From NCBI GenBank assembly GCA_026398135.1, contig JAPLTN010000006.1, forward strand, positions 1-64,000: 64,000 nt of DNA, in the 5' to 3' direction. The DNA is from Verrucomicrobiota bacterium (GTDB lineage Bacteria; Verrucomicrobiota; Verrucomicrobiia; Opitutales; Opitutaceae). Shown here piece by piece: positions 1-64,000 of the stretch. The first letter of the stretch is position 1. Each line of letters starts with the position of its first letter. The position numbers and the translations under genes were made by a program. The notes beneath the pieces are model-generated. The model saw only the letters and a list, made by a program, of their open reading frames with translations, ran no database searches and was not told the origin of the DNA.

Positions 1-1635
1 CAAGAAAATGCGGACCGCAGTTACGTGGGAACAATCGTATCAGGGAAGGGCTTCATACTAGATCCACATGAAGCAAAGCATATAGTAGCGCGAAACCCCA
101 AGTCAGGAGAGGTCATCAAGCCGTATGTCGGAGGAGAGGACGTTGTCTCGCAGCCCGACCAAAGCCCATCCCGTTTCGTGATAGATTTCGCAAATCTAGA
201 TGAATCAACGGCGGCGAATGATCATCCGGAGTGTTTTGCGATAACGAAAAATTTAGTCTTTCCGGAACGGGCGAAAGTTAAAAAGCAGGTTTACCGAGAG
301 AGGTGGTGGCAATTCGCAGAACGGCAAGTGAGGCTCTACCAAGCCATTTCAGGACAAGACCGCATAATGGTCGCACCTCAGACGGCCAAATGGCTTACAT
401 TCTCGTTCATCGAAACTGGAGCGGTCTACGCATTCGGGTTAGCTGTGATAACGAACTCGCGTTGGGATGTGCTGGCGACACTGCAAAGCACTCTGCACTA
501 CGAATGGGCTCGCAAGTATTCGTCGTCGCTTGAGACACGTCTTCGCTACACGCCGTCGGATGTTTTCGAAACATATCCTTTCCCCGAAAACTCGTGGGGC
601 ACCACTAACCCTGAACTCGCAGAGATCGGCGAGCGCTACCACAAACACCGCCGCGCCCTGATGCTCCGCCTCTGGCTGGGCCTGACCGACATCTACAACC
701 TTTTCCACGACCGCGACCTCACCCCCGCAGAAGTCGCCCGAGTGAGCAAAAAGCCCGCCGAAGCCGACGCCGGTTACGCTGGCATCCTGCAACTCCGTGC
801 CCTGCACCGCGAGTTGGACGAAGCTGTGCTCGCCGCCTACGACTGGGCGGGCCAAGTCGCCCTCGGCCACGACTTCCAAGAAGTCGAGACGCTCCCCGAA
901 AACGACCGCGTCCGCTACACCATCACCCCCGCCGCGCGAAAGGAACTCCTCCGCCGCCTCCTCGCCCTCAACCACGAGCGCGCCGCCGAAGAAAAAGCCC
1001 AAGCCGCGTCCACCCCCAAGACCGCCCAAAAACCCCGAGCCCCAAAAGCCCCCAAGCCCACCTCCGCCGACGAGCTTCCCGACCTCTTCGGCATTCCCGT
1101 ACCTGCTGAGATCGTGCAAGCGCCAATCACCTCCGTGCGTGCCTGGCAGGATGATGTTTTCCGCCATCCCCAGTCCAAACGTCACGCCAAGCTCGACGAA
1201 TCCATTTATGTCCGACTTTGGGTGCATGCTTCGCTTGCGCTACAACCCGAAGGCCTGACCGGCATCGAGCTTTTCAACGCGTTTCGCCTGCTCCTATCAC
1301 CGGAGTCCCGAAAACTCATCGCCAGCTCTGGCGACAGCGACGGCAAGAAGTGGAGCCACTCCTTCGACCAACCCGTCTCGCTGCTAGGCTTTTTCTCGTG
1401 CCTGATCAGCCTCGCGCAAAACCGCGAAATCGAGCGCCACACCACGGACGGAAAACACGTTTTCCGTCGCACCACCGGATGGCACGAATCCCCCTCCGAC
1501 TGGGTGCGTGCCGACGCCGAGATCACCCAACGCGCCCTGCTCGACAAGGCGCTCAACGATCAGCTCCTGCCATTCATCGAACCGACGCCACTAGTCATCA
1601 AACACGTTCAAGACCTCGAAAGAGCTTTTGCCTGA
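1..1635 (+). CDS. MmeI/Eco57I-like DNA adenine methyltransferase, C-terminal part (5' truncated by window edge)
   Basis: The frame is open from base 1, so the start lies outside the window and 544 residues are visible. They match the target-recognition and C-terminal parts of type IIG/IIL (MmeI, Eco57I) and BREX-like N6-adenine methyltransferases. A 'YVGGEDV' segment is followed by 'RERWWQFAERQ', 'VAPQTAKWLTFSF' and 'SSSLETRLRYTPSDVFETYPFPE', the usual end of the recognition domain. A helical segment ('RLWLGLTDIYNLFHD'), an Ala/Pro/Lys-rich linker and a further C-terminal domain of roughly 170 residues follow. The SAM-binding motif and the NPPY-type catalytic motif would be upstream and cannot be checked. 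The next gene starts 11 bp after the stop, so this is the first visible gene of the defence operon. It probably modifies host DNA, or modifies and cuts. Confidence 0.8.
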   Translation, partial: QENADRSYVGTIVSGKGFILDPHEAKHIVARNPKSGEVIKPYVGGEDVVSQPDQSPSRFVIDFANLDESTAANDHPECFAITKNLVFPERAKVKKQVYRERWWQFAERQVRLYQAISGQDRIMVAPQTAKWLTFSFIETGAVYAFGLAVITNSRWDVLATLQSTLHYEWARKYSSSLETRLRYTPSDVFETYPFPENSWGTTNPELAEIGERYHKHRRALMLRLWLGLTDIYNLFHDRDLTPAEVARVSKKPAEADAGYAGILQLRALHRELDEAVLAAYDWAGQVALGHDFQEVETLPENDRVRYTITPAARKELLRRLLALNHERAAEEKAQAASTPKTAQKPRAPKAPKPTSADELPDLFGIPVPAEIVQAPITSVRAWQDDVFRHPQSKRHAKLDESIYVRLWVHASLALQPEGLTGIELFNAFRLLLSPESRKLIASSGDSDGKKWSHSFDQPVSLLGFFSCLISLAQNREIERHTTDGKHVFRRTTGWHESPSDWVRADAEITQRALLDKALNDQLLPFIEPTPLVIKHVQDLERAFA

Positions 1636-1646
1636 AATTCTATCTT

Positions 1647-3680
1647 ATGGACACAGCCAACACTACGGTCCCCTCACTTGAACGTCGTTTTGAGCTGTCT
1701 CCCGAGAGACCTCACCCCGGTATCTTCGTCAGCGATTTCTATGTGCTTCGTTCTTTAGAAAAGCCGCGCCAACACATTCAGCGCCACGTCCAACTTCATC
1801 GCGGCCTCAACATCCTCTGGGCCGATCCCAATCCGCCCGAGAAAGCTGCATCGAAGAAACGCAGTAAAGTCGCCGGCCACACCGCCGGTAAATCCACCTT
1901 TTGCCGCCTCATCCGCTACGCCCTCGGCGACGTTAATTTCGGCAACGAAACCCAAGAGTATAAAATCAAAAACAAGTTCAAAGACGGCTGGGTTGTCCTT
2001 CGCGTCGAGGTCGAGGGCACGCCTTGGATCGTAGGCCGTGCGTTCATCGACCACGCCCAGCACTTCGCCATTCCTGGCGGCGACCTCGATGCTTTTCTCG
2101 CCTTGGAGACTGTGCCGAAGACCGGTTACGGCGACTTCGCCGGCTTGCTGGACCGCCACTTTATCAAGCCCCTCCTTCGCGACCGGTTTCCCGGCACAAA
2201 AGACGAGATTCACTGGCAGCATTTGATCCCGTGGTTCACCCGCGACCAAGAATCTCGTCTGCTCTCCATCATCACGTGGCGCGGCCCCATCGGCAAAAAT
2301 AACGCCATCAGCACCGACGCCGACGAACGTCATTACCTCATGCGCTTGGTTTTGGATCTTCTGCCCGAGGGCGAAGCCGACAAACTCAAGGAGCATGAAG
2401 ACCTCAACGAGCTGAAGCGCGAGTTGGACAAAGTTCTGCCTCTTACAAGCGCTCGCACCGACCAAGCCTTCACTCAGCTTACGGAGTGGTTCGAGACGAA
2501 GCTCGAAAAGCTCGAAGGCCCGCTCTACCTCAGTGCGGTAAAAGAGGAGCAAAGGCAAAAGCAGGAAGCAATAAACGCCCTCCGCCAAAGCATCCCGACC
2601 ACCAGCGAGGTAGAGACTCAGCGAAAAAAATGGGAGGAGGCTAAAAGCGCAGCCAGCGAAGCCGCCGCCGAGTTCAAGTCGGCCAAGCGCCGCGTCACCC
2701 AACTTGAGAAGGCCATCCGGGGATGCGAAGCACGTCTCATCGAGCAGCATTCTCAAGTTAACCGGCTGCGAGGAATGGCACCAGTCACCGTCTGCGGCAT
2801 GCCCATCGCCGAGGCCTGCGAGGCAGGCAAGAAGCACCACGCGGGCCGCATCGACATCGAGGCTGTCGAGGCGTTGCTGAAAATATTTGAGGAGGCAAAA
2901 TCCCAGGTCGAATCCGACCTGGCGGAGGCGTCAGAAAATGTGGCGGTGCAGCGATTGGCCAAAGACCAAGCGGAGGCCGCTGAGCGCGACGCGCAATCAG
3001 CTTATCTCACCCTTAACAGTCGAAGAGAGGAGAAGCTCGAAGAATACCTCCTAGCCAACGCCGAACAGAAAACACGAGAACGCCTCATCAACTCCACAGC
3101 CCAAGTCCTGACCCAGAAGACCCAAGAGGAGGACTCTCTCAAAATCGCGAAGAGCGAAATCAATAAGATCGGCGATGAAGAGGCGAAAGCGCGGAAAGAG
3201 AAGGCACCGGCACTCGGCCACTTCTCAGCGCTCTACGAACGCATCCTGCGCTTCATGCTCGAAGACGAGGAAGCGGTAGCCGACAACGAAAGAATCTACG
3301 GAGCCGTCCAGCACGATGGCAGAAAGCTCGAACTCACTGCCAACGGTCGTAACGACCTCGACAGCGGCGCGATCACCGCCGCCAAGCTCATCAGCTTCGA
3401 CCTAGCGGCGATGGTCTGGGGCATGGAGGGTAAGGGCCACCACCCACGCTTCGTGATTCACGACAGCCCCCGCGAAGCCGACATGGCCGAAGACATCTAC
3501 GCCGGCCTCTTCAACGTTGCCTTGGCCTTGGAAAAAGCCTGCGGCGACCAAAATAGCTTCCAATACATCGTCACCACCACCGCCAAACCACCGGGCGATT
3601 TCAACGGGAAGCCGTGGCGACTAGACCCGGTGCTCAACGCCTTGGTGCCCAAACAGCGAATTCTCGGACTAGATCTATAA
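1647..3680 (+). CDS. SMC/RecN-like coiled-coil ATPase of the defence operon
   Basis: 677 residues. A P-loop 'GHTAGKST' sits at about residues 77-84. A long, charged, Glu/Lys/Ala-rich coiled-coil region spans roughly 240-530, and a C-terminal ATPase half carries the Walker B-like 'FVIHDSPREAD' near residues 602-611. This two-halves-plus-coiled-coil plan is that of SMC/Rad50-like ABC ATPases found next to restriction-type methyltransferases. The middle of the coiled coil holds C383 and C391 (C-x7-C), where Rad50-like proteins carry their hook. The ATG at 1647 was chosen over an upstream in-frame start because it follows the methyltransferase stop by 11 bp. The next gene starts 1 bp after the stop. 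A role in DNA surveillance or loading of the downstream nuclease is inferred. Confidence 0.75.
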   Translation: MDTANTTVPSLERRFELSPERPHPGIFVSDFYVLRSLEKPRQHIQRHVQLHRGLNILWADPNPPEKAASKKRSKVAGHTAGKSTFCRLIRYALGDVNFGNETQEYKIKNKFKDGWVVLRVEVEGTPWIVGRAFIDHAQHFAIPGGDLDAFLALETVPKTGYGDFAGLLDRHFIKPLLRDRFPGTKDEIHWQHLIPWFTRDQESRLLSIITWRGPIGKNNAISTDADERHYLMRLVLDLLPEGEADKLKEHEDLNELKRELDKVLPLTSARTDQAFTQLTEWFETKLEKLEGPLYLSAVKEEQRQKQEAINALRQSIPTTSEVETQRKKWEEAKSAASEAAAEFKSAKRRVTQLEKAIRGCEARLIEQHSQVNRLRGMAPVTVCGMPIAEACEAGKKHHAGRIDIEAVEALLKIFEEAKSQVESDLAEASENVAVQRLAKDQAEAAERDAQSAYLTLNSRREEKLEEYLLANAEQKTRERLINSTAQVLTQKTQEEDSLKIAKSEINKIGDEEAKARKEKAPALGHFSALYERILRFMLEDEEAVADNERIYGAVQHDGRKLELTANGRNDLDSGAITAAKLISFDLAAMVWGMEGKGHHPRFVIHDSPREADMAEDIYAGLFNVALALEKACGDQNSFQYIVTTTAKPPGDFNGKPWRLDPVLNALVPKQRILGLDL

Positions 3681-3681
3681 A

Positions 3682-4968
3682 ATGAGCGGCAAACAAATGC
3701 ACATAATCAAAATACTCCGCGATCAAAACGATGAGATTGTAAACACGCTTTTAGAGGAGCTGCACAAACACGCCCCTAAATGCGCCATTCAAATTCCGTA
3801 TGACCTTGATAGCTACAGGCTTGGCGGCAAAGGCGACCTCCTGCAATTCCTTCTAACATGGAGCCGGAATTGCCCGGACGCACCAATATACACACACATC
3901 CAACCCAACGTATCCGACGAAGCGGCAAAAACACAGTTGGCAAGGCTGTTCTCACAAGAGCATGGGTTTATACTAGCGCTTTTCACTCGTGCATACGGGG
4001 TAGAATCGCCGCGTGCGTTCCTAAAAACAACCGGAGCCAAAATCGATGACCAGATAATCCACGAAGCACTAAGCTCTACAACAGCGTTCGCTCGCGGCAA
4101 GCCCATCACGAAAGGAACCCGAGCCTTCCTGGCAATTGACGACCTTTTGGATCAAGAAAACAAAGCGCTACGTGAATTCTGCCGAGTATACGAAAAACGA
4201 AAACTAGGCACGCATCTCATGAAAACTGAGTTCAAGGCGCTACTCGATGATGTATTTGAACGTCCAAGGAGTATCCATCGACGGTTCTGGTCTAAATACC
4301 AGCCCCCGCCGGACAATTTCACCGAGAAAGTAAGTGCAATAGCATATGAGCTATTCGAGAACGCGGATCGTTGGGGGAAACCGCCTTACAGCCGTTCCAT
4401 ACGGGGAATCTTGCTCCATTTGCACTATAGAGAAAGTGAAGGAAAACGTCCTCTTGTTGCAGAGGTTGGGATAAATTCACCTCTAAAAGATTACTTAAGC
4501 ACATTCCAGGGCGAAGATGGCTACGAGAGCACCCCATTTCTAGAGTTCTCCGTTTTCGACAACGGAATCGGCCTTGCAACGCAATTTAAAAATGGGAAGC
4601 CCCCAAGGTCCATAAAAACCGAATTTAACGAAACGATTTCATGTCTACTCTTCTCCTCCGGAAGCAGCTCAAAAGCCAGCGAAGGAAAGGGGCTTTATGA
4701 GTCCATGCTGCTACTAAACAGAGCGAAGGGATTCTTGCGCTACAGATCAGGGCGTCTCGATATATACAGAGACTTCCGCAAGGCCCCAATTCATGAGCCA
4801 GAGCTGCGATCACTTGAATTCGCGCCACCAGAAGAAAGACAACAGGCAATGAGAGACATCCTTTGCCTAGAGGATTGGGAAAATAGATCCCGAAAGATAA
4901 CGGAGAACCACAAAACTATCGGCGCCCTATTTACGATGATCATTCCGATAGGAGGATTGCGCCAATGA
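3682..4968 (+). CDS. GHKL (histidine-kinase-type) ATPase protein of the defence operon
   Basis: 428 residues. The C-terminal half has the Bergerat-fold motifs: an N-box-like 'ELFENADRWG' near 223-232, the G1 box 'DNGIG' near 293-297, and a G2-like 'GKGLYES' near 335-341 after a Ser-rich loop. No phospho-acceptor histidine helix or transmembrane segment is apparent, so it is more like MORC/Hsp90/MutL-type or defence-linked ATPases than a sensor kinase. The N-terminal 200 residues match nothing I recognise. It starts 1 bp after the SMC-like gene and overlaps the next gene by 4 bp (ATGA), which implies coupled translation. Base composition is clearly AT-richer than the flanking operon genes, which suggests separate acquisition with its partner. 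Confidence 0.65.
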   Translation: MSGKQMHIIKILRDQNDEIVNTLLEELHKHAPKCAIQIPYDLDSYRLGGKGDLLQFLLTWSRNCPDAPIYTHIQPNVSDEAAKTQLARLFSQEHGFILALFTRAYGVESPRAFLKTTGAKIDDQIIHEALSSTTAFARGKPITKGTRAFLAIDDLLDQENKALREFCRVYEKRKLGTHLMKTEFKALLDDVFERPRSIHRRFWSKYQPPPDNFTEKVSAIAYELFENADRWGKPPYSRSIRGILLHLHYRESEGKRPLVAEVGINSPLKDYLSTFQGEDGYESTPFLEFSVFDNGIGLATQFKNGKPPRSIKTEFNETISCLLFSSGSSSKASEGKGLYESMLLLNRAKGFLRYRSGRLDIYRDFRKAPIHEPELRSLEFAPPEERQQAMRDILCLEDWENRSRKITENHKTIGALFTMIIPIGGLRQ

Positions 4969-7226
4969 GTTTTTTATACTTCGAGAAGCATTCCACAACA
5001 CACCCTCGCCGTGAAGTTGTCTTTTTCTCTTCTCAAAACAGCATAACAACAGAAGAAGCATACCAGTCGATTGATGCATACTTTACTGCGGCACCGATAC
5101 CCGATGCAGTATTCTTCTTGGGATTTGAATACAACTTGGCGAGTCTAATAGCAGCTATCACGAACAATCGCGTAGCAAATCGAATCAGAACAACCGCGTC
5201 AACGCCTCCCAACCTGGCTTACTTCAGTAAGTCCGGCGCCCTTCTGGGAAGGCAAGGCGTGAACTACGAAACTAATCAGACGCTGCCAGAGGAGTTGATT
5301 AATACCCTCAGAAGTGCTGGCGCGATGCACATTTTCAAAAAGCACAAGGGAATGCTAGAATCGTCTGATTCCCATCACTACATCAAACCATCCCTGAAGC
5401 ATACTGATAAGTTCATTCGCACCGGAAATGTCTTATGCAACAGCCAGGAAGTCGATTTCTTGGCCGCATGGACACTGAGATGGATATCTCCGAACCTAAA
5501 TTACATTTATACTGATAGCTCGACAATTACATCACTTGCATACGCCTCAATTCTATTAATCGCGAAGCTGAATGCCGGGACCCCGCCGGCTATTTCCGTA
5601 AGGTGCTTTGAGTCATATCATTTATTACGGAACTTTGAATTTATTGATATTCGCAAATCCTTGGTGTATGTCTCCGCATCAACTGATGGCGCGATGCTAG
5701 CGTCCCTAAACCAAGAACACGGAATCAGTTCCGAACAGTTAATTACTGTATATTATCTCGGAAAAAAACCTCCGGTCGGGAACGTGATTTGCGATCTCAC
5801 ACGATCCGCAAGCAACCCAGATGGCTATGAGCCTGCACTTGTGACTCAGCCGGAATGCAGAGGCCAGTTTGCTCCGGGCTCCTTCGCCGTTCACATCACC
5901 TCTGAGTCCTTTCTGCCTGAGAATCCGGTGATCAAAGAAATACCGATACTAGTGAAGGATATACCGAATGACTGGGACGTGGTGAAACAGCACTTTATTG
6001 GAAACTCGTCAGTAAAATGCCACGTCCGTTGCGCCTCTCACGTGGACAGCACGCGTCCGCAACGACAAACAGTGGCGCTAGACATAGCTCCCGCTTTAAC
6101 GCCTGGTAGCGTTTTCTATGACAAGTATTGCAAGATACTTAAGGGCGCGATCCCGATGCATCTTAGCTTCGTGATCTACTTAGAAGACTCGGCCTCCGTG
6201 AAGATGAAACAAATCCTCCATGGGTTCCTGCCCGCACAACACCGCAAGAAAGTAAAATTCATCGCTGCTGCGAAGTTCACGAAAGCGAATGGCGCAATGC
6301 TATCCGTAAAGAAAGAGCAACGAGACGCGACGCTGGTAATCGCATCTTCGCTTTTGGACGGCACTCGATTACTCGATATTGCGCAGATACTTAGAGATAG
6401 GCAAAAAAACCACAATCTCACATACGTGATTGGCATCTCAGGATGTCGAGATGCCGCGGAGACAGTAGAATTAAAAAGCAATCTGCAATACTGTCAGAGC
6501 AAGCCGAATTATTCTCTTTTATGCGTCGAGGAGTTTCATGTAAGTCGGGACAAGCAGGCTGATACTACTCCATGGAATACCGAAATCGAATTCTGGCGTT
6601 CAGTTTTACCTCATTCCAAGTGGTTCACTAAATTTCCAGACGCACGCAAAATAATCGCGGCACGACTAGCGACCCTAGAGCGGGTAGACCGCGATTATTT
6701 ACCGGAAGACGATTTATTTCTCCCAAGAAGCCTTGATTCTCACGGCTGCCTGACGCTTCGTCCGAATTCAGTTTTCACTGAGGGGCTTTGTGTAACAAAG
6801 TTTTCCCAAGCAGATGTGTTTCTAGCTGCGTCAAAACTACTCCATGAGATGAGGACACGAGCCAGTCCGAAGGCAAAACTGGCTCAGCACCCCCATATGA
6901 GGGCTGTGCTGTCTCCTAAGCTTTTTTTCCGATTCAGCGACGGCGTGATACAAGCTGCCTTCCTTCGCGCGTCGCACCCTGAAGAGTTTGACTATCGAAT
7001 GGACGCTGAACTTAGCAAGGCAGCCGCAGGGATCATCTCGAACATCTTATCTTGGCCGTCAAATCCGCGTGCTGAGGCTCTAACTGAGTTTTTATACGCG
7101 ATTGCTACTGATAAACTCCGACTACTTAAGCCAGATCGGCTTGGTGTGGTTAGCATAATTGAGCAACGACTACCAAAGAGACATCATCTGGAACGCCTTC
7201 TTTGTGAATTTATAAGGAGCAAGTAA
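4965..7226 (+). CDS. Unknown 753-aa protein with possible phosphoribosyltransferase-like segments
   Basis: I do not recognise this family with confidence. Two stretches look like degenerate phosphoribosyltransferase/Rossmann-type cores. The first, near residues 175-260, pairs 'YIYTDSSTITSLAYAS' with 'SLVYVSASTDGAMLASL'. The second, near 395-480, pairs 'LSFVIYLEDSASVKMKQIL' with 'DATLVIASSLLDGTRLLD', which resembles the hydrophobic strand followed by the D/S-x-G-T PRPP loop. No metal-binding nuclease motif, signal peptide or membrane segment is evident. The start overlaps the GHKL gene by 4 bp, and AT-rich codon use matches that gene rather than the later mcrBC genes. The two probably work as one unit. 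The PRTase reading is inference and could be wrong; an unrelated alpha/beta fold is possible. Confidence 0.55.
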   Translation: MSFLYFEKHSTTHPRREVVFFSSQNSITTEEAYQSIDAYFTAAPIPDAVFFLGFEYNLASLIAAITNNRVANRIRTTASTPPNLAYFSKSGALLGRQGVNYETNQTLPEELINTLRSAGAMHIFKKHKGMLESSDSHHYIKPSLKHTDKFIRTGNVLCNSQEVDFLAAWTLRWISPNLNYIYTDSSTITSLAYASILLIAKLNAGTPPAISVRCFESYHLLRNFEFIDIRKSLVYVSASTDGAMLASLNQEHGISSEQLITVYYLGKKPPVGNVICDLTRSASNPDGYEPALVTQPECRGQFAPGSFAVHITSESFLPENPVIKEIPILVKDIPNDWDVVKQHFIGNSSVKCHVRCASHVDSTRPQRQTVALDIAPALTPGSVFYDKYCKILKGAIPMHLSFVIYLEDSASVKMKQILHGFLPAQHRKKVKFIAAAKFTKANGAMLSVKKEQRDATLVIASSLLDGTRLLDIAQILRDRQKNHNLTYVIGISGCRDAAETVELKSNLQYCQSKPNYSLLCVEEFHVSRDKQADTTPWNTEIEFWRSVLPHSKWFTKFPDARKIIAARLATLERVDRDYLPEDDLFLPRSLDSHGCLTLRPNSVFTEGLCVTKFSQADVFLAASKLLHEMRTRASPKAKLAQHPHMRAVLSPKLFFRFSDGVIQAAFLRASHPEEFDYRMDAELSKAAAGIISNILSWPSNPRAEALTEFLYAIATDKLRLLKPDRLGVVSIIEQRLPKRHHLERLLCEFIRSK

Positions 7227-7272
7227 CCCGCTGCAAATGTAATACATGCTACGATAAATCTTACCACCGCCC

Positions 7273-9516
7273 ATGGCCCGTAAAACTAACAAAAGCGACC
7301 TCGCCCCCGTCCTCGCCGCCGCCAAGCACTGGATCGACCGCTGCCTGGTCGGAGACCAATCGCTCTTCTTCGACGAGGTGCTCTGGACCGAGGCCAACGC
7401 CGCCGAACTTCAGCAACACTTCGTCGAAAATCCCGACGAATCTGACCTCAGCTTTCTTAACAAACTCCCCAACCAGCTCGCCGCTGCCACTCCGGCGGCG
7501 CAGCAACTCATGGCCGAAATCTTTTGGGCCATCCGCCTTTTCCCCACGACGCCAAAAGCTCCCACCAAACGAGCGCAATTCCTCCAAGTTTGGCAGCTCT
7601 GCGGTCGGCCCCTTGTCCACGAGCACCCCATGCTCAGCTCTGCCGCTCTGGACGGAATTGGCAGTGCTGGCACCGCCTACCTCACCGGCCCATGGCGCGA
7701 AATCGCCTTTCTCATCAAGGCCCTCCTTCAATTGAAACTTCTATCACGGGAGGAGCGCGCGGCGCTCTTCGCCAGCAACGATAAGCTTTCACCGTGGCTG
7801 GAGGCGCTGGTCGAAAAGGGTGAACGGCAGTTTACGCATATCCTCCGCTACTTCGCCTTTCCCGACACGATCGAGCGCATCTCATCAGGCCCCGAGAAGA
7901 AAAAGATACTCAGGGGCTTTGGCGTGCCTTTCTCCAATTCATGGACTGCGCTCCAAGTGGATCAGGCCCTTTTAGAACTTCGCCACAAACAGGAAGCTGA
8001 ACATCCCGGACTCGTTCTCGATTTCTACGATCCACCGCTCGACACGAAGTGGAAAAAGCCAAAAGCACCGAAAGGGGACGCCGAAGCCGAGGACGACGCC
8101 GATGATGTGGAGCCCAATGACGTCTTGGAAGAGCCGTCACCTTCGCCTACCGAACCAGACCAAGCTACCAACCGCATTTTCTACGGTCCTCCAGGAACGG
8201 GAAAAACCCATCGTTTACGCGAACTTTTCCCCCGCTACACCGAAACTCCCGCAGCTAAAAACCGCGATGCTTGGCTAGAAGCCCTTGTTGCCGGCTGTGG
8301 ATGGCGCGAGGTAATCGCCGCGGCGCTCAGTCAATTGGGACCGTCTGCTGTGCCAGCACTGAGGAACCAGGAGCTAATTCGCGCCAAGGCTCGACAACGC
8401 AGCACCGATAAAAATCTGGGCGCTCGCCTATGGGGCACCTTGCAGCGACACACCCCGCTGAACGTCCAGACAGTAAACTTCGGACTGCGCGCAGAACCTT
8501 TCATTTTTTCCAAAGACGAAGAGAGCACGTGGTCTTTGCTCCTCGATTGGACAGTGCGGGACGAAGAAGCATCCAAACTCGCAACCGATTACCTAGCCGG
8601 GCAAAAGTCAGCCCCGCCGGTAAAGCGCTACCGCGCCGTTACCTTCCACCCCTCCTACTGCTACGAGGACTTCGTGCGTGGCATCCGACCGGTTAGCACC
8701 GAGGAGGACGGCCGAACCGAATTCCGCCTCGTGGACGGCGTATTCAAGCAAATCTGCGATGAAGCCCGCGCCAACCCCACCAAGCGTTATGCCCTCTTCA
8801 TCGACGAGATCAACCGAGGGAACATCGCCAAGATCTTTGGCGAACTCATCACCCTGATCGAACCGGACAAACGCATCACCGTCGCCCCTGACGGCACCGT
8901 CACCGGCGGCATGACCGTTCAGCTTCCCGGCAGCAACACTGGTGAAGTCGCCGAGCCGCCCTTCGGCGTCCCTGCTAACCTTGACCTCTACGGCACGATG
9001 AACACGGCAGACCGCTCCATCGCGCTTCTGGATATCGCCCTGCGCCGCCGCTTCGAGTTCGTCGAAATGCCGCCGCTAACGAATGCCACAGTGTTTCCCG
9101 CTTCCGTGGATGGCGTGGATCGCGGTGCGCTGCTCCGACGCATCAACGACCGCCTCGAATACCTCTTGGACCGCGACCACCGCATCGGCCACGCCTACCT
9201 AATGAAGGCCAAAAGCCTCGCCGACCTGCGCAGCGCCTTCGCCAATCAAATCATCCCCCTGCTCCAGGAGTATTTCTTCGACGATCTCGGCAAGGTCGCC
9301 CTCGTCCTAACCGGTGCTAATGGCCGCAGCGAATTCGTTGAGAAAAAGGACCTGCGTCACGCCGATCTCTTCCCGGGCGATACCTCGCGCAACACCACCG
9401 CCAGTCGTCATCGCTACGAAGTCACTCCACCCGGCACGTGGACAGCGGAGCACTTCCAAGAGATTTACGCGACCGCGACGGCCGTCGAAGACACCGAAGA
9501 CGAAGCAGCCTCCTGA
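7273..9516 (+). CDS. mcrB: McrB-type AAA+ GTPase/ATPase of a McrBC-like restriction system
   Basis: 747 residues. The N-terminal 290 or so residues form an uncharacterised, probably DNA- or protein-recognising domain that ends in an acidic linker. The motor follows: Walker A 'GPPGTGKT' near 305-312, Walker B with the McrB signature 'LFIDEINRGNIAKIFGEL' near 506-523, and the 'GTMNTADRS' sensor segment near 573 followed by an arginine-rich 'ALRRRF'. McrB hexamers use nucleotide hydrolysis to drive cleavage by McrC at modified or otherwise marked DNA. The N-terminal domain does not obviously match the E. coli 5-methylcytosine reader, so the mark read here is unknown. McrC follows 8 bp after the stop. 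The 46-bp upstream gap is the only real break inside the operon. Confidence 0.88.
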   Translation: MARKTNKSDLAPVLAAAKHWIDRCLVGDQSLFFDEVLWTEANAAELQQHFVENPDESDLSFLNKLPNQLAAATPAAQQLMAEIFWAIRLFPTTPKAPTKRAQFLQVWQLCGRPLVHEHPMLSSAALDGIGSAGTAYLTGPWREIAFLIKALLQLKLLSREERAALFASNDKLSPWLEALVEKGERQFTHILRYFAFPDTIERISSGPEKKKILRGFGVPFSNSWTALQVDQALLELRHKQEAEHPGLVLDFYDPPLDTKWKKPKAPKGDAEAEDDADDVEPNDVLEEPSPSPTEPDQATNRIFYGPPGTGKTHRLRELFPRYTETPAAKNRDAWLEALVAGCGWREVIAAALSQLGPSAVPALRNQELIRAKARQRSTDKNLGARLWGTLQRHTPLNVQTVNFGLRAEPFIFSKDEESTWSLLLDWTVRDEEASKLATDYLAGQKSAPPVKRYRAVTFHPSYCYEDFVRGIRPVSTEEDGRTEFRLVDGVFKQICDEARANPTKRYALFIDEINRGNIAKIFGELITLIEPDKRITVAPDGTVTGGMTVQLPGSNTGEVAEPPFGVPANLDLYGTMNTADRSIALLDIALRRRFEFVEMPPLTNATVFPASVDGVDRGALLRRINDRLEYLLDRDHRIGHAYLMKAKSLADLRSAFANQIIPLLQEYFFDDLGKVALVLTGANGRSEFVEKKDLRHADLFPGDTSRNTTASRHRYEVTPPGTWTAEHFQEIYATATAVEDTEDEAAS

Positions 9517-9524
9517 CCGCCCCA

Positions 9525-10826
9525 GTGTCTTTTCCCGCGCTCACCGCCTTCGAGCATGAGGCCATCCCGGTCACACCGGGCGGTGGTCCCCGTGCTCTGT
9601 CCGAGAACGAGGCTGAACAGCTGGCGCTCATCGCCGAGAGCCTGCCCGGTTTCTGTTCGCGTGGTTACCGCTCAATAAAGCTCAGCGAGCACTGTGGGCT
9701 TTTGAATCTCGGCGGCCGTATCCTCGAAATCCTCCCCAAAGCGGGCGAGCACCCCGACGCGGCACAGGGGCGCGGCGTGCTGCTACGCATGCTGCGAGTC
9801 GCGACCGACCTCCCGCTCCATCGCCAAGACGCCGCCGTGCAGACCGACCGTCACGCGCCGCTGCTGGAGATATTCATCCGCGCCTTTTTCGAGGAGGTGC
9901 TCCTGTTGCTGAAGGGTGGCCTGCTGCGCCGCTACACCGAGCGCGACGAAGACCTCTTGGCCGTGCGCGGCACGATCCAGCTCCAGCGCCAGTTCACCAC
10001 GCTCGCCAATCGCACCGACTTTGTTGCCTGCCGCTACGACGAGCTAACGCCCGACAATCGCTGGAATCGCCTCCTCAAGGCCGGGCTCAAAATCGTGCGG
10101 CCGTGGATACGAAGCCCGGACCTTGAGCGGAGCTGGATCGAACTCTTCGCGGCCTTTGAGGACGTAGGCGATGAAGCCCGCCCCCGCGCCCTGCTCGACG
10201 GCCTGCGTTACGACCGGCAAGCCACCCGCTACCGCCCCGCGATCCAGTGGGTGGAGCGCATCCTCAACCTTCTTTCGCCCGATCTACGCTCCGGTGCCAA
10301 GCCCGCCCCTGGCCTGCTCTTCGACATGAACCTGCTCTTCGAGCGCGTGGTCGAGCAACGCATGGCCCGCTGGGCGTCCGAGTGCGGCTGGATCATGGAA
10401 ACGCAGGACACCAGCCGTTACCTCGCCGAGATTATATCAGAACCCAAACGTCGCGCCTATCAAGTGCGGCCGGATCTCGTTTTCAGATACCGGGGTCAAG
10501 TGGTCGCCATCGCCGACGCAAAATGGAAACGCCCGGACGTCAGCACGCGCGGTTTTATCCTCCCTGCACAGCCCGACCTATACCAACTCCACGCCTATTC
10601 GGCGGTGTTTAAATGCAGCCAGCTCGCCCTGATTTATCCGTGGAGCGAGCGTTTGCACACCAGCCGGCCCACCGTCTTTGAACTACCGGGCGATGAGGGA
10701 ATACGCCCTCGTGTCACAATCATCGCGCTCGACCTTACGGATGACCAATTCCCTTTGAGAATGAACCCGGCCGAGGGGGAATGGGCCAAGGGTAGGCACA
10801 TGCCTGTCCGACCCCTTGTGGCATGA
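9525..10826 (+). CDS. mcrC: McrC-type PD-(D/E)xK nuclease subunit
   Basis: 433 residues from a GTG start at 9525, 8 bp after mcrB. A longer frame that overlaps the mcrB end exists but adds only Arg-rich shadow sequence. The N-terminal half has the McrC-like 'LLNLGGRILEILPK' strand region. The C-terminal nuclease domain shows 'RPDLVFRY' near 315 and 'AIADAKWK' near 328-335, which is the PD-x(n)-D-x-K signature, followed by the McrC-typical 'QPDLYQLHAYSAVF'. It would supply DNA cleavage once activated by McrB. The last bases overlap the DUF445 start by 4 bp, so the downstream membrane protein belongs to the same transcript. Confidence 0.87.
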   Translation: MSFPALTAFEHEAIPVTPGGGPRALSENEAEQLALIAESLPGFCSRGYRSIKLSEHCGLLNLGGRILEILPKAGEHPDAAQGRGVLLRMLRVATDLPLHRQDAAVQTDRHAPLLEIFIRAFFEEVLLLLKGGLLRRYTERDEDLLAVRGTIQLQRQFTTLANRTDFVACRYDELTPDNRWNRLLKAGLKIVRPWIRSPDLERSWIELFAAFEDVGDEARPRALLDGLRYDRQATRYRPAIQWVERILNLLSPDLRSGAKPAPGLLFDMNLLFERVVEQRMARWASECGWIMETQDTSRYLAEIISEPKRRAYQVRPDLVFRYRGQVVAIADAKWKRPDVSTRGFILPAQPDLYQLHAYSAVFKCSQLALIYPWSERLHTSRPTVFELPGDEGIRPRVTIIALDLTDDQFPLRMNPAEGEWAKGRHMPVRPLVA

Positions 10827-12142
10827 TCAGGCGAACCTCTGCAATGTCACCTACCCCAAGACCTAACCGAGTCGGTATCGTATCTCTCTCCATCGCCGCT
10901 GGCGGTTTCATAGCGCTGGAGGTCGCTAACCACTGGCACCTCATCGAAGGCACAAGTTGGTCTGTGGTGCGGGCAGGCTTCGAGGCGGCAGTTGTAGGCG
11001 GTGTAGCCGACTGGTTTGCTGTGTCGGCTTTGTTCAAACCCGTGCCTGGCGGACGGTTGGCCCTACCGCATACCGACATCATTGTGCGCAACCGGCACAA
11101 GCTGACCGACGGCGTGGTGGACCTGGTGGAAAACCAACTCCTAAGCCCTTCGTCGGTGAGGGAGAAGCTTCGTGGCTTTTCGCTTAGTAAGGTTCTGTTT
11201 GAACAATTCGATTCCCGTGACGGGCGTCAGCTCGCCGCCTCGACCTTAAGCGTCCTTGCGGGTCACGCGGCAGCGGAGTTGGAAGACGCAAAACTTCGTG
11301 GTTTTCTTACTCAACTCCTGCGAGAGCAAATCCGGACGGCTAAACTCGCGCCGTTGTTCGCATCCTGGATCGAAGCGCGCGTCGCTGCAGGCGACACCAG
11401 AGTGCTTTGGCAGACAGTCGCCGCCACCTTGGCCGATCAGGCGGAGCGGGGGGATTTCGACGAGCTGCTGCGTGAAATCGTTCAATCAGGTTTGGATGCG
11501 TATAAGGGCGAACTGTCCGGTCTGGCTAAGGTCAAGGGCTGGATTGCATCGGCCGCATTTGATGCGGAGACGGATGGTCGCCGTCTCCGCGTCGGGTTGA
11601 GCAAGACGTTGCGCGATATGGCCATTGATGCATCGCATCCATTCGCCGCTCGATTGGACAAAGCAGTCCTGGCCTATGCTGCCAACTTGCACGTCGGGGA
11701 CAACGAAGCCGCCGAGCGCGTCCGAGACTTCCAAGAAAGATTGGCAACGCATCCTGACCTTGAAGACGTGGTCGGCCACATGCTGACCGACCTACGCCGC
11801 CTAGCGGAAACGAAGCTACGCGACTCACGGGGGGAGTTTGAGACTGCGCTAGCCGACTTGATTGAGCGTGGACTGACGAAGCTTCGCGGAGATGAGGAGG
11901 CAAAAGCACGACTGGATCATTGGGCACGGGAGTCGCTCGGCAGCATCGTCACCCGACACCACGGCGTGATCGGCACGACGGCGCGCGAGTCGCTAAACCG
12001 CCTCGATGATCGCGACCTCGTTGCGCAGCTAGAAATGAAGGTTGGCAGTGACCTCCAGTACATCCGCTTAAATGGAGCGGTGATCGGCGGCTTGGTCGGC
12101 GTGGTCCTCATGGCCACCAAACTTCTTTTAGGCTCCACGTAA
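10823..12142 (+). CDS. DUF445 (YjiN-like) membrane protein coupled to mcrC
   Basis: 439 residues. One hydrophobic segment lies near the N-terminus ('IVSLSIAAGGFIALEVA') and another at the extreme C-terminus ('GGLVGVVLMATKLLL'), with a long soluble helical region between. 'GGVADWFAVSALFKPVPG' near residues 55-72 is the hallmark of the DUF445/YjiN family, whose function is unknown. Its ATG overlaps the mcrC stop (ATGA), and an internal Met at residue 8 is an alternative start. In E. coli K-12 a family member, yjiN, also lies in the chromosomal region that carries mcrBC, which hints that the link may be more than chance. A membrane-associated effector or anchor role is speculation. Confidence 0.8.
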   Translation: MIRRTSAMSPTPRPNRVGIVSLSIAAGGFIALEVANHWHLIEGTSWSVVRAGFEAAVVGGVADWFAVSALFKPVPGGRLALPHTDIIVRNRHKLTDGVVDLVENQLLSPSSVREKLRGFSLSKVLFEQFDSRDGRQLAASTLSVLAGHAAAELEDAKLRGFLTQLLREQIRTAKLAPLFASWIEARVAAGDTRVLWQTVAATLADQAERGDFDELLREIVQSGLDAYKGELSGLAKVKGWIASAAFDAETDGRRLRVGLSKTLRDMAIDASHPFAARLDKAVLAYAANLHVGDNEAAERVRDFQERLATHPDLEDVVGHMLTDLRRLAETKLRDSRGEFETALADLIERGLTKLRGDEEAKARLDHWARESLGSIVTRHHGVIGTTARESLNRLDDRDLVAQLEMKVGSDLQYIRLNGAVIGGLVGVVLMATKLLLGST

Positions 12143-12211
12143 ACCTCGACCTCTTGTCCGATCACACATCTGCATACGATGCACAGTGACTGAGAAAGCC
12201 CGACTTATTCA

Positions 12212-12299
12212 CGTGAAGGAGCTACACCAATTACGTGAAGGAGCTACACCAGTTTACGTGAAGGAGCTACACCAAGGGCCGCGTGAAGGAGCTACACCA
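12212..12299 (+). repeat. Four plasmid-type iterons (candidate oriV)
   Basis: Four direct copies of the 18-mer CGTGAAGGAGCTACACCA start at 12212, 12234, 12257 and 12282. Their start-to-start distances are 22, 23 and 25 bp, close to two helical turns. Identity extends by a few bases (TTnA before, A/G after) in most copies. This is the layout of iterons bound by RepA-type initiators, and a RepA-like gene lies 2.8 kb away on the same element. The 12143-12421 gap has no gene; it also holds AT-rich sequence after the iterons and a G-run near 12410. Confidence 0.85.
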
Positions 12300-12421
12300 G
12301 AGACGAGGTACTCCTATAGTTTAAGAAACATATAGAAAAGACATATAGGGAAACCGGGGAACGCCTGCGGCGGTCCCCGTCATACGGCTACTAGGAAAAG
12401 AAAAGCAGGGGGGGGGCGGAT

Positions 12422-14320
12422 CTAACCGCGTTTTATTACCCTGCGCGTAGCGGTGACCGAAGGTAGCGGAGCATCGTTGTCAGCAACCACCGACGGTTTC
12501 ATCCGGTTTCGGCTCAATTCGACCGTTTCTGCACGCAATAGGTCATTCCAATCCTTGATGGCCCAGCCACTCAGAAGCGGCACAACACGGCGCAGACGGG
12601 CTGCAAACTGGGCGCCCCAGCCACGTACACGCTCCAAGACATGGTGCCATCCCCTATCGCCCGCAGAATCGCGATCTAAAGCCACGGTAACGGGTATTTG
12701 GTTATCGCGGGCAAGCTCTAGCGCGCAGTCAGGCACAACGCTGCCAGCGACACTTACCACGCGTGCGCGCTGGCTCCGCTGATAGTAGGAAAGCGCGTCA
12801 ACGGGTGACTCTACGAAAACTAACTCTTCGGCATCCACTATTGTCGGACCCACGGCAAAAAATGCTGTTAGTTTTTCACCCAGCGCTCGTTTGGGTCCGT
12901 CCAGGTCGTCCAGCGCTCGCAAGGTGGCCCCCTTCGTTTGGCCCTGAATGTCGAGATGACGAAACACGCACCAAGTGCGCGGCCCTTGGTCTCGCTGACG
13001 CTGAAAACTGCCATGCAATAGTCCGGCACGGATTTGCTCATCAATCAGCGCCGCGGATAGCCCGCGTGTTGTGACAAGATATTCACGCGCTAATTCCGTG
13101 GCCCGAGAATCAGGTTTAGCGAAGTAAGTCCAAAGTTCGGTAAAACTCTTGCGCGGGGCGAGTGCGGCGTAGTGGTCGGCGGCAACGCGGACGGCAGCTG
13201 CGACCTGCACCTGCGACCACTGGCCGGCCAGCCAGCCGACTGCATCAGCAAATCCGCAGGACATGACGTGCATGGCAAGATCGATAGCCTTCCCTCCGCC
13301 TTTACCTGACTTGTGGTCATACCACTTTGCGCCGGTAACCGAAATCGCATGCTCGCCCGTGCGCCAAATCAGTGTTGAGCCTTCTCGTTCGCCGTCGCCC
13401 CAACCAAGACGTGCCAGCACATCCGAAAGGGGTATATCACGAACCAAGTCGGACAGCTCTCGAAGCGAAGTTCGAGTCGTTGCGAGATCAGTGGCTAATT
13501 TTTGGTTAGTGCGCTGTTGGCTGCGAACTGTTCGTTGAAGTTCGCGTGCTGCACTAGCCGCGAGGCGAGCACTGGTTGCTTTTTGTGACAGTAAAGCGAG
13601 CTGTTCGTTCGCCGCCGCACTCACCCTTTTCGAATAATCTGATGTGGATTCGAGAAGTGCTTTCTCAGGCGCAGAAAACTTTGGCGGGTTAACCTCTGAT
13701 TCCTTCGTTACCGACTCAGTGACTTGCCCGTAGTAGGATTTTAGCGTGCGGTGTTCAGCTTGGCTACCTCGTACGCCACGTTCCAAGCCAAGCGACGATA
13801 GTTTTTTCGCGTAGGCATCTTGCTGACGAACCAACGATACGGGATTGAATAACTTTTTCCCCGATAGCCAAACCGTGCCATCACGCGCCGGAGCAAGAGG
13901 GACAACGTAAGCTGCGACATGGGGCGTTTTTTCGTCGAGGTGTAGCGTCGCGGAAAGCAGGTTTTCACCAAACTCTTCGCGTAACCATTCAAGACTTATG
14001 CGCGTCCATTCTGCGATGAGGTTATCGCGATGCAAACCTGGTTGAGATTCGTCGAAAAACTCAGGCGACGCACCGAGAAATAGCTCCTGAACGAGCACTG
14101 CTTCCCGCTTACGTTTCGCATCACGCGTGACCAATTCCCATTTCGCGAGAAACGCATCAGAGGTTGGGATTAGGCCCTCGAAACCAAAGAGCTGGCGGTT
14201 ACATGGAGTGCGCGAAGAGTCCGCGTTGGGTGTAATGCGTGTACGCGCATTGTGCGCGATACTACCTCGAATTGCACTAGGTGTTTTCAACTTGGCCACG
14301 CGATAAATTACAAAAGGCAT
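12422..14320 (-). CDS. MobV-type relaxase fused to DUF3991/Toprim primase-like domain
   Basis: 632 residues from the ATG at 14320; a GTG at 14335 is an alternative. The N-terminus resembles Mob_Pre relaxases ('YRVAKLKTPSAIRG...HNAR'). The metal/catalytic motif 'HLDEKTPH' near residues 127-134 fits the HxDExxPH signature of MobV. A coiled-coil stretch of about 70 residues follows. The C-terminal half resembles the DUF3991-Toprim part of plasmid primases, with 'WYDHKSGKGGGKAIDLAMHV' and a Toprim-like 'VFVESPVDALSYY' followed by 'VALDRDSAGDRG'. The protein would nick oriT and might prime the transferred strand, as in MobA-RepB fusions of mobilisable plasmids. It lies downstream of a hairpin cluster (14427-14552) that may be its oriT. 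Confidence 0.82.
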   Translation of the reverse strand: MPFVIYRVAKLKTPSAIRGSIAHNARTRITPNADSSRTPCNRQLFGFEGLIPTSDAFLAKWELVTRDAKRKREAVLVQELFLGASPEFFDESQPGLHRDNLIAEWTRISLEWLREEFGENLLSATLHLDEKTPHVAAYVVPLAPARDGTVWLSGKKLFNPVSLVRQQDAYAKKLSSLGLERGVRGSQAEHRTLKSYYGQVTESVTKESEVNPPKFSAPEKALLESTSDYSKRVSAAANEQLALLSQKATSARLAASAARELQRTVRSQQRTNQKLATDLATTRTSLRELSDLVRDIPLSDVLARLGWGDGEREGSTLIWRTGEHAISVTGAKWYDHKSGKGGGKAIDLAMHVMSCGFADAVGWLAGQWSQVQVAAAVRVAADHYAALAPRKSFTELWTYFAKPDSRATELAREYLVTTRGLSAALIDEQIRAGLLHGSFQRQRDQGPRTWCVFRHLDIQGQTKGATLRALDDLDGPKRALGEKLTAFFAVGPTIVDAEELVFVESPVDALSYYQRSQRARVVSVAGSVVPDCALELARDNQIPVTVALDRDSAGDRGWHHVLERVRGWGAQFAARLRRVVPLLSGWAIKDWNDLLRAETVELSRNRMKPSVVADNDAPLPSVTATRRVIKRG

Positions 14321-14426
14321 AATAAGGATGAGCACCCGTGCGATGAGTGCGCGGGCAGGTTAGGAAAATGCGGCGCAAATTGTGGCTGCGCGCCGCCAGC
14401 AAAATGACGCGCGGAGCGCGCAATGA

Positions 14427-14552
14427 CGTCGCTTCAGCGACGAATGGGGTGCAGGGGCCGCGGCCCCTGCCTCACGCCCGTCGCTCTGCGACGGGATACC
14501 ACCCCAAGCGGAGCGGGGGTGGTATAGTGAGTATACCTGTAACTACAGGTAT
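14427..14552. promoter_or_regulatory. Cluster of five inverted repeats upstream of the relaxase (candidate oriT)
   Basis: Five hairpins lie within 126 bp: CGTCGCT/AGCGACG at 14427-14442; the perfect 20-bp palindrome at 14451-14470; CCCGTCGC/GCGACGGG at 14477-14495; ATACCACCCC/GGGGTGGTAT at 14496-14525; and ATACCTGTA/TACAGGTAT at 14533-14552. They sit between the small-protein genes and the relaxase start, where MobV plasmids carry oriT. Some may instead be operators or a single-strand initiation site. The nick site cannot be read by eye. Confidence 0.55.
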
Positions 14553-14562
14553 CTCAGAAAAA

Positions 14563-14844
14563 CTACTTGGAGGAAGAATCTTTATTATCACCGTCAGTTC
14601 GTGCGAAGTGCGCAGACCATTGGAGCATCTTTAAACGAAATTTTCGCGACCTTTCCCTTCGTTGCCGCCATCGTTTTCCGTTGCGCACAAATTCATCGAT
14701 CGCTTCACAAATTGCATCTCTGGCAACCTCGCGCGCTATTACCTTAAAAATCATTTCCGCGCGCGTTATGACCACGGGGACAAGATCTGAATTAGGTAGA
14801 ATTTTTCGCGATTCTTTATCCAAAAACTCTGCGATGGTTGTCAT
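14563..14844 (-). CDS. Small plasmid-module protein, unknown
   Basis: 93 residues, unrecognised. It begins 'MTTIAEFLDKESRKI' and has a central hydrophobic helix followed by a strongly basic tail ('RWRQRRERSRKFRLK'), which could bind nucleic acid. Its start overlaps the upstream small gene by 4 bp, so both are probably co-transcribed with RepA. The N-terminus weakly resembles the neighbour's 'MKTIPEILTEVA', as if the two were distant paralogues. An accessory relaxosome or copy-control role is possible but not shown. Confidence 0.5.
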   Translation of the reverse strand: MTTIAEFLDKESRKILPNSDLVPVVITRAEMIFKVIAREVARDAICEAIDEFVRNGKRWRQRRERSRKFRLKMLQWSAHFARTDGDNKDSSSK

Positions 14845-15080
14845 GTGGACTTAGGGTTTAAGATGGAGCCATGTCCGGGGTTAATCGCCGATGATTTGAT
14901 CGGCGGCCTTGGTAGTGCTGGCCGATATTGCACGACTGACCTCCGTAACGCGCGCAATGCTCGTGTACGAGCATCGCGTTCAAGGAGGTCCGCCGCTTGT
15001 CGGAGGACCTCCGAGGAGAAGGTGGTTCCGGGATAGTTTTCGCCCGCCACTTCTGTTAATATTTCCGGTATGGTTTTCAT
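14841..15080 (-). CDS. Small plasmid-module protein, unknown
   Basis: 79 residues from the ATG at 15080; an upstream start at 15098 adds six residues. It begins 'MKTIPEILTEVAGENYPG' and contains a helical 'RQAADLLERDARTRALRALRRS' segment. Beyond the weak likeness to its downstream neighbour I cannot assign it. It ends by overlapping that neighbour's start by 4 bp and lies 34 bp after the RepA stop, consistent with a repA-small-small transcription unit. Confidence 0.45.
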   Translation of the reverse strand: MKTIPEILTEVAGENYPGTTFSSEVLRQAADLLERDARTRALRALRRSVVQYRPALPRPPIKSSAINPGHGSILNPKST

Positions 15081-15114
15081 GTTTTTATAGCCCCGCAACT
15101 CAGCGGGAAATTGG

Positions 15115-16005
15115 TCAGTATTTTTGCATTTTTACCGGCAACTGGGTGGGAGGAAAAAAAGTGACGCCGCCGCGAAAAAATTCAGTTTTCAGCGAGGGCC
15201 ATACCGAGTGAACCCGACGCATCGCACGCCTCGCGTATCGGGAAAATTCTTTCGTTTCGGTGAAATCGGCACCGACCTGCTTTTGAAGTGCTACCCAGCT
15301 GAGCTTCAGCGGTTGAATTTGCGAACGAAGTCGGAATGATAGAAATACAAATAAATCTATTGCTAGAGGGCTGTCCCTCAGCGCTCTCACAGCTCCCGAA
15401 TCTAATGGAATCGGATGTTGTATCAGATCGTTAAAAACAGATTCGCTCAAGACAACGTACCCGTGTGCGCGGGTTCCTGAATCGTGCCGCCATAGCATAA
15501 AGTCCGATGCGACAGAAAGGTTGGAGCCCGTAATCAATTGACGATTCCTAAAACTGAAACGGATCGACGCAGAAAAAAGTCTGGAAAGCTGGTCGTTTAC
15601 CGCACGCATCCGACGCCCATCCCTTGGCATACCTAATTCTCTTAAAAACTCGGTGGCGGAATTACCCAGACTTACCACGGGAGCTTGCTGCCGAACCGCC
15701 GAACTGAAAACGCAGAGAAGAAGCCAGCGCGCAGTGGCACCATAAGGATATCCTGTTGGCTTTAATTTGCCATTTTCCCGATAGTAACTCTGCTGAATTG
15801 TGAGGGCGGCGTCGCCATTCACACGAGACCAAACCGGCACATCACCAGGGTCCCTTAGTGGCAGATTGGTTACGACGAATAATCGAGCCATGTATCCAAC
15901 TTCCCCGCGCTCCTCGGCCGATTCCCGCCAAACCCGCTCGGCTATAGACAGGCGTCGTTGCTCCGCCCGTGAAAACGCACAGATTGCGTCATTCTGCTCG
16001 CTCAC
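15115..16005 (-). CDS. repA: Plasmid replication initiator, RepA family
   Basis: 296 residues resembling the 'plasmid encoded RepA' initiators of broad-host-range plasmids. The pattern includes 'GYMARLFVVTNLPLRDPG', 'YPYGATARWLLLCVFSSAV', 'LRELGMPRDG' with the following helix, and a C-terminal 'DLFVFLSFRLRS' segment. These are winged-helix iteron-binding proteins, and the four iterons at 12212-12299 are the likely target. The gene overlaps the end of the upstream helix-turn-helix gene by 17 bp. Its presence with a mobilisation protein and an integrase indicates a plasmid that integrates, rather than a pure phage or genomic island. Whether it still replicates is unknown. Confidence 0.8.
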   Translation of the reverse strand: MSEQNDAICAFSRAEQRRLSIAERVWRESAEERGEVGYMARLFVVTNLPLRDPGDVPVWSRVNGDAALTIQQSYYRENGKLKPTGYPYGATARWLLLCVFSSAVRQQAPVVSLGNSATEFLRELGMPRDGRRMRAVNDQLSRLFSASIRFSFRNRQLITGSNLSVASDFMLWRHDSGTRAHGYVVLSESVFNDLIQHPIPLDSGAVRALRDSPLAIDLFVFLSFRLRSQIQPLKLSWVALQKQVGADFTETKEFSRYARRAMRRVHSVWPSLKTEFFRGGVTFFPPTQLPVKMQKY

Positions 16006-16294
16006 TTGATGCCCCCGAGGATTGAGCGTTAATGTGTTCTACAAGGCTGCGTAAAGAAATAAGTCTGATGCCGCGTTGAGACCCGTTTTTCCGCAAAACG
16101 AAGCTGCGAACAGGTGGTCGAAACTTGTTCCCGACATTAGGGAGCACTAATTCATTGAGAGTGCTGCGCGAAAGCCCCGTTATAGCGCAACGGTAGCCCG
16201 GGTGAGGCAATCTGACAAACTCAGGAGTCGTTGCGACAGGCGGAGGATTGGCACCCAAGGAGGTATGCGGAGGTTTATTCATGTCGCCGAACAT
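15989..16294 (-). CDS. Small helix-turn-helix (AlpA/excisionase-like) protein
   Basis: 101 residues from an ATG at 16294; Met5 at 16282 is an alternative start. The segment 'RLPHPGYRCAITGLSRSTLNELVLP' followed by 'VRSFVLRKNGSQRGIRLISLRSLVEHI' fits the DNA-binding helix plus beta-hairpin of AlpA/MerR-like excisionases, where a residue such as R or K in 'SRSTL' enters the major groove. It is first in the repA unit. It could act as the excisionase for the neighbouring tyrosine recombinase or as the regulator of repA; the sequence does not decide. Confidence 0.55.
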   Translation of the reverse strand: MFGDMNKPPHTSLGANPPPVATTPEFVRLPHPGYRCAITGLSRSTLNELVLPNVGNKFRPPVRSFVLRKNGSQRGIRLISLRSLVEHINAQSSGASSERAE

Positions 16295-16621
16295 CTTACC
16301 GGACTCAGCGCATCTTTCCGTTGAACTTATTCGGGCGAATCCAGATACTTTTATAAAATAATTTATATCATACGCTTATGGAATTTAACGGCGCGAAAAT
16401 AGTGTCCAATTAATTTCTAAAAACCGCTCAATTTTCAGATGCATTTTAGATTATTTCAGCGCCCACCGAATCTTTCTCCGGAACACCGAACTTACGGATT
16501 TTCCACTCGTCTGGACGTCACCGCATTTCTACGCCTGTGTTGTCAGTTAGCGTTGTCAGTTTGGTAAAAACCCAGAAAGGCAAAACACTAAGCCGCTTGT
16601 GGATTTAGGATTTTGTAAGGC
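16295..16621. other. Non-coding AT-rich stretch upstream of the repA unit
   Basis: No gene seen. The segment 16320-16450 is much richer in A and T than the rest of the element and is the likely promoter zone for the repA unit. Near 16539-16560 the decamer GTTGTCAGTT occurs twice in direct repeat. Confidence 0.4.
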
Positions 16622-16650
16622 GGTGGACGCCACAGGACTCGAACCTGTGA
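16622..16650 (-). pseudogene. tRNA/tmRNA 3'-end fragment next to the integrase
   Basis: Read on the minus strand, this has a T arm (ACAGG, TTCGAGT loop, CCTGT) followed by GGCGTCC-ACC, as in the 3' end of a tRNA or tmRNA. No pairing 5' acceptor strand lies upstream before the integrase stop at 16741. It does not match the acceptor of the split tRNA at 18019-18053. It is probably an attachment-site remnant or an element-borne partial copy. Confidence 0.5.
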
Positions 16651-16740
16651 TTTCATAGCCAGCGCTACACCTTTTCTTGGGTAGCTGGGATTTATCCGAA
16701 AACCAATGACGTCATTAGCACAGATTCCGACTCCTCAGCC

Positions 16741-17904
16741 TTACCCGGCGATAATCATCGGGAAAGCTTTAAGTGCCTCGCGTTGCGCGTCCAACCCGAG
16801 GTGAATATACCGACGAAATGCTTCGTCCGTGGTGTGTCCCGTCATCGATTTGGTAACAGCATCGGCCGCGCCGGACTCCGCGAGCGCAGTGGTGAAGGTA
16901 TGACGAAGGGAATGAAAGGTCTTCTTCGACATCTGGCGTCCTTTGCCGGTCTTTTTCTTCCCCACCTTCGCAACGATCCCGGCCTTGACCATGAGCCGGC
17001 GGAATTCGTTCGAAAGCCCGGCGTTTTCACCGTTGCTCCCTGTCTTTCGCCCAAAAAGCTTGGGCATCAAGGCAGCAGTCGCTCCTCTCTTCGGAAGACT
17101 CTCCAAGTGTGCACGCAATTGGGGCGCTAGCGCGATGACGACGGGCTTGTCCGTCTTCTCGGGTGTAATCTCAAGGTAGCCTGCCTTGAGATTGAGGTGA
17201 CCCTCGGTAAGGGAAGTGGCGTCGCCAAGACGAAGACCGGTCTGCACCCCCACCAAAATCGCGGTTCTCCAGTCGGCGTAATTGCCCACCGCGACACGCA
17301 GGAGGTTACCAATCTCGGCAAAGGTAAATGGCTCCCTTTCCTCCGACTTCCCCTGCACAGCCTGCACCGCTTCAGCAGGGTTGGCCAAGATCTCGCCGCG
17401 TCGCCTGCACCCGGCAAGTGCGTTTACCAAGACCCTCAGACCCATGTTCACCGTCTTGGCGGATTTTCCCGAAGCTATCTCCGAATCCCGCCATGCTTCG
17501 ATCTCAGCGGCGGTGAGACTTCGCAAAGAGGCCTTGCGTCGCAAATGCCCCAGACTCTCCAAGAACCCCTTGATGATCGGCTCGTAGCGACGGGAAGTGC
17601 TCGCCTCTCTACCGAGGCGGGTGAGGCCGACGAGAAACTGGCTTAGCGCACTCTCAATGGATGGTGCCTTAAGCGACTCCCGCGTCGTCGCCTCCATCAG
17701 CTCGTTCAAGATTTTGACTGACGCAGCCTGCGTCAGCTCCCCTGCCCTTGCCTTCGACGCCGCAGCTTCCCAGGCCAGCGCCACAGCCATGGCCTCGGCA
17801 CGAACCTTCCGCTTCGTCGAACGCATTACAACGCGGCCATCCTCCGCCCGGAATTTTGCCATCCAGAACGGGCTCCTTGGCTTTCGATTTACGCTAGCGC
17901 ACAT
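16741..17904 (-). CDS. Tyrosine recombinase / integrase
   Basis: 387 residues from the ATG at 17904; a TTG at 17925 in frame is an alternative. An N-terminal SAM-like core-binding domain occupies about residues 65-175. The catalytic domain shows 'TGLRLGDA' with the first Arg, 'HSLRHTF' (H-x-x-R), 'GHTTDEAFRRY' with the second His and the nucleophilic Tyr at 'RRYIHL'. All five expected active-site positions are present, so it should be active. The gene lies just inside the tRNA split at 18019-18053, the usual place for an element integrase, and is upstream of the repA/mob modules. The direct repeat AGTTCTACC at 17916-17936 in its leader could be an arm-type site. Confidence 0.9.
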   Translation of the reverse strand: MCASVNRKPRSPFWMAKFRAEDGRVVMRSTKRKVRAEAMAVALAWEAAASKARAGELTQAASVKILNELMEATTRESLKAPSIESALSQFLVGLTRLGREASTSRRYEPIIKGFLESLGHLRRKASLRSLTAAEIEAWRDSEIASGKSAKTVNMGLRVLVNALAGCRRRGEILANPAEAVQAVQGKSEEREPFTFAEIGNLLRVAVGNYADWRTAILVGVQTGLRLGDATSLTEGHLNLKAGYLEITPEKTDKPVVIALAPQLRAHLESLPKRGATAALMPKLFGRKTGSNGENAGLSNEFRRLMVKAGIVAKVGKKKTGKGRQMSKKTFHSLRHTFTTALAESGAADAVTKSMTGHTTDEAFRRYIHLGLDAQREALKAFPMIIAG

Positions 17905-18018
17905 GTTCAAATTTAGTTCTACCAAAAGTTCTACCTGACGTGGATGTTCACCGAAGTCTAGGTTTATCTTTTACATAGGTGTCTGGACATCCCTGAACAC
18001 CTAGAAACGTCTTGGATA

Positions 18019-21502
<3,484 letters not shown>

Positions 21503-21582
21503 CCAACCCCCCCCGCCCTTAAGCCCCACCTCCACACGCACCCTACACTTTCTCCGCCACCCATTCCCACAACAAGCCCCAC

Positions 21583-21619
21583 CCGGAAAAGTGTAACCAA
21601 ATTGGTTACACTTTTCCGG
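21583..21619. promoter_or_regulatory. 37-bp perfect palindrome with GTAACC core
   Basis: Arms of 18 bases (CCGGAAAAGTGTAACCAA and its complement) around one central base. It lies between the convergent lacZ and ribbon-helix-helix genes. It has no long T-run, so it is an odd terminator. The inner GTAACC-N5-GGTTAC matches palindromes at 23687 and 25968. Confidence 0.7.
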
Positions 21620-21695
21620 CGGCAATCTTGATTCCGAGAACCGTTTCAAGAACCGTCGGGCGTTACGTCATGCTGCCACGGACTTGGCGTGGTTT

Positions 21696-21968
21696 TTATC
21701 CCGTATAGCGGCTCGGCCGCGACTCCGCGTCGTGTTTGCCCTCATAGGCGTGCACACTGTGCGCGGTGTCGCTCCACAGCGGCAGATTATCGCCGCGCCA
21801 CGCCCGTGTTTCCACGATATCGAGCCGCACCGCTTCGTCGCTCCCCTGCATCATCAGGCGGTTGAGCGCCGCGTAAGCGACGTCTTCCACCCGCACATCC
21901 AAGGCTTCGGCCAAACGCTGTACCGCCGCCAGTTCTTCGCCATCCAGCTGAATTTTAATCGCACTCAT
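21696..21968 (-). CDS. Ribbon-helix-helix-like small protein (antitoxin-like)
   Basis: 90 residues. The start 'MSAIKIQLDGEELAAVQRLAEALDVRVEDVAYAALNRLM' fits a beta strand followed by two helices, as in ribbon-helix-helix DNA-binding proteins and antitoxins. A strong ribosome site (GAGGAGG) precedes the ATG. No toxin gene is evident on either side: downstream is the lacZ 3' end, and the overlapping 63-codon frame upstream looks spurious. It may be an orphan antitoxin or a transcription regulator, perhaps acting on the nearby palindromes, but that link is only positional. Confidence 0.6.
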   Translation of the reverse strand: MSAIKIQLDGEELAAVQRLAEALDVRVEDVAYAALNRLMMQGSDEAVRLDIVETRAWRGDNLPLWSDTAHSVHAYEGKHDAESRPSRYTG

Positions 21969-22081
21969 GGTGCCTCCTCTGGGTTAAGTTTCTGAACGAC
22001 GAAAGCTTGTCCCTCCCGCACCCGAACAGCAAGGTGCAATACCATGCCTAGTTGCCCTACCGTCCGGCCAAAATATCCCTG

Positions 22082-23026
22082 ATGATCGACCACGAAATCG
22101 AGATCCAAGACATCCCCGCCTTGACCGAGGGCCAGAGTGCTCAACTCGACATGCACTCCCTGCTAAATGCCCTTAGCGTGCTCACCGGCGAACTCATGAT
22201 CATCGGGCATGAACTCACCGGCGACCCCGAGCACCTCGCCCCCGCCCTTATGCTCTGCAAGGACGTGCAACGTGCCCTCACCAACCGAGCCGCCACCCTC
22301 GAACACATTGCCCGTGTGCCCGAACATGGGCGCGCCATCCTCGACTGCATCGCCCAAGCCGCCGCCGCCCACCCCGAAGCCGCCGCGACCCCCGCCCATG
22401 CCAAATCCGTCGATAACATTAACTCGGTGCTCGATATTCTGGAAGTGCGCGCGCAGGAAATCCTCACCCGCGCCAATGCCCCGGACGCCTGGCTGAGCAT
22501 GCCCATCGCCTACCTGCAAAGCGACCTCCGATCCGTCTTCCGCGCCATCGAGAAAAACAGCCACGGCCGCTACCGCATCCTCTACAATCTGGCCGCCAAG
22601 GAACTCACCGACTACTACGTGAATTTCCACCTTACCGCCATCGACGGCCAAGCGATACGCATGCCCCTGGTCTTCAAGGACGTCATGCGCGACCTCCTCG
22701 CCAACGCCCGCAAATTCACCCCGCCCGGCGGCACCATCAACGCCGGCCTGCTGGAGACCCCCGAGCACCTCAGCTTCTCCGTCGAAGACACCGGACGCGG
22801 CATACCCGCCGACGAACTGGAAACCGTTGTGCATTTCGGCCACCGCGCCCGCAACTCGACCGACGTGCACGGCAAGGGCGGCGGCTTCGGCCTGACCAAG
22901 GCCTTCCTCGTCACCAAGCAATTTGGCGGCCGCTTACGCATCGCCTCCAAACTCGACGTCGGCACCCGCATCCGCATCGACCTCCCTCGCCCCGCCCACC
23001 TGCCCCGCTTGGCCCCGCACGCTTAG
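22082..23026 (+). CDS. Histidine-kinase-like ATPase protein without obvious sensor domain
   Basis: 314 residues from the ATG at 22082. The C-terminal HATPase domain is clear: N box 'DLLANARKFTPPGG' near 214-227, G1 'DTGRGIP' near 237-243, and G2 'GKGGGFGLTKAFL' near 263-275. An N-terminal 'DMHSLLNALSVLTGEL' (about residues 22-37) could be a divergent dimerisation/phospho-acceptor helix with His at its start. No transmembrane helices or PAS/GAF domain can be seen, so it is probably a soluble kinase fed by another sensor. No response regulator is adjacent. Confidence 0.75.
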   Translation: MIDHEIEIQDIPALTEGQSAQLDMHSLLNALSVLTGELMIIGHELTGDPEHLAPALMLCKDVQRALTNRAATLEHIARVPEHGRAILDCIAQAAAAHPEAAATPAHAKSVDNINSVLDILEVRAQEILTRANAPDAWLSMPIAYLQSDLRSVFRAIEKNSHGRYRILYNLAAKELTDYYVNFHLTAIDGQAIRMPLVFKDVMRDLLANARKFTPPGGTINAGLLETPEHLSFSVEDTGRGIPADELETVVHFGHRARNSTDVHGKGGGFGLTKAFLVTKQFGGRLRIASKLDVGTRIRIDLPRPAHLPRLAPHA

Positions 23027-23042
23027 CCACCCAAAACGTCCC

Positions 23043-23555
23043 TCAGAAATCCAGCCGAAACCGGATCATCATCCCCTTGATCGTCGGCAAGCGGTCCCCC
23101 ATCCCGAAAGTCGTATCGAGCTTGTATTGAAAACGCCGCGCATCCCCCGGTGTTATTAAAATCAACTCCGCGCCGGCCTCCCATTCCTCGTAGATTGGAC
23201 GCACCCGCCGCACCGGCCACTCCACCACTTCGCCTTCCGCCCAAGGCTCGCCTCCATCCGCCGTCAGGCGCTCCCAGCCTTCCGCAACTTGGAGCGGCTC
23301 CGCCCGTAGCCAAACCGGTTCCTCCGATTCCGTTTGAAACCGCACCGAGATTTCCGGCGGCACTTCAAACACCCCGTTGCTCACCCTCACCGGAGCCGCA
23401 GCTGCAGCCGGGAGTTCACCTGGCTCCCTCAGCAACCCACCCAACGCGAGCAAGCCCAGCGCCGCCGCCAACCGCACGCTCAACGACAACCCGGCACCCC
23501 GTCCTGAAACGCCACCCGCAGGCTGGAGCCGAGGCGGAAACGAGACAGTCACCAT
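23043..23555 (-). CDS. Unknown membrane-anchored/exported protein
   Basis: 170 residues from the ATG at 23555; an upstream start adds 39 Gly-rich residues and is less likely. One hydrophobic segment near residues 24-42 ('LSLSVRLAAALGLLALGG') could be a signal anchor. The rest is a beta-rich domain with repeated Trp/Glu-Pro pairs ('EPVWLRAEPLQV') that I do not recognise. It ends 17 bp from the convergent kinase gene. Its promoter faces the GTAACC palindrome at 23687-23707, shared with the divergent phosphopantetheinyl transferase. Confidence 0.5.
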   Translation of the reverse strand: MVTVSFPPRLQPAGGVSGRGAGLSLSVRLAAALGLLALGGLLREPGELPAAAAAPVRVSNGVFEVPPEISVRFQTESEEPVWLRAEPLQVAEGWERLTADGGEPWAEGEVVEWPVRRVRPIYEEWEAGAELILITPGDARRFQYKLDTTFGMGDRLPTIKGMMIRFRLDF

Positions 23556-23686
23556 AGTATCCTGATACAATCCACCCCCACCCCCACGCGCGAGCGCCGA
23601 GCTCACAAATACCTCCCCGCCCCCACCCCCGTCTCCCACGCCTCCCACAGCTACGCACCCTCTTGATCGCACCCGCCCAAACCATC

Positions 23687-23707
23687 AAGTAACCTATTGG
23701 GTTACTT
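23687..23707. promoter_or_regulatory. GTAACC-N5-GGTTAC palindrome in a divergent promoter
   Basis: Arms AAGTAACC and GGTTACTT around TATTG. It lies between the minus-strand membrane protein gene (start 23555) and the plus-strand phosphopantetheinyl transferase gene (start 23758). It matches the core of the palindromes at 21583 and 25968, so a shared regulator is plausible. Confidence 0.6.
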
Positions 23708-23757
23708 TGCCGCCTGACGCAGTACGCGGTTTGCGCGGCCCGTTGAGCGGCGACGGG

Positions 23758-24489
23758 ATGAAAGTCGGCATTACACTGAACAAGCTTGGCACGCCGCCCG
23801 CACCGCATGGTTTTGAACCTGCGATGCGCGACATCACGCCCCCCTCACCCCCCTCCCGCCCGTCGCTCGCGGACTCATGGCCAGCCGAACACCTGCTCGC
23901 CGCCGCTCAACGCGCCTTCGGCATCGACCTAACGCTCTTCCCGGTTCCTGCGGATCGCAGCAGCCAATCCGCCGCTGTGCGCGCCGCCGCCGCCGACCTG
24001 CTACGGGCCCGCGGCGTGGTCGATCCGCACATCCGTCGCTCGGCTGACGGCGCCCCGCTCTGGCCCGTGGGCTGGACCGGCAGCCTCAGCCACAGCCGCA
24101 CTTGGGGCGCGGCGGCGATCGCGCCCGCCTCCGCGCTTCGCAGCCTGGGCATCGATCTCGAAGACCCGGCGCGTATGAAACCGAAACTCTGGCCCTACCT
24201 GCTCTGTCCGCCCGAGCTGGCCGAGCTCGACGCCCTGACCGAAACCGCCGCCAACCGGCGGGTGGCGGCGGTTTTCAGCGCCAAGGAGGCGCTCTACAAA
24301 ACCCTCGCCCCGCTCGGAGGCAGGGTGCCAGGCTTCAAGGAAGTGGAGCTGCGTTGGACCCCGGATGATCGCTTCACCGCGCACCTGTTTCTGCCCCGAC
24401 TCGACGAAGCCTCGTGGCCCCGGGGCCTGACCGGCTTCGTCTGCCAGACGCACGAGCACCTCCTCGCCCTCGCTTGGCTGCCTGCCTGA
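23758..24489 (+). CDS. 4'-phosphopantetheinyl transferase, Sfp/EntD type
   Basis: 243 residues from the ATG at 23758; the ATG at 23824 (221 aa) is also possible. The family motifs are present: 'GSLSHSRTWGAAAIA' (the P2-like loop with Ser-His), 'LGIDLEDP' with the Mg-binding Asp and Glu, and 'FSAKEALYKTL' (the KEA-x-x-K motif). The enzyme moves phosphopantetheine from CoA to carrier proteins of fatty acid, polyketide or peptide synthases. No carrier protein or synthase gene is next to it, so its target is elsewhere. The size and EntD-like spacing favour the Sfp/EntD group over AcpS. Confidence 0.85.
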   Translation: MKVGITLNKLGTPPAPHGFEPAMRDITPPSPPSRPSLADSWPAEHLLAAAQRAFGIDLTLFPVPADRSSQSAAVRAAAADLLRARGVVDPHIRRSADGAPLWPVGWTGSLSHSRTWGAAAIAPASALRSLGIDLEDPARMKPKLWPYLLCPPELAELDALTETAANRRVAAVFSAKEALYKTLAPLGGRVPGFKEVELRWTPDDRFTAHLFLPRLDEASWPRGLTGFVCQTHEHLLALAWLPA

Positions 24490-24505
24490 ACGCGCCCCGG
24501 ACGCG

Positions 24506-25795
24506 TTACTCTTCCATTCCGTAGGCCTGGCGCAGCTCCGCCAGCGCTTGGGCCGGCATCGGCACCAAGGGACCGAGCGGACGGCTCAGTTGCAAAGCCT
24601 CCGCCGTGGCCTCCAGAACTTCGAGCCGGTCAAAGGCCTCCAATAAAGTACGGCCCACGATCAGCGCGCCCTCGTTTTCTATCAGCAACACCGGACACTT
24701 TTTAAGCGACATGCGCGCCGCCAGCGCCTCGGCATCCCGCACCACGCAAGCATAGGGCACCCTCGGCACGTTACCCAGAACCAGATAACTTTCCGGAATC
24801 GTGTGCGAGCTGAACTCCGCACCGGTCATGCAAAACGCGCTGGCGCACATCGGCTGGGCGCTGATCACGACCCCCACCTCGGGATTGGCCGCGTAGATCA
24901 GCGCGTGCAAACGGCTGGTCCGGCTCGCTCGCTTGCCTGATTCGCAGGCGGTGAGCGAAGCCCTGACCAAGGCTGCCGGAGTCAGCTCCAGCCGGTCGCG
25001 ACGGCGCGGCGTGGTCACGAAACGCCCGCCATCCAGCCGGGCCGACATCGCACCCGCCGTGCTGATCATCAAACGCTGCCGATACGCGCGATGGGTAAAC
25101 TCGCAGAGCTGGCTGCGCAGCTCCTTTTCCCGGTTGCTTGCGGCATCCGGCGGCAGCGCGGCCAAATCCGGCGCGGGCTGCCGTTGCAGGTCAGCGGCGG
25201 CGAGTGTGCGCAATGCGCCCAAAGCCGACGCACGAATGACCGTCTGGGCCACGAACTCCAAAGTCTCGAAGCGCTGAAACGCCTCCGCCAAATCCCGCCC
25301 GCCGATGACCACGCCATGGTTTTCCATCATCACGCAATCCGCGCCGGTGGCGAAAGCCGCCGCGATTTTGTCGCCCAGCTCCTGACTGCCGGGACAGGCG
25401 TAGGCCGCATAGGCGATTTTTCCGCACACCTCAAAAGCATGCGCCTGCACTCGGGTCTCAGGCATGGCTCGCACGATGCTGAACGCCACCAAGGCGCCGG
25501 GATGCGCATGCACGATGGCCTTAAAATCCGGCCGCTTCCGGTAGATCTCGCGATGAAACGGAAACTCCGAGGAAGGCGGATGCAGCCCCTCGCGCGTGCC
25601 GTCGGACAACACCCGCACCACATCCGCCGCGCGCAACGCGCCTTTGTCCACCCGCGAAGGCGTTATCCAAATGCTGCCGTCGGGATCGAGGATCGAAAGA
25701 TTCCCGCCCGAAGTCGTGGTCATGTGATAGCGGTAAATGCGATCCATCGTCGCCACCAATTCATCGCGGGGGTGTAGCCAGGAAGGGGATTCCAT
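24506..25795 (-). CDS. Tandem class II aldolase/adducin protein with degenerate second domain
   Basis: 429 residues made of two class II aldolase domains. The first (about 10-200) has the zinc ligands in 'HAHPGA' and 'MENHGVVIGG' and the catalytic-type Glu in 'SSEFPFHREIY'. The second (about 225-415) keeps the fold pattern ('HALIYAANPEVGVVISAQP', 'IENEGALIVG'), but the paired His are replaced (SAQP) and the third His is Glu, so it should not bind zinc. Known family reactions are cleavage of fuculose- or rhamnulose-phosphate and related epimerisations. The real substrate is unknown. A possible operator sits 173 bp upstream at 25968. Confidence 0.8.
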   Translation of the reverse strand: MESPSWLHPRDELVATMDRIYRYHMTTTSGGNLSILDPDGSIWITPSRVDKGALRAADVVRVLSDGTREGLHPPSSEFPFHREIYRKRPDFKAIVHAHPGALVAFSIVRAMPETRVQAHAFEVCGKIAYAAYACPGSQELGDKIAAAFATGADCVMMENHGVVIGGRDLAEAFQRFETLEFVAQTVIRASALGALRTLAAADLQRQPAPDLAALPPDAASNREKELRSQLCEFTHRAYRQRLMISTAGAMSARLDGGRFVTTPRRRDRLELTPAALVRASLTACESGKRASRTSRLHALIYAANPEVGVVISAQPMCASAFCMTGAEFSSHTIPESYLVLGNVPRVPYACVVRDAEALAARMSLKKCPVLLIENEGALIVGRTLLEAFDRLEVLEATAEALQLSRPLGPLVPMPAQALAELRQAYGMEE

Positions 25796-25845
25796 CGACC
25801 CAGCAAACTCGCAGGTCGGTTACGGGTCAACCCCCCGGTCAACCT

Positions 25846-25884
25846 GCATCACGCCCAGCCGGAGCCAGGCAGCCTGCGTGATGC
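25846..25884 (-). promoter_or_regulatory. Inverted repeat in the aldolase leader
   Basis: GCATCACGC and GCGTGATGC, nine perfect pairs with a 21-base loop, lie 51 bp upstream of the tandem aldolase start. It may be a leader hairpin or an operator. The rest of the 25796-26142 gap holds the GTAACC palindrome at 25968 and no gene. Confidence 0.4.
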
Positions 25885-25967
25885 GCAATAGCGCCGCCGC
25901 CAAGCCCCGGCTCTGTCCATACCGCCCGAATACTGCACGCCCGCCACTCAACACCCTCGCCCCAAAT

Positions 25968-25994
25968 ACAAAGTAACCTATTAGGTTACTTTGT
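25968..25994. promoter_or_regulatory. 27-bp perfect palindrome with GTAACC core
   Basis: Arms of 11 (ACAAAGTAACC and its complement) around TATTA, in the divergent gap between the tandem aldolase (minus) and purB (plus). It is nearly identical to the palindrome at 23687. Confidence 0.7.
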
Positions 25995-26142
25995 CGCGGG
26001 ACCGAAAACACCTTCGCCGCGTTCCGGCTGCACTGGCCTGCCGTCAGTCTCCCCCCAATCCTCCGCGATTCGCCGGCACCTGCGGCCTTGTCAACGCGCG
26101 GCGGCGGCGCGTCACTGTGCGCTTTTCCAACCCTCACGCGCC

Positions 26143-27576
26143 ATGTCCGCCCAGCCCACCGCCATCCCCAACGTCCTCGCCGAGCGCTACGCCTCGCCCC
26201 TGATCAAGGACATCTGGTCGCCCACCGGCCGCATCGCCATCGAGCGCGACTACTGGATCGCGGTCATGAAGGCCCAGCGCGATCTCGGCCTGGCCGTCTC
26301 CGCCAAGGCCATCGCCGCCTACGAAAAAGTGAAACACCAGATCGACCTCGCCGACATCGACGCCCGCGAACGCGTTACCCTGCACGACGTCAAAGCCCGA
26401 ATCGAAGCCTTCAACGCCCTCGCCGGCCACGAGGCCATCCACCTCGGCCTCACCTCCCGCGACCTGACCGAAAACGTCGAGCAACTCCAGATCGCCCGCT
26501 CCCTCGGCGTCGTCCGCCTCAAATCCGCCGCCGCCCTCGGCAAACTCGCCGCCCGGGCCAAATCCTTCCGCAGCCTCATGCTGACCGGCCGCACCCACAA
26601 CGTACCCGCCCAGCCCACCACCCTCGGCAAACGCCTCGCCATGTTCGGCGAGGAAATCCTCGCCGCCCACACCCGTCTCGCCGAACTCTCCGCCCGCTAC
26701 CCGGTACGTGGTCTCAAGGGCGCGGTCGGCACCCAGCTCGACCAGTTCACCCTCTTCGACGGCGACGCCGCCAAGGTCGCCAAACTCGAAGCCGGCATCG
26801 TCAAACACCTCGGCTTCGGCGGCGCGCTCGGCTCCGTCGGCCAGGTTTACCCCCGCTCGCTCGATTTCGAGGTCGTCTCCGCCCTCCACCAGCTCGGCGC
26901 CGGCGCGGCTAGTTTCGCCACCACTCTGCGCCTCATGGCCGGCCAGGGCTTGCTCACCGAGGGTTTCCAAAAGGGCCAGGTCGGCTCCTCCGCCATGCCC
27001 CACAAGGTCAACGCCCGCAACTGCGAGCGCATCTGCGGCTTCGCCACCATCCTCTCCGGCTACGTCACCATGACCGGCGCCCTCGCCGGCCACCAGTGGA
27101 ACGAAGGCGACGTCTCCTGCTCCGTCGTCCGCCGCGTCGCCCTGCCCGACGCCTTTTTCGCCATCGACGGCCTGCTCGAAACCCTGCTCGCCGTGCTCAA
27201 CCAGATGGACGTCTTCGAAGCCGCCATCGCCGCCGAAAACCAGCGCCAGCTGCCCTTCCTCGCCACCACCACCATCCTCATGGAGGCGGTCAAGGCCGGC
27301 GTCGGCCGCGAGACCGCCCACCTCGCGATCAAGGAAAACGCCCTCGCCGCCGCCAAAGCCATCCGCACCGGCGAAGGCGAAAGCGACTTGGTCAAACTCC
27401 TCGCCGCCGACCCCCGCCTCGGCCTGCCGGAAAAACAACTCCGCGCCATCCTCGCCGACGGCAAACGCTTCGTCGGCGCCGCCCCCCAGCAAGTGGACGC
27501 CTTCGTTAAAACCGTGGCCGCCCTGGTCAAAAAGACCCCCGGCGCAGCCTCCTACGAACCCGGCAAGTTGCTTTAA
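26143..27576 (+). CDS. purB: Adenylosuccinate lyase
   Basis: 477 residues covering the full fumarase/aspartase superfamily fold. The signature loop 'GSSAMPHKVNARNCERICG' near residues 284-302 contains the catalytic Ser. 'GRTHNVPAQPTTLGKR' near 148-163 holds the general acid His, and 'TSRDLTENV' near 104-112 is also typical. It catalyses two steps of purine synthesis: SAICAR to AICAR, and adenylosuccinate to AMP. The gene stands alone, with the phosphofructokinase gene 140 bp downstream in the same direction. Nothing unusual in length or motifs. Confidence 0.93.
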   Translation: MSAQPTAIPNVLAERYASPLIKDIWSPTGRIAIERDYWIAVMKAQRDLGLAVSAKAIAAYEKVKHQIDLADIDARERVTLHDVKARIEAFNALAGHEAIHLGLTSRDLTENVEQLQIARSLGVVRLKSAAALGKLAARAKSFRSLMLTGRTHNVPAQPTTLGKRLAMFGEEILAAHTRLAELSARYPVRGLKGAVGTQLDQFTLFDGDAAKVAKLEAGIVKHLGFGGALGSVGQVYPRSLDFEVVSALHQLGAGAASFATTLRLMAGQGLLTEGFQKGQVGSSAMPHKVNARNCERICGFATILSGYVTMTGALAGHQWNEGDVSCSVVRRVALPDAFFAIDGLLETLLAVLNQMDVFEAAIAAENQRQLPFLATTTILMEAVKAGVGRETAHLAIKENALAAAKAIRTGEGESDLVKLLAADPRLGLPEKQLRAILADGKRFVGAAPQQVDAFVKTVAALVKKTPGAASYEPGKLL

Positions 27577-27715
27577 AATCGCCCCGAACGCCCTGTTCTT
27601 CCCGCAAGAACCCCGCCTCCGGGGAAATTTGAGTTTGCCACTCACACGCGCCGCTCGGCACGCTCCACCCTCACGTTCGTTGTATCCCTAATACCTTTAA
27701 CCAAACCCACACGCC

Positions 27716-28975
27716 ATGTCCGAAGATCTCGTAGGTAATGTTCTGGTCGGCCAGTCCGGCGGCCCCACCGCCGTCATCAACGCCTCCCTCGCGGGCGTCA
27801 TCTCGGAGGCGCTTAATCACGTCGATATCGAGGAAATCTACGGCTGCCTCAACGGCGTGCTCGGCATCCTGCACGAAGACCTCATCGACCTCGCCGCCGA
27901 GAGCCAGCAGACCATCCGCGGCCTCAAGTTCACCCCCGGCGCCGCCCTCGGCACCTGCCGCTACAAGCTCAAGAAACAAGCCGACTTCGACCGCGTGCTC
28001 GAAGTCTTCAAGGCCCACAACATCCGCTACTTCTTCTACGCCGGCGGCAACGACTCCCAGGACACCGCCGACAAGATCTCCAAGCTCGCCCAGGCCCAAG
28101 GCTATGCCCTGCGCGTCATCGGCATTCCCAAGACCATCGATAACGATCTCGTCTCCACCGACCACACCCCCGGTTACGGCTCCGTTATCAAATACATCTC
28201 CACCACCATCCGCGAAATCGCCTGCGACAACGCCGCCATGGGCCAGCACGATCTGGTGCAAATCGTCGAGGTCATGGGCCGCAACGCCGGCTGGATCGCC
28301 GCCGGCTCCGCCCTCGCCAAACGCCGCGAACAGCCGCACGACGCCCCCCACCTCATCTATCTGCCCGAGGTCGCCTTCAGCGCCGAAAAGTTCGTCGCCG
28401 ACGTGCAACGCGTCCTCAAACGCGAGAAATTCTGCCTCGTCGTGGTCGGCGAAGGCCTCGTCGATGCCGACGGCAACTACGTCGCCGCCGCCGACAAGAC
28501 CGATGCCTTCGGCCACGCCCAACTCGGCGGCGCCGCCGAATATCTCCAAGGCCTCGTCGAGCAAAACCTGCCCGGAATCAAGGCCCGCACTGTGAAGCTC
28601 GGCATGGCCCAGCGCGCCGCCGCCCACATCGGCTCCAAGACCGACGCCGAAGAAGCCTACCTCGCCGGCCAGATGGCCGTAAAAGCCGCCATCCGCGGCG
28701 AGACCGACAAGATGGTCACCCTCCTGCGCGGCGACAACGAACACTACACCGTCGAGACCGGTTTGGCCCCCCTCTCCGAAATCGCCAACGGCGTGAAGAA
28801 GCTCCCCCGCGAATGGATCAGCGAAGACGGCGTAAGCATGAACCACCAGTTCCTCCGCTACGCCACCCCGCTCATCCAAGGCGAGACCCAGGTCACCTAC
28901 GAAAACGGCCTGCCCGCCTTCGCCCGCCTCGACAAGGTCTCGGTGGACAAAGTGCTGCCCGCCTACGAAGCCTAA
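27716..28975 (+). CDS. pfp: 6-phosphofructokinase, PPi-dependent type
   Basis: 419 residues of the PfkA superfamily. 'GQSGGPTAVINASLAG' is the phosphoryl-donor loop. 'YAGGNDSQDTADK' has Asp where ATP enzymes have Gly, and 'IPKTIDNDL' supplies the Lys that marks PPi use. 'PGYGSVIKYI' and 'EVMGRNAGWIA' complete the substrate site. It interconverts fructose 6-phosphate and fructose 1,6-bisphosphate, reversibly with pyrophosphate, in glycolysis. The donor call is inferred from the Asp and Lys pattern; the Asn before the Asp (GGND, not GGDD) is a mild deviation. A terminator follows directly. Confidence 0.88.
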   Translation: MSEDLVGNVLVGQSGGPTAVINASLAGVISEALNHVDIEEIYGCLNGVLGILHEDLIDLAAESQQTIRGLKFTPGAALGTCRYKLKKQADFDRVLEVFKAHNIRYFFYAGGNDSQDTADKISKLAQAQGYALRVIGIPKTIDNDLVSTDHTPGYGSVIKYISTTIREIACDNAAMGQHDLVQIVEVMGRNAGWIAAGSALAKRREQPHDAPHLIYLPEVAFSAEKFVADVQRVLKREKFCLVVVGEGLVDADGNYVAAADKTDAFGHAQLGGAAEYLQGLVEQNLPGIKARTVKLGMAQRAAAHIGSKTDAEEAYLAGQMAVKAAIRGETDKMVTLLRGDNEHYTVETGLAPLSEIANGVKKLPREWISEDGVSMNHQFLRYATPLIQGETQVTYENGLPAFARLDKVSVDKVLPAYEA

Positions 28976-28999
28976 GCTTAGGCCTTAAACATGCCACTC

Positions 29000-29036
29000 G
29001 CCGACCTGGGCCCCTGCGCTCAGGTCGGCTTTTTTG
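29000..29036 (+). terminator. Rho-independent terminator after pfp
   Basis: GCCGACCTG (29000-29008) pairs with CAGGTCGGC (29021-29029) and is followed by six Ts. It lies 25 bp after the phosphofructokinase stop. Confidence 0.9.
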
Positions 29037-29105
29037 TGTACCGACCCAATTAAAACCACCCGGAGCATCCGCTCCCTCAAACACGCGTTTCCGATTGGCT
29101 TAACC

Positions 29106-29216
29106 GGTCCGGGGAGCGCCTGCATCTCGCAGGCTGTTTCCGGCGTCCCGCCGGAAACTCTGATCGCCGGGCGAGACGCCCGGCTGAGCACCGGGGACGG
29201 GTGCGCTCCCCGGACC
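29106..29216. repeat. 111-bp multi-hairpin structured element
   Basis: Outer arms GGTCCGGGGAGCGC (29106-29119) and its complement (29203-29216) enclose three perfect hairpins: CTGC/GCAG, TTTCCGGC/GCCGGAAA and GCCGGGCG/CGCCCGGC. The whole could fold as a four-way, cloverleaf-like structure. It lies between the pfp terminator and the HxlR gene stop and codes for nothing visible. It looks like a mobile palindromic (REP/RAYT-type) element rather than a tRNA, as no T or D arm motifs are present. Confidence 0.65.
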
Positions 29217-29262
29217 TAGGCAAACCTCAGGTTGAAGCGCTCACACGGAAAGCGCTCGAGCT

Positions 29263-29643
29263 TCATGAGACTGGGGCCGCTTCATCCAGCAAAACCTGCG
29301 TGCCCTTTTCCCAGGCCAAGCCCCAATCGCGTATGCTCTGAAGCACCGGTAGCACGGCGCGCCCTTTGTCGGTAAGCCGGTAAGCGGGGTGTTTCGCACC
29401 GTCGCCGACGCTCACCTGAGTGACCATGCCTTGCGCCAACAACCGGGCAAGTCGTTCGCTTAACACGTTGGTAGGTATACCCTCGGGCGAAGCGGCGAAA
29501 TCCTTGAAGCGGGTCTTGCCTAAAACCAAATCGCGCAGCACGAGGAGCGTCCACCGGTCGCCAAAAACGTCCAAGGCACACGCCACCGGACACGGCGAAC
29601 GTCGCTCGGGTGTCGCTTTAGGATGGGTGACGCGCTTGGCCAT
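29263..29643 (-). CDS. HxlR-family transcriptional regulator
   Basis: 126 residues with one winged-helix domain. The family pattern is clear: 'CPVACALDVFGDRWTLLVLRDL', 'GKTRFKDF', 'GIPTNVLSERLARL' (recognition helix) and 'AYRLTDKGRAVLPVL'. HxlR proteins are dimeric repressors or activators, often sensing electrophiles through an N-terminal Cys, and Cys18 fits that position. It is divergent from the DinB-like gene. Two ACTT-N9-AAGT sites (29667-29683 and 29690-29706) lie in the shared promoter and are good candidates for its operators. Confidence 0.88.
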   Translation of the reverse strand: MAKRVTHPKATPERRSPCPVACALDVFGDRWTLLVLRDLVLGKTRFKDFAASPEGIPTNVLSERLARLLAQGMVTQVSVGDGAKHPAYRLTDKGRAVLPVLQSIRDWGLAWEKGTQVLLDEAAPVS

Positions 29644-29666
29644 GGCGGTAATTGCGGTTAAGTTTC

Positions 29667-29706
29667 ACTTGCATTCAACAAGTAATTTTACTTTCAAATT
29701 GCAAGT
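29667..29706. promoter_or_regulatory. Two candidate HxlR operators
   Basis: Two 17-bp half-palindromes of form ACTT-N9-AAGT, at 29667-29683 and 29690-29706, lie 23 bp apart (about two helical turns) in the divergent HxlR/DinB-like promoter gap. Confidence 0.55.
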
Positions 29707-29727
29707 ATGTTAATTAAGTCCACATCG

Positions 29728-30315
29728 ATGTCTTCCGTTCCCAAGTTGGCCGCACCCGGAGCAGGTTTGCCTCGGGTAGAATTGTGGATCGCGCGCCTAA
29801 TTTTTCATTTCGGGGCTTGGCGAACCTCGCGGTCAGAAGCCTCCGCTTTGTTTGCCGCCGAGCGCGACGCAGTCCTGAAACTCGCACAGAGCTGCGACGC
29901 CGAGACAGGAGCCCGGCGCGTCTTGATCCGCCGCCTGCCAGGGTTGGAAGATAGCAGCCGTTACTGGTCGGTGTTTATGACCCTGGACCATCTGCGCATC
30001 GTGAACGAGTCAGTCACCGGTGTAATTTCCGAGCTCTTGGCGGAGCGTATGCCGCCCGGCGCGGCGAGTACTGCGGCCGTGAAACCGGCGGAAGGTGTCG
30101 GCCCCGAAATTGTGGAGACGTTCGCCGAATCCTGCCGACGTTTGGAAACCGTGGTGACGGGCGCGCCCACGTTGGCCACGAAGACGCGTTACGCCCACCC
30201 TTGGTTCGGCCCGCTGAGCGCCGCGCAATGGCACTTCATGGCCGCCTTCCACCTCCGGCTGCACCGCAAGCAAATCGAGCAGGTGCTGGCTGAAGCGCGA
30301 CCAAAAGGCCATTAA
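29728..30315 (+). CDS. DinB-like four-helix metalloenzyme-fold protein
   Basis: 195 residues from the ATG at 29728; ATG 29707 directly abuts the operator and is less likely. The helical pattern and histidines ('MTLDHLRIVN' near 92-101 and 'AAFHLRLHRKQIEQV' near the C-terminus) fit the DinB/YfiT superfamily, which places three His around a metal. Members act as thiol-dependent transferases in detoxification, but most are uncharacterised. It is divergent from the HxlR regulator, so stress-induced detoxification under HxlR control is a reasonable inference. Its stop overlaps the convergent peptidase gene by 4 bp. Confidence 0.65.
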   Translation: MSSVPKLAAPGAGLPRVELWIARLIFHFGAWRTSRSEASALFAAERDAVLKLAQSCDAETGARRVLIRRLPGLEDSSRYWSVFMTLDHLRIVNESVTGVISELLAERMPPGAASTAAVKPAEGVGPEIVETFAESCRRLETVVTGAPTLATKTRYAHPWFGPLSAAQWHFMAAFHLRLHRKQIEQVLAEARPKGH

Positions 30316-31844
30316 TCCAGCGCCCGGTAGCGAGCTGTCTGCCGTTTGGAAAAATCGCCCAGGCGCTGTTCCGCAATCTTGCGGTACGCGGTCGTCTCTT
30401 CGGTTATGCCCAGGGATTTTGTCACCGCGACCATAGAGATGAGGATGTCCGGCTCATTGGGAAACAGACGCCAACCGACTTTCAGAAACCCGTAATCGCG
30501 GGCATTGGGCGACTGTAACTCGGTGGCCAAAGAAGCCAGTAATCGGTAACCCATTTGAGAAAAGGGGCGCTTGAGAACCGCAGCTTGAGCAGTATCAGAA
30601 AGGCTGCGCGCAAGGTCCGCACCTAAAGCGGTATCCCCATCCCGTTGCTCCAAAGTCGCATAAATACCTATCAAATCGAGATCCGGCGTGCTTATCCCCG
30701 ATGCTTTGGCCCCGTTTACGGCGGCCAGCACCCCGGCACCGTCTTCCCGGTAAAAAGCCTGCCAGGCTCGCAGCATCCACGTCGCGTCATCGGCCGGCGC
30801 GAGCCGTTCCCGCTCCTTGAGTTGAAGTTCGCTCTGCGGGATGCGCCTTCCGCCCAAGGCCAGCCACGCCAGCGCTTCGTGCAACTCGGGCTGGCTCACC
30901 GCTTCCAGCTTCAGGCCGTTGGCGGCACTGGGCTGCAAGGGAACTTTTTTCATGAAGTATTTGCCCCCGAAAATATAATCCTGGAACTGCCGGTTCACCT
31001 GGGACATGTCGGCGTTAAACGCCTTTTCCATGGCGGTGTAGGCATTCGGGTTTTCACGGATGATCTCAAGATAACGTCCCAGACGGGTGCCCTCGCCCGG
31101 TTGATCGGCAAAAAGCATGCAATGCACCAAGGCCCAAGACTGGGCGTAAATGAGCCCGGTCTTAAGAGAATCGTTAAACGTTCCGTCATTTCGTTTAACC
31201 AGAAGCAGCTGCTCCACGGTCATGGGCTTTAGCTCACGCAGCAGGCGATTGTGGGATTCGATGGCCCCGCCCCAGTAACCAAACCCTTTGCGCACCGAGA
31301 AAGTGGAAAACGCCTCGGCCAAGCCCTCCTCCATCCAAACGGGAAAACTGCGCTGCGCCGCCCTCAGATACCAATGCACCCCCTCATGAAAAATGATCCG
31401 TCGGGTGAGATCCTCTTTGTCTTGTTCCGCCATTCCTATAACACTCCAACCCAATGTATGGCCGAAAAAACCAACGGCTTCACTATCCTTGCCATCGGGC
31501 CTCAAAGGACGAAAAGGTTTAAAGGCCCAGTTCCCGCGCATAAGCACGATTTTCGGTTTGTTCAGCAGACGTTCGTCCACCTTCAGAATCATGTTAAGCG
31601 CGGAGAGGAACTGATCGAATTCCTCGATCCAGTCCAAGGTGCGGTCCTCGGGGATTTGCGAATACACGGTGAACCGGGGTAGCGTAGCTTTGCGCCATTC
31701 CTTGAGGTTAACCGGAGCCAGCATCACCGCCTCTTTCATTGCCGGTGACTTCGTTTTTTCCTGGTCCGCCCAAAGGCACGTCGTAAAACTTAAACCCAAG
31801 ACCAACAAACACTGGAAGACGGTCTGACTCGATTGGAAACGCAT
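30312..31844 (-). CDS. Secreted gluzincin-like metallopeptidase (DUF1570-like)
   Basis: 510 residues. A signal peptide is visible in the first 26 (basic start, hydrophobic 'CLLVLGLSFTTCLWA'). The zinc motif 'FHEGVHWYL' (HEGVH, residues 153-157) is followed about 15 residues later by 'WMEEGLAEAFS', which gives the third ligand Glu as in gluzincins and DUF1570 proteins. The C-terminal 190 residues are helical and TPR-like. It would act outside the inner membrane on proteins, but no substrate can be named. It ends in a 4-bp convergent overlap with the DinB-like gene. Confidence 0.65.
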   Translation of the reverse strand: MRFQSSQTVFQCLLVLGLSFTTCLWADQEKTKSPAMKEAVMLAPVNLKEWRKATLPRFTVYSQIPEDRTLDWIEEFDQFLSALNMILKVDERLLNKPKIVLMRGNWAFKPFRPLRPDGKDSEAVGFFGHTLGWSVIGMAEQDKEDLTRRIIFHEGVHWYLRAAQRSFPVWMEEGLAEAFSTFSVRKGFGYWGGAIESHNRLLRELKPMTVEQLLLVKRNDGTFNDSLKTGLIYAQSWALVHCMLFADQPGEGTRLGRYLEIIRENPNAYTAMEKAFNADMSQVNRQFQDYIFGGKYFMKKVPLQPSAANGLKLEAVSQPELHEALAWLALGGRRIPQSELQLKERERLAPADDATWMLRAWQAFYREDGAGVLAAVNGAKASGISTPDLDLIGIYATLEQRDGDTALGADLARSLSDTAQAAVLKRPFSQMGYRLLASLATELQSPNARDYGFLKVGWRLFPNEPDILISMVAVTKSLGITEETTAYRKIAEQRLGDFSKRQTARYRALD

Positions 31845-31899
31845 ATCCCCCGCTATTGAGCAAATAGCTTGCCAGCAATCAGGTGCGGGTCATCAGGCC

Positions 31900-31931
31900 A
31901 AAAAAAACCGGACATCGTAAACGATGCCCGG
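31900..31931 (-). terminator. Terminator of the microcompartment operon
   Basis: On the minus strand CCGGGCATCGT-ttt-ACGATGTCCGG-like arms (31908-31931, one mismatch) are followed by eight Ts (31900-31907). It lies 22 bp after the malate dehydrogenase stop and closes the operon. Confidence 0.9.
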
Positions 31932-31952
31932 CACGAGAAAACGGCAGAAGAA

Positions 31953-32882
31953 TCAGGCCTTGGCGACTTTCGCGTAGGTTTCCTGGAGTGCGCGGGCCGA
32001 GCTTTGCAGGCCGGAGAGTTCCTTCGGCCAAAGCTCCAACTCCAGATGCGAAAGCACTCCGGCGCGACCCACCACGGTGGGCACGCTGATCGAGACGTTG
32101 CGCAGACCGTAGGCACCCTGCTGTAGCGAGGAAACCGGCAACACCGTGCGTTTGTTCAACGCGATGGCGTGCACCACTTCGGCGATGGTCAAACCCACCG
32201 CCCAGCCCGCGCCACCCTTGCGGCGGATCACTTCGGCGCCGCTGCCCTTGGTGCGCTCAAAAATCTGATTCTGGAAGGCGGCGGTGCAGCCCGCGACCTT
32301 GGCCAGAGGCAGGCCGGCGTAGGCGGCCGAAGACCAGACGGGAATCATGGTATCGCCGTGTTCGCCGAGGATGAGGGCGGAGACTTGGGTCGGGGCGAGC
32401 TTGAGCTCCTGCGCGATGAGCGAGCGGAAGCGCGCGGTGTCGAGCATGGTGCCGAGGCCGATCACTTGTTGCCACGGCAGTCCGAGCTTGGCCTGGGCGA
32501 GCTGGGTAAGGATGTCCACCGGGTTGGAAACGACGAAAACGAGCGCGTCCTTGCGGAACCCAGCCTGCTGGATGCTGGCGAGAATCTGGAGGAACAGGGC
32601 GACGTTGCGGTTGATCAGGTCGAGCCGGGACTCGTCGGGCTTGCGGCGCAGGCCGGCGGTGATAACGAAGATGTCGCTGTCCTTGGCCTTGGCGTAATCG
32701 CCGGCATAGATGCGCTGCCCACCGACGGCGGAGCTGCCGTGCATGAGGTCAAGCGCCTCGCCCTCGGCGAGATCGGCGTTGGCGTCGAGGATCTGGATTT
32801 CGGATACGATCGCGCCGCACTGAAGGGCGAAGGCTGCGTTGGAACCGACGCGGCCGCCGCCGCCGATGATGGTGATTTTCAT
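31953..32882 (-). CDS. Malate/lactate dehydrogenase-family oxidoreductase, last gene of BMC operon
   Basis: 309 residues. The NAD fold starts 'MKITIIGGGGRVGSNAAFAL'. The mobile loop 'AGLRRKPDESRLDLINRN' has the Arg cluster that binds the carboxylate, and 'ILGEHGDTMIPVW' holds the catalytic His. Arg at the specificity-loop position favours malate over lactate. Planctomycete/verrucomicrobial microcompartment loci regularly encode such an enzyme, where reoxidation of NADH made by the aldehyde dehydrogenase is the proposed role. No encapsulation peptide is obvious, so it may stay outside the shell. It is 130 bp after the aldolase gene; the gap holds the inverted repeat at 32911/32998. Confidence 0.85.
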   Translation of the reverse strand: MKITIIGGGGRVGSNAAFALQCGAIVSEIQILDANADLAEGEALDLMHGSSAVGGQRIYAGDYAKAKDSDIFVITAGLRRKPDESRLDLINRNVALFLQILASIQQAGFRKDALVFVVSNPVDILTQLAQAKLGLPWQQVIGLGTMLDTARFRSLIAQELKLAPTQVSALILGEHGDTMIPVWSSAAYAGLPLAKVAGCTAAFQNQIFERTKGSGAEVIRRKGGAGWAVGLTIAEVVHAIALNKRTVLPVSSLQQGAYGLRNVSISVPTVVGRAGVLSHLELELWPKELSGLQSSARALQETYAKVAKA

Positions 32883-33012
32883 GGTAGGAAGGGAAAAGGA
32901 GCGAGTGGTGAGTAGCGGGTAGAACGGAAAAGGAGGCGTCGAATTGGGGAAGGAGCGTGTCTGGCGAAAGTCCGTCGTGCTCGCTACTCTCTAGCCGCTA
33001 CCCGCTACTTCT

Positions 33013-34101
33013 TCAGCCTTTGAGCTGCTTCATCAGTTGCTCGGTGAGCTGGGTGACCAAGGCCTCGACGGCCGGATCGGCGGCCGGGCCCGAGGCGGGC
33101 GCGGCGGACTCGGAAGCGGGTGCGACGCAGGCCACCCCGGGACGGAAATCGCTGTTGTCGCAAAGTTCGCACTCCTTGAGGTTCTCGCGGCCTTCGGGCA
33201 TGCCGAGCGCCTTGCGGATGGCGATGAGCTCGCGGGCTTTTTTGCCGCCGATGCCTTCGCCGAGTTCGCCGCCGAGTTGGGAGGCGAGGAGCACGGTCTG
33301 ACAGAAAGCGTCCACGTTCTCCATCTTCCAGTGGGCATCCTCGACGTCCTTGCCCCAGACCATCACGCCGTGGTTGAGCATCAACACGCACTGGTTGTCT
33401 TTGGCGACTTCGCCGATGGTCTCGGCGTTTTCGGGAGAGCCGGGAGTCTGGTAGGGCGCGAGGGCTACCTTGCCGAGGAAGATGTCGGCTTCGGTCACCA
33501 AACAAGTCGGCGGCTGCACGCGAGCCACGGCAAAGGCGGTGGCGTGCGGCGGGTGGGCATGGATGCAGGAGCGGGCCTTGGGCTGGCGCTTCATGATGGC
33601 GAGGTGCGTCATGGCCTCGCTGGTGCGCTTGCGCGTGCCGGCCAGCTGTTTGCCGTCCATATCGATCAGCGCCATGTCGGAGGGCTTCATAAAACCCTTG
33701 GAAATCAGCGTGGGGGTGGAGAGCACCAGATTGTCGCCCACGCGGATGGTGATGTTGCCGCCGTTGCCGTCGGTGTAGGACTTGGCGTAAAGACGGCGGC
33801 CGATGTCGCACATGCGCTCCTTGAGCACGAGAATTTCGGGCGAGTTGAAAAAGGCGGCGATCTCGGCGGGCGTCTTGGGATCGGAGCCGGGCTTCCACTT
33901 GAATTCAAAGTCGGGCACCGAGGGCTCGGCGTAAGTCGTGACGCTCTTGGCGGCGGGGGCGGCGGAAGAGCGCCCGGGCAGGAGGGAGGCGCGGTCTTTC
34001 AGCGCATCGCGGGCCGAGGGGGTAAGGATGGCATCGGCCGGCACGGGGGCTCCGGTGCGGAGGAGTTGTTCGATGTCTTGGGCGGTAAGGACGGAGCGCA
34101 T
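33013..34101 (-). CDS. Microcompartment class II aldolase (fuculose/rhamnulose-phosphate aldolase type)
   Basis: 362 residues. The aldolase core has 'NGGNITIRVGDN', 'TSEAMTHLAI' with the catalytic Glu, 'CIHAHPPHATAF' and 'LNHGVMVWG' with the zinc His. Two tails stand out. The N-terminal 'VLTAQDIEQLLRTG' and the C-terminal 'AVEALVTQLTEQLMKQLKG', after an Ala/Pro linker, are both short amphipathic helices of the encapsulation-peptide kind. The family cleaves L-fuculose-1-phosphate or L-rhamnulose-1-phosphate to dihydroxyacetone phosphate and lactaldehyde. Its position in the operon puts it in the shell lumen. Which sugar phosphate it prefers is not visible. Confidence 0.88.
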   Translation of the reverse strand: MRSVLTAQDIEQLLRTGAPVPADAILTPSARDALKDRASLLPGRSSAAPAAKSVTTYAEPSVPDFEFKWKPGSDPKTPAEIAAFFNSPEILVLKERMCDIGRRLYAKSYTDGNGGNITIRVGDNLVLSTPTLISKGFMKPSDMALIDMDGKQLAGTRKRTSEAMTHLAIMKRQPKARSCIHAHPPHATAFAVARVQPPTCLVTEADIFLGKVALAPYQTPGSPENAETIGEVAKDNQCVLMLNHGVMVWGKDVEDAHWKMENVDAFCQTVLLASQLGGELGEGIGGKKARELIAIRKALGMPEGRENLKECELCDNSDFRPGVACVAPASESAAPASGPAADPAVEALVTQLTEQLMKQLKG

Positions 34102-34229
34102 GGGAAGCAGGGGGCTGGGAGCGTGGAGCTGGGAGCCGGTTAGTTGAGGTTAGGTTGGAAGAGGGGGAAAATGGCCAGGCGATGGGGGGCGGGGCTTGGC
34201 TCCTTGCTCCAAGCTCCCTGCTCCCCGCT

Positions 34230-34526
34230 CTAAGCTGGCGGGGTGTAGTGAATGCGGTCGATGAGCACGGCGTTGTAAGCGTCCACCGGTACCGAGGTGG
34301 GAAAAGGCGCCGAAGCCTCGGCGCCTTCGGTGTAGCCAATCACGTGGCCGATATCGGCCCCAAGCTCGTCGTAAACGACCTGTGTGGCTCCCTTGGCGAG
34401 CGGCAGGAGAGGCGCACCGGCGAACTGCTCGCGGGAAAAGGGCTGCACCAGAAGAAAGCGGGCACCGCGCAGCGCGGGGTCCGCGAGGCCGAGGGTGACT
34501 TTTCCGATGACGTGGCCGAGGCGCAT
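34230..34526 (-). CDS. BMC-P pentameric shell protein (EutN/CcmL family)
   Basis: 98 residues with the full Pfam EutN_CcmL pattern: 'MRLGHVIGKVTLGLADPAL' at the start, 'FLLVQPF' strand, 'VVYDELGADIGHVIGYTEG' and the closing 'VPVDAYNAVLIDRI'. Such proteins form pentamers that cap the vertices of the icosahedral shell. It is the last of three BMC-P genes and is followed by the aldolase after 128 bp; that gap contains GGAGC-rich repeats. The gene before it starts 6 bp upstream, so it is in one transcript. Confidence 0.92.
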   Translation of the reverse strand: MRLGHVIGKVTLGLADPALRGARFLLVQPFSREQFAGAPLLPLAKGATQVVYDELGADIGHVIGYTEGAEASAPFPTSVPVDAYNAVLIDRIHYTPPA

Positions 34527-34531
34527 GAGAG

Positions 34532-34822
34532 CTAGGAGCTAAGTGCGGCGACTTGGTCGCCCGACTTGGGGTCCACGATGGCGAGGATAAAATTGCGCAA
34601 GGGAGAGTGTTCGTCGCGCACCAGTTGGCGGATGACCGAACCCTCGGCAGAAATAAGCACGTGCTGGTGGAGGCCGGCCCCAAGCTGGTCGAACGCAAGC
34701 ACCGGCACGCCATCGGCCCGGCCCTCGGCGTCGAGGGGCTGGCAAATCACCGTGCGGCCCTGGCACATGCTGGGGTGACAGGCGGTGCCGGTCACGGTGC
34801 CATCGATGCGGGCGAGTTGCAT
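34532..34822 (-). CDS. BMC-P pentameric shell protein (EutN/CcmL family)
   Basis: 96 residues: 'MQLARIDGTVTGTACHPSM' start, 'RTVICQPLD', 'VLAFDQLGAGLHQHVLISAEG' and a C-terminal 'NFILAIVDP', which together mark the EutN_CcmL fold. It differs enough from the two other BMC-P proteins to be a separate paralogue, as is usual for this locus type, where several pentamers share vertices. Stop to next start is 5 bp. Confidence 0.92.
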   Translation of the reverse strand: MQLARIDGTVTGTACHPSMCQGRTVICQPLDAEGRADGVPVLAFDQLGAGLHQHVLISAEGSVIRQLVRDEHSPLRNFILAIVDPKSGDQVAALSS

Positions 34823-34864
34823 GGTGATAACGAAGAGGGAAGACGGGAAGGAGTCGGGCGCGGC

Positions 34865-36343
34865 TTAGTAGATGCGCAGGTTGTCCACCATCACGCAGCG
34901 GCGCGTGCGGGTGAAGGTCTTCGGGGTGGCGATGCCCTCGCCGGTCGTGGTGGCGATGGAGTAGTTGAGATAGCCTTCGCCGCCAAGGCCGAGGCCGGCG
35001 ACGGAGGGGCCGTTCTTGACGAAGAGCGTGGTGTCGAGGGCGCGGGCCATCTGCGACATGTGCTCGACGTTGAGCGAATGGATGACGGCGGAATGCTTGT
35101 AGTTGTGCTCGCTCTTCAAGGCGGCGGCCACGGCATCGTTAAAGGTTTTGACGCGCACGACCGGGATCATGGGCATCATCTGCTCCTCCATGACGAAGGC
35201 ATGGTCGGCGTCGGTCTCGGCAAAGAGCATCGGGCAGTCGGCCGAAACCGTGGCACCGGCATGCTGGGCGAGCACGGCGGCATCGGCACCGACGAGCTTG
35301 CGGTTGAGCACCGGATGCGAACAACCGCCCGCATCCTTGGAATTGGTAAAGGCGACGGCGGTGAGGCGCTCGAGCTGGTTGCTGGTGAGCTTGGCGGCAC
35401 CGGCGCGGGCCAGTTCGTTGAGGAAACGCTCGGCGCAGGATTCGAGCACGAAGACCTGTTTTTCGCCCACGCAGAGGAGGTTGTTGTCGTAGGAGGCGCC
35501 CTTGATGACGTCGGCGGCGGCCTTGGAGAGATTTCCGGTGCCGTCCACCACGACGGGAGGGTTGCCGGGACCGGCGCAAATGGCGCGTTTGCCGGACTTC
35601 ATGGCGGCGTTGACCACGCCGGGGCCGCCGGTGACACAGAGAACACGAATGGCCTCATGGGCGCAGAGGGCGTTGAAGGTATCGAGGGTGGGCTCGGCGA
35701 TCACGCAGATGAGGTGCTCGATGCCGATGGCGGCGTGAATGGCTTCGTTGATCGCGCGCACCGCCATGGCCGCGCACCGTGCGCCGCCCGGGTGCGGGTT
35801 GAAAACCACGGCGTTTCCGGCCGCGACCATCGAGACGATGTTGCCGCAGATCGTAGGCACCGAGTGAGTAACGGGAGTGATCGCGCCGATAACTCCGAAA
35901 GGCGTCTGCTCTTCGAGGGTGATACCGTGGTCGCCGGACATCGCGTAGGGCCGCAGCCACTCGACGCCGGGCACAAGTTTCACGATCTGGAGCTTCTCGA
36001 TCTTGTGGGCGAGTCGGCCGATCTTGGTCTCCTCAAACTCGATGCGGCCCCACTCGACGGCGTTTTTCTCCGCCAGACCTTTGACGATGTCGATGACCTT
36101 GACGCGGCCTTCCAGGCCGAGCGGCTGGAGCTGGCGGAAGGCCTGGTGCGCGGCGTTGCAGGCGGCGGAGACGTCGGCGAAAACGCCGAAACGGCCCTCG
36201 CGTCGGGCAGCCACGACGGCGGGCGCGCCACATGAGGCGGCAACAGGCGCGGGGGAAGATGAGCCGCCATGCTTAAGGTTGCGCACGACTTGGTCCACGA
36301 TGGCGCGGAGGGTGGTTTCGTCGAGTTGGAGCGCGTTAGACAT
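34865..36343 (-). CDS. CoA-acylating aldehyde dehydrogenase of the microcompartment (PduP/EutE-like)
   Basis: 492 residues. The first 26 ('LDETTLRAIVDQVVRNLKHGG') form an amphipathic encapsulation peptide joined to the enzyme by a Ser/Pro/Ala linker. The core has 'QTPFGVIGAITPVTHSVPT', 'VTGGPGVV', 'AGPGNPPVVVD' and the nucleophilic Cys291 in 'NNLLCVGEKQV', as in PduP and EutE. The enzyme oxidises lactaldehyde (or propionaldehyde/acetaldehyde) with NAD and CoA to the acyl-CoA inside the shell. PduL and the acetate kinase of the same operon would then turn the acyl-CoA to acid with ATP gain. Confidence 0.93.
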   Translation of the reverse strand: MSNALQLDETTLRAIVDQVVRNLKHGGSSSPAPVAASCGAPAVVAARREGRFGVFADVSAACNAAHQAFRQLQPLGLEGRVKVIDIVKGLAEKNAVEWGRIEFEETKIGRLAHKIEKLQIVKLVPGVEWLRPYAMSGDHGITLEEQTPFGVIGAITPVTHSVPTICGNIVSMVAAGNAVVFNPHPGGARCAAMAVRAINEAIHAAIGIEHLICVIAEPTLDTFNALCAHEAIRVLCVTGGPGVVNAAMKSGKRAICAGPGNPPVVVDGTGNLSKAAADVIKGASYDNNLLCVGEKQVFVLESCAERFLNELARAGAAKLTSNQLERLTAVAFTNSKDAGGCSHPVLNRKLVGADAAVLAQHAGATVSADCPMLFAETDADHAFVMEEQMMPMIPVVRVKTFNDAVAAALKSEHNYKHSAVIHSLNVEHMSQMARALDTTLFVKNGPSVAGLGLGGEGYLNYSIATTTGEGIATPKTFTRTRRCVMVDNLRIY

Positions 36344-36376
36344 GTTAAGAAAGATAAGAAAGAGACAGGCGGCGGT

Positions 36377-36691
36377 TTAGGACGCGGCAGGCGGGTAGAT
36401 CTGGCGGTTGAGAACGTCCACCGTATCCACGATACCGATCACGGCGGCGTCGATGGGGAGCGTTTTCATGCCATCGGCGGAACGGGCGGAGGAACCTTGG
36501 CAAAAGAGCACGAGGTCGTCGCGCCCGGCCCCGAGCGCATCCACGGCCACAATGGTGTTGGCACCTGGGCGCAGGCGATCCGGCTGGGCCTCGTCCACAA
36601 CCAGCGGACGCAGCAGCAAAAGTTTACGGCCGGTCATGGCCGAATCTTTCTTGGTGGCTACGACGGAGCCGATGACGCGGGCGAGGAACAT
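36377..36691 (-). CDS. BMC-P pentameric shell protein (EutN/CcmL family)
   Basis: 104 residues from the ATG at 36691, chosen because 'MFLARVIGSVVATKKDS' is the canonical BMC-P start; the frame extends further upstream without homology. 'GRKLLLLRPLVVD', 'IVAVDALGAGRDDLVLFCQGSSAR' and 'IDAAVIGIVDTVDV' complete the EutN_CcmL fold. 'CQGSSAR' is typical of the EutN-like subgroup. It is the first of three BMC-P genes in the operon. Confidence 0.93.
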   Translation of the reverse strand: MFLARVIGSVVATKKDSAMTGRKLLLLRPLVVDEAQPDRLRPGANTIVAVDALGAGRDDLVLFCQGSSARSADGMKTLPIDAAVIGIVDTVDVLNRQIYPPAAS

Positions 36692-36791
36692 GGGGATGGG
36701 GTGAGCAGTCGGAGCATGCCCCGGCTGGGAACGAACACTTGCGGCGCTCAGGCCGGACAAGCGTCACTCCCCTGCGCGGGGCGCGGCGCGA

Positions 36792-37103
36792 TTACTTCTT
36801 GGTGGCGACGGGGGCGACGACCGGAGCGACGGGCTTGGGCAGAATGGCGGCAACGTCGCCATGGGGGCGGGCGATGACTTGCACGGAGACGACTTCGCCA
36901 ACGGTGCGGGCGGCTTGCGCGCCGGCGTCGGTGGCGGCCTTGACGGCGGCGACGTCGCCGGTGACGACGGCGGTGACAAGGGCGTTACCCACCTGCTTCA
37001 TCGGGCCGACGAGCGTGACGTTGGCGGACTTGAGCATGGCATCGGTGCCGGTGATAAGGGCGGTGAGACCGCGAGTTTCGAGGAGGCCGAGGGCTTGGGA
37101 CAT
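36792..37103 (-). CDS. BMC-H hexameric shell protein 1
   Basis: 103 residues. A single BMC domain: '[20 protein letters not shown]', 'KSANVTLVG', and '[19 protein letters not shown]'. The pore-lining turn reads 'KQVGNAL', different from the two other BMC-H proteins of the operon, so pores may differ in charge or size. A Pro/Val/Ala-rich tail of about 18 residues follows the domain. These form the facets of the shell. Confidence 0.93.
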
Positions 37104-37157
37104 GGTAGGGAGGAGTTGAGGTTGGGTTAAGGTTTCGGGTGAAAGAGAAACGCCGGG

Positions 37158-38348
37158 TCAGGCGGCGAATGTTTTGGCGAGAAGGAGCCGCCGCGCCTCG
37201 CGGGCTACGACGAGTTCCTCGTTGGCCGGAATGATAAACACCTTGGTCGCGGAACCGCCGCAGGTGAGGTCGGTTTCGATGGGTGAGAGTGCGTTGCGGG
37301 CCGGGTCGAGCGTCACGCCCATGCCGCTCAAGCCGGCGCAAACCGACTCGCGGATGAAAGTGTCGTTTTCGCCGATACCGGCGGTGAAAACCAGCGCGTC
37401 GCAGCCACCCATTTGGAACCAGAAGGCACCGATCCAGTGGCGGATGGAGTGAACGAAGGCATCGAGCGCGAGCACGGCGCGCGGGTTGCCGGCCTTGGCG
37501 GCGGCGTGGATGTCGCGCACGTCGTTGCTCACGCCAGAGAGCGCCAGCAGGCCGCTTTCCTTGGTGAGCTGACGCTCAATCTCGGGAATGGAGAGGCCGA
37601 GCTTGCGATGGATGAAAGGAATGGCGGCGGAATCGAGTTCGCCGACCCGGTTGTTCTGCGGAAGACCCGACTGGGGGCTAAGGCCCATGCTGGTGCCGAC
37701 CGAGACACCGTTGTGAACCGCCGTGACCGAGCTGGAGCCGCCGAGATGACAGGTGATGATGCGCAGCGGCTCACCCGTGACCGGGCGAGGGCCCGACTGA
37801 TAGAGTCCGCGCGTAATCTCGGCGATGTCGGCCCGCCCCAGCAGTTCGGCCACGCGTTCGGCGGCGAACTTATGGCTCGCGCCGTGGAAGCCGTAGCGGC
37901 GCACGCCCGCCTGATACCAGGCCTCGGGCACCGCATAGCGATGAGCGTATTCGGGCAACCACTGATAAAACGCGGTCTCGAACAAGGCCACCCGGCGCAC
38001 CGAGGGAAACTTCTCGCGGAACTGGCGAATCCCCGCCGCGTAGGGCGGATTGTGCGCCGGGGCGAGATCGGAGGAAGCGAGCAGGGCGGCTTCGACGCTT
38101 TCATCCGCTTCGACGCAGCCGGTGATGGCTCCGCCAAAAACGGTTTTGAACCCCACCGCATCGAGATCTTCAACCGACTTCAGGTGCCCGCCGGCGCTGA
38201 GCGCGGCGAGACAGTCGTCGATAGCCTTGCCGTAATCGGTCACCCGCTCGTAACCACCCTTGGCGACTGCGGTGGCCTGCTGGCCCTCGAAGCGATAGAG
38301 GCGGTATTTGAACGAAGTGGAGCCGAGATTGGCGACAAGGATGTTCAT
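37158..38348 (-). CDS. ackA: Acetate/propionate kinase-type enzyme of the microcompartment operon
   Basis: 396 residues of the acetokinase family: 'NLGSTSFKYRLY' at the N-terminus, 'RYGFHGASHK' near 170, 'CHLGGSSSVTAV' near 205, and 'FTAGIGEN' near 325. It makes ATP from an acyl phosphate. Encoded between BMC-H genes, it would accept lactyl phosphate or acetyl phosphate made by PduL. No clear encapsulation helix is seen at either end, so it could be cytosolic. Family members cannot be split into acetate and propionate/lactate users by eye. Confidence 0.9.
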   Translation of the reverse strand: MNILVANLGSTSFKYRLYRFEGQQATAVAKGGYERVTDYGKAIDDCLAALSAGGHLKSVEDLDAVGFKTVFGGAITGCVEADESVEAALLASSDLAPAHNPPYAAGIRQFREKFPSVRRVALFETAFYQWLPEYAHRYAVPEAWYQAGVRRYGFHGASHKFAAERVAELLGRADIAEITRGLYQSGPRPVTGEPLRIITCHLGGSSSVTAVHNGVSVGTSMGLSPQSGLPQNNRVGELDSAAIPFIHRKLGLSIPEIERQLTKESGLLALSGVSNDVRDIHAAAKAGNPRAVLALDAFVHSIRHWIGAFWFQMGGCDALVFTAGIGENDTFIRESVCAGLSGMGVTLDPARNALSPIETDLTCGGSATKVFIIPANEELVVAREARRLLLAKTFAA

Positions 38349-38399
38349 GGGCGTGGCAGGAACGAGCCGGTTAAACGGCTTGGCCGTTCGCGCGACAAT

Positions 38400-38699
38400 T
38401 TAGGCGACCGGAGCGGCGGGCGAGGCGAGCCATTTGCCGAGACCGACAAGCTCGTCGTGCGGACGCGGGATGACCTGCACGGAGATGACTTCGCCGATAC
38501 GCTTGGCGGCTTCGGCGCCGGCATCGACGGCGGCCTTTACGGCGGCGACATCGCCGCGGAAGAAAGCGGCGACGTAGCCGCTGCCGACCGCTTCGTAGCC
38601 GGTCATGGTGACGTTGGCGGATTTGAGGGCGGCGTCAGCGGCCTCCAGAACAGTGATGAAACCTTTGGTTTCGATAATACCGAGGGCAAGTTGGGCCAT
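38400..38699 (-). CDS. BMC-H hexameric shell protein 2
   Basis: 99 residues with one BMC domain ('[27 protein letters not shown]', '[24 protein letters not shown]'). The pore turn reads 'EAVGSGY', close to the usual small-pore loop. It is close in sequence to the next BMC-H gene upstream, suggesting a tandem duplication. The start lies 36 bp from the neighbouring BMC-H stop. Confidence 0.94.
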
Positions 38700-38735
38700 G
38701 GGAGTGGTTTGTTAAAGGTTAGGGAAAATTGCGCC

Positions 38736-39005
38736 TTAGAGGCCCACCTGCTTGAGCAGGTCGGCATGCGGGCGGGGAATGACGTGGGAGGCGACAAGCT
38801 CGCCGACGCGTTTGGCGGCTTCAGCGCCGGCATCGACGGCCGCTTTGACGGAGCCGACGTCGCCTTTGCAAACGACGGTGATGAGGCCGCCGCCGATTTG
38901 GATGGTGCGGACGAGCGTGACGCTCGCCGCTTTGACCATGGCGTCGCTGGCTTCAACAGAGCCGACGTAGCCGCGGGTTTCGATCATGCCGATGGAATCA
39001 CTCAT
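38736..39005 (-). CDS. BMC-H hexameric shell protein 3
   Basis: 89 residues, the shortest of the three BMC-H proteins, essentially a bare BMC domain ('SIGMIETRGYVGSVEASDAMVKAASV', '[26 protein letters not shown]'). The pore turn reads 'QIGGGL'. A C-terminal 'IPRPHADLLKQVGL' matches common BMC-H ends. It is the second gene of the operon, 70 bp after pduL. Confidence 0.94.
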   Translation of the reverse strand: MSDSIGMIETRGYVGSVEASDAMVKAASVTLVRTIQIGGGLITVVCKGDVGSVKAAVDAGAEAAKRVGELVASHVIPRPHADLLKQVGL

Positions 39006-39075
39006 TGTGAGGGGTGGTTTGGTGGGTTGGGACGTGGGTGGAAATTACAGGGAAAATGGGCGTGCTCGGGACGCG

Positions 39076-39750
39076 TTACTTGACCAACTCTACCGGAACA
39101 CCGGGACCGATGCCGCAGGCGTTGCCCTCGTCGGTGTCGATATGGACTTCAAGTTTGAAGTCGGCGTGCACGCGAACGAGCAGACGATCAAAAGTCATGC
39201 CGAGCTCGCCGCCGACGCGCAGTTTCATGAACTCGCCGGCTTTCACCCCTAGAAATGCAGCATCATCGGGATGCATGTGGGCGTGCGGCGCGGCGCGGAT
39301 AACGCCTTCGTCCAGGCGGAGGAAACCCGCAGGTCCCATGAGCATACAGCCCGGCGTGCCCTTGATGTTACCTGATTGGCGGACGGGGATGTCGAAACCC
39401 AGAGCGATGGAGTCGGTGTAAGCCAGCTCGACCTGGTTCAGGTCACGACAGGGACCCAGAATGCGAAGATTGGAAATCACCCGGCTGCGTGGCCCGATCA
39501 GCGTAACCGACTCCTCGGCGGCATACTGATCTTTCTGATACAGCCACTTCATCGGGGTGAGGGTGCGGCCCTTGCCGAAAAGGGTCTCAACCGCCTGCGG
39601 GGTGAGGTGGCAATGACGCGCGCTAACGTTGACCAAAAGTGGATTCGGCGCCTCGGCGTTGCGTGGCAGCGGCTTTCCCAAACGGGCATACAAGGCGCGA
39701 CGCACTTGGTGCTCGATCTCGATGCGGTGAGGGGTGGGCGGGGGCAACAT
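39076..39750 (-). CDS. pduL: Phosphotransacylase PduL, first gene of the BMC operon
   Basis: 224 residues from the ATG at 39750; a start at 39813 would add 21 residues. The N-terminal 'HRIEIEHQVRRALYARLG' is an encapsulation-type helix. Two PduL domains follow: 'LVNVSARHCHLTPQAVETLFG', 'GPRSRVISNLRILGPCRDLNQVE', then 'RAAPHAHMHPDDAAFLGVKAG', with the zinc His in 'ARHCHL' and 'HAHMH'. It converts acyl-CoA plus phosphate to acyl phosphate and recycles CoA in the lumen. As first gene of a nine-kb minus-strand run ending at 31953, it marks where the promoter must lie, in the 39751-40009 gap. Confidence 0.92.
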   Translation of the reverse strand: MLPPPTPHRIEIEHQVRRALYARLGKPLPRNAEAPNPLLVNVSARHCHLTPQAVETLFGKGRTLTPMKWLYQKDQYAAEESVTLIGPRSRVISNLRILGPCRDLNQVELAYTDSIALGFDIPVRQSGNIKGTPGCMLMGPAGFLRLDEGVIRAAPHAHMHPDDAAFLGVKAGEFMKLRVGGELGMTFDRLLVRVHADFKLEVHIDTDEGNACGIGPGVPVELVK

Positions 39751-40009
39751 GTGGGGGAAAAAGAAGGTCTGAGATCCGTGCCGCGAAACCTGCCCGAGGG
39801 CCGATCTGCGCACGGGCCGGAATCAAAACAACGCCGTCTTGAAAGCTCAGCGCAGCGCGGTCGTCAAGAGAAACTGATAGATTTTGGTAGATATTTATCA
39901 ATTACTCCCATTGTTGGTCATAAACGTTTAACTTTTGTACCCTGTTTTTAATTAACCGCTCACCCGCCGGATTGCCAGGTGAGCCGATGCCCGCCGAGCA
40001 TACTGCACC
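39751..40009. promoter_or_regulatory. Divergent promoter region of BMC operon, with TAAACGTTTA palindrome
   Basis: The gap is AT-rich near 39880-39950. A perfect 10-bp palindrome TAAACGTTTA at 39921-39930 has the central CG of LacI-family operators. No regulator gene of the operon is in the window, so the site is only a candidate. Confidence 0.4.
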
Positions 40010-40798
40010 ATGCGCTACCCCGCCTACCCTAGCCTTCGCACCTTAGTTTGTCTGCTCGCCGGGTTAACCCTCGGCTCGCCCGCCTTTGCCAAGTTAGAAA
40101 CCTGGTCGTCCTTCGACGGCGCAAAGATCCAAGCCGAATTCGTGAGCCGCAAAGGCGATTATGTGATCTTTAAAAGCGCCGACGGCTCGCGTCTCATGCA
40201 CCCCTACGCGAAGTTAAACGAGGCCGACCGCACCCGCGTGGATGCCTTTGCCGCACCGCTCGCCGACGATCCCGCCCCGCCAACGCAAAACGCCGCCTCC
40301 CCCGCCGCCTCCGCGCCCGCTCCGGCGGTAAAGTCGGGCGCGGTCCTCTCCGCCCTCGACGGCAAACTCGTGGCGGTAAAAGGCAAAGCCCTCGCGCCCA
40401 TCTCCGCCGCCCAGATTGGCTCCGTGCGCTACCTCGCGGTTTACTACTCCGCCCACTGGTGCCCGCCCTGCCGGGGCTTCACCCCAAGACTCGTCGCCGC
40501 CTATCAGGAAATCAAGGCCCGCCACCCCGAGTTCGAGTTGATCTTCGTCAGCAGCGACCAAAACGCCTCCGCGATGCAGGGCTACATGAGCGAATACAAA
40601 ATGGCCTGGCCTGCCGTGCGCTTTGACCAGCGCAATTCGGCAACCATCCTCCGCCGCCCCGGACACGAAAGCGGCATCCCCAACCTCGTCTTCATGCGCG
40701 CGGACGGCAAAGAACTCTCCCTTAGTTATAAACCCAACGGCGATTATCGCGGCCCGGACAACGTCCTCGCCGACATTCGCAAAGAGTTGAAAATGTGA
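40010..40798 (+). CDS. Secreted SHD1-thioredoxin (nucleoredoxin-like) protein
   Basis: 262 residues. A signal peptide covers the first 27 ('LVCLLAGLTLGSPAFA'). An SHD1-like domain ('WSSFDGAKIQAEFVSRKGDYVIFKS') spans about 30-80, an Ala/Pro linker follows, and a thioredoxin fold with 'YYSAHWCPPCRGFTP' (Cys151 and Cys154) fills the C-terminal half. This pattern, common in Planctomycetes and Verrucomicrobia, resembles tryparedoxin/nucleoredoxin. It probably reduces disulfides in the periplasm. The last 4 bp overlap the next gene's start. Confidence 0.82.
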   Translation: MRYPAYPSLRTLVCLLAGLTLGSPAFAKLETWSSFDGAKIQAEFVSRKGDYVIFKSADGSRLMHPYAKLNEADRTRVDAFAAPLADDPAPPTQNAASPAASAPAPAVKSGAVLSALDGKLVAVKGKALAPISAAQIGSVRYLAVYYSAHWCPPCRGFTPRLVAAYQEIKARHPEFELIFVSSDQNASAMQGYMSEYKMAWPAVRFDQRNSATILRRPGHESGIPNLVFMRADGKELSLSYKPNGDYRGPDNVLADIRKELKM

Positions 40799-41709
40799 TC
40801 CGCGTGCCAGCGCCCCCAAACCATTCTTCCACCCCTACCGCACTGGTACTCCCTGAGCCCGAATGGCAGTCCCGCGCCCTCGTCCACGAACGCCGGATTT
40901 GCGCCTGGACTGATCCGCACCAAGCCCGCGCGGCACGGGGTGAAAAGCACCCGGTTTACGACTTCCTCTTTACTTACTACGGCTTCCGCGCCGCCTGGCT
41001 CCGCCGCTGGCACCCTGGCCCGGGCCTGCTGCTGGCCGGTGCCGCCGCCCGCGCTTTTTTGCGCGATCCGGAATACCATGAAACCGACCACGGCGTAAGC
41101 CTCCGCCCGGACGCCCTGCCGGAGAAACGCCGCCCCTTCGTGCTCTGGCTCCGCTCCCTGCTCGCCGCCACCACCGAGCGCCCGGGGTTCTTCGGCTGCT
41201 TTGGTCTGCACGAGTGGGCGATGGTCTATCGGCAAACTCCGGAGGAGGTCCGCCACAACCAATACCCCCTGCGCTTCGCCCCCGCCGAGCTCGCTCGCAT
41301 CGTGGAGGCCCAGCCGCTGCGCTGCACCCACTACGACGCGTTTCGGTTTTTCACCACCCCCGCCCGCCCGCTGAATCGCACCGAACTCACCCGCGAAACC
41401 TGCGTCGAGCACGAGCAACCCGGCTGCCTGCATGCCAACATGGATCTCTACAAGTGGGCCTACAAACTCTCCCCGCTCGCTCCCGCCGAACTGGTCGCCG
41501 ACTGCTTCGAGCTGGCGCGCGATATCCGGGAACTCGACATGCGCGCCAGCCCTTACGATCTCGCCGCCCTCGGCTTCACTCCCGTAAAAATCGAAACCCC
41601 CGAAGGCCGGGCCGACTACGAACAACAGCAGCGTGCCTTTGCCGAGCGCGCCCGCCCCCTGCGCCTCCGTCTAATTACGCTCTGCGACCATTTGCTCAAG
41701 TCAGCTTGA
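40795..41709 (+). CDS. Protein commonly annotated as 3-methyladenine DNA glycosylase-like
   Basis: 304 residues. I recognise the general pattern ('HPVYDFLFTYYGFRAAWLRRWHPG', 'FFGCFGLHEWAMVYRQ', 'LRCTHYDAFRFFTTPA', 'EQPGCLHANMDLYKWAYKL'), which matches a conserved family that databases label as 3-methyladenine DNA glycosylase; direct biochemical proof for the family is not known to me. Conserved His, Cys and Trp residues suggest an active site. It overlaps the thioredoxin gene by 4 bp and the convergent ispG stop by 9 bp. Confidence 0.6.
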   Translation: MIRVPAPPNHSSTPTALVLPEPEWQSRALVHERRICAWTDPHQARAARGEKHPVYDFLFTYYGFRAAWLRRWHPGPGLLLAGAAARAFLRDPEYHETDHGVSLRPDALPEKRRPFVLWLRSLLAATTERPGFFGCFGLHEWAMVYRQTPEEVRHNQYPLRFAPAELARIVEAQPLRCTHYDAFRFFTTPARPLNRTELTRETCVEHEQPGCLHANMDLYKWAYKLSPLAPAELVADCFELARDIRELDMRASPYDLAALGFTPVKIETPEGRADYEQQQRAFAERARPLRLRLITLCDHLLKSA

Positions 41710-43755
41710 ACGCGGCTCGACCCATTTGCCGTGCTCCTTGATGAGCGCGACCAAGCGGTCATCCGCCTCGGCCTGGGGGATGTTATACTGAACGCACTGC
41801 TTGCCGACGTAGAGGTTGATCTTGGCAGGAGCGCCGCCCACGTAGCCGAAATCGGCGTCCGCCATCTCGCCCGGGCCGTTTACGATGCACCCCATGATGG
41901 CGATTTTCACCCCCTTCAAATGCCCCGTCCGCGCCCGGATGCGCTGAGTGGTGGTCTGCAAATCAAACAGCGTGCGCCCGCAACTCGGACAGGCCACAAA
42001 CTCCGTCTTGCTGCTGCGCGTGCCCGCCCCTTGCAGCACGTTGTAACTCAACTTCAGCGCCCGCACCGGATCGGGCTCGGTTTCGATACTCACTAAATCG
42101 CCCAAGCCGTCACAGAGCAGCGTGCCGGTCAGCACCGAGCCATCCAACAATCGCGAAAGAAAATCCGGCGCAGGCGCAATCTGAGTGGCTGTGGTATTGC
42201 GAATCCAGAGCGGCGTCCGTCCGCCCAACCCTCGCCAAGCTTCGGCCAAAGCGCGATAACGACCGACCGGATGCCGGCCCTGCGAGTCCGGAGAGGCAGC
42301 ATCGAGCGTAATGATCAACCCCGTATCGCCCAACTGACGCAGCGTGGCGGCGAGCGGTGAATCTGGAGCCGACAAGGCCTCGGCCGTGGTCGCCACGGCC
42401 AGCGCATGGCCACGCGCCCGCGCCAGCTTGGCGAGTCCGGCCAGCGTTTCGGCGTCGTAAGCATTTGCCGCAAAAACCCGCACCCACACCACCGGCGAGG
42501 AGGCGTTTACCCCGGCTAAATCGGCGGGTGTGAGCTCCGACGCGAGCTCCAGAAACGGAGTGGCACCGGCAGGAAACGTAGCCGCGCGCAACGCGGCCAG
42601 ATCGGCGGCGGAGTTGATCGGGACCAGCACGCCTTCGACCGGAGTATCGATGAGACGCGAAGCGGCAAACGCCTTTCCCGCCTCGGCCAGCGCGGCCACC
42701 GAACTTACTCGCGTGACCACACGCGGCGGCAACTCGGGACCGACGGAAAAAGCCGACCCCAACTCCAACGGCATAACCGGGCGTTTGGTGTAAACATAGG
42801 GATCGATCGCATCGGTAGTCGGCGCCTTTGCCCCGTTCTTCAAATCCTCCGTATCGACCACCCAGCCCGCCATGGCCTTGCGCGCCAGCGCCTGGGCGAC
42901 CGGAATCTCGTAAACACTGTCCTCGGTCAGGGAGACGCGCAAGGTGTCGCCCAGCCCGTCGGCGAGCAGGGATCCGATCCCGATGGCGGATTTGATGCGT
43001 CCATCCTCGCCGTCGCCCGCTTCGGTCACGCCGAGGTGCAGGGGATAATCCATGCCCTCCTGATCCATGCGCGCGACCAGCAGGCGGTAGGCCTGGATCA
43101 TGACCTTGGGATTGGACGCCTTCATCGACAGCACGATGTCGTGAAAGCCGTGCCCGCGGCAGATACGGAGAAACTCCAGCGCGCTCTCCACCATGCCGAG
43201 CGGGGTGTCGCCGTAGCGGTTCATGATGCGGTCGCTGAGCGAACCGTGGTTGGTGCCGATGCGCACCGCGCGGCCCAGCGCCTTGCACCGCAGGATGAGC
43301 GGCGTCACCGCTTCGTGAATGCGCGCCAACTCGGCATCGTAGGCGGCGTCGGTGTAATCGAGAACCGCGAATTTCTTTTTATCCGCGTAGTTGCCGGGAT
43401 TGATGCGGATTTTTTCCACGTGCTCGACCGCCTCCATGGCGGCGGAAGGCAGGAAATGGATGTCAGCGACCAGCGGGACGTTCGCGAAGCCGGCGGCGGC
43501 AAACTGCTCCCGGATCGGGCGCAGCGCGCGGGCGGCCTGCACATTGGGCGCGGTGATGCGCACGATCTCGCAACCCACTTCGGCCAGCGCGATGGCCTGC
43601 CGCACGGTGGCGGCGACGTCCTGGGTGTCGCTGGTCGTCATCGACTGGATGCGCAGCGGGTTGGCCCCGCCCACGCCGACCGGACCGATCTTCACCTCGC
43701 GGGTGCGACGGCGGACGGTTTGAAAACGGGAGAGCGCGTAGGGCAAAGAGATCAT
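41701..43755 (-). CDS. ispG: 4-hydroxy-3-methylbut-2-enyl-diphosphate synthase, long form
   Basis: 684 residues from the ATG at 43755; a start at 43791 adds 12. The N-terminal TIM barrel is typical ('GGANPLRIQSMTTSDTQD', 'CEIVRITAPN', 'VADIHFLPSAAMEA', 'RIGTNHGSLSDRIM'). The C-terminal half has the [4Fe-4S] ligands in 'CPSCGRTLFDLQ' and 'GCIVNGPGEMADADFGYVGG'. Between them lies an extra domain of about 250 residues, the long form known from plants, Chlamydiae, Bacteroidetes and relatives. It makes HMBPP in the non-mevalonate isoprenoid pathway. It shares 9 bp with the convergent glycosylase-like gene. Confidence 0.93.
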   Translation of the reverse strand: MISLPYALSRFQTVRRRTREVKIGPVGVGGANPLRIQSMTTSDTQDVAATVRQAIALAEVGCEIVRITAPNVQAARALRPIREQFAAAGFANVPLVADIHFLPSAAMEAVEHVEKIRINPGNYADKKKFAVLDYTDAAYDAELARIHEAVTPLILRCKALGRAVRIGTNHGSLSDRIMNRYGDTPLGMVESALEFLRICRGHGFHDIVLSMKASNPKVMIQAYRLLVARMDQEGMDYPLHLGVTEAGDGEDGRIKSAIGIGSLLADGLGDTLRVSLTEDSVYEIPVAQALARKAMAGWVVDTEDLKNGAKAPTTDAIDPYVYTKRPVMPLELGSAFSVGPELPPRVVTRVSSVAALAEAGKAFAASRLIDTPVEGVLVPINSAADLAALRAATFPAGATPFLELASELTPADLAGVNASSPVVWVRVFAANAYDAETLAGLAKLARARGHALAVATTAEALSAPDSPLAATLRQLGDTGLIITLDAASPDSQGRHPVGRYRALAEAWRGLGGRTPLWIRNTTATQIAPAPDFLSRLLDGSVLTGTLLCDGLGDLVSIETEPDPVRALKLSYNVLQGAGTRSSKTEFVACPSCGRTLFDLQTTTQRIRARTGHLKGVKIAIMGCIVNGPGEMADADFGYVGGAPAKINLYVGKQCVQYNIPQAEADDRLVALIKEHGKWVEPRSS

Positions 43756-43854
43756 GGTGGCGGCAAACGATTCTCCGCTAACTTTGGCCACCCGCGCCCG
43801 TTGTCGAACGGGGAATGCGGAAGCTTACTTTCAATCGCTTTCACGTTAGCTTAC

Positions 43855-43924
43855 TTGGCCGGGGACGGCCAACTCTACACCAGCCTGCAACCTGCTTTGT
43901 GTGGCGTCGGCCGTCCCCGGCCAA
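43855..43924. repeat. Dispersed inverted-repeat element, copy A
   Basis: Arms TTGGCCGGGGACGGCC (43855-43870) and GGCCGTCCCCGGCCAA (43909-43924) enclose about 38 bases. The sequence and its right flank (AATTTCCGA) match copy B at 49568-49659. It lies in the gap between the adenine deaminase and ispG genes, which otherwise holds no gene. Confidence 0.7.
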
Positions 43925-43960
43925 TTTCCGAGATGGTCTAAACTTGAACGCGAACTAGAT

Positions 43961-45787
43961 TCATACCGTCTCAAACAACGGCAACTGCTGCATGCCGGGC
44001 ACGGTAACCAGACCCTTGTCGGTGATGCGGATCTCGGGAATCACCGAAAGCGGGATCAGATTAAAGCCCATGTAAGGCAGCGTGCAGCCGGCCGCGACCC
44101 AGGCCTTTTTGAGTTTGGTGGTAAGCTTCGCGACCGCCGGGGCCCGCAGATCGGATAGCAAACCGGCCACCGGCAGCGCGACCGAGGCAACGACCTTGCC
44201 TTTGTTGACCACGCAGACACCGCCGCGCAGCTCGCGCAGGGTTTCGACCGCGAGGCGCATGTCGGCCTCGTTGGCGCCGGCCACGATCAGGTTGTGCGCA
44301 TCGTGCCCGACCGTGCTGGCCACGGCGCCCGCCTTGAGCCCGAAATCCTTGAGCAGGCCGTGGGCAACCGCGCCGGACTTGCCGTGGCGCTCCAGCACGC
44401 TGACGAAACACAGGCCGTGACGCGCGAAATGCTCGGACCAGCTTGCGGCCGGTTCGAGCGTCACCCGGTCGTGAAACAGGATGATTCCGGGCAGCGCGGT
44501 GCGGATGCAGTTGGCGACCACGGGCGCGGTCGGCAGTGCGGGCGTAAGCGGGGCCGACTTGGCGGCGGGCGGGAGCTTGACCGTGGCGTAGGCTTTTTTC
44601 GGATAGGCGTAGCGCTTGGATAACGCGGCATCGAGCACGCGGGTGATCTTGCGGTTTTTCACCACCAGCTCGCCGCCATACCAGGTGCTTTGCGGCACGA
44701 GGTCGTCGTTGAGCAACACCAGGTCGGCGCGACGGGCAGGGGCGATGCCGCCGATTTCTCCGTCAAGGCCGTAGCGCGTGGCGGGGTTCAGGGAACCGGC
44801 GCTCCAGGCGGTGGTTTTGGCAAACCCGGCCACCACGGCCTGACGCGCCACCCAATCGAGGCCGAAAAGGAAAAGGTCGTCGGCGTCGCGGTCGTCGGTG
44901 CACACGCAGACGCGTTTGGGCGAGGCTCCGGCCTCGGTCACGGCTTTGATCGCGTGCGGCAGCGAATGCCAGGGCGTGGTGGGTGGTCCTCCGCGCAGGA
45001 AGATCCACACGCCGGCCTCAAGAAAATCCTCGGCGATGTCGCGGTCGATCGCTTCGTGAGTGTCGGTGATGCCCGAGGCGGCCCCGGCGGAAACGAACTC
45101 GCGTCCGTAGATGTGGCCGCAAACCGGGCGACCCCGCTTCAAGGCTTCGGCGAGCACGCCGTGCGAACGGGCGTCGCCCATGGCAACCTGCACGAAGTCC
45201 ATTTTTTCGCCCAGCGCGAGCGCCTCGGGCCAGCGGTCGAAGAGCGCGCCGATCTTGGCGGGGGTGAGGTCACCGCCGGCGGTCTCGAACTGCGGCGAAG
45301 TGGCGGGCACGGTGCTGGGCACGGTGAGAAAGATGTTTAAGGGGGCCTGCCGGGCGTCGCGCAGCATCCACTCGATGCCCTCGGCGTCGCACACGTTGCC
45401 GATCTCGTGGGAGTCGCAGAAGAGCGTGGTGGTGCCGTTGAGCAGCGCGGCCTCGGCGTAGGCGCAGGCCGTCATCATACTGCTCTCGATGTGCACATGC
45501 GGATCGACCAGACCGGGCGCGAGGATGGCCCCGGCGGCGTCGTGCAGGGCGAACTTGGCTCCGGCCACGGCGGCGAAGTGTTTCCTGGCGGTGCCGGCGG
45601 GTTTTACGCAGGCGATGCGACCGGCTTTGATCCAAACCTCGCGGTCGGCGTGGATGCGGTCGGTGTAGGTGGAGAGCACTCGCGCGCCGGTGATGACAAG
45701 ATCGGGCGCGACGCGGCCCATCGCCACGGCGGCGAGGGTGCGGGTCAGGGTGTGCAGCGGGGCGACGGAGAATCGGGTTAGGGACAT
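43961..45787 (-). CDS. ade: Adenine deaminase
   Basis: 608 residues in the amidohydrolase superfamily. '[33 protein letters not shown]' contains the first metal His pair. '[11 protein letters not shown]', 'GHIYGREF' and '[14 protein letters not shown]' follow in order, and the C-terminal Ade domain shows '[17 protein letters not shown]' and '[22 protein letters not shown]'. It deaminates adenine to hypoxanthine in purine salvage or nitrogen release. The nucleosidase-family protein is encoded 37 bp upstream on the same strand and could release adenine for it, though that one is exported. Confidence 0.93.
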
Positions 45788-45824
45788 GGGAAATGAGTAA
45801 ACTGGGCGGGTGCGGGGCGACGAC

Positions 45825-46739
45825 TCAAAGCTCCTTGAGCACGGCGCGCAGCACGCGAACCGCGTTTACCGAGGAGGTGTGCTCATGTTCGTCGATCACG
45901 TTGGCACCCTGTTGTCCGCCGGCAAGATCGCTGAGGGCGCGGATGGCGAGGAAAGGTACCTCGTTGGTATAACAAACGTGGGCGTAGGCGACTGTTTCCA
46001 TGTCAGTGCAACGCGCCTGCCAGACCTTGAACAGGTGCTCGCGGTAGGCGGCGTTGTCGAGAAACACGGAGCCGGTCACGCCGGTGCCGCCAATCTCGAC
46101 CCGCAAGGTGCGGCCGGTCACCTCGCCCTTGATCGGACCGAGCTTTTGCAACGCGCGCCGGGCGGCGGCGAGCAGGGCGGGATCGGCCGGAAAAGTCGGT
46201 GTGCGTTGAAACCCGGGCTGGCTGGCGCGAGTGGCCACCACGTCGTCGGGGTGGATCATGCCGAAGTTGGGATATTTTTTCTTAAAGTAAGCGGCCTGAT
46301 GATAGCCGCCTTTGCCGTCTTCGTTAAAATAAGCGGCCTCGTCGTGATAGGCCCACCGCTCGGGGATAACGACGTCGCCCACTTCGAGCGCGGGGTCGGT
46401 GCCGCCCGCCACACCGGCAAAGAGCACATGGGTGATCGGGTATTTGAGCAGGGTGAGTTGCAAGGCCATGGCGGCGTTTACCGGACTCATGCCGGTCTCG
46501 ACCACGACCACCGGACGGCCTTCGAGTTCACCCCGATAAAAACGAAAACCGCGCACCACCTCGGAACTAAACCCGGAACCCTTGAGGTCGAAAGCCTGGA
46601 TCATGGCCTCCATCTCGGGCGGGTAGGCGTTGAGAATGGCGATGAGCGGAGCCTTCGGCGCGCTTGCGGGCTGTGCGCTTATACCAAGGGGCAGAAGCAG
46701 AACCGTGAAAAGAGTAAGAAGAAACGTGGAACGACGCAT
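45825..46739 (-). CDS. Exported MTA/SAH nucleosidase-family protein
   Basis: 304 residues from the ATG at 46739; a longer frame is possible. The first 24 or so form a signal peptide ('[21 protein letters not shown]'). The phosphorylase/nucleosidase fold follows: '[18 protein letters not shown]', '[16 protein letters not shown]', '[17 protein letters not shown]' and '[14 protein letters not shown]' with the nucleoside-binding Glu, then '[11 protein letters not shown]' with the catalytic-type Asp. The cytoplasmic family members split methylthioadenosine or adenosylhomocysteine. Export is unusual and suggests scavenging of extracellular nucleosides, upstream of adenine deaminase. Confidence 0.82.
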
Positions 46740-46902
46740 GCCCGAATTGAGCAATGCATGTGCCACCCTACCCGGACTAAGTAACCAGTGCATCTCGGAT
46801 GGCTGGGCAGGGCTTGTGGTTTACAACTACGAGAAAGGCGTACCGCGCGGTGTGGGTGTCGTTCGCAAAGTTCTTTCGCATCTTTACAGCAAATAGTTGA
46901 GA

Positions 46903-46912
46903 CATCATGATG
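46903..46912. promoter_or_regulatory. Palindrome at the vapB ribosome-binding region
   Basis: CATCATGATG, a perfect 10-bp palindrome ending 5 bp before the vapB start, fits an autoregulatory operator of a toxin-antitoxin pair. Confidence 0.4.
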
Positions 46913-46917
46913 CCTAA

Positions 46918-47199
46918 ATGAGAACCACCGTCACCCTCGACCCTGACGTCGAACAACTGCTCCGCCATGCTACCCACGGCTCCCGGCAGAACTTCAAAGC
47001 GGCGCTCAACGACGGCCTGCGCCGCGGCCTCGCCCACCTCGCTCCCGCTGTCGCCGCCGCACCGTTTGTTGTAAACGCCCGACCCATGGGTCTGCGCCCC
47101 GGCGTGGATCCATCACGGTTGCACGACCTCGCTGATGACCTTGAAGCCGGGGCCTTTGCCGTAACGACCCGCAAGCTCAGTAAAGCGCTAAAGAAATGA
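46918..47199 (+). CDS. vapB: VapB-like antitoxin
   Basis: 93 residues. 'MRTTVTLDPDVEQLLRHATHGSRQNFKAALNDGLRRGL' is a ribbon-helix-helix N-terminal domain of the DUF2191/VapB kind. The C-terminal part would wrap the toxin. It overlaps the PIN toxin start by 4 bp, the usual order for these modules. It should bind its own promoter, where a CATCATGATG palindrome is found. Confidence 0.85.
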   Translation: MRTTVTLDPDVEQLLRHATHGSRQNFKAALNDGLRRGLAHLAPAVAAAPFVVNARPMGLRPGVDPSRLHDLADDLEAGAFAVTTRKLSKALKK

Positions 47200-47627
47200 T
47201 CGTCCCCGACGCCAACCTTCTGCTCTACGCCTACGACTCCGAAAGTCCCTTCCACAAAGCCTCCGCAGATTGGTGGACCGCCCTGCTTTCCGGCGTCGAG
47301 CCGGTCGGTCTTTGCCCGGTCGTGGTCTTCGCATTCCTGCGCCTGTCCACCCACGGAAAAGTGTTTGATCGTCCACTCACGGTGAACGAGGCCAGCGAAC
47401 GAATCGCTTCCTGGCTGGCCCGACCCAATGTCCGTCTCTTGGTCGCCGGCCCCGGCCATGTAGAAACCGTCTGCCGCCTGCTGGCGAAGGCGGGCACCGC
47501 CGGCAATCTCGTAACCGACGCCCAAATCGCCGCCCTCGCGTTGGAGTATGGTGCCACGGTCCACACCGCCGACACCGATTTCGCCCGCCTGACCGGTGTC
47601 ACCTGGGAAAATCCATTGTTGAAATAA
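47196..47627 (+). CDS. vapC: VapC PIN-domain toxin ribonuclease
   Basis: 143 residues with the PIN fold: 'MIVPDANLLLYAYDSESPFHKAS' holds the first Asp, 'NEASERIASWL' the middle region, 'GNLVTDAQIAALALEYGA' and 'TADTDFARL' the later acidic residues. These four acidic positions bind the metal that cleaves RNA, often tRNA. The subfamily ('LLYAYD ... HKAS..WW') is the TTHA/DUF family of VapC. Complete and paired with its antitoxin, so likely functional. Confidence 0.9.
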   Translation: MIVPDANLLLYAYDSESPFHKASADWWTALLSGVEPVGLCPVVVFAFLRLSTHGKVFDRPLTVNEASERIASWLARPNVRLLVAGPGHVETVCRLLAKAGTAGNLVTDAQIAALALEYGATVHTADTDFARLTGVTWENPLLK

Positions 47628-47720
47628 CACACTTCAGCGCAGTTTTGCTTCCATCCCCAAACTTCAGTCCCCTCCCGGTCCGCCCGGTCCCCCCAAGGTA
47701 ATCCAGTTTTCTCTCCTTAA

Positions 47721-49004
47721 TCAGCAAACCTCAAGCACCGCACGAATGGCCGGGCTGTGGATCGAGGGGACTACGATCTGCAAGCCGGTGGTCAACCCGC
47801 CGGTTTCCGGCAGCGGCACAGGCAGGGCTAAAACCGGCAGGCTGGCCATGCTGGCGGGCACGGTGAGACCAAGGATGCGTGCGCGCATTTCCAAGGTGCA
47901 TCCGGCCTTGGTGAGCGCTGCGCAGGGCGATGACGGTAACACGATAAAATCGTAGTCGCGGAACAGGGCCGCCCACGCGGCGGTGATGGCGTCGCGATTG
48001 GCTTGGGCGCGAGCCACATCGGCGGCGGTGAGGGTGCGGGCGCGGTCGATGCGAGCGCGCACGTTGGGGTCGTAGCGGTCGCGGTAACGCTCGTAAAACG
48101 GCGCGTGGATGCGCCAGGTCTCGGCCCCGCCCAGAATGGCGTAAAGCTCGGCGGCGGGCGCAAACAAGGTCAACAACTCGGCGGCTATGCCGGGCGGCAA
48201 AGCCGGTGCCACCCGCGAGGCGGCGGCGAGAAAGGCTTTCTCCACGTTCGCTTCCAGGCCGGGCAACACAAGGTAGGCACCCTTGAGCGGGGAGCACGGA
48301 GCGGGGAGCACGGAGCTGGGGGAGACGGGAATCAGGGCGTCGAGGGCTGAGCGGAGATCGGCGGCGTTAGCCGTGAAAAACCCCGGCGTATCCAGACTCT
48401 CGGCCAACGGATAGCCGTCGGCGATCCATGGGTGACGCGGGGTCATTCTAAAGCCGTAGAGCCCGCAAAACGCGGCGGGCACCCGGATGCTGCCGCCGGT
48501 GTCGGTGCCGAGGGCGAAGGGAACGACCCCGGCCTTGACCAGCAGAGCCGAGCCGGAGGACGAACCGCCCGTGGTGCGCCCGGGGTGACCGGGAATCTCG
48601 CAGTCGCCATAGTGCGGGTTTTCCCCGGTGATGCCGTAGGCGAACTCGTGCATGTGCGCCTTGGCCGCGAGCACCGCCCCGGCGGCGCGAGCGGCGGCGA
48701 TGAAACTCCCGTCCGACGGCGCGACCCCGGTGAGCGGGTGGCGCACTTCGGGCAAAAACGCCGAACCGGCAAAAGTCGGCAATCCGGCGGCATCGAAAAG
48801 ATCCTTGGCCGCGAAAGGCACGCCCGTGAGCGGGGAGCGCAGGGCGGCGGCCGACGCTGCGCTCAGCTCCGCAGCCAGCCGGGCTTCGGGCGCGAGCCAG
48901 GCGAGGGCGGCGCGCTGCTGACCCGGCGCGAGCGCGGCCACCCGCTCGTGGACGCGACGGGCGGCGGCGGCGGGCGCGAGGCTTTGCCAGTGGGCGAAGG
49001 TCAC
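47721..49004 (-). CDS. Amidase signature-family hydrolase
   Basis: 427 residues. The Ser-cis-Ser-Lys triad is visible: 'PFAAKDLFD' (Lys near 68) and 'GRTTGGSSSGSALLV' (near 142-156), followed by 'ALGTDTGGSIRVPAAFCG'. The family hydrolyses amides, including indoleacetamide, allophanate and biuret-type compounds. An internal stretch 'SPSSVLPAPCSPLKG' is coded by a GGAGC-rich repeat (48280-48325) like those in nearby intergenic gaps, apparently an in-frame insertion. Its start overlaps the RidA stop by 4 bp. Last gene of the catabolic cluster. Confidence 0.85.
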   Translation of the reverse strand: MTFAHWQSLAPAAAARRVHERVAALAPGQQRAALAWLAPEARLAAELSAASAAALRSPLTGVPFAAKDLFDAAGLPTFAGSAFLPEVRHPLTGVAPSDGSFIAAARAAGAVLAAKAHMHEFAYGITGENPHYGDCEIPGHPGRTTGGSSSGSALLVKAGVVPFALGTDTGGSIRVPAAFCGLYGFRMTPRHPWIADGYPLAESLDTPGFFTANAADLRSALDALIPVSPSSVLPAPCSPLKGAYLVLPGLEANVEKAFLAAASRVAPALPPGIAAELLTLFAPAAELYAILGGAETWRIHAPFYERYRDRYDPNVRARIDRARTLTAADVARAQANRDAITAAWAALFRDYDFIVLPSSPCAALTKAGCTLEMRARILGLTVPASMASLPVLALPVPLPETGGLTTGLQIVVPSIHSPAIRAVLEVC

Positions 49005-49465
49005 GGCTTGATCGCCACCGTAACCTGAATCTCGACCGTGGCATTCTTGGGCAGCCCGGCGACGGTGACGGCGGCGCGGGCGTGGCGGCCGGCTTCGCCG
49101 AATAACTCCACAAACAAATCGCTGGCTCCGTTGATCACGGCGGGCGCGTCGGGAAATGCGGATACGCCATTCACATAGCCGCCGACGTAGAGAATGGCCG
49201 CAACGCGATCCAAGGAACCGAGGGCGAGTTTGATGTTGGTCAGCACATTGAGCGCGCAGATTTTCGCCGCTTCGCGGGCGGTCTCAATGGTGTGCTCTTT
49301 GCCCACCTGGCCGACGTGGGTCATCTGGCCGTTAAAGGAGGAAATAACCCCGGCAAGTATGAGGGTATCGCCATGGATGCGATAGGGCACATAGCTGCCG
49401 GCGGGCGCGGCAGGCACAGGCAAAGTCAAACCGAGGGTGGCAAGTTTGGTTTCGATGGCGGACAT
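49001..49465 (-). CDS. RidA/YjgF-family protein
   Basis: 154 residues of the longer RidA-like subgroup: 'GSYVPYRIHGDTLILAGVIS', 'CALNVLTNIKLALGSLDRVA' and 'GRHARAAVTVAGLPKNATVEIQVTV'. Members hydrolyse reactive enamines/imines or act in pyrimidine and heterocycle breakdown. The canonical Arg in 'RAAVTV' is present. It overlaps the amidase gene, so the two are co-translated. It fits with a pathway that makes unstable amine intermediates. Confidence 0.87.
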   Translation of the reverse strand: MSAIETKLATLGLTLPVPAAPAGSYVPYRIHGDTLILAGVISSFNGQMTHVGQVGKEHTIETAREAAKICALNVLTNIKLALGSLDRVAAILYVGGYVNGVSAFPDAPAVINGASDLFVELFGEAGRHARAAVTVAGLPKNATVEIQVTVAIKP

Positions 49466-49705
49466 GGTGGAGAAGGAGCGGGGAGTTGGGAGCTAGGAGG
49501 AGGGAGCGAGGAGGCTCAAGCTTCGGAAGCTGAGTCGCCAATTCTAGTGCGCTTTCAAGTTGATCTGAATTGGCCGGGACGACCAACCCTCCATGTAACG
49601 CATAGCTTACTCATATCAGGTGGTTTTTGTGTAGCGTTGGCCGTCCCCAGCCAATTCCGACATTCTGTTCACCTCGACTGCAAATTGGAATAAGGCGGTA
49701 GCGGC
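49466..49705. repeat. Non-coding gap with purine-rich repeat and inverted-repeat copy B
   Basis: 49478-49516 holds a GGGAGC/GGAGG purine-rich tract. 49568-49659 is copy B of the dispersed element: left arm AATTGGCCGGGACGACCAAC, right arm GTTGGCCGTCCCCAGCCAAT, with a longer loop than copy A. No gene. Confidence 0.65.
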
Positions 49706-50644
49706 CTAATCAAAAATCGCCTCGGGCAGGTAGGCGGTGATGGTCGTGGTGGGCACGTTGACCAGCTGGCTGACTTTTAGGTCGAGCACGACGCTGCACA
49801 GGGTGTAGGCAAGCTGCGGGGTGACGCCGAGCCGGTGCACGATAAAGTCGATGGCGCGCCGCACCGCGCGTTTGCTGGCCTCGCGAGGGTCGGTATCGGA
49901 CTCGATGAACAGATGCCAGGGCTTGGTCGCGTAGCGCGGAGGCGTGAACGACTGGGCAGGGAAAATCGCGTAAGGGCCGGTCAAGGGGCGGGCCGGAGAT
50001 TTGTGCAGACGAAACGTGAACGTGGCGTCCATAGGGGCCTCCATGCCGTTGATACAAACTTCGCCGTCGCCCTGGGCGGCGTGGCAGTCGCCGGTAAGGA
50101 CGCCGGCCCCGGGGGTGAAAACGGGTAAAAACAACCGGGTGCCTGAGGTCAGGTGGCGCACATCGAGATTGCCGCCGAAGGGGCCGGGGGCGCGGGTGCG
50201 AAACTCGCCGGGCTCGGCGCGTTGCACGCCGATGATTCCGGCAAACGGATGCAGATCCAGCGTCACGCCGGGGAAACTGCGGGTCACGCCGTCTTCCAGT
50301 TTCCAGATGAAGAGGTGGTGTTCGGGAAACTCGCCCGCGAGCAAGCCGAGGCCGGGGATGAGACTGGTCCAGGCAAAGCCGTGGTGGGCGTAGGCCTCGA
50401 TCACGATTTCCAGCGTGTCGCCGGCCGCAGCACCGTCGATGGCGACGGGACCGGTGAGGGAATGGATTTTGGCGGCGTCGAAACGCGAAGCGAAGTCCGC
50501 GGCGGTCCAGTCGGGCGTCACCTGGTAACCGGAGGAATCAGCGCAACAGAAAGTGACCGTGTCGCCAGGCGCGACCACGAGCCGGGGCGGAAGGGCGTTG
50601 TTCCAGCGGTCGCAAAAGGGGTCGGCGGAAAGCGTGTGGTGCAT
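49706..50644 (-). CDS. Acetamidase/formamidase family hydrolase
   Basis: 312 residues from the ATG at 50644; the upstream extension overlaps the next gene and is unlikely. 'CDRWNNALPPRLVVAPGDTVTF', 'GPVAIDGAAAGDTLEIVI', 'PGVTLDLHPFAGIIGV' and 'GVLTGDCHAAQGDGEVC' with the metal-type Asp/His, then 'LFIESDTDPREASKRAV', are family marks of FmdA/AmdA. It releases ammonia from formamide or small amides. It lies 31 bp after the amidohydrolase gene. Confidence 0.9.
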   Translation of the reverse strand: MHHTLSADPFCDRWNNALPPRLVVAPGDTVTFCCADSSGYQVTPDWTAADFASRFDAAKIHSLTGPVAIDGAAAGDTLEIVIEAYAHHGFAWTSLIPGLGLLAGEFPEHHLFIWKLEDGVTRSFPGVTLDLHPFAGIIGVQRAEPGEFRTRAPGPFGGNLDVRHLTSGTRLFLPVFTPGAGVLTGDCHAAQGDGEVCINGMEAPMDATFTFRLHKSPARPLTGPYAIFPAQSFTPPRYATKPWHLFIESDTDPREASKRAVRRAIDFIVHRLGVTPQLAYTLCSVVLDLKVSQLVNVPTTTITAYLPEAIFD

Positions 50645-50675
50645 GGGAAATGCCGGGAGCCGCGCGGCGAAAAGA

Positions 50676-51914
50676 TTAAAAGGAGAAACCCGGGGCCTGG
50701 AAGAGGGCGCGCCCGTGGCGATAAGTCGCAAGCACGTCGGCCGGGCTTAACCGGGTGACGATGCTGGCGAGCAGGTGTCGGGTGTGGCGGAGGTGTCCGA
50801 CGGTGAAGTCGAGCGCGACAAAACTGGCGGGGAGGCCGACTTCGAGCGCGCCGTGGTGGTCGCCGCCGAGAGCGGCGCGAATGTTACTGGTGGCCATTTT
50901 CAGGATCGCGGCCGGTTCGGGGGTCAGAGCGTCGGCAAACTGGGAACGGGCGAGCTTATAGGTGAAATCAAGCTCCGCGAGCAAGTTGGGCGGGTTGAGC
51001 ATCACGTTGTCGGTGCCGAGCAGAAGATTGGCCCCGGCGCGCAACAACGCCGCGACCGGTGGCAAAGGCAGGCCGAGGGTGGCGTTGGCGCGAGGGTTCA
51101 CGACGCCGGTTTTCCCGGCGCGCACGAGCAAGGCGATCTCTTCGGCGGTGGCGACGGTGAGGTGCACGATGAGGTGCGGATCGTAGTCGGCGAGGGCGCG
51201 GGAGAGATCACCGCGCCCCGTGCTGGCGAGCGAGAGGTCGCGGTAGCCGGCGTTTTCCAGGCAATGAATGGCGCGCAGCTTTCCAGCAGTTGAAGTGAGC
51301 GCGCGAATCTCGGCCCAAGCGGCAGTCGTGAGATCGTTCATCGTGCTCTCGGAAAAACCGTCGGCGACGGCGAGCAATTCGGCGAGTTCGGCCAGATGGG
51401 CGGGCGGAAGCGTTTGGGCGGGTGCGTTGGCCCGAAGCTCGGCGGCGGAGAAGGGCGAGTCGTTGAACTGCCCCAGAATGATGGACTCAACCCCGGTGGC
51501 GGAAGAGGCGGCACGCAAGAGGCGGGCACCGTCGGGGCCTTGCTCGCGGAAGTCGAGGTGCGCCACGGTGCCGCTGCGCGCCATGTAGCGGAGATGCGCT
51601 TCGAGGTGGGGCTGGTGGGTGGCGGGGGTCAGCTTGGCGAGTTCACGGTATTTATAGCCGTGGGGCCGGAAAAAGCCCTCTTCCAAGGTCAAGCCAGTGG
51701 CCCCGTCCGGGAGCGCGGAGTCGCCGAGGTGAGTGTGGCTGTTGTAGAGGCCGGGAATGACGACCACCGCGCCGTCGTCCAAGGTGTTGCACGGCGCGAG
51801 CCGATCCACGGCGGTGATCGTATCTCCCGCCCAAGCGAAACGCACGCATCGAAACGGGGCGAGTTCCGGGCCGATGAGGACGACGCAATCAGTGAGTTGG
51901 CCGGAAGCGGACAT
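50676..51914 (-). CDS. Metal-dependent amidohydrolase (deaminase-like)
   Basis: 412 residues. 'VVVIPGLYNSHTHLGDSAL' gives the first metal HxH. 'IHCLENAG' and 'HLIVHLTVATAEEI' supply further His, and 'LLLGTDNVMLNPPNLLAEL' the catalytic Asp. This is the subtype III pattern shared by deaminases and chlorohydrolases such as guanine/cytosine deaminase and TrzN/AtzA. The substrate is not clear. In this cluster it would act on a ring or exocyclic amine before the amidases. Confidence 0.82.
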   Translation of the reverse strand: MSASGQLTDCVVLIGPELAPFRCVRFAWAGDTITAVDRLAPCNTLDDGAVVVIPGLYNSHTHLGDSALPDGATGLTLEEGFFRPHGYKYRELAKLTPATHQPHLEAHLRYMARSGTVAHLDFREQGPDGARLLRAASSATGVESIILGQFNDSPFSAAELRANAPAQTLPPAHLAELAELLAVADGFSESTMNDLTTAAWAEIRALTSTAGKLRAIHCLENAGYRDLSLASTGRGDLSRALADYDPHLIVHLTVATAEEIALLVRAGKTGVVNPRANATLGLPLPPVAALLRAGANLLLGTDNVMLNPPNLLAELDFTYKLARSQFADALTPEPAAILKMATSNIRAALGGDHHGALEVGLPASFVALDFTVGHLRHTRHLLASIVTRLSPADVLATYRHGRALFQAPGFSF

Positions 51915-51933
51915 CTACGGGTAAGGGGCGTTT

Positions 51934-52755
51934 TTAAGAAACCAGATGAATGGGCAATGCCTCGAACGGCGCGGCGGCGCAGGCGGCGCGGTAGGCGGCG
52001 AGATCGGCGCAGGCGGCAGCTGGCACGTGGCGCGACGGAACGGCGAAGCTTAACTCAGGCTGATCAAAAGGCCACGGCGCGAGGTGATAGGTTTGTCCGC
52101 TGCGTGGAGTGCACACCACGGTATGCCGCGTGCCCTTCGCGTCGGGATGGGTGTGGCGGAGAGGGCGGGCCTGGTCGTAGCCGACGCAGGTCAAAAGCGA
52201 GAGGTTGTCGCAAAACTGCAGAAACTCGAAACCGCGCTGGAGTTGCTCCGTGGTGGCGTAGGCCGCGAGTTCGGCGGGCAACACGGCCGCCAGTTCGCGC
52301 TGCCGGCAAAGCTGCCCTTCGATGAAAGCGGCATGCAAGGGGCGATCAGCCGGAGCGATGGTGGAAAGGTCGGCCTGCTCGGTCAGCAGGTTGACGGTGT
52401 GCATTGAAATGAGGATGGCTGCGAAAGGATGCTCGGCGGCCACGGCCTCGGTGGCGGCGCCCCGCACCGCCAGATAATCGGCAATATCGATTTCTTCGAA
52501 GGCGGAATAGGCTCCCACCAGTTCGCGGGTAAACGCGGCCGGGCGGCTCTCACGGGTAAGAAAGGGGGTAGCATCACGCACCGCCCAGGCGTCGTCGTGA
52601 CTGGCCACGGCAAAGATGAGTTCGGGAAGCAAGGCGGCGGGCGCGGGCGCGGGAAAGCACGCGTTGCCCCAGTGCGCGGCGAAGCGGCCCGCCAGCCGCG
52701 CGTGTTCCTGATGCGTGACCAACGTATAACCAGAGTCGGTGGCGATGCGGATCAT
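51934..52755 (-). CDS. DUF3891-family protein
   Basis: 273 residues from the ATG at 52755; the frame runs 29 residues further upstream. 'VTHQEHARLAGRFAAHWGN', 'ASHDDAWAVRD' and 'HTVNLLTEQA' are marks of DUF3891, a family of unknown function whose conserved His/Asp ('HQEH', 'SHDD') resemble an HD-type metal site. It is 19 bp from the amidohydrolase start and in the same direction, so it belongs to the catabolic cluster, where it may be an unrecognised hydrolase. Confidence 0.75.
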   Translation of the reverse strand: MIRIATDSGYTLVTHQEHARLAGRFAAHWGNACFPAPAPAALLPELIFAVASHDDAWAVRDATPFLTRESRPAAFTRELVGAYSAFEEIDIADYLAVRGAATEAVAAEHPFAAILISMHTVNLLTEQADLSTIAPADRPLHAAFIEGQLCRQRELAAVLPAELAAYATTEQLQRGFEFLQFCDNLSLLTCVGYDQARPLRHTHPDAKGTRHTVVCTPRSGQTYHLAPWPFDQPELSFAVPSRHVPAAACADLAAYRAACAAAPFEALPIHLVS

Positions 52756-52786
52756 GGAGCGGAGGATCGGCGCGGGGCGCGGGTAC

Positions 52787-53602
52787 TCACAAAGACTCCG
52801 CTTGAACGGGATTTTCGAGTGTTCCGATCCCTTCGATTTCAATCGCGACGGTATCGCCAGATTGAAGGTAACGCGGGGGCTGAAAGCCGGCGCCTACGCC
52901 ACTGGGTGTACCGGTGAGAATGACGGTGCCGGGTAGCAGAGTTTTGCTTGCACTGAGAAAAGCGATCAGCGCGGGCACGTCGAAAATCAGGTCCGAGGTG
53001 TTCGATTCCTGACGCAGCTCCCCATTCACCCAAGTGCGCACGGCGAGCTGGCCGGGATCGGGGATTTCATCAGCGGTAACCAGCACCGGACCGAGCGGGC
53101 AAAAGGTATCGAAGCTCTTGCCTTGGCAGAACTGGCCGTTGCCCCACTTGAACTGCCAGTCGCGGGCCGAGACATCGTTGGCCACGGTGTAGCCAAAAAC
53201 GTAATCGAGCGCGTGTTCACGGGAGACATTTTTGGCGGCCCGTCCGATCACCACCGCGAGCTCGCCCTCGTAATCGACTTCGCGGGAAGCGTTGCCGGAA
53301 CGCGGCAGCACGATGGGCGCGAACGGATCTTGAAGCGCATTCGTGGTCTTCACGAAAATCATCGGAAACTCGGGCAGGGGTCGGTTCATTTCCCGCGCGT
53401 GGGCTCGGTAATTCAGGCCTATGCCGATGATATTTGCCGGTAAAACGGGTGCCAGCCGAGGACCAAGCGAAACAGGCAAAGATGCGGCAACCTGCAATCC
53501 AGTGATTGAATACGGATCGCCGCTCAGCGCCAGGGCGGTTCCATCGGACTGAAGCGCGGCATAGGCGGGGCCGTCAGGCGTGAGGTGGCGGATTAGTTTC
53601 AT
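52787..53602 (-). CDS. Fumarylacetoacetate hydrolase-family protein
   Basis: 271 residues from the ATG at 53602. The C-terminal domain has 'IGIGLNYRAHAREMN', 'PMIFVKTTNALQDPFAPIVLP', 'VDYEGELAVVIGRAAKNV' with metal Glu/Asp, 'VANDVSARDWQFKWGN', 'DTFCPLGPVLV' and 'LTGTPSGVGAGFQPP'. Members hydrolyse C-C bonds, decarboxylate or hydrate ring-cleavage products. As first gene of the minus-strand cluster it may act on the open-chain product. Its promoter must lie near 53603-53675. Confidence 0.9.
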   Translation of the reverse strand: MKLIRHLTPDGPAYAALQSDGTALALSGDPYSITGLQVAASLPVSLGPRLAPVLPANIIGIGLNYRAHAREMNRPLPEFPMIFVKTTNALQDPFAPIVLPRSGNASREVDYEGELAVVIGRAAKNVSREHALDYVFGYTVANDVSARDWQFKWGNGQFCQGKSFDTFCPLGPVLVTADEIPDPGQLAVRTWVNGELRQESNTSDLIFDVPALIAFLSASKTLLPGTVILTGTPSGVGAGFQPPRYLQSGDTVAIEIEGIGTLENPVQAESL

Positions 53603-53675
53603 CCCAAAATGAGAACACAATGAGTGCTTTTGCCCATAGGATAGTGAGCGGATTGAACCGCAACGGAGCGAGGCG

Positions 53676-53705
53676 CAAAAAAGCCGGGCGTAAAATCGCC
53701 CGGCT
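53676..53705 (-). terminator. Terminator of the TonB/ExbBD operon
   Basis: On the minus strand AGCCGGGCG-attttA-CGCCCGGCT (53682-53705) is followed by six Ts. It lies 22 bp after the last coiled-coil gene of that operon. Confidence 0.9.
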
Positions 53706-53727
53706 GAAGGGTCAGACCAAATACAAC

Positions 53728-54243
53728 TTACGGAGTAGCGGTTACGCTGCCCAAGGTCGTGCCACCCTTGCGAGCGACCATCTCGACCAGGCGTTGGATT
53801 TCCAGTTCGGCGGTGCGCTTGGCGACGCGGGCCTTTTCGATTTCGATTTCAAAGTCGAAAGCGGCTTGCGTGGCCTTGTCTTTATCAGCGCGTAGCGAGG
53901 CGAGTTTGGCTTCGAGGGCTTTGATTTCGGCCTCGTTTTTCACTGCTTGAGCCAGGAAGGCGGTAGTGTCGTCAGCAATGGCTTTACCAGCGGTTTCCCA
54001 CTTGGTGCGCTTTTCCTCTTCCTTGCGTTTTTCTTCGGCTATGCGCTCGGCCGTGCGGCGATCCGAGTCTTCCTTGGCCTGCTTTTCGGCGGCCTGCTTT
54101 TTGGCCTCGGTTTCTGCAACCACACGAGCGGCCTCGATGCGGACCTTCTCGGCTTTGGCACCGGCCTCCTTGGTGTGAAGGGTGTAGAGGCCGCTAAAAG
54201 CCAAGGTCAGCAAGATGGGAGCAATTAGGTAAAGTTTGTTCAT
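53728..54243 (-). CDS. Membrane-anchored coiled-coil protein 1
   Basis: 171 residues. A single hydrophobic N-terminal helix ('LYLIAPILLTLAFSGLY', residues 4-20) is followed by a long charged coiled coil rich in Ala, Glu and Lys up to residue 155. The N-terminal 'MNK-Y-IAP' start matches the next gene, so the two are paralogues. It is the last gene of the ExbB-ExbD-TonB-TPR operon. It may form a stalk in the cell envelope linked to that energy-coupling complex. No enzymatic motif. Confidence 0.7.
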   Translation of the reverse strand: MNKLYLIAPILLTLAFSGLYTLHTKEAGAKAEKVRIEAARVVAETEAKKQAAEKQAKEDSDRRTAERIAEEKRKEEEKRTKWETAGKAIADDTTAFLAQAVKNEAEIKALEAKLASLRADKDKATQAAFDFEIEIEKARVAKRTAELEIQRLVEMVARKGGTTLGSVTATP

Positions 54244-54264
54244 GGCGATGGATCCGGAGAAGTT

Positions 54265-54777
54265 TTACTTAGCGGCGGCGACTGGCGCGGGCGGCGGAGT
54301 ATTGAGCTTGGTCATCAGTGCTTGGAGCGCTTGGACGTTAGTCTGTGATTTGACTACGAAGTCTTGAAGGAAGGCCTTTTCGGCTTCGGCTTCCTTGCGA
54401 TTGGCCAGCAAGGCGGCGATGGCCGCCTTCTCGACTTCGATGTCTTTCTCCAGGCGCTCAATTTGCTTGTTGGACTTCTCTTGATCGCGGCGGGCTTTTT
54501 CGCGGGCATCGATCGCGACGGCGCGGGCTTCCTTTTCGATCTTTTCCTTAGCCTCTTTGGCTTCGCGCTCCTTTTTACGTGTTTCGGCAGCTTGGATGGC
54601 TTCCGTCATGGCGGCTTTTTTGGCAGCCTGTTCGGCGGCCAGCTTGGCCTTGAGATTGGCTTCTACCTTGGCGACGCGTTCAGCCTCACGGGCCTTGGCA
54701 CCACTTTGATGGGAGGAGTAAAAACCTCCGAAAACCAGCACGGCAATAAGAGGAGCGATAAAGTAAGCTTTGTTCAT
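54265..54777 (-). CDS. Membrane-anchored coiled-coil protein 2
   Basis: 170 residues, the same plan as its neighbour: N-terminal anchor ('AYFIAPLIAVLVFGGFY') followed by an Ala/Lys/Glu-rich coiled coil and a short Pro/Ala tail. It is 21 bp upstream of the first coiled-coil gene, a likely tandem duplicate. Lys-rich composition resembles TolA-like stalks, but no TolA C-terminal domain is seen. Confidence 0.7.
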   Translation of the reverse strand: MNKAYFIAPLIAVLVFGGFYSSHQSGAKAREAERVAKVEANLKAKLAAEQAAKKAAMTEAIQAAETRKKEREAKEAKEKIEKEARAVAIDAREKARRDQEKSNKQIERLEKDIEVEKAAIAALLANRKEAEAEKAFLQDFVVKSQTNVQALQALMTKLNTPPPAPVAAAK

Positions 54778-54796
54778 GGGACCGAGAATACTAGGT

Positions 54797-56125
54797 TTAG
54801 GAGCGAGCGCGTACCGCCTCGGCGATGGCTGTGCTCAATGAATCGAGAGTTTTTGCGGGGACATCCCCTTGGGCGCGAGCGGCATCGACCCACTTCTTAG
54901 CGTCGTCGTAGCGCTGCAATTCGTAGGCGAGATAAGCGAGATAGACCTTGGCTTGGCCGGGTTTTTCCAAGCCCTTCGCAAGCGCTGCCTCGGCGCGAGT
55001 GTAGGCTTGGGCGACTTTTTCGCTGCCATATAAAAGCTGGGCGAAGGAGAACTCCAAGGCTCCGTCGTTGGGGAACTTGGCCACGGCGCGAGACATGGCG
55101 TCGAGGGCCTTATCCTCTTTATTGGTCTGCTGATAAGCGGAAGAAAGCAGCTCCCAATTCCGCTTGGAGTTTTCCAAGGAACCGTCACTCAAGCCTTTTT
55201 CCAAAAGTACGGCGGCGCGGGTGAATTGCTGAAGATTAAAGTGAATGGCGACACGAGTGTAGTTATCTTTAATCGATGCGAGAACGCCTAGCTTCTGGGC
55301 GCGATCCAAAGTGTTGAGCGCTCGAATACTCATGCGTCGGGACTCGACCGGATCTTTGGCATCCGAACTGGATGCCAGGTAAATGGAGTGTAGCTGCGAC
55401 CAAGCCTGCTCACTCTTGGGGTCGCTCTCGACCAGCATTTCCAGGTACTCGGCGGCCTTGCTCGTCTCCTCAATCTGGAGATGGCAGGCGACTAGCAAAA
55501 GAATCAACTGGTTTGACGGTTTTACGGAAAGGAGGATGCCTTCGCGGGCTTGTTCGATGGCTTCGCGAATCCGGGCCATATCCGCTTTTCCGCCGTCAGC
55601 GGTGGCCATTTGGTAGAGTAACGAGGAGGCGAACAAACGCGCGTCGGGTGTCGGGTTCGGGCTGCGTTCAAACCAGCGCTTTAAGGTGCCGAGAGCTTGC
55701 TCGTAACCCGCTTTCTGCTCGGCAACGACTTTGTAGCCCGAAGCACGCTGGTAATAAAGCTGAGCCAAAAGGTTCAGGTACTCCAGATGGGTTTTGGGTT
55801 CGTAAAAGTTCGTGTTGCCATCGCTCAGGGTCAGCACGGTCTCCAGCGGAGCAATGGCATCCACCAGCTTGTTTTGACCGAGCAGAACCTGAACCTTGAT
55901 CTGTGCGAGCAAGTAGGTGTCGAAACTGGTGGGCTTAACCGTCGGCAATATGCCATCAATGACAGATATACACGTGGCGTAGTCCTTGGCCTCCATGGCC
56001 AAACGGAGTTTCTCCATCGAGCCCTGGGTTTTTTCGGTAAGCTCCTTGGGCGGCAATTCCGATTGAGCATGGACCAACGGAGTAGCCAGAGCGAGGGCAC
56101 CTGCGAATAAATAGCGGGCGATCAT
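54797..56125 (-). CDS. Secreted tetratricopeptide-repeat protein
   Basis: 442 residues with a signal peptide ('RYLFAGALALATPLVHA', residues 4-20) and repeated helix pairs typical of TPR/Sel1 arrays over residues 35-430, such as 'AYTRAEAALAKGLEKPGQAKVYLAYLA'. It starts immediately at the tonB stop (1-bp overlap). Such periplasmic TPR proteins are regular partners of ExbB-ExbD-TonB clusters in Verrucomicrobia and Bacteroidetes-like bacteria, perhaps as a scaffold. Confidence 0.8.
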   Translation of the reverse strand: MIARYLFAGALALATPLVHAQSELPPKELTEKTQGSMEKLRLAMEAKDYATCISVIDGILPTVKPTSFDTYLLAQIKVQVLLGQNKLVDAIAPLETVLTLSDGNTNFYEPKTHLEYLNLLAQLYYQRASGYKVVAEQKAGYEQALGTLKRWFERSPNPTPDARLFASSLLYQMATADGGKADMARIREAIEQAREGILLSVKPSNQLILLLVACHLQIEETSKAAEYLEMLVESDPKSEQAWSQLHSIYLASSSDAKDPVESRRMSIRALNTLDRAQKLGVLASIKDNYTRVAIHFNLQQFTRAAVLLEKGLSDGSLENSKRNWELLSSAYQQTNKEDKALDAMSRAVAKFPNDGALEFSFAQLLYGSEKVAQAYTRAEAALAKGLEKPGQAKVYLAYLAYELQRYDDAKKWVDAARAQGDVPAKTLDSLSTAIAEAVRARS

Positions 56126-56808
56126 TAGCGGTCGGTGTTGAGATTAAAGCCAAGGAGCTGTTGCACGCGGGTGTTCACCGCCGAGCCGCCCTTGCGGCCG
56201 GGCTTAAACTTCCACTTGAGCACGGCTTGAATGGCCGCGTCATTGAAACCAGAATTGGACGTTTTCACGATGACGGGATCACGTACTTCACCACTGCTAT
56301 CCACGATGAATTGCACAACCACTTCGCCTTTGAGGCCTGAGCGACGCATTTCAAAGGGATATTGCGGTGCGATACGCACCCGGGCCTCGGGCTTCTGATC
56401 GAGGGTGGCTAGATCGAATATTTGACCCATGGCCTTGCCGCTGGCCACTGCGGGCCGGGTATTGGTCGGGATGGAAATCGCATTACCCGACGGACGGGTC
56501 ACGCCAGGAGGCGGCGGAGCTTGAATTTGCTGCACGAAAGGTGAGTCAATCGTGGCCGATGGCGTGTCGTTTTGCATCGGAGGCGCGAGATCGACGACTT
56601 CCGTCGGGGCATCAGCGACCATCTCTTCCTCGACGACCTCAGGCTTTTCCGGCTCGGGCGGCGGGGGCAGGTCGAGTTCGACGGTGGGTACTGCCGCCTT
56701 CGCTACGACTTTCTCGGCAACCGGCTTTTTGAAAAGGTAACCGGAAAAGGCCGTGCCTCCGTGAAGCAGAAGGGAGACAAAAATGGCTATGATTAGATCG
56801 CGGCTCAT
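56125..56808 (-). CDS. tonB: TonB-family energy transducer
   Basis: 227 residues. One N-terminal membrane helix ('LIIAIFVSLLLHGGTAFSGY'), a Pro/Glu-rich periplasmic spacer ('PPPPEPEKPEVVEEE'), and a C-terminal TonB domain ('RVRIAPQYPFEMRRSGLKGEVVVQFIVDSSGEV', 'FNDAAIQAVLKWKFKPGRK'). It links the ExbB-ExbD motor to outer-membrane receptors. It is 6 bp after the ExbD gene. The nearest receptor gene is not in the window. Confidence 0.9.
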   Translation of the reverse strand: MSRDLIIAIFVSLLLHGGTAFSGYLFKKPVAEKVVAKAAVPTVELDLPPPPEPEKPEVVEEEMVADAPTEVVDLAPPMQNDTPSATIDSPFVQQIQAPPPPGVTRPSGNAISIPTNTRPAVASGKAMGQIFDLATLDQKPEARVRIAPQYPFEMRRSGLKGEVVVQFIVDSSGEVRDPVIVKTSNSGFNDAAIQAVLKWKFKPGRKGGSAVNTRVQQLLGFNLNTDR

Positions 56809-56814
56809 GTCGGT

Positions 56815-57252
56815 TTAGCGGCCAGACGCGCGGTAGGCGGTCTCAATGGTTACAGTGGTGATGCCGGCCAGACGAACCTCGTCCAGCACTCGGATGACGT
56901 TACCATATTTGGCACGGTCATCACCCGTCACGAGAACCCGGGCACTGGGCGTGTTGGCTTTGTAGTTTGCCAATTTTGGGGTGATCTCGGCGAAAGTGAT
57001 CGGCTCTTTATTCCAAAAGGCGGACTCTCCATCGGAAACTTGAATGGTAACCGAGGTGTCTTCCTGGTCCTTCGGTGAAGCAGCGCTCGCCTGGGGCAGA
57101 TTCAACGGAACTGACTGAATTTTATTCAGTGAGAGGGTGAAGAGCACGAACGTAGCCAGCAGGAAGAAAATAACATCGATAAGCGGGATGATATCGATGC
57201 GCGCTTTCTTCGCCGAGGCTACCTGAATGGGACTGCCGAAAATGGAAGACAT
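56815..57252 (-). CDS. exbD: ExbD/TolR biopolymer transport protein 2
   Basis: 145 residues. The N-terminal helix contains 'IDIIPLIDVIFFLLATFVLFTL', with the proton-carrying Asp, and the periplasmic domain ends 'VRLAGITTVTIETAYR'. It is the second of two ExbD genes, 10 bp after the first. Two ExbDs beside one ExbB suggest a hetero-oligomer, as in other Bacteroidetes- and PVC-type systems. Confidence 0.92.
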   Translation of the reverse strand: MSSIFGSPIQVASAKKARIDIIPLIDVIFFLLATFVLFTLSLNKIQSVPLNLPQASAASPKDQEDTSVTIQVSDGESAFWNKEPITFAEITPKLANYKANTPSARVLVTGDDRAKYGNVIRVLDEVRLAGITTVTIETAYRASGR

Positions 57253-57262
57253 GACAAGTGGG

Positions 57263-57694
57263 TTACTCTGCTGGACGCAGGCGAGTTTCGATCAAGACCT
57301 TCGAGATGCCCGCTTTGCGGACCTCGTCGATGACGTAGCGCACTTGTTGAAAGAGCGCATTTTCATCACCATTGATAAGGATCTTAGGATCCTGCGTGGT
57401 CTGTTTGAAGGCCTGTAAGCGTATGATGAACTGATCGAGGTTAATAAGCTCCTTGTCCCAACCCAAGGTGCCATCGTCGCGAATCGACAAGGTCACCGAG
57501 GAGCTGGGATCCCGGGCCACGCTGGTACTCGTTTTTGGCAGCGTGACCGCCAGCCCCCCGCTCGTATTGAGCGAAAGCGTAAAGAGAACGAAGGTTGCGA
57601 GCAGGAAGAAGATAACATCGATCAAGGGAATGATATCGATGCGCGCCTTCTTCGGGCCGCTTCCACTGCGATTGCCGCCGCCTCCGCCTGCCAT
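57263..57694 (-). CDS. exbD: ExbD/TolR biopolymer transport protein 1
   Basis: 143 residues. Starts with a Gly-rich stretch, then the nearly identical membrane helix 'IDIIPLIDVIFFLLATFVLFTL' with Asp. The periplasmic part, 'QQVRYVIDEVRKAGISKVLIETR', is closely related to the second ExbD. It follows the ExbB gene by 47 bp. Confidence 0.92.
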   Translation of the reverse strand: MAGGGGGNRSGSGPKKARIDIIPLIDVIFFLLATFVLFTLSLNTSGGLAVTLPKTSTSVARDPSSSVTLSIRDDGTLGWDKELINLDQFIIRLQAFKQTTQDPKILINGDENALFQQVRYVIDEVRKAGISKVLIETRLRPAE

Positions 57695-57741
57695 GGTTCG
57701 GGTTGGTTTAAGGGTTTAAGATAGAAGAGGGGAGTGCGCGA

Positions 57742-58398
57742 TCAGGCGCGACCGGCCTCTTCCTTCTTGATGGTCAGCTCGAGGGCGTTGGCAGCGTCAG
57801 TAATGTTGTGACGGGCTTCCTCGACGCGGGAGTTCAAGATGTTGTAGGGAAGCAAACCAACGATGGCGACCAGAAGGCCGCAGGCCGTGGCGATAAGAGC
57901 CTCGCCCACGCCGCCGGTGATTTTTCCGGCGTTGGCGGCGATGTCCCCGTCGCCAAGGGCGCCGAACGTGTTCATCATGCCCAAGACCGTTCCCAGAAGA
58001 CCGAGAAGAGGAGAAATGGTGATGCAAGTATCAAGAACAGCGATACCGCGCTGGAAGCGGTTCAGTTCTTGGTTGGCGGCGCGGGTAAACGCGTTGGTCA
58101 GCGAGTGATCTTTGTTGGTGAGCGCGTAAACCAAGACGCGGGCCACGTAATCTTTGCTTGGCGTTCCTAGCGTGATGGCACCGGCGGCATCGCCCTTTTC
58201 CACTTTCTCAAGCATCTGCTCGACGACCATGGGCTGGCGACGGACGCTCTCCGTGATCAAAAACAGGCTGCGCTCCACGACAGCCGTGACGGCCACGAAA
58301 GACACCAGCAAAATCGGCCACATGATCCAGCCACCATGGACGAAAAGTTCCATCGGCGTTTGGCCCATAACGAAGGCGATCGGTAGATTAAGGTACAT
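57742..58398 (-). CDS. exbB: ExbB/TolQ/MotA-family proton channel protein
   Basis: 218 residues with three membrane segments: 'WIMWPILLVSFVAVTAVVERSLF' near 24-46, 'TCITISPLLGLLGTVLGMMNTF' near 123-144, and 'GVGEALIATACGLLVAIVGLLPYNIL' near 163-188. It forms the stator ring that drives TonB. First gene of the seven-gene operon ending at 53728; its promoter lies in the 58399-58752 gap, which holds no other gene. Confidence 0.93.
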   Translation of the reverse strand: MYLNLPIAFVMGQTPMELFVHGGWIMWPILLVSFVAVTAVVERSLFLITESVRRQPMVVEQMLEKVEKGDAAGAITLGTPSKDYVARVLVYALTNKDHSLTNAFTRAANQELNRFQRGIAVLDTCITISPLLGLLGTVLGMMNTFGALGDGDIAANAGKITGGVGEALIATACGLLVAIVGLLPYNILNSRVEEARHNITDAANALELTIKKEEAGRA

Positions 58399-58752
58399 AG
58401 GTTGCGGATGTTAGGTTTGAGAAAAAATGTGGTAGGGAATCGCGAGAACGCAGTTCGCATGCCAAGGCAGAAGTTTTTTCATGCCAGACGATGAACTGGA
58501 ATGAGTGAACAGGATCCAAAGACAAATAAGTCAGCAACCTAGACCAAATAAATGCGTCGGAATAAGACCGGCGAAAAAGTGGCGGCAATGAAACGGCCCA
58601 GTAATTATTGAGCCGAAGTTTTAAAAACGGATCCGAATCGAGCAAAGAGTATCTCAGGAATGAGCTCAGCCGTATGCTGCGTCCTCAATCTCCGCCCTGT
58701 CGCTTGCGGAGCCGTTAGACATGGGTTTGGTGACCATGCAATTACCTTCACC

Positions 58753-59271
58753 ATGAAACGCATCCTCGCCCTTTCGGGCATCCTACTCGCCATGTTTTCC
58801 TTCGCCTCCGCAAATCCGGTAAACGTGGGCGACGCGGCTCCGGTCGCATCCGCCTTAGACCAGTCGGGCAGCACCCTGGATCTCGCCAAGGTTTACGCCA
58901 AAAACAAATATACGCTCGTATATTTCTATCCCAAGGCCGACACGCCCGGCTGCACCGCCCAAGGCTGTGCGCTGCGTGACTCCTATGAGAAACTGACCGA
59001 ACTGGGCATCGCCGTCGTCGGCGTGAGCACCGACAGCGTGGAGAGTCAGGCCGCTTTTCGCGCCAAATACTCACTGCCTTTCACCCTGCTGGCGGATACC
59101 GACAAGACGGTGATCAAGGCATTTGGCGTCGGCTCATTGTTTGGGTTTTCCAGCCGCCAGGCTTACTTGATCAAGGACGGCAAGGTGGTGTACGCCGACC
59201 ACAAGGGATCGACCAAACAACAAGCGGACGACGTCCTGGGCTTCATTGCGAAAGCGTCGGGCGGTTCGTAA
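58753..59271 (+). CDS. bcp: Secreted thioredoxin-dependent peroxiredoxin (Bcp/PrxQ type)
   Basis: 172 residues from the ATG at 58753; an upstream start exists but removes the signal peptide. Signal peptide 'RILALSGILLAMFSFASA' precedes the thioredoxin fold. The peroxidatic Cys in 'PKADTPGCTAQGCALRD' is paired with a second Cys at C-x4-C spacing, the PrxQ/Bcp resolving type. It reduces peroxides in the periplasm. A terminator follows. It is divergent from exbB. Confidence 0.9.
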   Translation: MKRILALSGILLAMFSFASANPVNVGDAAPVASALDQSGSTLDLAKVYAKNKYTLVYFYPKADTPGCTAQGCALRDSYEKLTELGIAVVGVSTDSVESQAAFRAKYSLPFTLLADTDKTVIKAFGVGSLFGFSSRQAYLIKDGKVVYADHKGSTKQQADDVLGFIAKASGGS

Positions 59272-59307
59272 GCACCGGCTTAAGAAGTAGCAGCCCCTTG
59301 AGGCCTA

Positions 59308-59337
59308 GCCCGGACCCGCGAAGGTCCGGGCTTTTTT
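59308..59337 (+). terminator. Terminator after bcp
   Basis: GCCCGGACC and GGTCCGGGC, nine pairs, followed by six Ts. Confidence 0.92.
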
Positions 59338-59362
59338 GTGCACCGCGCTTTAGACCGGACGC

Positions 59363-59395
59363 AAAAAAGCCGTCGGCGTTTTAAACGCCGACGGC
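59363..59395 (-). terminator. Terminator after the SWIB gene
   Basis: On the minus strand GCCGTCGGCGTTTA and its complement, a near-perfect stem, are followed by six Ts. It faces the bcp terminator, so the two transcripts are insulated. Confidence 0.9.
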
Positions 59396-59433
59396 TTCAA
59401 GGAATCGAGTGTCTTGGGGACGACTAGATCGGA

Positions 59434-59703
59434 CTACTTCTTGATATGGCCGGAGACCAGCTTGGTCATCTCGAACATGGTGACCGACTTCTTGCCGCCG
59501 AAAACAGCCTTAAGCTTATCGTCGGCGTTGATCTGGGTCTTAACTTTTTTGTCCTGGAGACCGTTCTTTTTGATATAGTCCCAGAGCTTCTTGGTAAGCT
59601 CCGTACGGGGGAGAGGTTTCGCACCGACCACGGCCGAGAGGACGTCGTCAGGTTGAACCGGTTTCATGAAGGCTGCGTTAGGTTTACGTTTGGTGGTGGC
59701 CAT
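59434..59703 (-). CDS. SWIB/MDM2-domain protein
   Basis: 89 residues from the ATG at 59703. The SWIB domain is nearly the whole protein: 'ELTKKLWDYIKKNGLQDKK', 'INADDKLKAVFGGKKSVTMFEMTKLV'. SWIB domains occur in chromatin remodellers of eukaryotes and, among bacteria, mainly in Chlamydiae, Verrucomicrobia and a few others. It probably interacts with DNA-associated proteins. Its presence supports the phylum call. The 159-bp gap to the ABC gene holds nothing seen. Confidence 0.9.
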   Translation of the reverse strand: MATTKRKPNAAFMKPVQPDDVLSAVVGAKPLPRTELTKKLWDYIKKNGLQDKKVKTQINADDKLKAVFGGKKSVTMFEMTKLVSGHIKK

Positions 59704-59862
59704 AGCGAGAATGGACGTAGAGTGGGGTTGGGCGAACGCAACCAAGATTTTCAGAGGTAAATTCACGTTTTTCAGAGGTAAAATTTCATACTTGCGCGCC
59801 CGCCCCGCAGGTGTTGCGCACCCCCGCGGCCCTGAAAGGCAAACCCTGTATTTTATTACTAA

Positions 59863-61749
59863 CTACGAAGTAACTTCGCCACCCGAAATAAAGCGGGCGT
59901 GCAAGCGGGAGTAATGGCCGCCTCGCGCAAGCAATTCAACATGCGAGCCCTGTTCAACGACGACACCCTGGTCCAACACCAGAATAAGATCGGCTGCTCG
60001 AATCGTGCTCAGCCGGTGGGCGACCACCAGACTGGTGCGCCCGGTTAGCAACCGGGCGAGCGCGGCCTGCAATCTGGCCTCTGTGAGGGAGTCGATGGCG
60101 CTGGTTGCCTCGTCCAAAATCACCAGCCGCGGATCAGCCAGCCAGGCCCGGGCAAAACATACCAGCTGGCGCTGACCAAGAGATAATCCGCCGCCACGCT
60201 CCCCCACCTCGGTCGCCAAACCGTCCGACAACATATCCGGGAGATCCTCGCAACCGAGCGCTGCCAGCGCGCCACGCACTTCGGCCTCCGTGGCCTCAGG
60301 CCGGGCGAAACGCAGGTTATCAAGCACGGTCCCCGTAAAAAGGAAGTTCTGCTGGGTAACCAGGCCGATCTGCCGGTGCAACGAACGCCCCGCCACGGTC
60401 TGGATTGGCTGGCCGTCGATCAGGATCTCGCCGGCGTCGGGCAAGTAAAGTTTGGTCGCCAAATTGATGATCGAGCTTTTGCCGCTGCCGGTATGGCCGA
60501 CCAGCGCGATAGTCTGGCCGGGGCGGGCGTGAAAGCTCACTTCGCGAAGCACGGGACGATCAGGCACGTAAGAAAACGAAACGGCACGAAACTCGAGGTC
60601 GATGCCGGGCGCGCAGCCCACCGATCCCGGCGCGCGCGGATCGGGTAAATCCCGCGCGGCGGGCGAATCAGTCCACTCGGGGACGCGGTCGATTAATTTA
60701 AAAACCCGTTCGGCCCCGGCCATGGCCACGAGCGCCTGGTTGTATTGATTTCCCAAGGCAGAAATCGGGCTGAAGAAAAGATTCGCGAAGAAAAAGAAGG
60801 TGATGAGATTGCCGATTTCCATTTCCCCGTGAAACGCCCGCCAGCCCCCGAGCAGCAGAAGCGCGGCGATGAAGAACTGGCTGTTGAGTTCGAGAATCGG
60901 ATTTAGGGTCGCGGAGGCACGGGCCAGGTTGAGATTATGCCGCGAGTGGTCGGCGAGCAGACGGCGAAAAAGCCCCGCGTTCGTATCCTCGCGCACGAAG
61001 CCCTGGGTCACGCGAATGCCATTTACCGACTCGGCCAGCGTCGCGGTCACGCGGCTAAAACTCTCCTGCGCGGCGCGAGTATAGCGGGAAAGGCGGTCCC
61101 GGAATTTACGGTTCACCAGCCAAACCACCGGGGCCATGCCGAGCACGACCAGAAACAGAACCCAGTCGGTCCAAAGCATGATCAGGGCGGCGCCGGTCAT
61201 TTGCCCGAGTTGCACGATGGAGACGAAAAAAACCTCCTGAATGCCCACGCGCAGCGACTCGATGTCCGAAGTCATGCGCCCCAGAATGCGCCCGAGTTTG
61301 GTTTGGTGAAAAAACGCCATGGGCTGGCGCTGCACGCTGGCGAAAAGATCCGACCGCAAACGATGCACGACTTGTTCACCCAGCTCCTGGGCATAGCGCA
61401 TCCGAAAGTGGAACAAGCCCTCGGTCGCCAAAGCGAGAGCGGCATAGGCGAACCCATTTAGCCAAAGCCCACGAAGGTCGCCTCCGGTGATGGGTCCGGC
61501 TATGGCTTTGCTGAACAGCCAAGTCAGGCCGTTGAGCTGGATGGCGCGGACCACGGTGAGAACGATCAGCGCGTTTCGCCGGGCAGACCATGGCCGGGTG
61601 TAATCCAGAATGCGCCGGACGAGATTCCATTCGAGCGGGCGTTGCGCCACTTCCTCGGCGTCATCCTGCGGCCGGGTAACCACGGTCAACGGCGCGACTC
61701 GATGCGCATCGGCAGGGTTAGCGGGCGATTGATTTGAAGCGGACTTCAT
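59863..61749 (-). CDS. ABC exporter half-transporter, canonical NBD subunit
   Basis: 628 residues: an N-terminal type IV membrane domain (about 40-340) and an ATPase domain with Walker A 'VGHTGSGKSS', signature 'LSLGQRQLV' (not the usual LSGGQ) and Walker B 'LVILDEATSAID' with the catalytic Glu. It overlaps its partner's stop by 4 bp. Together they form a heterodimer in which this subunit supplies the active Walker B but an unusual signature. Substrates may be lipids or drugs; nothing in the sequence decides. Confidence 0.92.
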   Translation of the reverse strand: MKSASNQSPANPADAHRVAPLTVVTRPQDDAEEVAQRPLEWNLVRRILDYTRPWSARRNALIVLTVVRAIQLNGLTWLFSKAIAGPITGGDLRGLWLNGFAYAALALATEGLFHFRMRYAQELGEQVVHRLRSDLFASVQRQPMAFFHQTKLGRILGRMTSDIESLRVGIQEVFFVSIVQLGQMTGAALIMLWTDWVLFLVVLGMAPVVWLVNRKFRDRLSRYTRAAQESFSRVTATLAESVNGIRVTQGFVREDTNAGLFRRLLADHSRHNLNLARASATLNPILELNSQFFIAALLLLGGWRAFHGEMEIGNLITFFFFANLFFSPISALGNQYNQALVAMAGAERVFKLIDRVPEWTDSPAARDLPDPRAPGSVGCAPGIDLEFRAVSFSYVPDRPVLREVSFHARPGQTIALVGHTGSGKSSIINLATKLYLPDAGEILIDGQPIQTVAGRSLHRQIGLVTQQNFLFTGTVLDNLRFARPEATEAEVRGALAALGCEDLPDMLSDGLATEVGERGGGLSLGQRQLVCFARAWLADPRLVILDEATSAIDSLTEARLQAALARLLTGRTSLVVAHRLSTIRAADLILVLDQGVVVEQGSHVELLARGGHYSRLHARFISGGEVTS

Positions 61750-63626
61750 GGGCCGTCCTCATCCAGTTCGCGATTATCCACGAGTTGCAGGTCCGCGATA
61801 CGACGATAGGGCCCGGGAGCGCGGAGGAGCTCCGCATGGGTACCTCGCTGCACGATGCGACCCTGCTCCATCACGACGATAAAATCAGCGCGCCGCAAGG
61901 TGCCCACCCGGTGCGCGACGATAAACGTGGTGCGACCACGCATCGCGGCGTCCAGGGCGCTAAAAATCTCGTGCTCGGTCTGGGCGTCGATCGCTGCGGT
62001 CGGATCGTCGAGCAACAGAATGGACGGCTCCAGCAGGAGCGCGCGAGCCAGCGCGAGGCGTTGGCGTTGACCGCCCGAAAGGGTATTACCGCCCTCGCCC
62101 AGCACGGTGGCGTAACCTTGAGGCAGCGCGGTGATAAAATCGTGCGCCTGGGCGATGCGGGCCGCGCGTTCGATTTGAGCCTGGGTGGCCTCGGGATGGC
62201 CAAAGGCGAGGTTGGCCGCGATGGTGTTGGAAAACAGAAAACTCTCCTGAAAAACGATGCCGATACGACGCCGCAGGTCATCCACCCGGAAACGTCGGGC
62301 ATCGACGCCATCGAGCAAAACCCGGCCGCCCTGCGGGTCGAAAAAACGCGGCACCAAACTCATCAACGCGCTTTTGCCCGCACCCGTGGCCCCGAGAATC
62401 GCGACACAGGCGCCGGCCGGCACGCGCAGATCGATATCTTGAAGCACCAAGGAGTCGGACTCGGCCGGCACCTTGTAGGCGAAACTAACCCGCTCAAAAC
62501 GCACCTCGCCCCGCAGCGTCGGACAGGGCAAGGCGTCGGCGGCGTCCGCCACTTCCACCGGGGCGTCGAGGATTTCAAATACACGCCGCGAGGCGACGAG
62601 AGATTGCTGCGCGCTGTTCACGATCGTGGCGAGCTGGTTGACCTGACCGGAAAACTGTTCCAGCAACCCGGCGAAAACCACCAAACCGGCCCCCAGCGGC
62701 AATTCGCCGCGTATGACCAAGCTGCCTCCATAACCGAGAAGCACGAGCAGGTTGATGCGCGTGAGCAGGCCGATCCCGGGCGAAAAGAGACTCACCCGCC
62801 AAAAGATACCCCGCTGCTGGTCGCGCACCTCGTCATTACGCAAGGAAAACGCCGCCAGATCCTCCTGCTCGCGACCGAAGGCCTTGATCACTTGGACGCC
62901 TTGAATCGACTCGGTGAAACGCTGGATCAAGCCCTCCGTAAGCAGCCGGTTATGCGCGTAACGGGGCTGAATGTGCTGCGAAAAATAAACCGAGGCCAGG
63001 GCCAGCGCGGGCGTGGTAGCCAGACAGGCAATAGTCAGTCCCGGACTGAGGTTCACCATGTAAACCAAGTAAACCGTGAGCGACGCCACCATGATCAGAC
63101 TTTGGATTAGCACCTGATCGACAAACATGCGCACGTTCTGCACGTCGCCGGTTACTCGCGTGATGATAGACCCGGTCGTGTTCGCGTCGTAAAAACGGAA
63201 ACTCAGCCGCTGCAACTTGGCGTAAAGTTCGGCTCGTAAATCCAAAACGAGGTGACGCTGCACAAGCTGGTTTACCGCGATGCTGTAACTGTAATTTAAC
63301 CAGGCACGAACCGCCGCCAGCAGCAAGATGCCCAAGGCCAGCGCCGAAACCACCGCAAAGGGCGACCACGAAGCCGGCGGCGGTGGAATTATCCCAAGAT
63401 CAAGCACCGCGAGAGGAGCGTGCGCATCCCGCGCGGCGCCAACCGCGTTCTTGATATAATCGATGCCATGGCCGCTTAAGGATAGTCCCGCCAAACCCAG
63501 CGTCAGCAGCACCGCTTGGAGCAACAGCACCTGGACGCAGCGTCCCCGATAGCGCCACGCCAGCCCCAGCAGACGCAGCACAAGCTGCCAGTCGGTATGA
63601 GGAGATTGGGTGACAGGCACGGACAT
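61746..63626 (-). CDS. ABC exporter half-transporter, degenerate Walker B subunit
   Basis: 626 residues from the ATG at 63626; in-frame starts up to 63656 exist. The six-helix membrane domain is followed by an ATPase with Walker A 'LGATGAGKSA', signature 'LSGGQRQRLALARALL' and Walker B 'ILLLDDPTAAID', where the catalytic Glu is replaced by Asp. In heterodimeric exporters such as TM287/288 this pattern makes one nucleotide site inactive. The ATG overlap with the partner implies equal production. Confidence 0.92.
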   Translation of the reverse strand: MSVPVTQSPHTDWQLVLRLLGLAWRYRGRCVQVLLLQAVLLTLGLAGLSLSGHGIDYIKNAVGAARDAHAPLAVLDLGIIPPPPASWSPFAVVSALALGILLLAAVRAWLNYSYSIAVNQLVQRHLVLDLRAELYAKLQRLSFRFYDANTTGSIITRVTGDVQNVRMFVDQVLIQSLIMVASLTVYLVYMVNLSPGLTIACLATTPALALASVYFSQHIQPRYAHNRLLTEGLIQRFTESIQGVQVIKAFGREQEDLAAFSLRNDEVRDQQRGIFWRVSLFSPGIGLLTRINLLVLLGYGGSLVIRGELPLGAGLVVFAGLLEQFSGQVNQLATIVNSAQQSLVASRRVFEILDAPVEVADAADALPCPTLRGEVRFERVSFAYKVPAESDSLVLQDIDLRVPAGACVAILGATGAGKSALMSLVPRFFDPQGGRVLLDGVDARRFRVDDLRRRIGIVFQESFLFSNTIAANLAFGHPEATQAQIERAARIAQAHDFITALPQGYATVLGEGGNTLSGGQRQRLALARALLLEPSILLLDDPTAAIDAQTEHEIFSALDAAMRGRTTFIVAHRVGTLRRADFIVVMEQGRIVQRGTHAELLRAPGPYRRIADLQLVDNRELDEDGP

Positions 63627-63758
63627 GGAAAAACCCATAGAACCCGAAACAGACAAAGGAGCCAGCCGGGCTTGGCTAAAAAATCACGCAATCGTTTCGT
63701 CGTGTTTCACGCGACTGATTTGCCACCCGCGTTTTCCTGCGCTCCCTCTGCCCAACTC

Positions 63759-64000
63759 ATGCAGCCCTTTCATCTTCACCTTCCCACGCAGATAATTTTC
63801 GGCAGCGACCAAGGAGCGAATTTCGCCACCGCCGCCGCCAAGCTCGGCCAACATGCGTTTATCGTCACCGGCTCCGGCTCGGTCGTGCGCCTCGGCTATC
63901 TGGCGGAAGTCGAGCGAGGGCTGACGGAAGCAGGCGTGAAAACGACCCATTTCACCGGAATCGAACCGAATCCCGAGGCCGAAACAGTGAACCGTGCCAC
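63759..64000 (+). CDS. Iron-containing alcohol dehydrogenase, N-terminal part (3' cut by window edge)
   Basis: 80 residues are visible from the ATG at 63759 and the frame is open at the end. 'FHLHLPTQIIFGSDQGANFATAA' and 'AFIVTGSGSVVRLGYLAEVERGL' match the start of the Fe-ADH superfamily (the beta strand, Gly-rich turn and dinucleotide-binding region). The metal-binding His residues would be further downstream. If complete it would reduce aldehydes or oxidise alcohols. It is divergent from the ABC genes. Confidence 0.75.
   Translation, partial: MQPFHLHLPTQIIFGSDQGANFATAAAKLGQHAFIVTGSGSVVRLGYLAEVERGLTEAGVKTTHFTGIEPNPEAETVNRA

Follow-up and report, generated by a model that had tools for sequence, protein, structure and literature searches.

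A divergent PDC-M65 gene pair encoding a GHKL ATPase and a PRTase-fold protein in a restriction-type operon of a Verrucomicrobiota bacterium

Layout and base composition of the locus

The stretch of DNA analysed, referred to here as the window, comprises 64,000 nucleotides and begins at base 1 of its contig. Two genes, named here A and B, follow a methyltransferase gene and an SMC-like gene of the host operon and precede McrB- and McrC-type genes (Table 1). Both open reading frames were confirmed, including the 4 bp overlap (gap −4) already recognised in the sequence-only reading. A single base separates the stop codon of the SMC-like gene from the start of A, while B is followed after 46 bp by the McrB gene, beyond which McrC is located. 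The N-terminus of the methyltransferase lies past the contig edge. Scanning the surroundings of the pair for promoters and terminators gave no signal above that of shuffled sequences.

Table 1. Features of the gene pair and its neighbours (window coordinates).
Feature	Position	Strand	Evidence
N6-methyltransferase (large), C-terminal part, host operon	25..1635	+	DrmMI PDLC02643 positions 1024-1339, E 6.1e-96
SMC-like DUF2326 protein, host operon	1572..3680	+	PF10088 7.7e-07; LmuB 5.5e-21
Gene A, GHKL ATPase (PDC-M65A), 428 aa	3682..4968	+	PADLOC PDC-M65A E 7.8e-38; AF2 pLDDT 83.8
N-terminal alpha/beta region of A, residues 1-140	3682..4101	+	DSSP of AF2 model
GHKL domain of A, approximately residues 200-428	4279..4965	+	N-box, DxGxG and GxGL motifs; fold
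Gene B, double pseudo-PRTase protein (PDC-M65B), 753 aa	4965..7226	+	PADLOC PDC-M65B E 4.2e-126; AF2 pLDDT 88.9, pTM 0.83
Core 1 of B, PRTase-like fold, residues 115-311	5307..5897	+	VIA match to 4paw (HP1257)
PRPP-type loop of core 1, degenerate, residues 233-242	5661..5690	+	Register inferred from core 1-core 2 alignment
Core 2 of B, PRTase fold, residues 334-525	5964..6539	+	VIA
Degenerate PRPP loop of core 2, residues 456-468	6330..6368	+	A460-S461 vs D-D of PRTases
C-terminal domain of B, residues 530-753	6552..7223	+	Conservation
McrB-like AAA protein, neighbouring gene	7273..9516	+	PF07728 2.3e-09; PRK11331 3.8e-34, below its cut-off
McrC, neighbouring gene, start uncertain	9438..10826	+	PF10117 4e-63

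As had been proposed, A and B are AT-richer than the genes flanking them, since both GC and GC3 are lower than in all four neighbours. A and B have a GC content of 0.480 and 0.473, as opposed to 0.583 (methyltransferase fragment), 0.570 (SMC), 0.592 (McrB) and 0.634 (McrC), and GC3 values of 0.499 and 0.491 versus 0.667, 0.686, 0.686 and 0.753, respectively. By GC3, B is the lowest and A the third lowest of 34 ORFs (≥ 250 aa) that were chosen greedily from the window. RepA and Mob, encoded in the same region, show a GC3 of 0.498 and 0.528, similar to that of the pair, and the low GC is therefore not peculiar to A and B.

Gene A

The match to PDC-M65A spans residues 6-423 of A, and all 52 members of the corresponding alignment (A4) match this model and no other at E ≤ 1e-5. 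The residues of the N-box (E223 and N227), of D293-x-G295-x-G297 and of G335-x-G337-L338 are each invariant in 52/52 members. In the fold comparison, the GHKL domain resembles SpoIIAB (1th8, 1l0o) most closely (VIA Z 10.9, 3.2 Å, 131 residues), followed by topo VI-B and a histidine kinase with Z values of about 8, and the best Foldseek match of the model (E 0.04) is weak by itself. SpoIIAB is a small protein of 132-141 residues in these structures, whereas A has an additional N-terminal region and a PRTase-fold partner. The invariant motifs and the Bergerat ATP-binding fold of the predicted structure support the earlier identification of A as a GHKL ATPase.

The modelled chain of A terminates with the GHKL fold. 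Its N-terminal region was barely covered by the fold comparison, and Pfam at E ≤ 1 gave no H-box or DHp match in A. An STAS identity of the N-terminus was considered and is unsupported (profile comparison, E 0.16), and the A profile found two matches among the PDB sequences, the better one being a TNF-induced protein (E 0.0022). The Pfam (E ≤ 1) and NCBIfam scans yielded zero matches in either A or B.

Gene B

Protein B matches PDC-M65B from residue 5 to residue 750, and the same model is matched by 60/60 members of alignment A3. Its predicted structure contains two cores related in fold to phosphoribosyltransferases (PRTases). Core 2 accounts for 49 of the 50 VIA rows, with Z values of 10.6-11.9 to OPRT, APRT, HGPRT and other PRTase structures, and core 1 for one row, in which residues 115 to 311 were superimposed on HP1257 (4paw) with Z 11.4 and 169 aligned residues at 4.2 Å. 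At E ≤ 0.001, Foldseek gave four rows (E 2.4e-4 to 9.9e-4, probability 1.00), each of them to UMP synthase, orotate PRTase or HP1257. The search of a viral structure library was uninformative, the matches being a mixture of helicases and some PRTases, mostly with a long rmsd. At the sequence level, kinship with PRTases is not significant: the Pfam family Pribosyltran matched 1 of the 60 members (E 0.063), and the hhalign comparison with 28 PRTases yielded an E of 0.0055 (core 2) and 0.11 (core 1), with 0.0077 for an unrelated STAS control. The two cores aligned with each other at E 0.0035, and the B profile had no match among the PDB sequences at E ≤ 10. The fold call therefore relies on the predicted structure, which supports a PRTase fold firmly for core 2 and on fewer matches for core 1 (one VIA row and no sequence match). 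The two PRTase-like cores of the sequence-only reading are thus borne out by the model, core 2 more firmly than core 1, and not at a significant level by sequence.

Core 1 contains F150, R152, D184, S217 and S237, which, together with F316 just past the core, are invariant in 60/60 members. In its PRPP-type loop, none of the 60 rows has adjacent D/E in residues 234-242, with the register taken from a weak profile alignment. In the loop of core 2, whose register comes from the likewise weak hhalign comparison with the 28 PRTases, an acidic residue at position 460 or 461 occurs in 0/60 rows and an acidic pair elsewhere in 457-466 in 3/60. As neither loop has the PRPP acid pair where it would be expected, B is termed here a PRTase-fold protein and not a PRTase; the loss of these acids argues against ordinary PRTase chemistry, which is probably gone. 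The earlier suggestion of a nucleotide-handling effector or sensor is a plausible hypothesis.

The C-terminal domain has 16 positions kept in at least 57 of the 60 members, including W537, E540, R567, R656, R668 and E708, whereby 6 of the 16 fall inside the stretch that served as the search pattern; E540, R567, R656, R668 and E708 are outside it. The searches revealed neither a nuclease nor any other known effector domain, and for this reason the putative effector role of the C-terminal domain is assigned from its conservation.

Pairing and distribution of the PDC-M65 family

By sequence, the A-B pair is a divergent member of PDC-M65, a “phage defence candidate” of PADLOC, which has the same gene order as here and whose models match both proteins nearly end to end. 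The PDC-M65 models carry no description, and we found no printed account of the fold or action of the family, nor the name PDC-M65 in any of the papers searched. PDC did not come up in a term search of the PADLOC web server paper, and in the available part of the DefensePredictor text PRTase and HATPase appear just as figure abbreviations.

The computational evidence shows A and B to be a strict unit. The locus search used a B motif, so that B is present in all 92 loci by construction; in 89 of them (the window and 88 others) A is the gene immediately 5' of B, and in the other three B starts at the contig edge. One intact copy of the pair, L003, is carried by a plasmid of Pantoea dispersa. In 35/35 whole genomes, every A has an adjoining B after split matches were joined, and with A alone as the query four genomes were found, with B adjacent in 4/4. 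The distance matrices of A and B from 52 loci correlate with r 0.94, a value reached by none of 999 permutations (maximum 0.16).

The window copy is 16-29% identical to its aligned relatives and is the sole one in 387 genomes of its phylum (0/386 others searched). The pair occurs in 4 of 249 genomes of the family of genome G390 and is absent from 14/14 control genomes. A contig search with B alone as the query found no relative, but the alignment as query did recover relatives. In the tree, a Planctomyces MAG is nearest to the window copy with a support of 86, a placement that is unsure owing to the long branch.

Position in restriction operons

According to the computational survey, the pair recurs inside two unrelated restriction cores, type I R-M and, as here, helicase/methylase/SMC, and thus also outside the operon of the window. 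A PRTase-fold match and independent occurrences of the pair, the two points on which the sequence-only reading had staked its proposal, were therefore both found.

A relative of the SMC-like gene was present in 12 other genomes of the phylum, and 10 stretches from nine of them were extended. McrBC was considered as part of the conserved host run and rejected, as a McrB or McrC homologue was found in 0/10 of these stretches (BLASTP E ≤ 1e-4). The gene 3' of SMC is a DRT (UG5-nitrilase) in locus L115 and a relative of the GmrSD-like HEC-06/Orf5 in L123. Judging from these gene contents, the SMC gene is followed on its 3' side by a variable slot that holds other defence-type genes in relatives; the earlier view that A and B interrupt a methyltransferase-SMC-McrBC run is consequently unsupported. 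A comparison with DISARM identified the DrmMI-like methylase fragment and no match to DrmA, DrmB or DrmC in the other six proteins scanned, with the upstream genes past the contig edge.

Type I R-M genes were found in 15 of the 92 loci, and 10/10 tested proteins, from eight such loci, were confirmed. In L086 the pair is located between hsdS and hsdR, and in nine loci it lies beside hsd genes on the same strand and within 110 bp. Genes of the hsd type make up 13 of 235 genes at up to 1 kb from the pair versus 1 of 101 at 8-10 kb, with 2/112, 9/246, 6/256 and 5/228 in the middle distance bins, so that their frequency falls unevenly with distance. In 70/92 loci, the DNA examined, which includes some short stretches, shows no type I R-M genes and no methylase/SMC core.

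The neighbour tally covered the best 25 of 321 families. ThyX is adjacent to the pair in five loci, four times upstream and once downstream; all five are from Hyphomicrobiales, and four are close relatives of one another. None of the literature matches listed for phage defence and nucleotide depletion features ThyX. In L007, a dGTPase gene is next downstream of the pair on the opposite strand.

Comparison with known defence systems

Two-gene modules in type I R-M operons are described in the available text for DarTG2, which is located between hsdS and hsdR in EPEC E2348/69 (PMC12255303), and for TgvAB (PMC11411939). The arrangement in L086 resembles the former, as far as that text describes it. 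Since A and B have no Pfam match, there is no sign of DarT/DarG or GmrSD domains, unlike in DarTG2 and TgvAB. For VcSduA, a GHKL-type Shedu protein, the accessible portion of the source proposes that the GHKL ATPase controls a defence effector and describes a clamp-like middle domain (PMC12137116). There, an N-terminal GHKL domain and a DUF4263 nuclease are united in one protein, whereas the GHKL domain of A is C-terminal and Pfam (E ≤ 1) detected no DUF4263 in A or B. PRTase effectors are, in the excerpt available, typical of type III retrons (PMC12548924), which thereby share with B a PRTase-like protein in phage defence; retrons need a reverse transcriptase and an ncRNA, whereas the partner here is a GHKL ATPase, and no reverse transcriptase match was found among seven proteins scanned in 25-12142.

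Proposed function and alternatives

The A-B pair probably helps to defend against phages. We tentatively favour, with somewhat less than even confidence, a self-contained, horizontally moving PDC-M65 anti-phage module in a restriction-operon slot, in which A would switch a ligand-sensing B carrying a C-terminal effector. A would bind and hydrolyse ATP and undergo a conformational switch acting on B, which would lack phosphoribosyl transfer and whose core 1 (R152, D184, S217, S237) may bind a nucleotide or PRPP-like metabolite that changes in infection. Depending on this ligand and the ATP state of A, the conserved C-terminal domain of B would be exposed as the effector, and in some Hyphomicrobiales the added ThyX might restore thymidylate or restrain the trigger or the damage. 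A more specific version, which we consider rather doubtful, sees PDC-M65 as a new metabolite-sensing defence, in which the GHKL ATPase gates a protein of two catalytically dead PRTase folds that has turned into a receptor and acts via its C-terminal effector domain once infection upsets the pool, with PRPP, orotate, a pyrimidine nucleotide or a phage-altered base as candidate ligands.

MutL- and MORC-type GHKL proteins can serve as clamps. This would suit a role of A and B as accessory subunits, perhaps an ATP-driven clamp or a regulator, that work solely with the restriction system of the host operon, be it type I R-M or helicase-methylase-SMC. The clamp-like middle domain reported in the available text on GHKL Shedu (PMC12137116) and the operon-like spacing, seen in the nine loci beside hsd genes and in the single base after SMC here, point in the same direction. 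However, most loci (70/92) show neither host system within the DNA examined, the two host cores are unrelated to each other, the slot holds other defence-type genes in relatives, and the modelled chain of A ends at the GHKL fold, so that such a subunit role appears quite unlikely. Less improbable, and still unlikely in our view, is that B has enzymatic activity, as a PRTase-derived toxin that transfers glycosyl or nucleotidyl groups, has its site formed from core 1 and the C-terminal domain, and is restrained or delivered by A. The residues R152, D184, S217 and S237 of core 1 and E540, R567, R656, R668 and E708 of the C-terminal domain could form a catalytic set, and the retron effectors mentioned above also speak for this reading (PMC12548924, as excerpted); against it, both loops lack the PRPP acid pair at the expected positions in 60/60 members, and the sequence matches no enzyme family.

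The fold of B, closest to OPRT and APRT, as well as the adjoining ThyX genes and the dGTPase gene of L007, would also fit a nucleotide-pool or pyrimidine-salvage regulator that rides mobile elements and has no part in defence. We regard this as very unlikely, as the pair is rare and scattered in both groups of genomes surveyed, is missing from the control genomes, and has hsd genes more densely around it than at 8-10 kb.

Conclusion

The pair was already on a public list of defence candidates, free of any function. Added here are a predicted fold for most of A and B, the probable loss of PRTase chemistry, and the naming of candidate key residues, together with the placement of the pair in a slot where relatives hold other defence-type genes, which makes the candidate directly testable. 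If the metabolite-sensing version were true, PDC-M65 would be a nucleotide-pool alarm made out of a nucleotide-synthesis enzyme. The 3' end of helicase-methylase-DUF2326 operons is a place in which more defence modules may be sought.

Identity and layout of the gene pair

Gene A, encoding a GHKL ATPase, and gene B, encoding a protein with two phosphoribosyltransferase (PRTase) type folds, overlap by 4 bp in the window; the stop of the SMC-like gene lies one base before the start of A, and McrB follows 46 bp downstream of B. Scans of both proteins against Pfam up to E 1 and NCBIfam up to E 0.1 gave no match. In PADLOC, A matched the model PDC-M65A (E 7.8e-38) and B the model PDC-M65B (E 4.2e-126), both nearly end to end. 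We take PDC to mean "phage defence candidate", and a preprint by Payne from 2024 is the likely source of PDC-M65. In the published literature, this phrase co-occurs with PADLOC, PDC-M66 is called a "predicted functional system" in a retron paper (PMC12548924), and the preprint is cited (PMC12255303; PMC11411939). PDC-M65 itself was not named in the open-licence literature searched, outside which most preprints fall. As the family is already on a candidate list, the window copy is a divergent new representative of a kind that is known but still unexplained.

The AT-rich base use described in the sequence-only reading was borne out, with a GC content of 0.480 (GC3 0.499) in A and 0.473 (GC3 0.491) in B, lower than in the methyltransferase fragment, SMC, McrB and McrC (GC 0.570-0.634, GC3 0.667-0.753). 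Similarly low GC3 values are found in the nearby RepA (0.498) and Mob (0.528). The window opens at the first base of the contig, so that the operon is cut on its upstream side. A minus-strand row of a Mob_Pre/Toprim relaxase-like gene, a plasmid RepA_C gene and a phage-type integrase adjoins the defence genes, and the defence cluster may therefore lie on an integrated plasmid-like element.

Positions of the gene pair and of neighbouring features in the window and in the loci compared (L numbers)
Stretch	Feature	Position	Strand	State
Window	ORF A, 428 aa	3682-4968	+	intact
Window	ORF B, 753 aa	4965-7226	+	intact
Window	relaxase-like, RepA_C and integrase row	12422-17925	-	
L006	ThyX, upstream of pair	6625-7563		
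L007	ThyX, upstream of pair	6747-7697		
L008	ThyX, upstream of pair	6654-7592		
L058	ThyX, upstream of pair	7577-8563		
L047	ThyX, downstream of pair	12134-13069		
L005	plasmid pBJ86, Qat genes	7812-16403		
L007	Rhizobium plasmid flanks	1-5885, 11362-19126		
L023	PDC-S54 match	7506-8450		
L115	after SMC: UG5-nitrilase defence reverse transcriptase (followed by HNH)	7114-10182		
L123	after SMC: GmrSD-like gene (311-aa protein before it, HNH after it)	9393-11273		
L117	after SMC: DrmA			
L116	after SMC: DUF6236 protein (followed by HNH)	6320-7402		
L122	after SMC: 766-aa protein, no match in PADLOC or Pfam	8192-10492		

Pairing and distribution

With B as the tblastn query, relatives were found in 9 of 72,556 plasmids and in none of 50,697 phages, while an alignment query yielded 2 relatives in viral contigs and 126 in the species genome collection, the best 80 of which were taken into a set of 92 loci that includes the 9 plasmids and the window. 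The genome loci were located via one motif of B, which is thus present there by construction. In 89 loci a homologue of A is found immediately 5' of B; in the other three (L031, L062, L069) B starts at most about 190 bases from a contig edge. Based on longest-ORF starts, the gap between A and B ranges from -88 to +29 in 88 of the 89, the exception being L004 with a gap of 405, where the N-terminal part of B is annotated as a separate gene. In 35 whole genomes, all already known to contain B, each A adjoins a B, and a single genome carries two copies of A together with two of B; the additional rows for G392, G409, G420 and G421 each come from one gene whose match was split. An A-only query of 249 genomes from the family to which G390 (source of locus L016) belongs gave four matches, all adjoined by B, and neither an orphan A nor an orphan B was seen in this search or in the 35 genomes. 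Furthermore, over 52 loci the distance matrices of A and B are correlated with r 0.94, the best of 999 permutations reaching 0.16.

The A-B unit is rare, being present in 4 of the 249 genomes of the G390 family; a search of 387 genomes of the window's own phylum found it only in that of the window. It is scattered over Pseudomonadota, Bacteroidota, Acidobacteriota and Planctomycetota, and this scatter and the base composition are consistent with horizontal movement.

Structure and conservation of A and B

The AlphaFold model of A (pLDDT 83.8) consists of an N-terminal alpha/beta region and a C-terminal GHKL fold, matched in VIA-align by SpoIIAB (Z 10.9), a histidine kinase (8.6) and topoisomerase VI-B (8.2); the matches from Foldseek alone were weak, with a best E of 0.04. 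Pfam HATPase_c was found at E <= 0.1 in 9 of 52 members (best 0.0075). The ATP motifs E223, N227, D293-x-G295-x-G297 and G335-x-G337-L338 are invariant in all 52, and since they are kept, A is very likely an active ATPase.

The AlphaFold model of B (pLDDT 88.9, pTM 0.83) begins with an N-terminal region, followed by two alpha/beta cores and a C-terminal domain made of helices. In a Foldseek search of the PDB, four rows reached E <= 0.001, each of them UMP synthase, HP1257 or orotate PRTase with probability 1.00, the best (2.4e-4) covering two domains with a high rmsd; a few unrelated folds appeared at E 2e-3 and above with lower probability. All 50 matches listed by VIA-align are PRTases. Of these, 49 start in core 2 (about residues 334-525; Z up to 11.9), while core 1 (residues 115-311) is covered by HP1257 (4paw, Z 11.4) alone, which leaves its fold less firmly supported than that of core 2. 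By sequence profile, the relation of B to PRTases was not significant against the control.

True PRTases carry two adjacent acids in the PRPP loop. At these positions, in a register taken from weak profile alignments of core 2 with PRTases and of core 1 with core 2, core 1 has S-A-[ST] in most rows and core 2 mostly A/G-S/G, with an acid in 0 of 60 in either core; three rows (L045, L057, L072) have an acidic pair further along the core 2 loop. Core 1 contains six residues invariant in all 60 (F150, R152, D184, S217, S237, F316), and R477 is the single core 2 position kept in at least 57. The C-terminal domain (residues 530-753) has 16 positions kept in at least 57 of 60, six of which lie inside the search motif and were thus selected for by the search; in an alignment of 10 B sequences, nine of them relatives obtained by tblastn without the motif, the 16 are kept in 8-10. 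Conservation of this kind points to core 1 and the C-terminal domain as the working parts of B, with a mainly structural role for core 2.

Genomic context

Type I restriction genes occur in the fetched DNA of 15 of the 92 loci, and all ten proteins tested, from 8 of these 15, matched PADLOC type I models. Same-strand hsd genes lie at most 110 bp from the pair in nine loci, two being near-duplicates, and in L086 hsdS and hsdR are on either side of it. In bins of growing distance from the pair, hsd genes account for 13 of the 235 genes at up to 1 kb, 2 of the 112 at 1-2 kb, 9 of the 246 at 2-4 kb, 6 of the 256 at 4-6 kb, 5 of the 228 at 6-8 kb and 1 of the 101 at 8-10 kb. Among 122 immediate neighbours, six match type I endonuclease models and five type I specificity models (E <= 1e-10). 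ThyX, the FAD-dependent thymidylate synthase, is a direct neighbour of the pair at five of the 92 loci, in Hyphomicrobiales. On the Pseudomonas aeruginosa plasmid pBJ86, genes annotated as the Qat anti-phage system lie just downstream of the pair, and the flanks of the Rhizobium NZLR1 plasmid copy contain several TIR-domain genes, a dGTPase and a multiubiquitin-ThiF cluster.

The second host is a helicase-methylase core, found in seven of the 92 loci including the window; in L013, L076 and L027 the methylase alone was matched, with a short match in L027. Three plasmid relatives that were opened share the order large helicase, SNF2 helicase, methylase and DUF2326 SMC-like gene, followed by an HNH gene in two and by none in the third. 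The genes 3' of SMC vary across 10 extended stretches from nine genomes of the same phylum, all of which lack McrBC and the pair; five were scanned by family (see table). In L014 the pair follows SMC as in the window; next come a protein weakly matching NERD/UvrD and an HNH gene. The pair thus occupies the position held by other defence-type genes in relatives. Directly upstream of the pair in L023, again in a methylase-SMC operon, lies a gene without Pfam match that strongly matches a further PADLOC candidate, PDC-S54 (1.3e-131, profile positions 97-407 of 410).

Proposed function

The computations show that A and B are strictly paired, that A has the motifs and fold of an ATPase, that B has PRTase-type folds lacking the PRPP acids, and that the pair is repeatedly embedded in restriction operons. 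We consider it quite likely that the pair is one two-gene defence module. Rival explanations are that B is an active PRTase-derived toxin, that the pair is an accessory to a restriction machine, or that it is a regulator outside defence.

For a defence module, we tentatively propose a mechanism, somewhat less probable than not as a whole, in which A would act as an ATP-driven switch, core 1 of B would bind a ligand at a site that stems from a nucleotide-binding fold, and the C-terminal domain would be the effector. With ThyX linked to the pair and a fold like that of OPRT, a nucleotide-pathway compound is a first guess for the candidate ligand.

To PDC-M65 this analysis adds a fold for B, the finding that the PRPP acids are lost, a map of conserved residues and the context of the slot, none of which appeared in the open-licence literature searched, which lacks most preprints. 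As yet undescribed defence modules may also occupy the slot 3' of the DUF2326 SMC gene.
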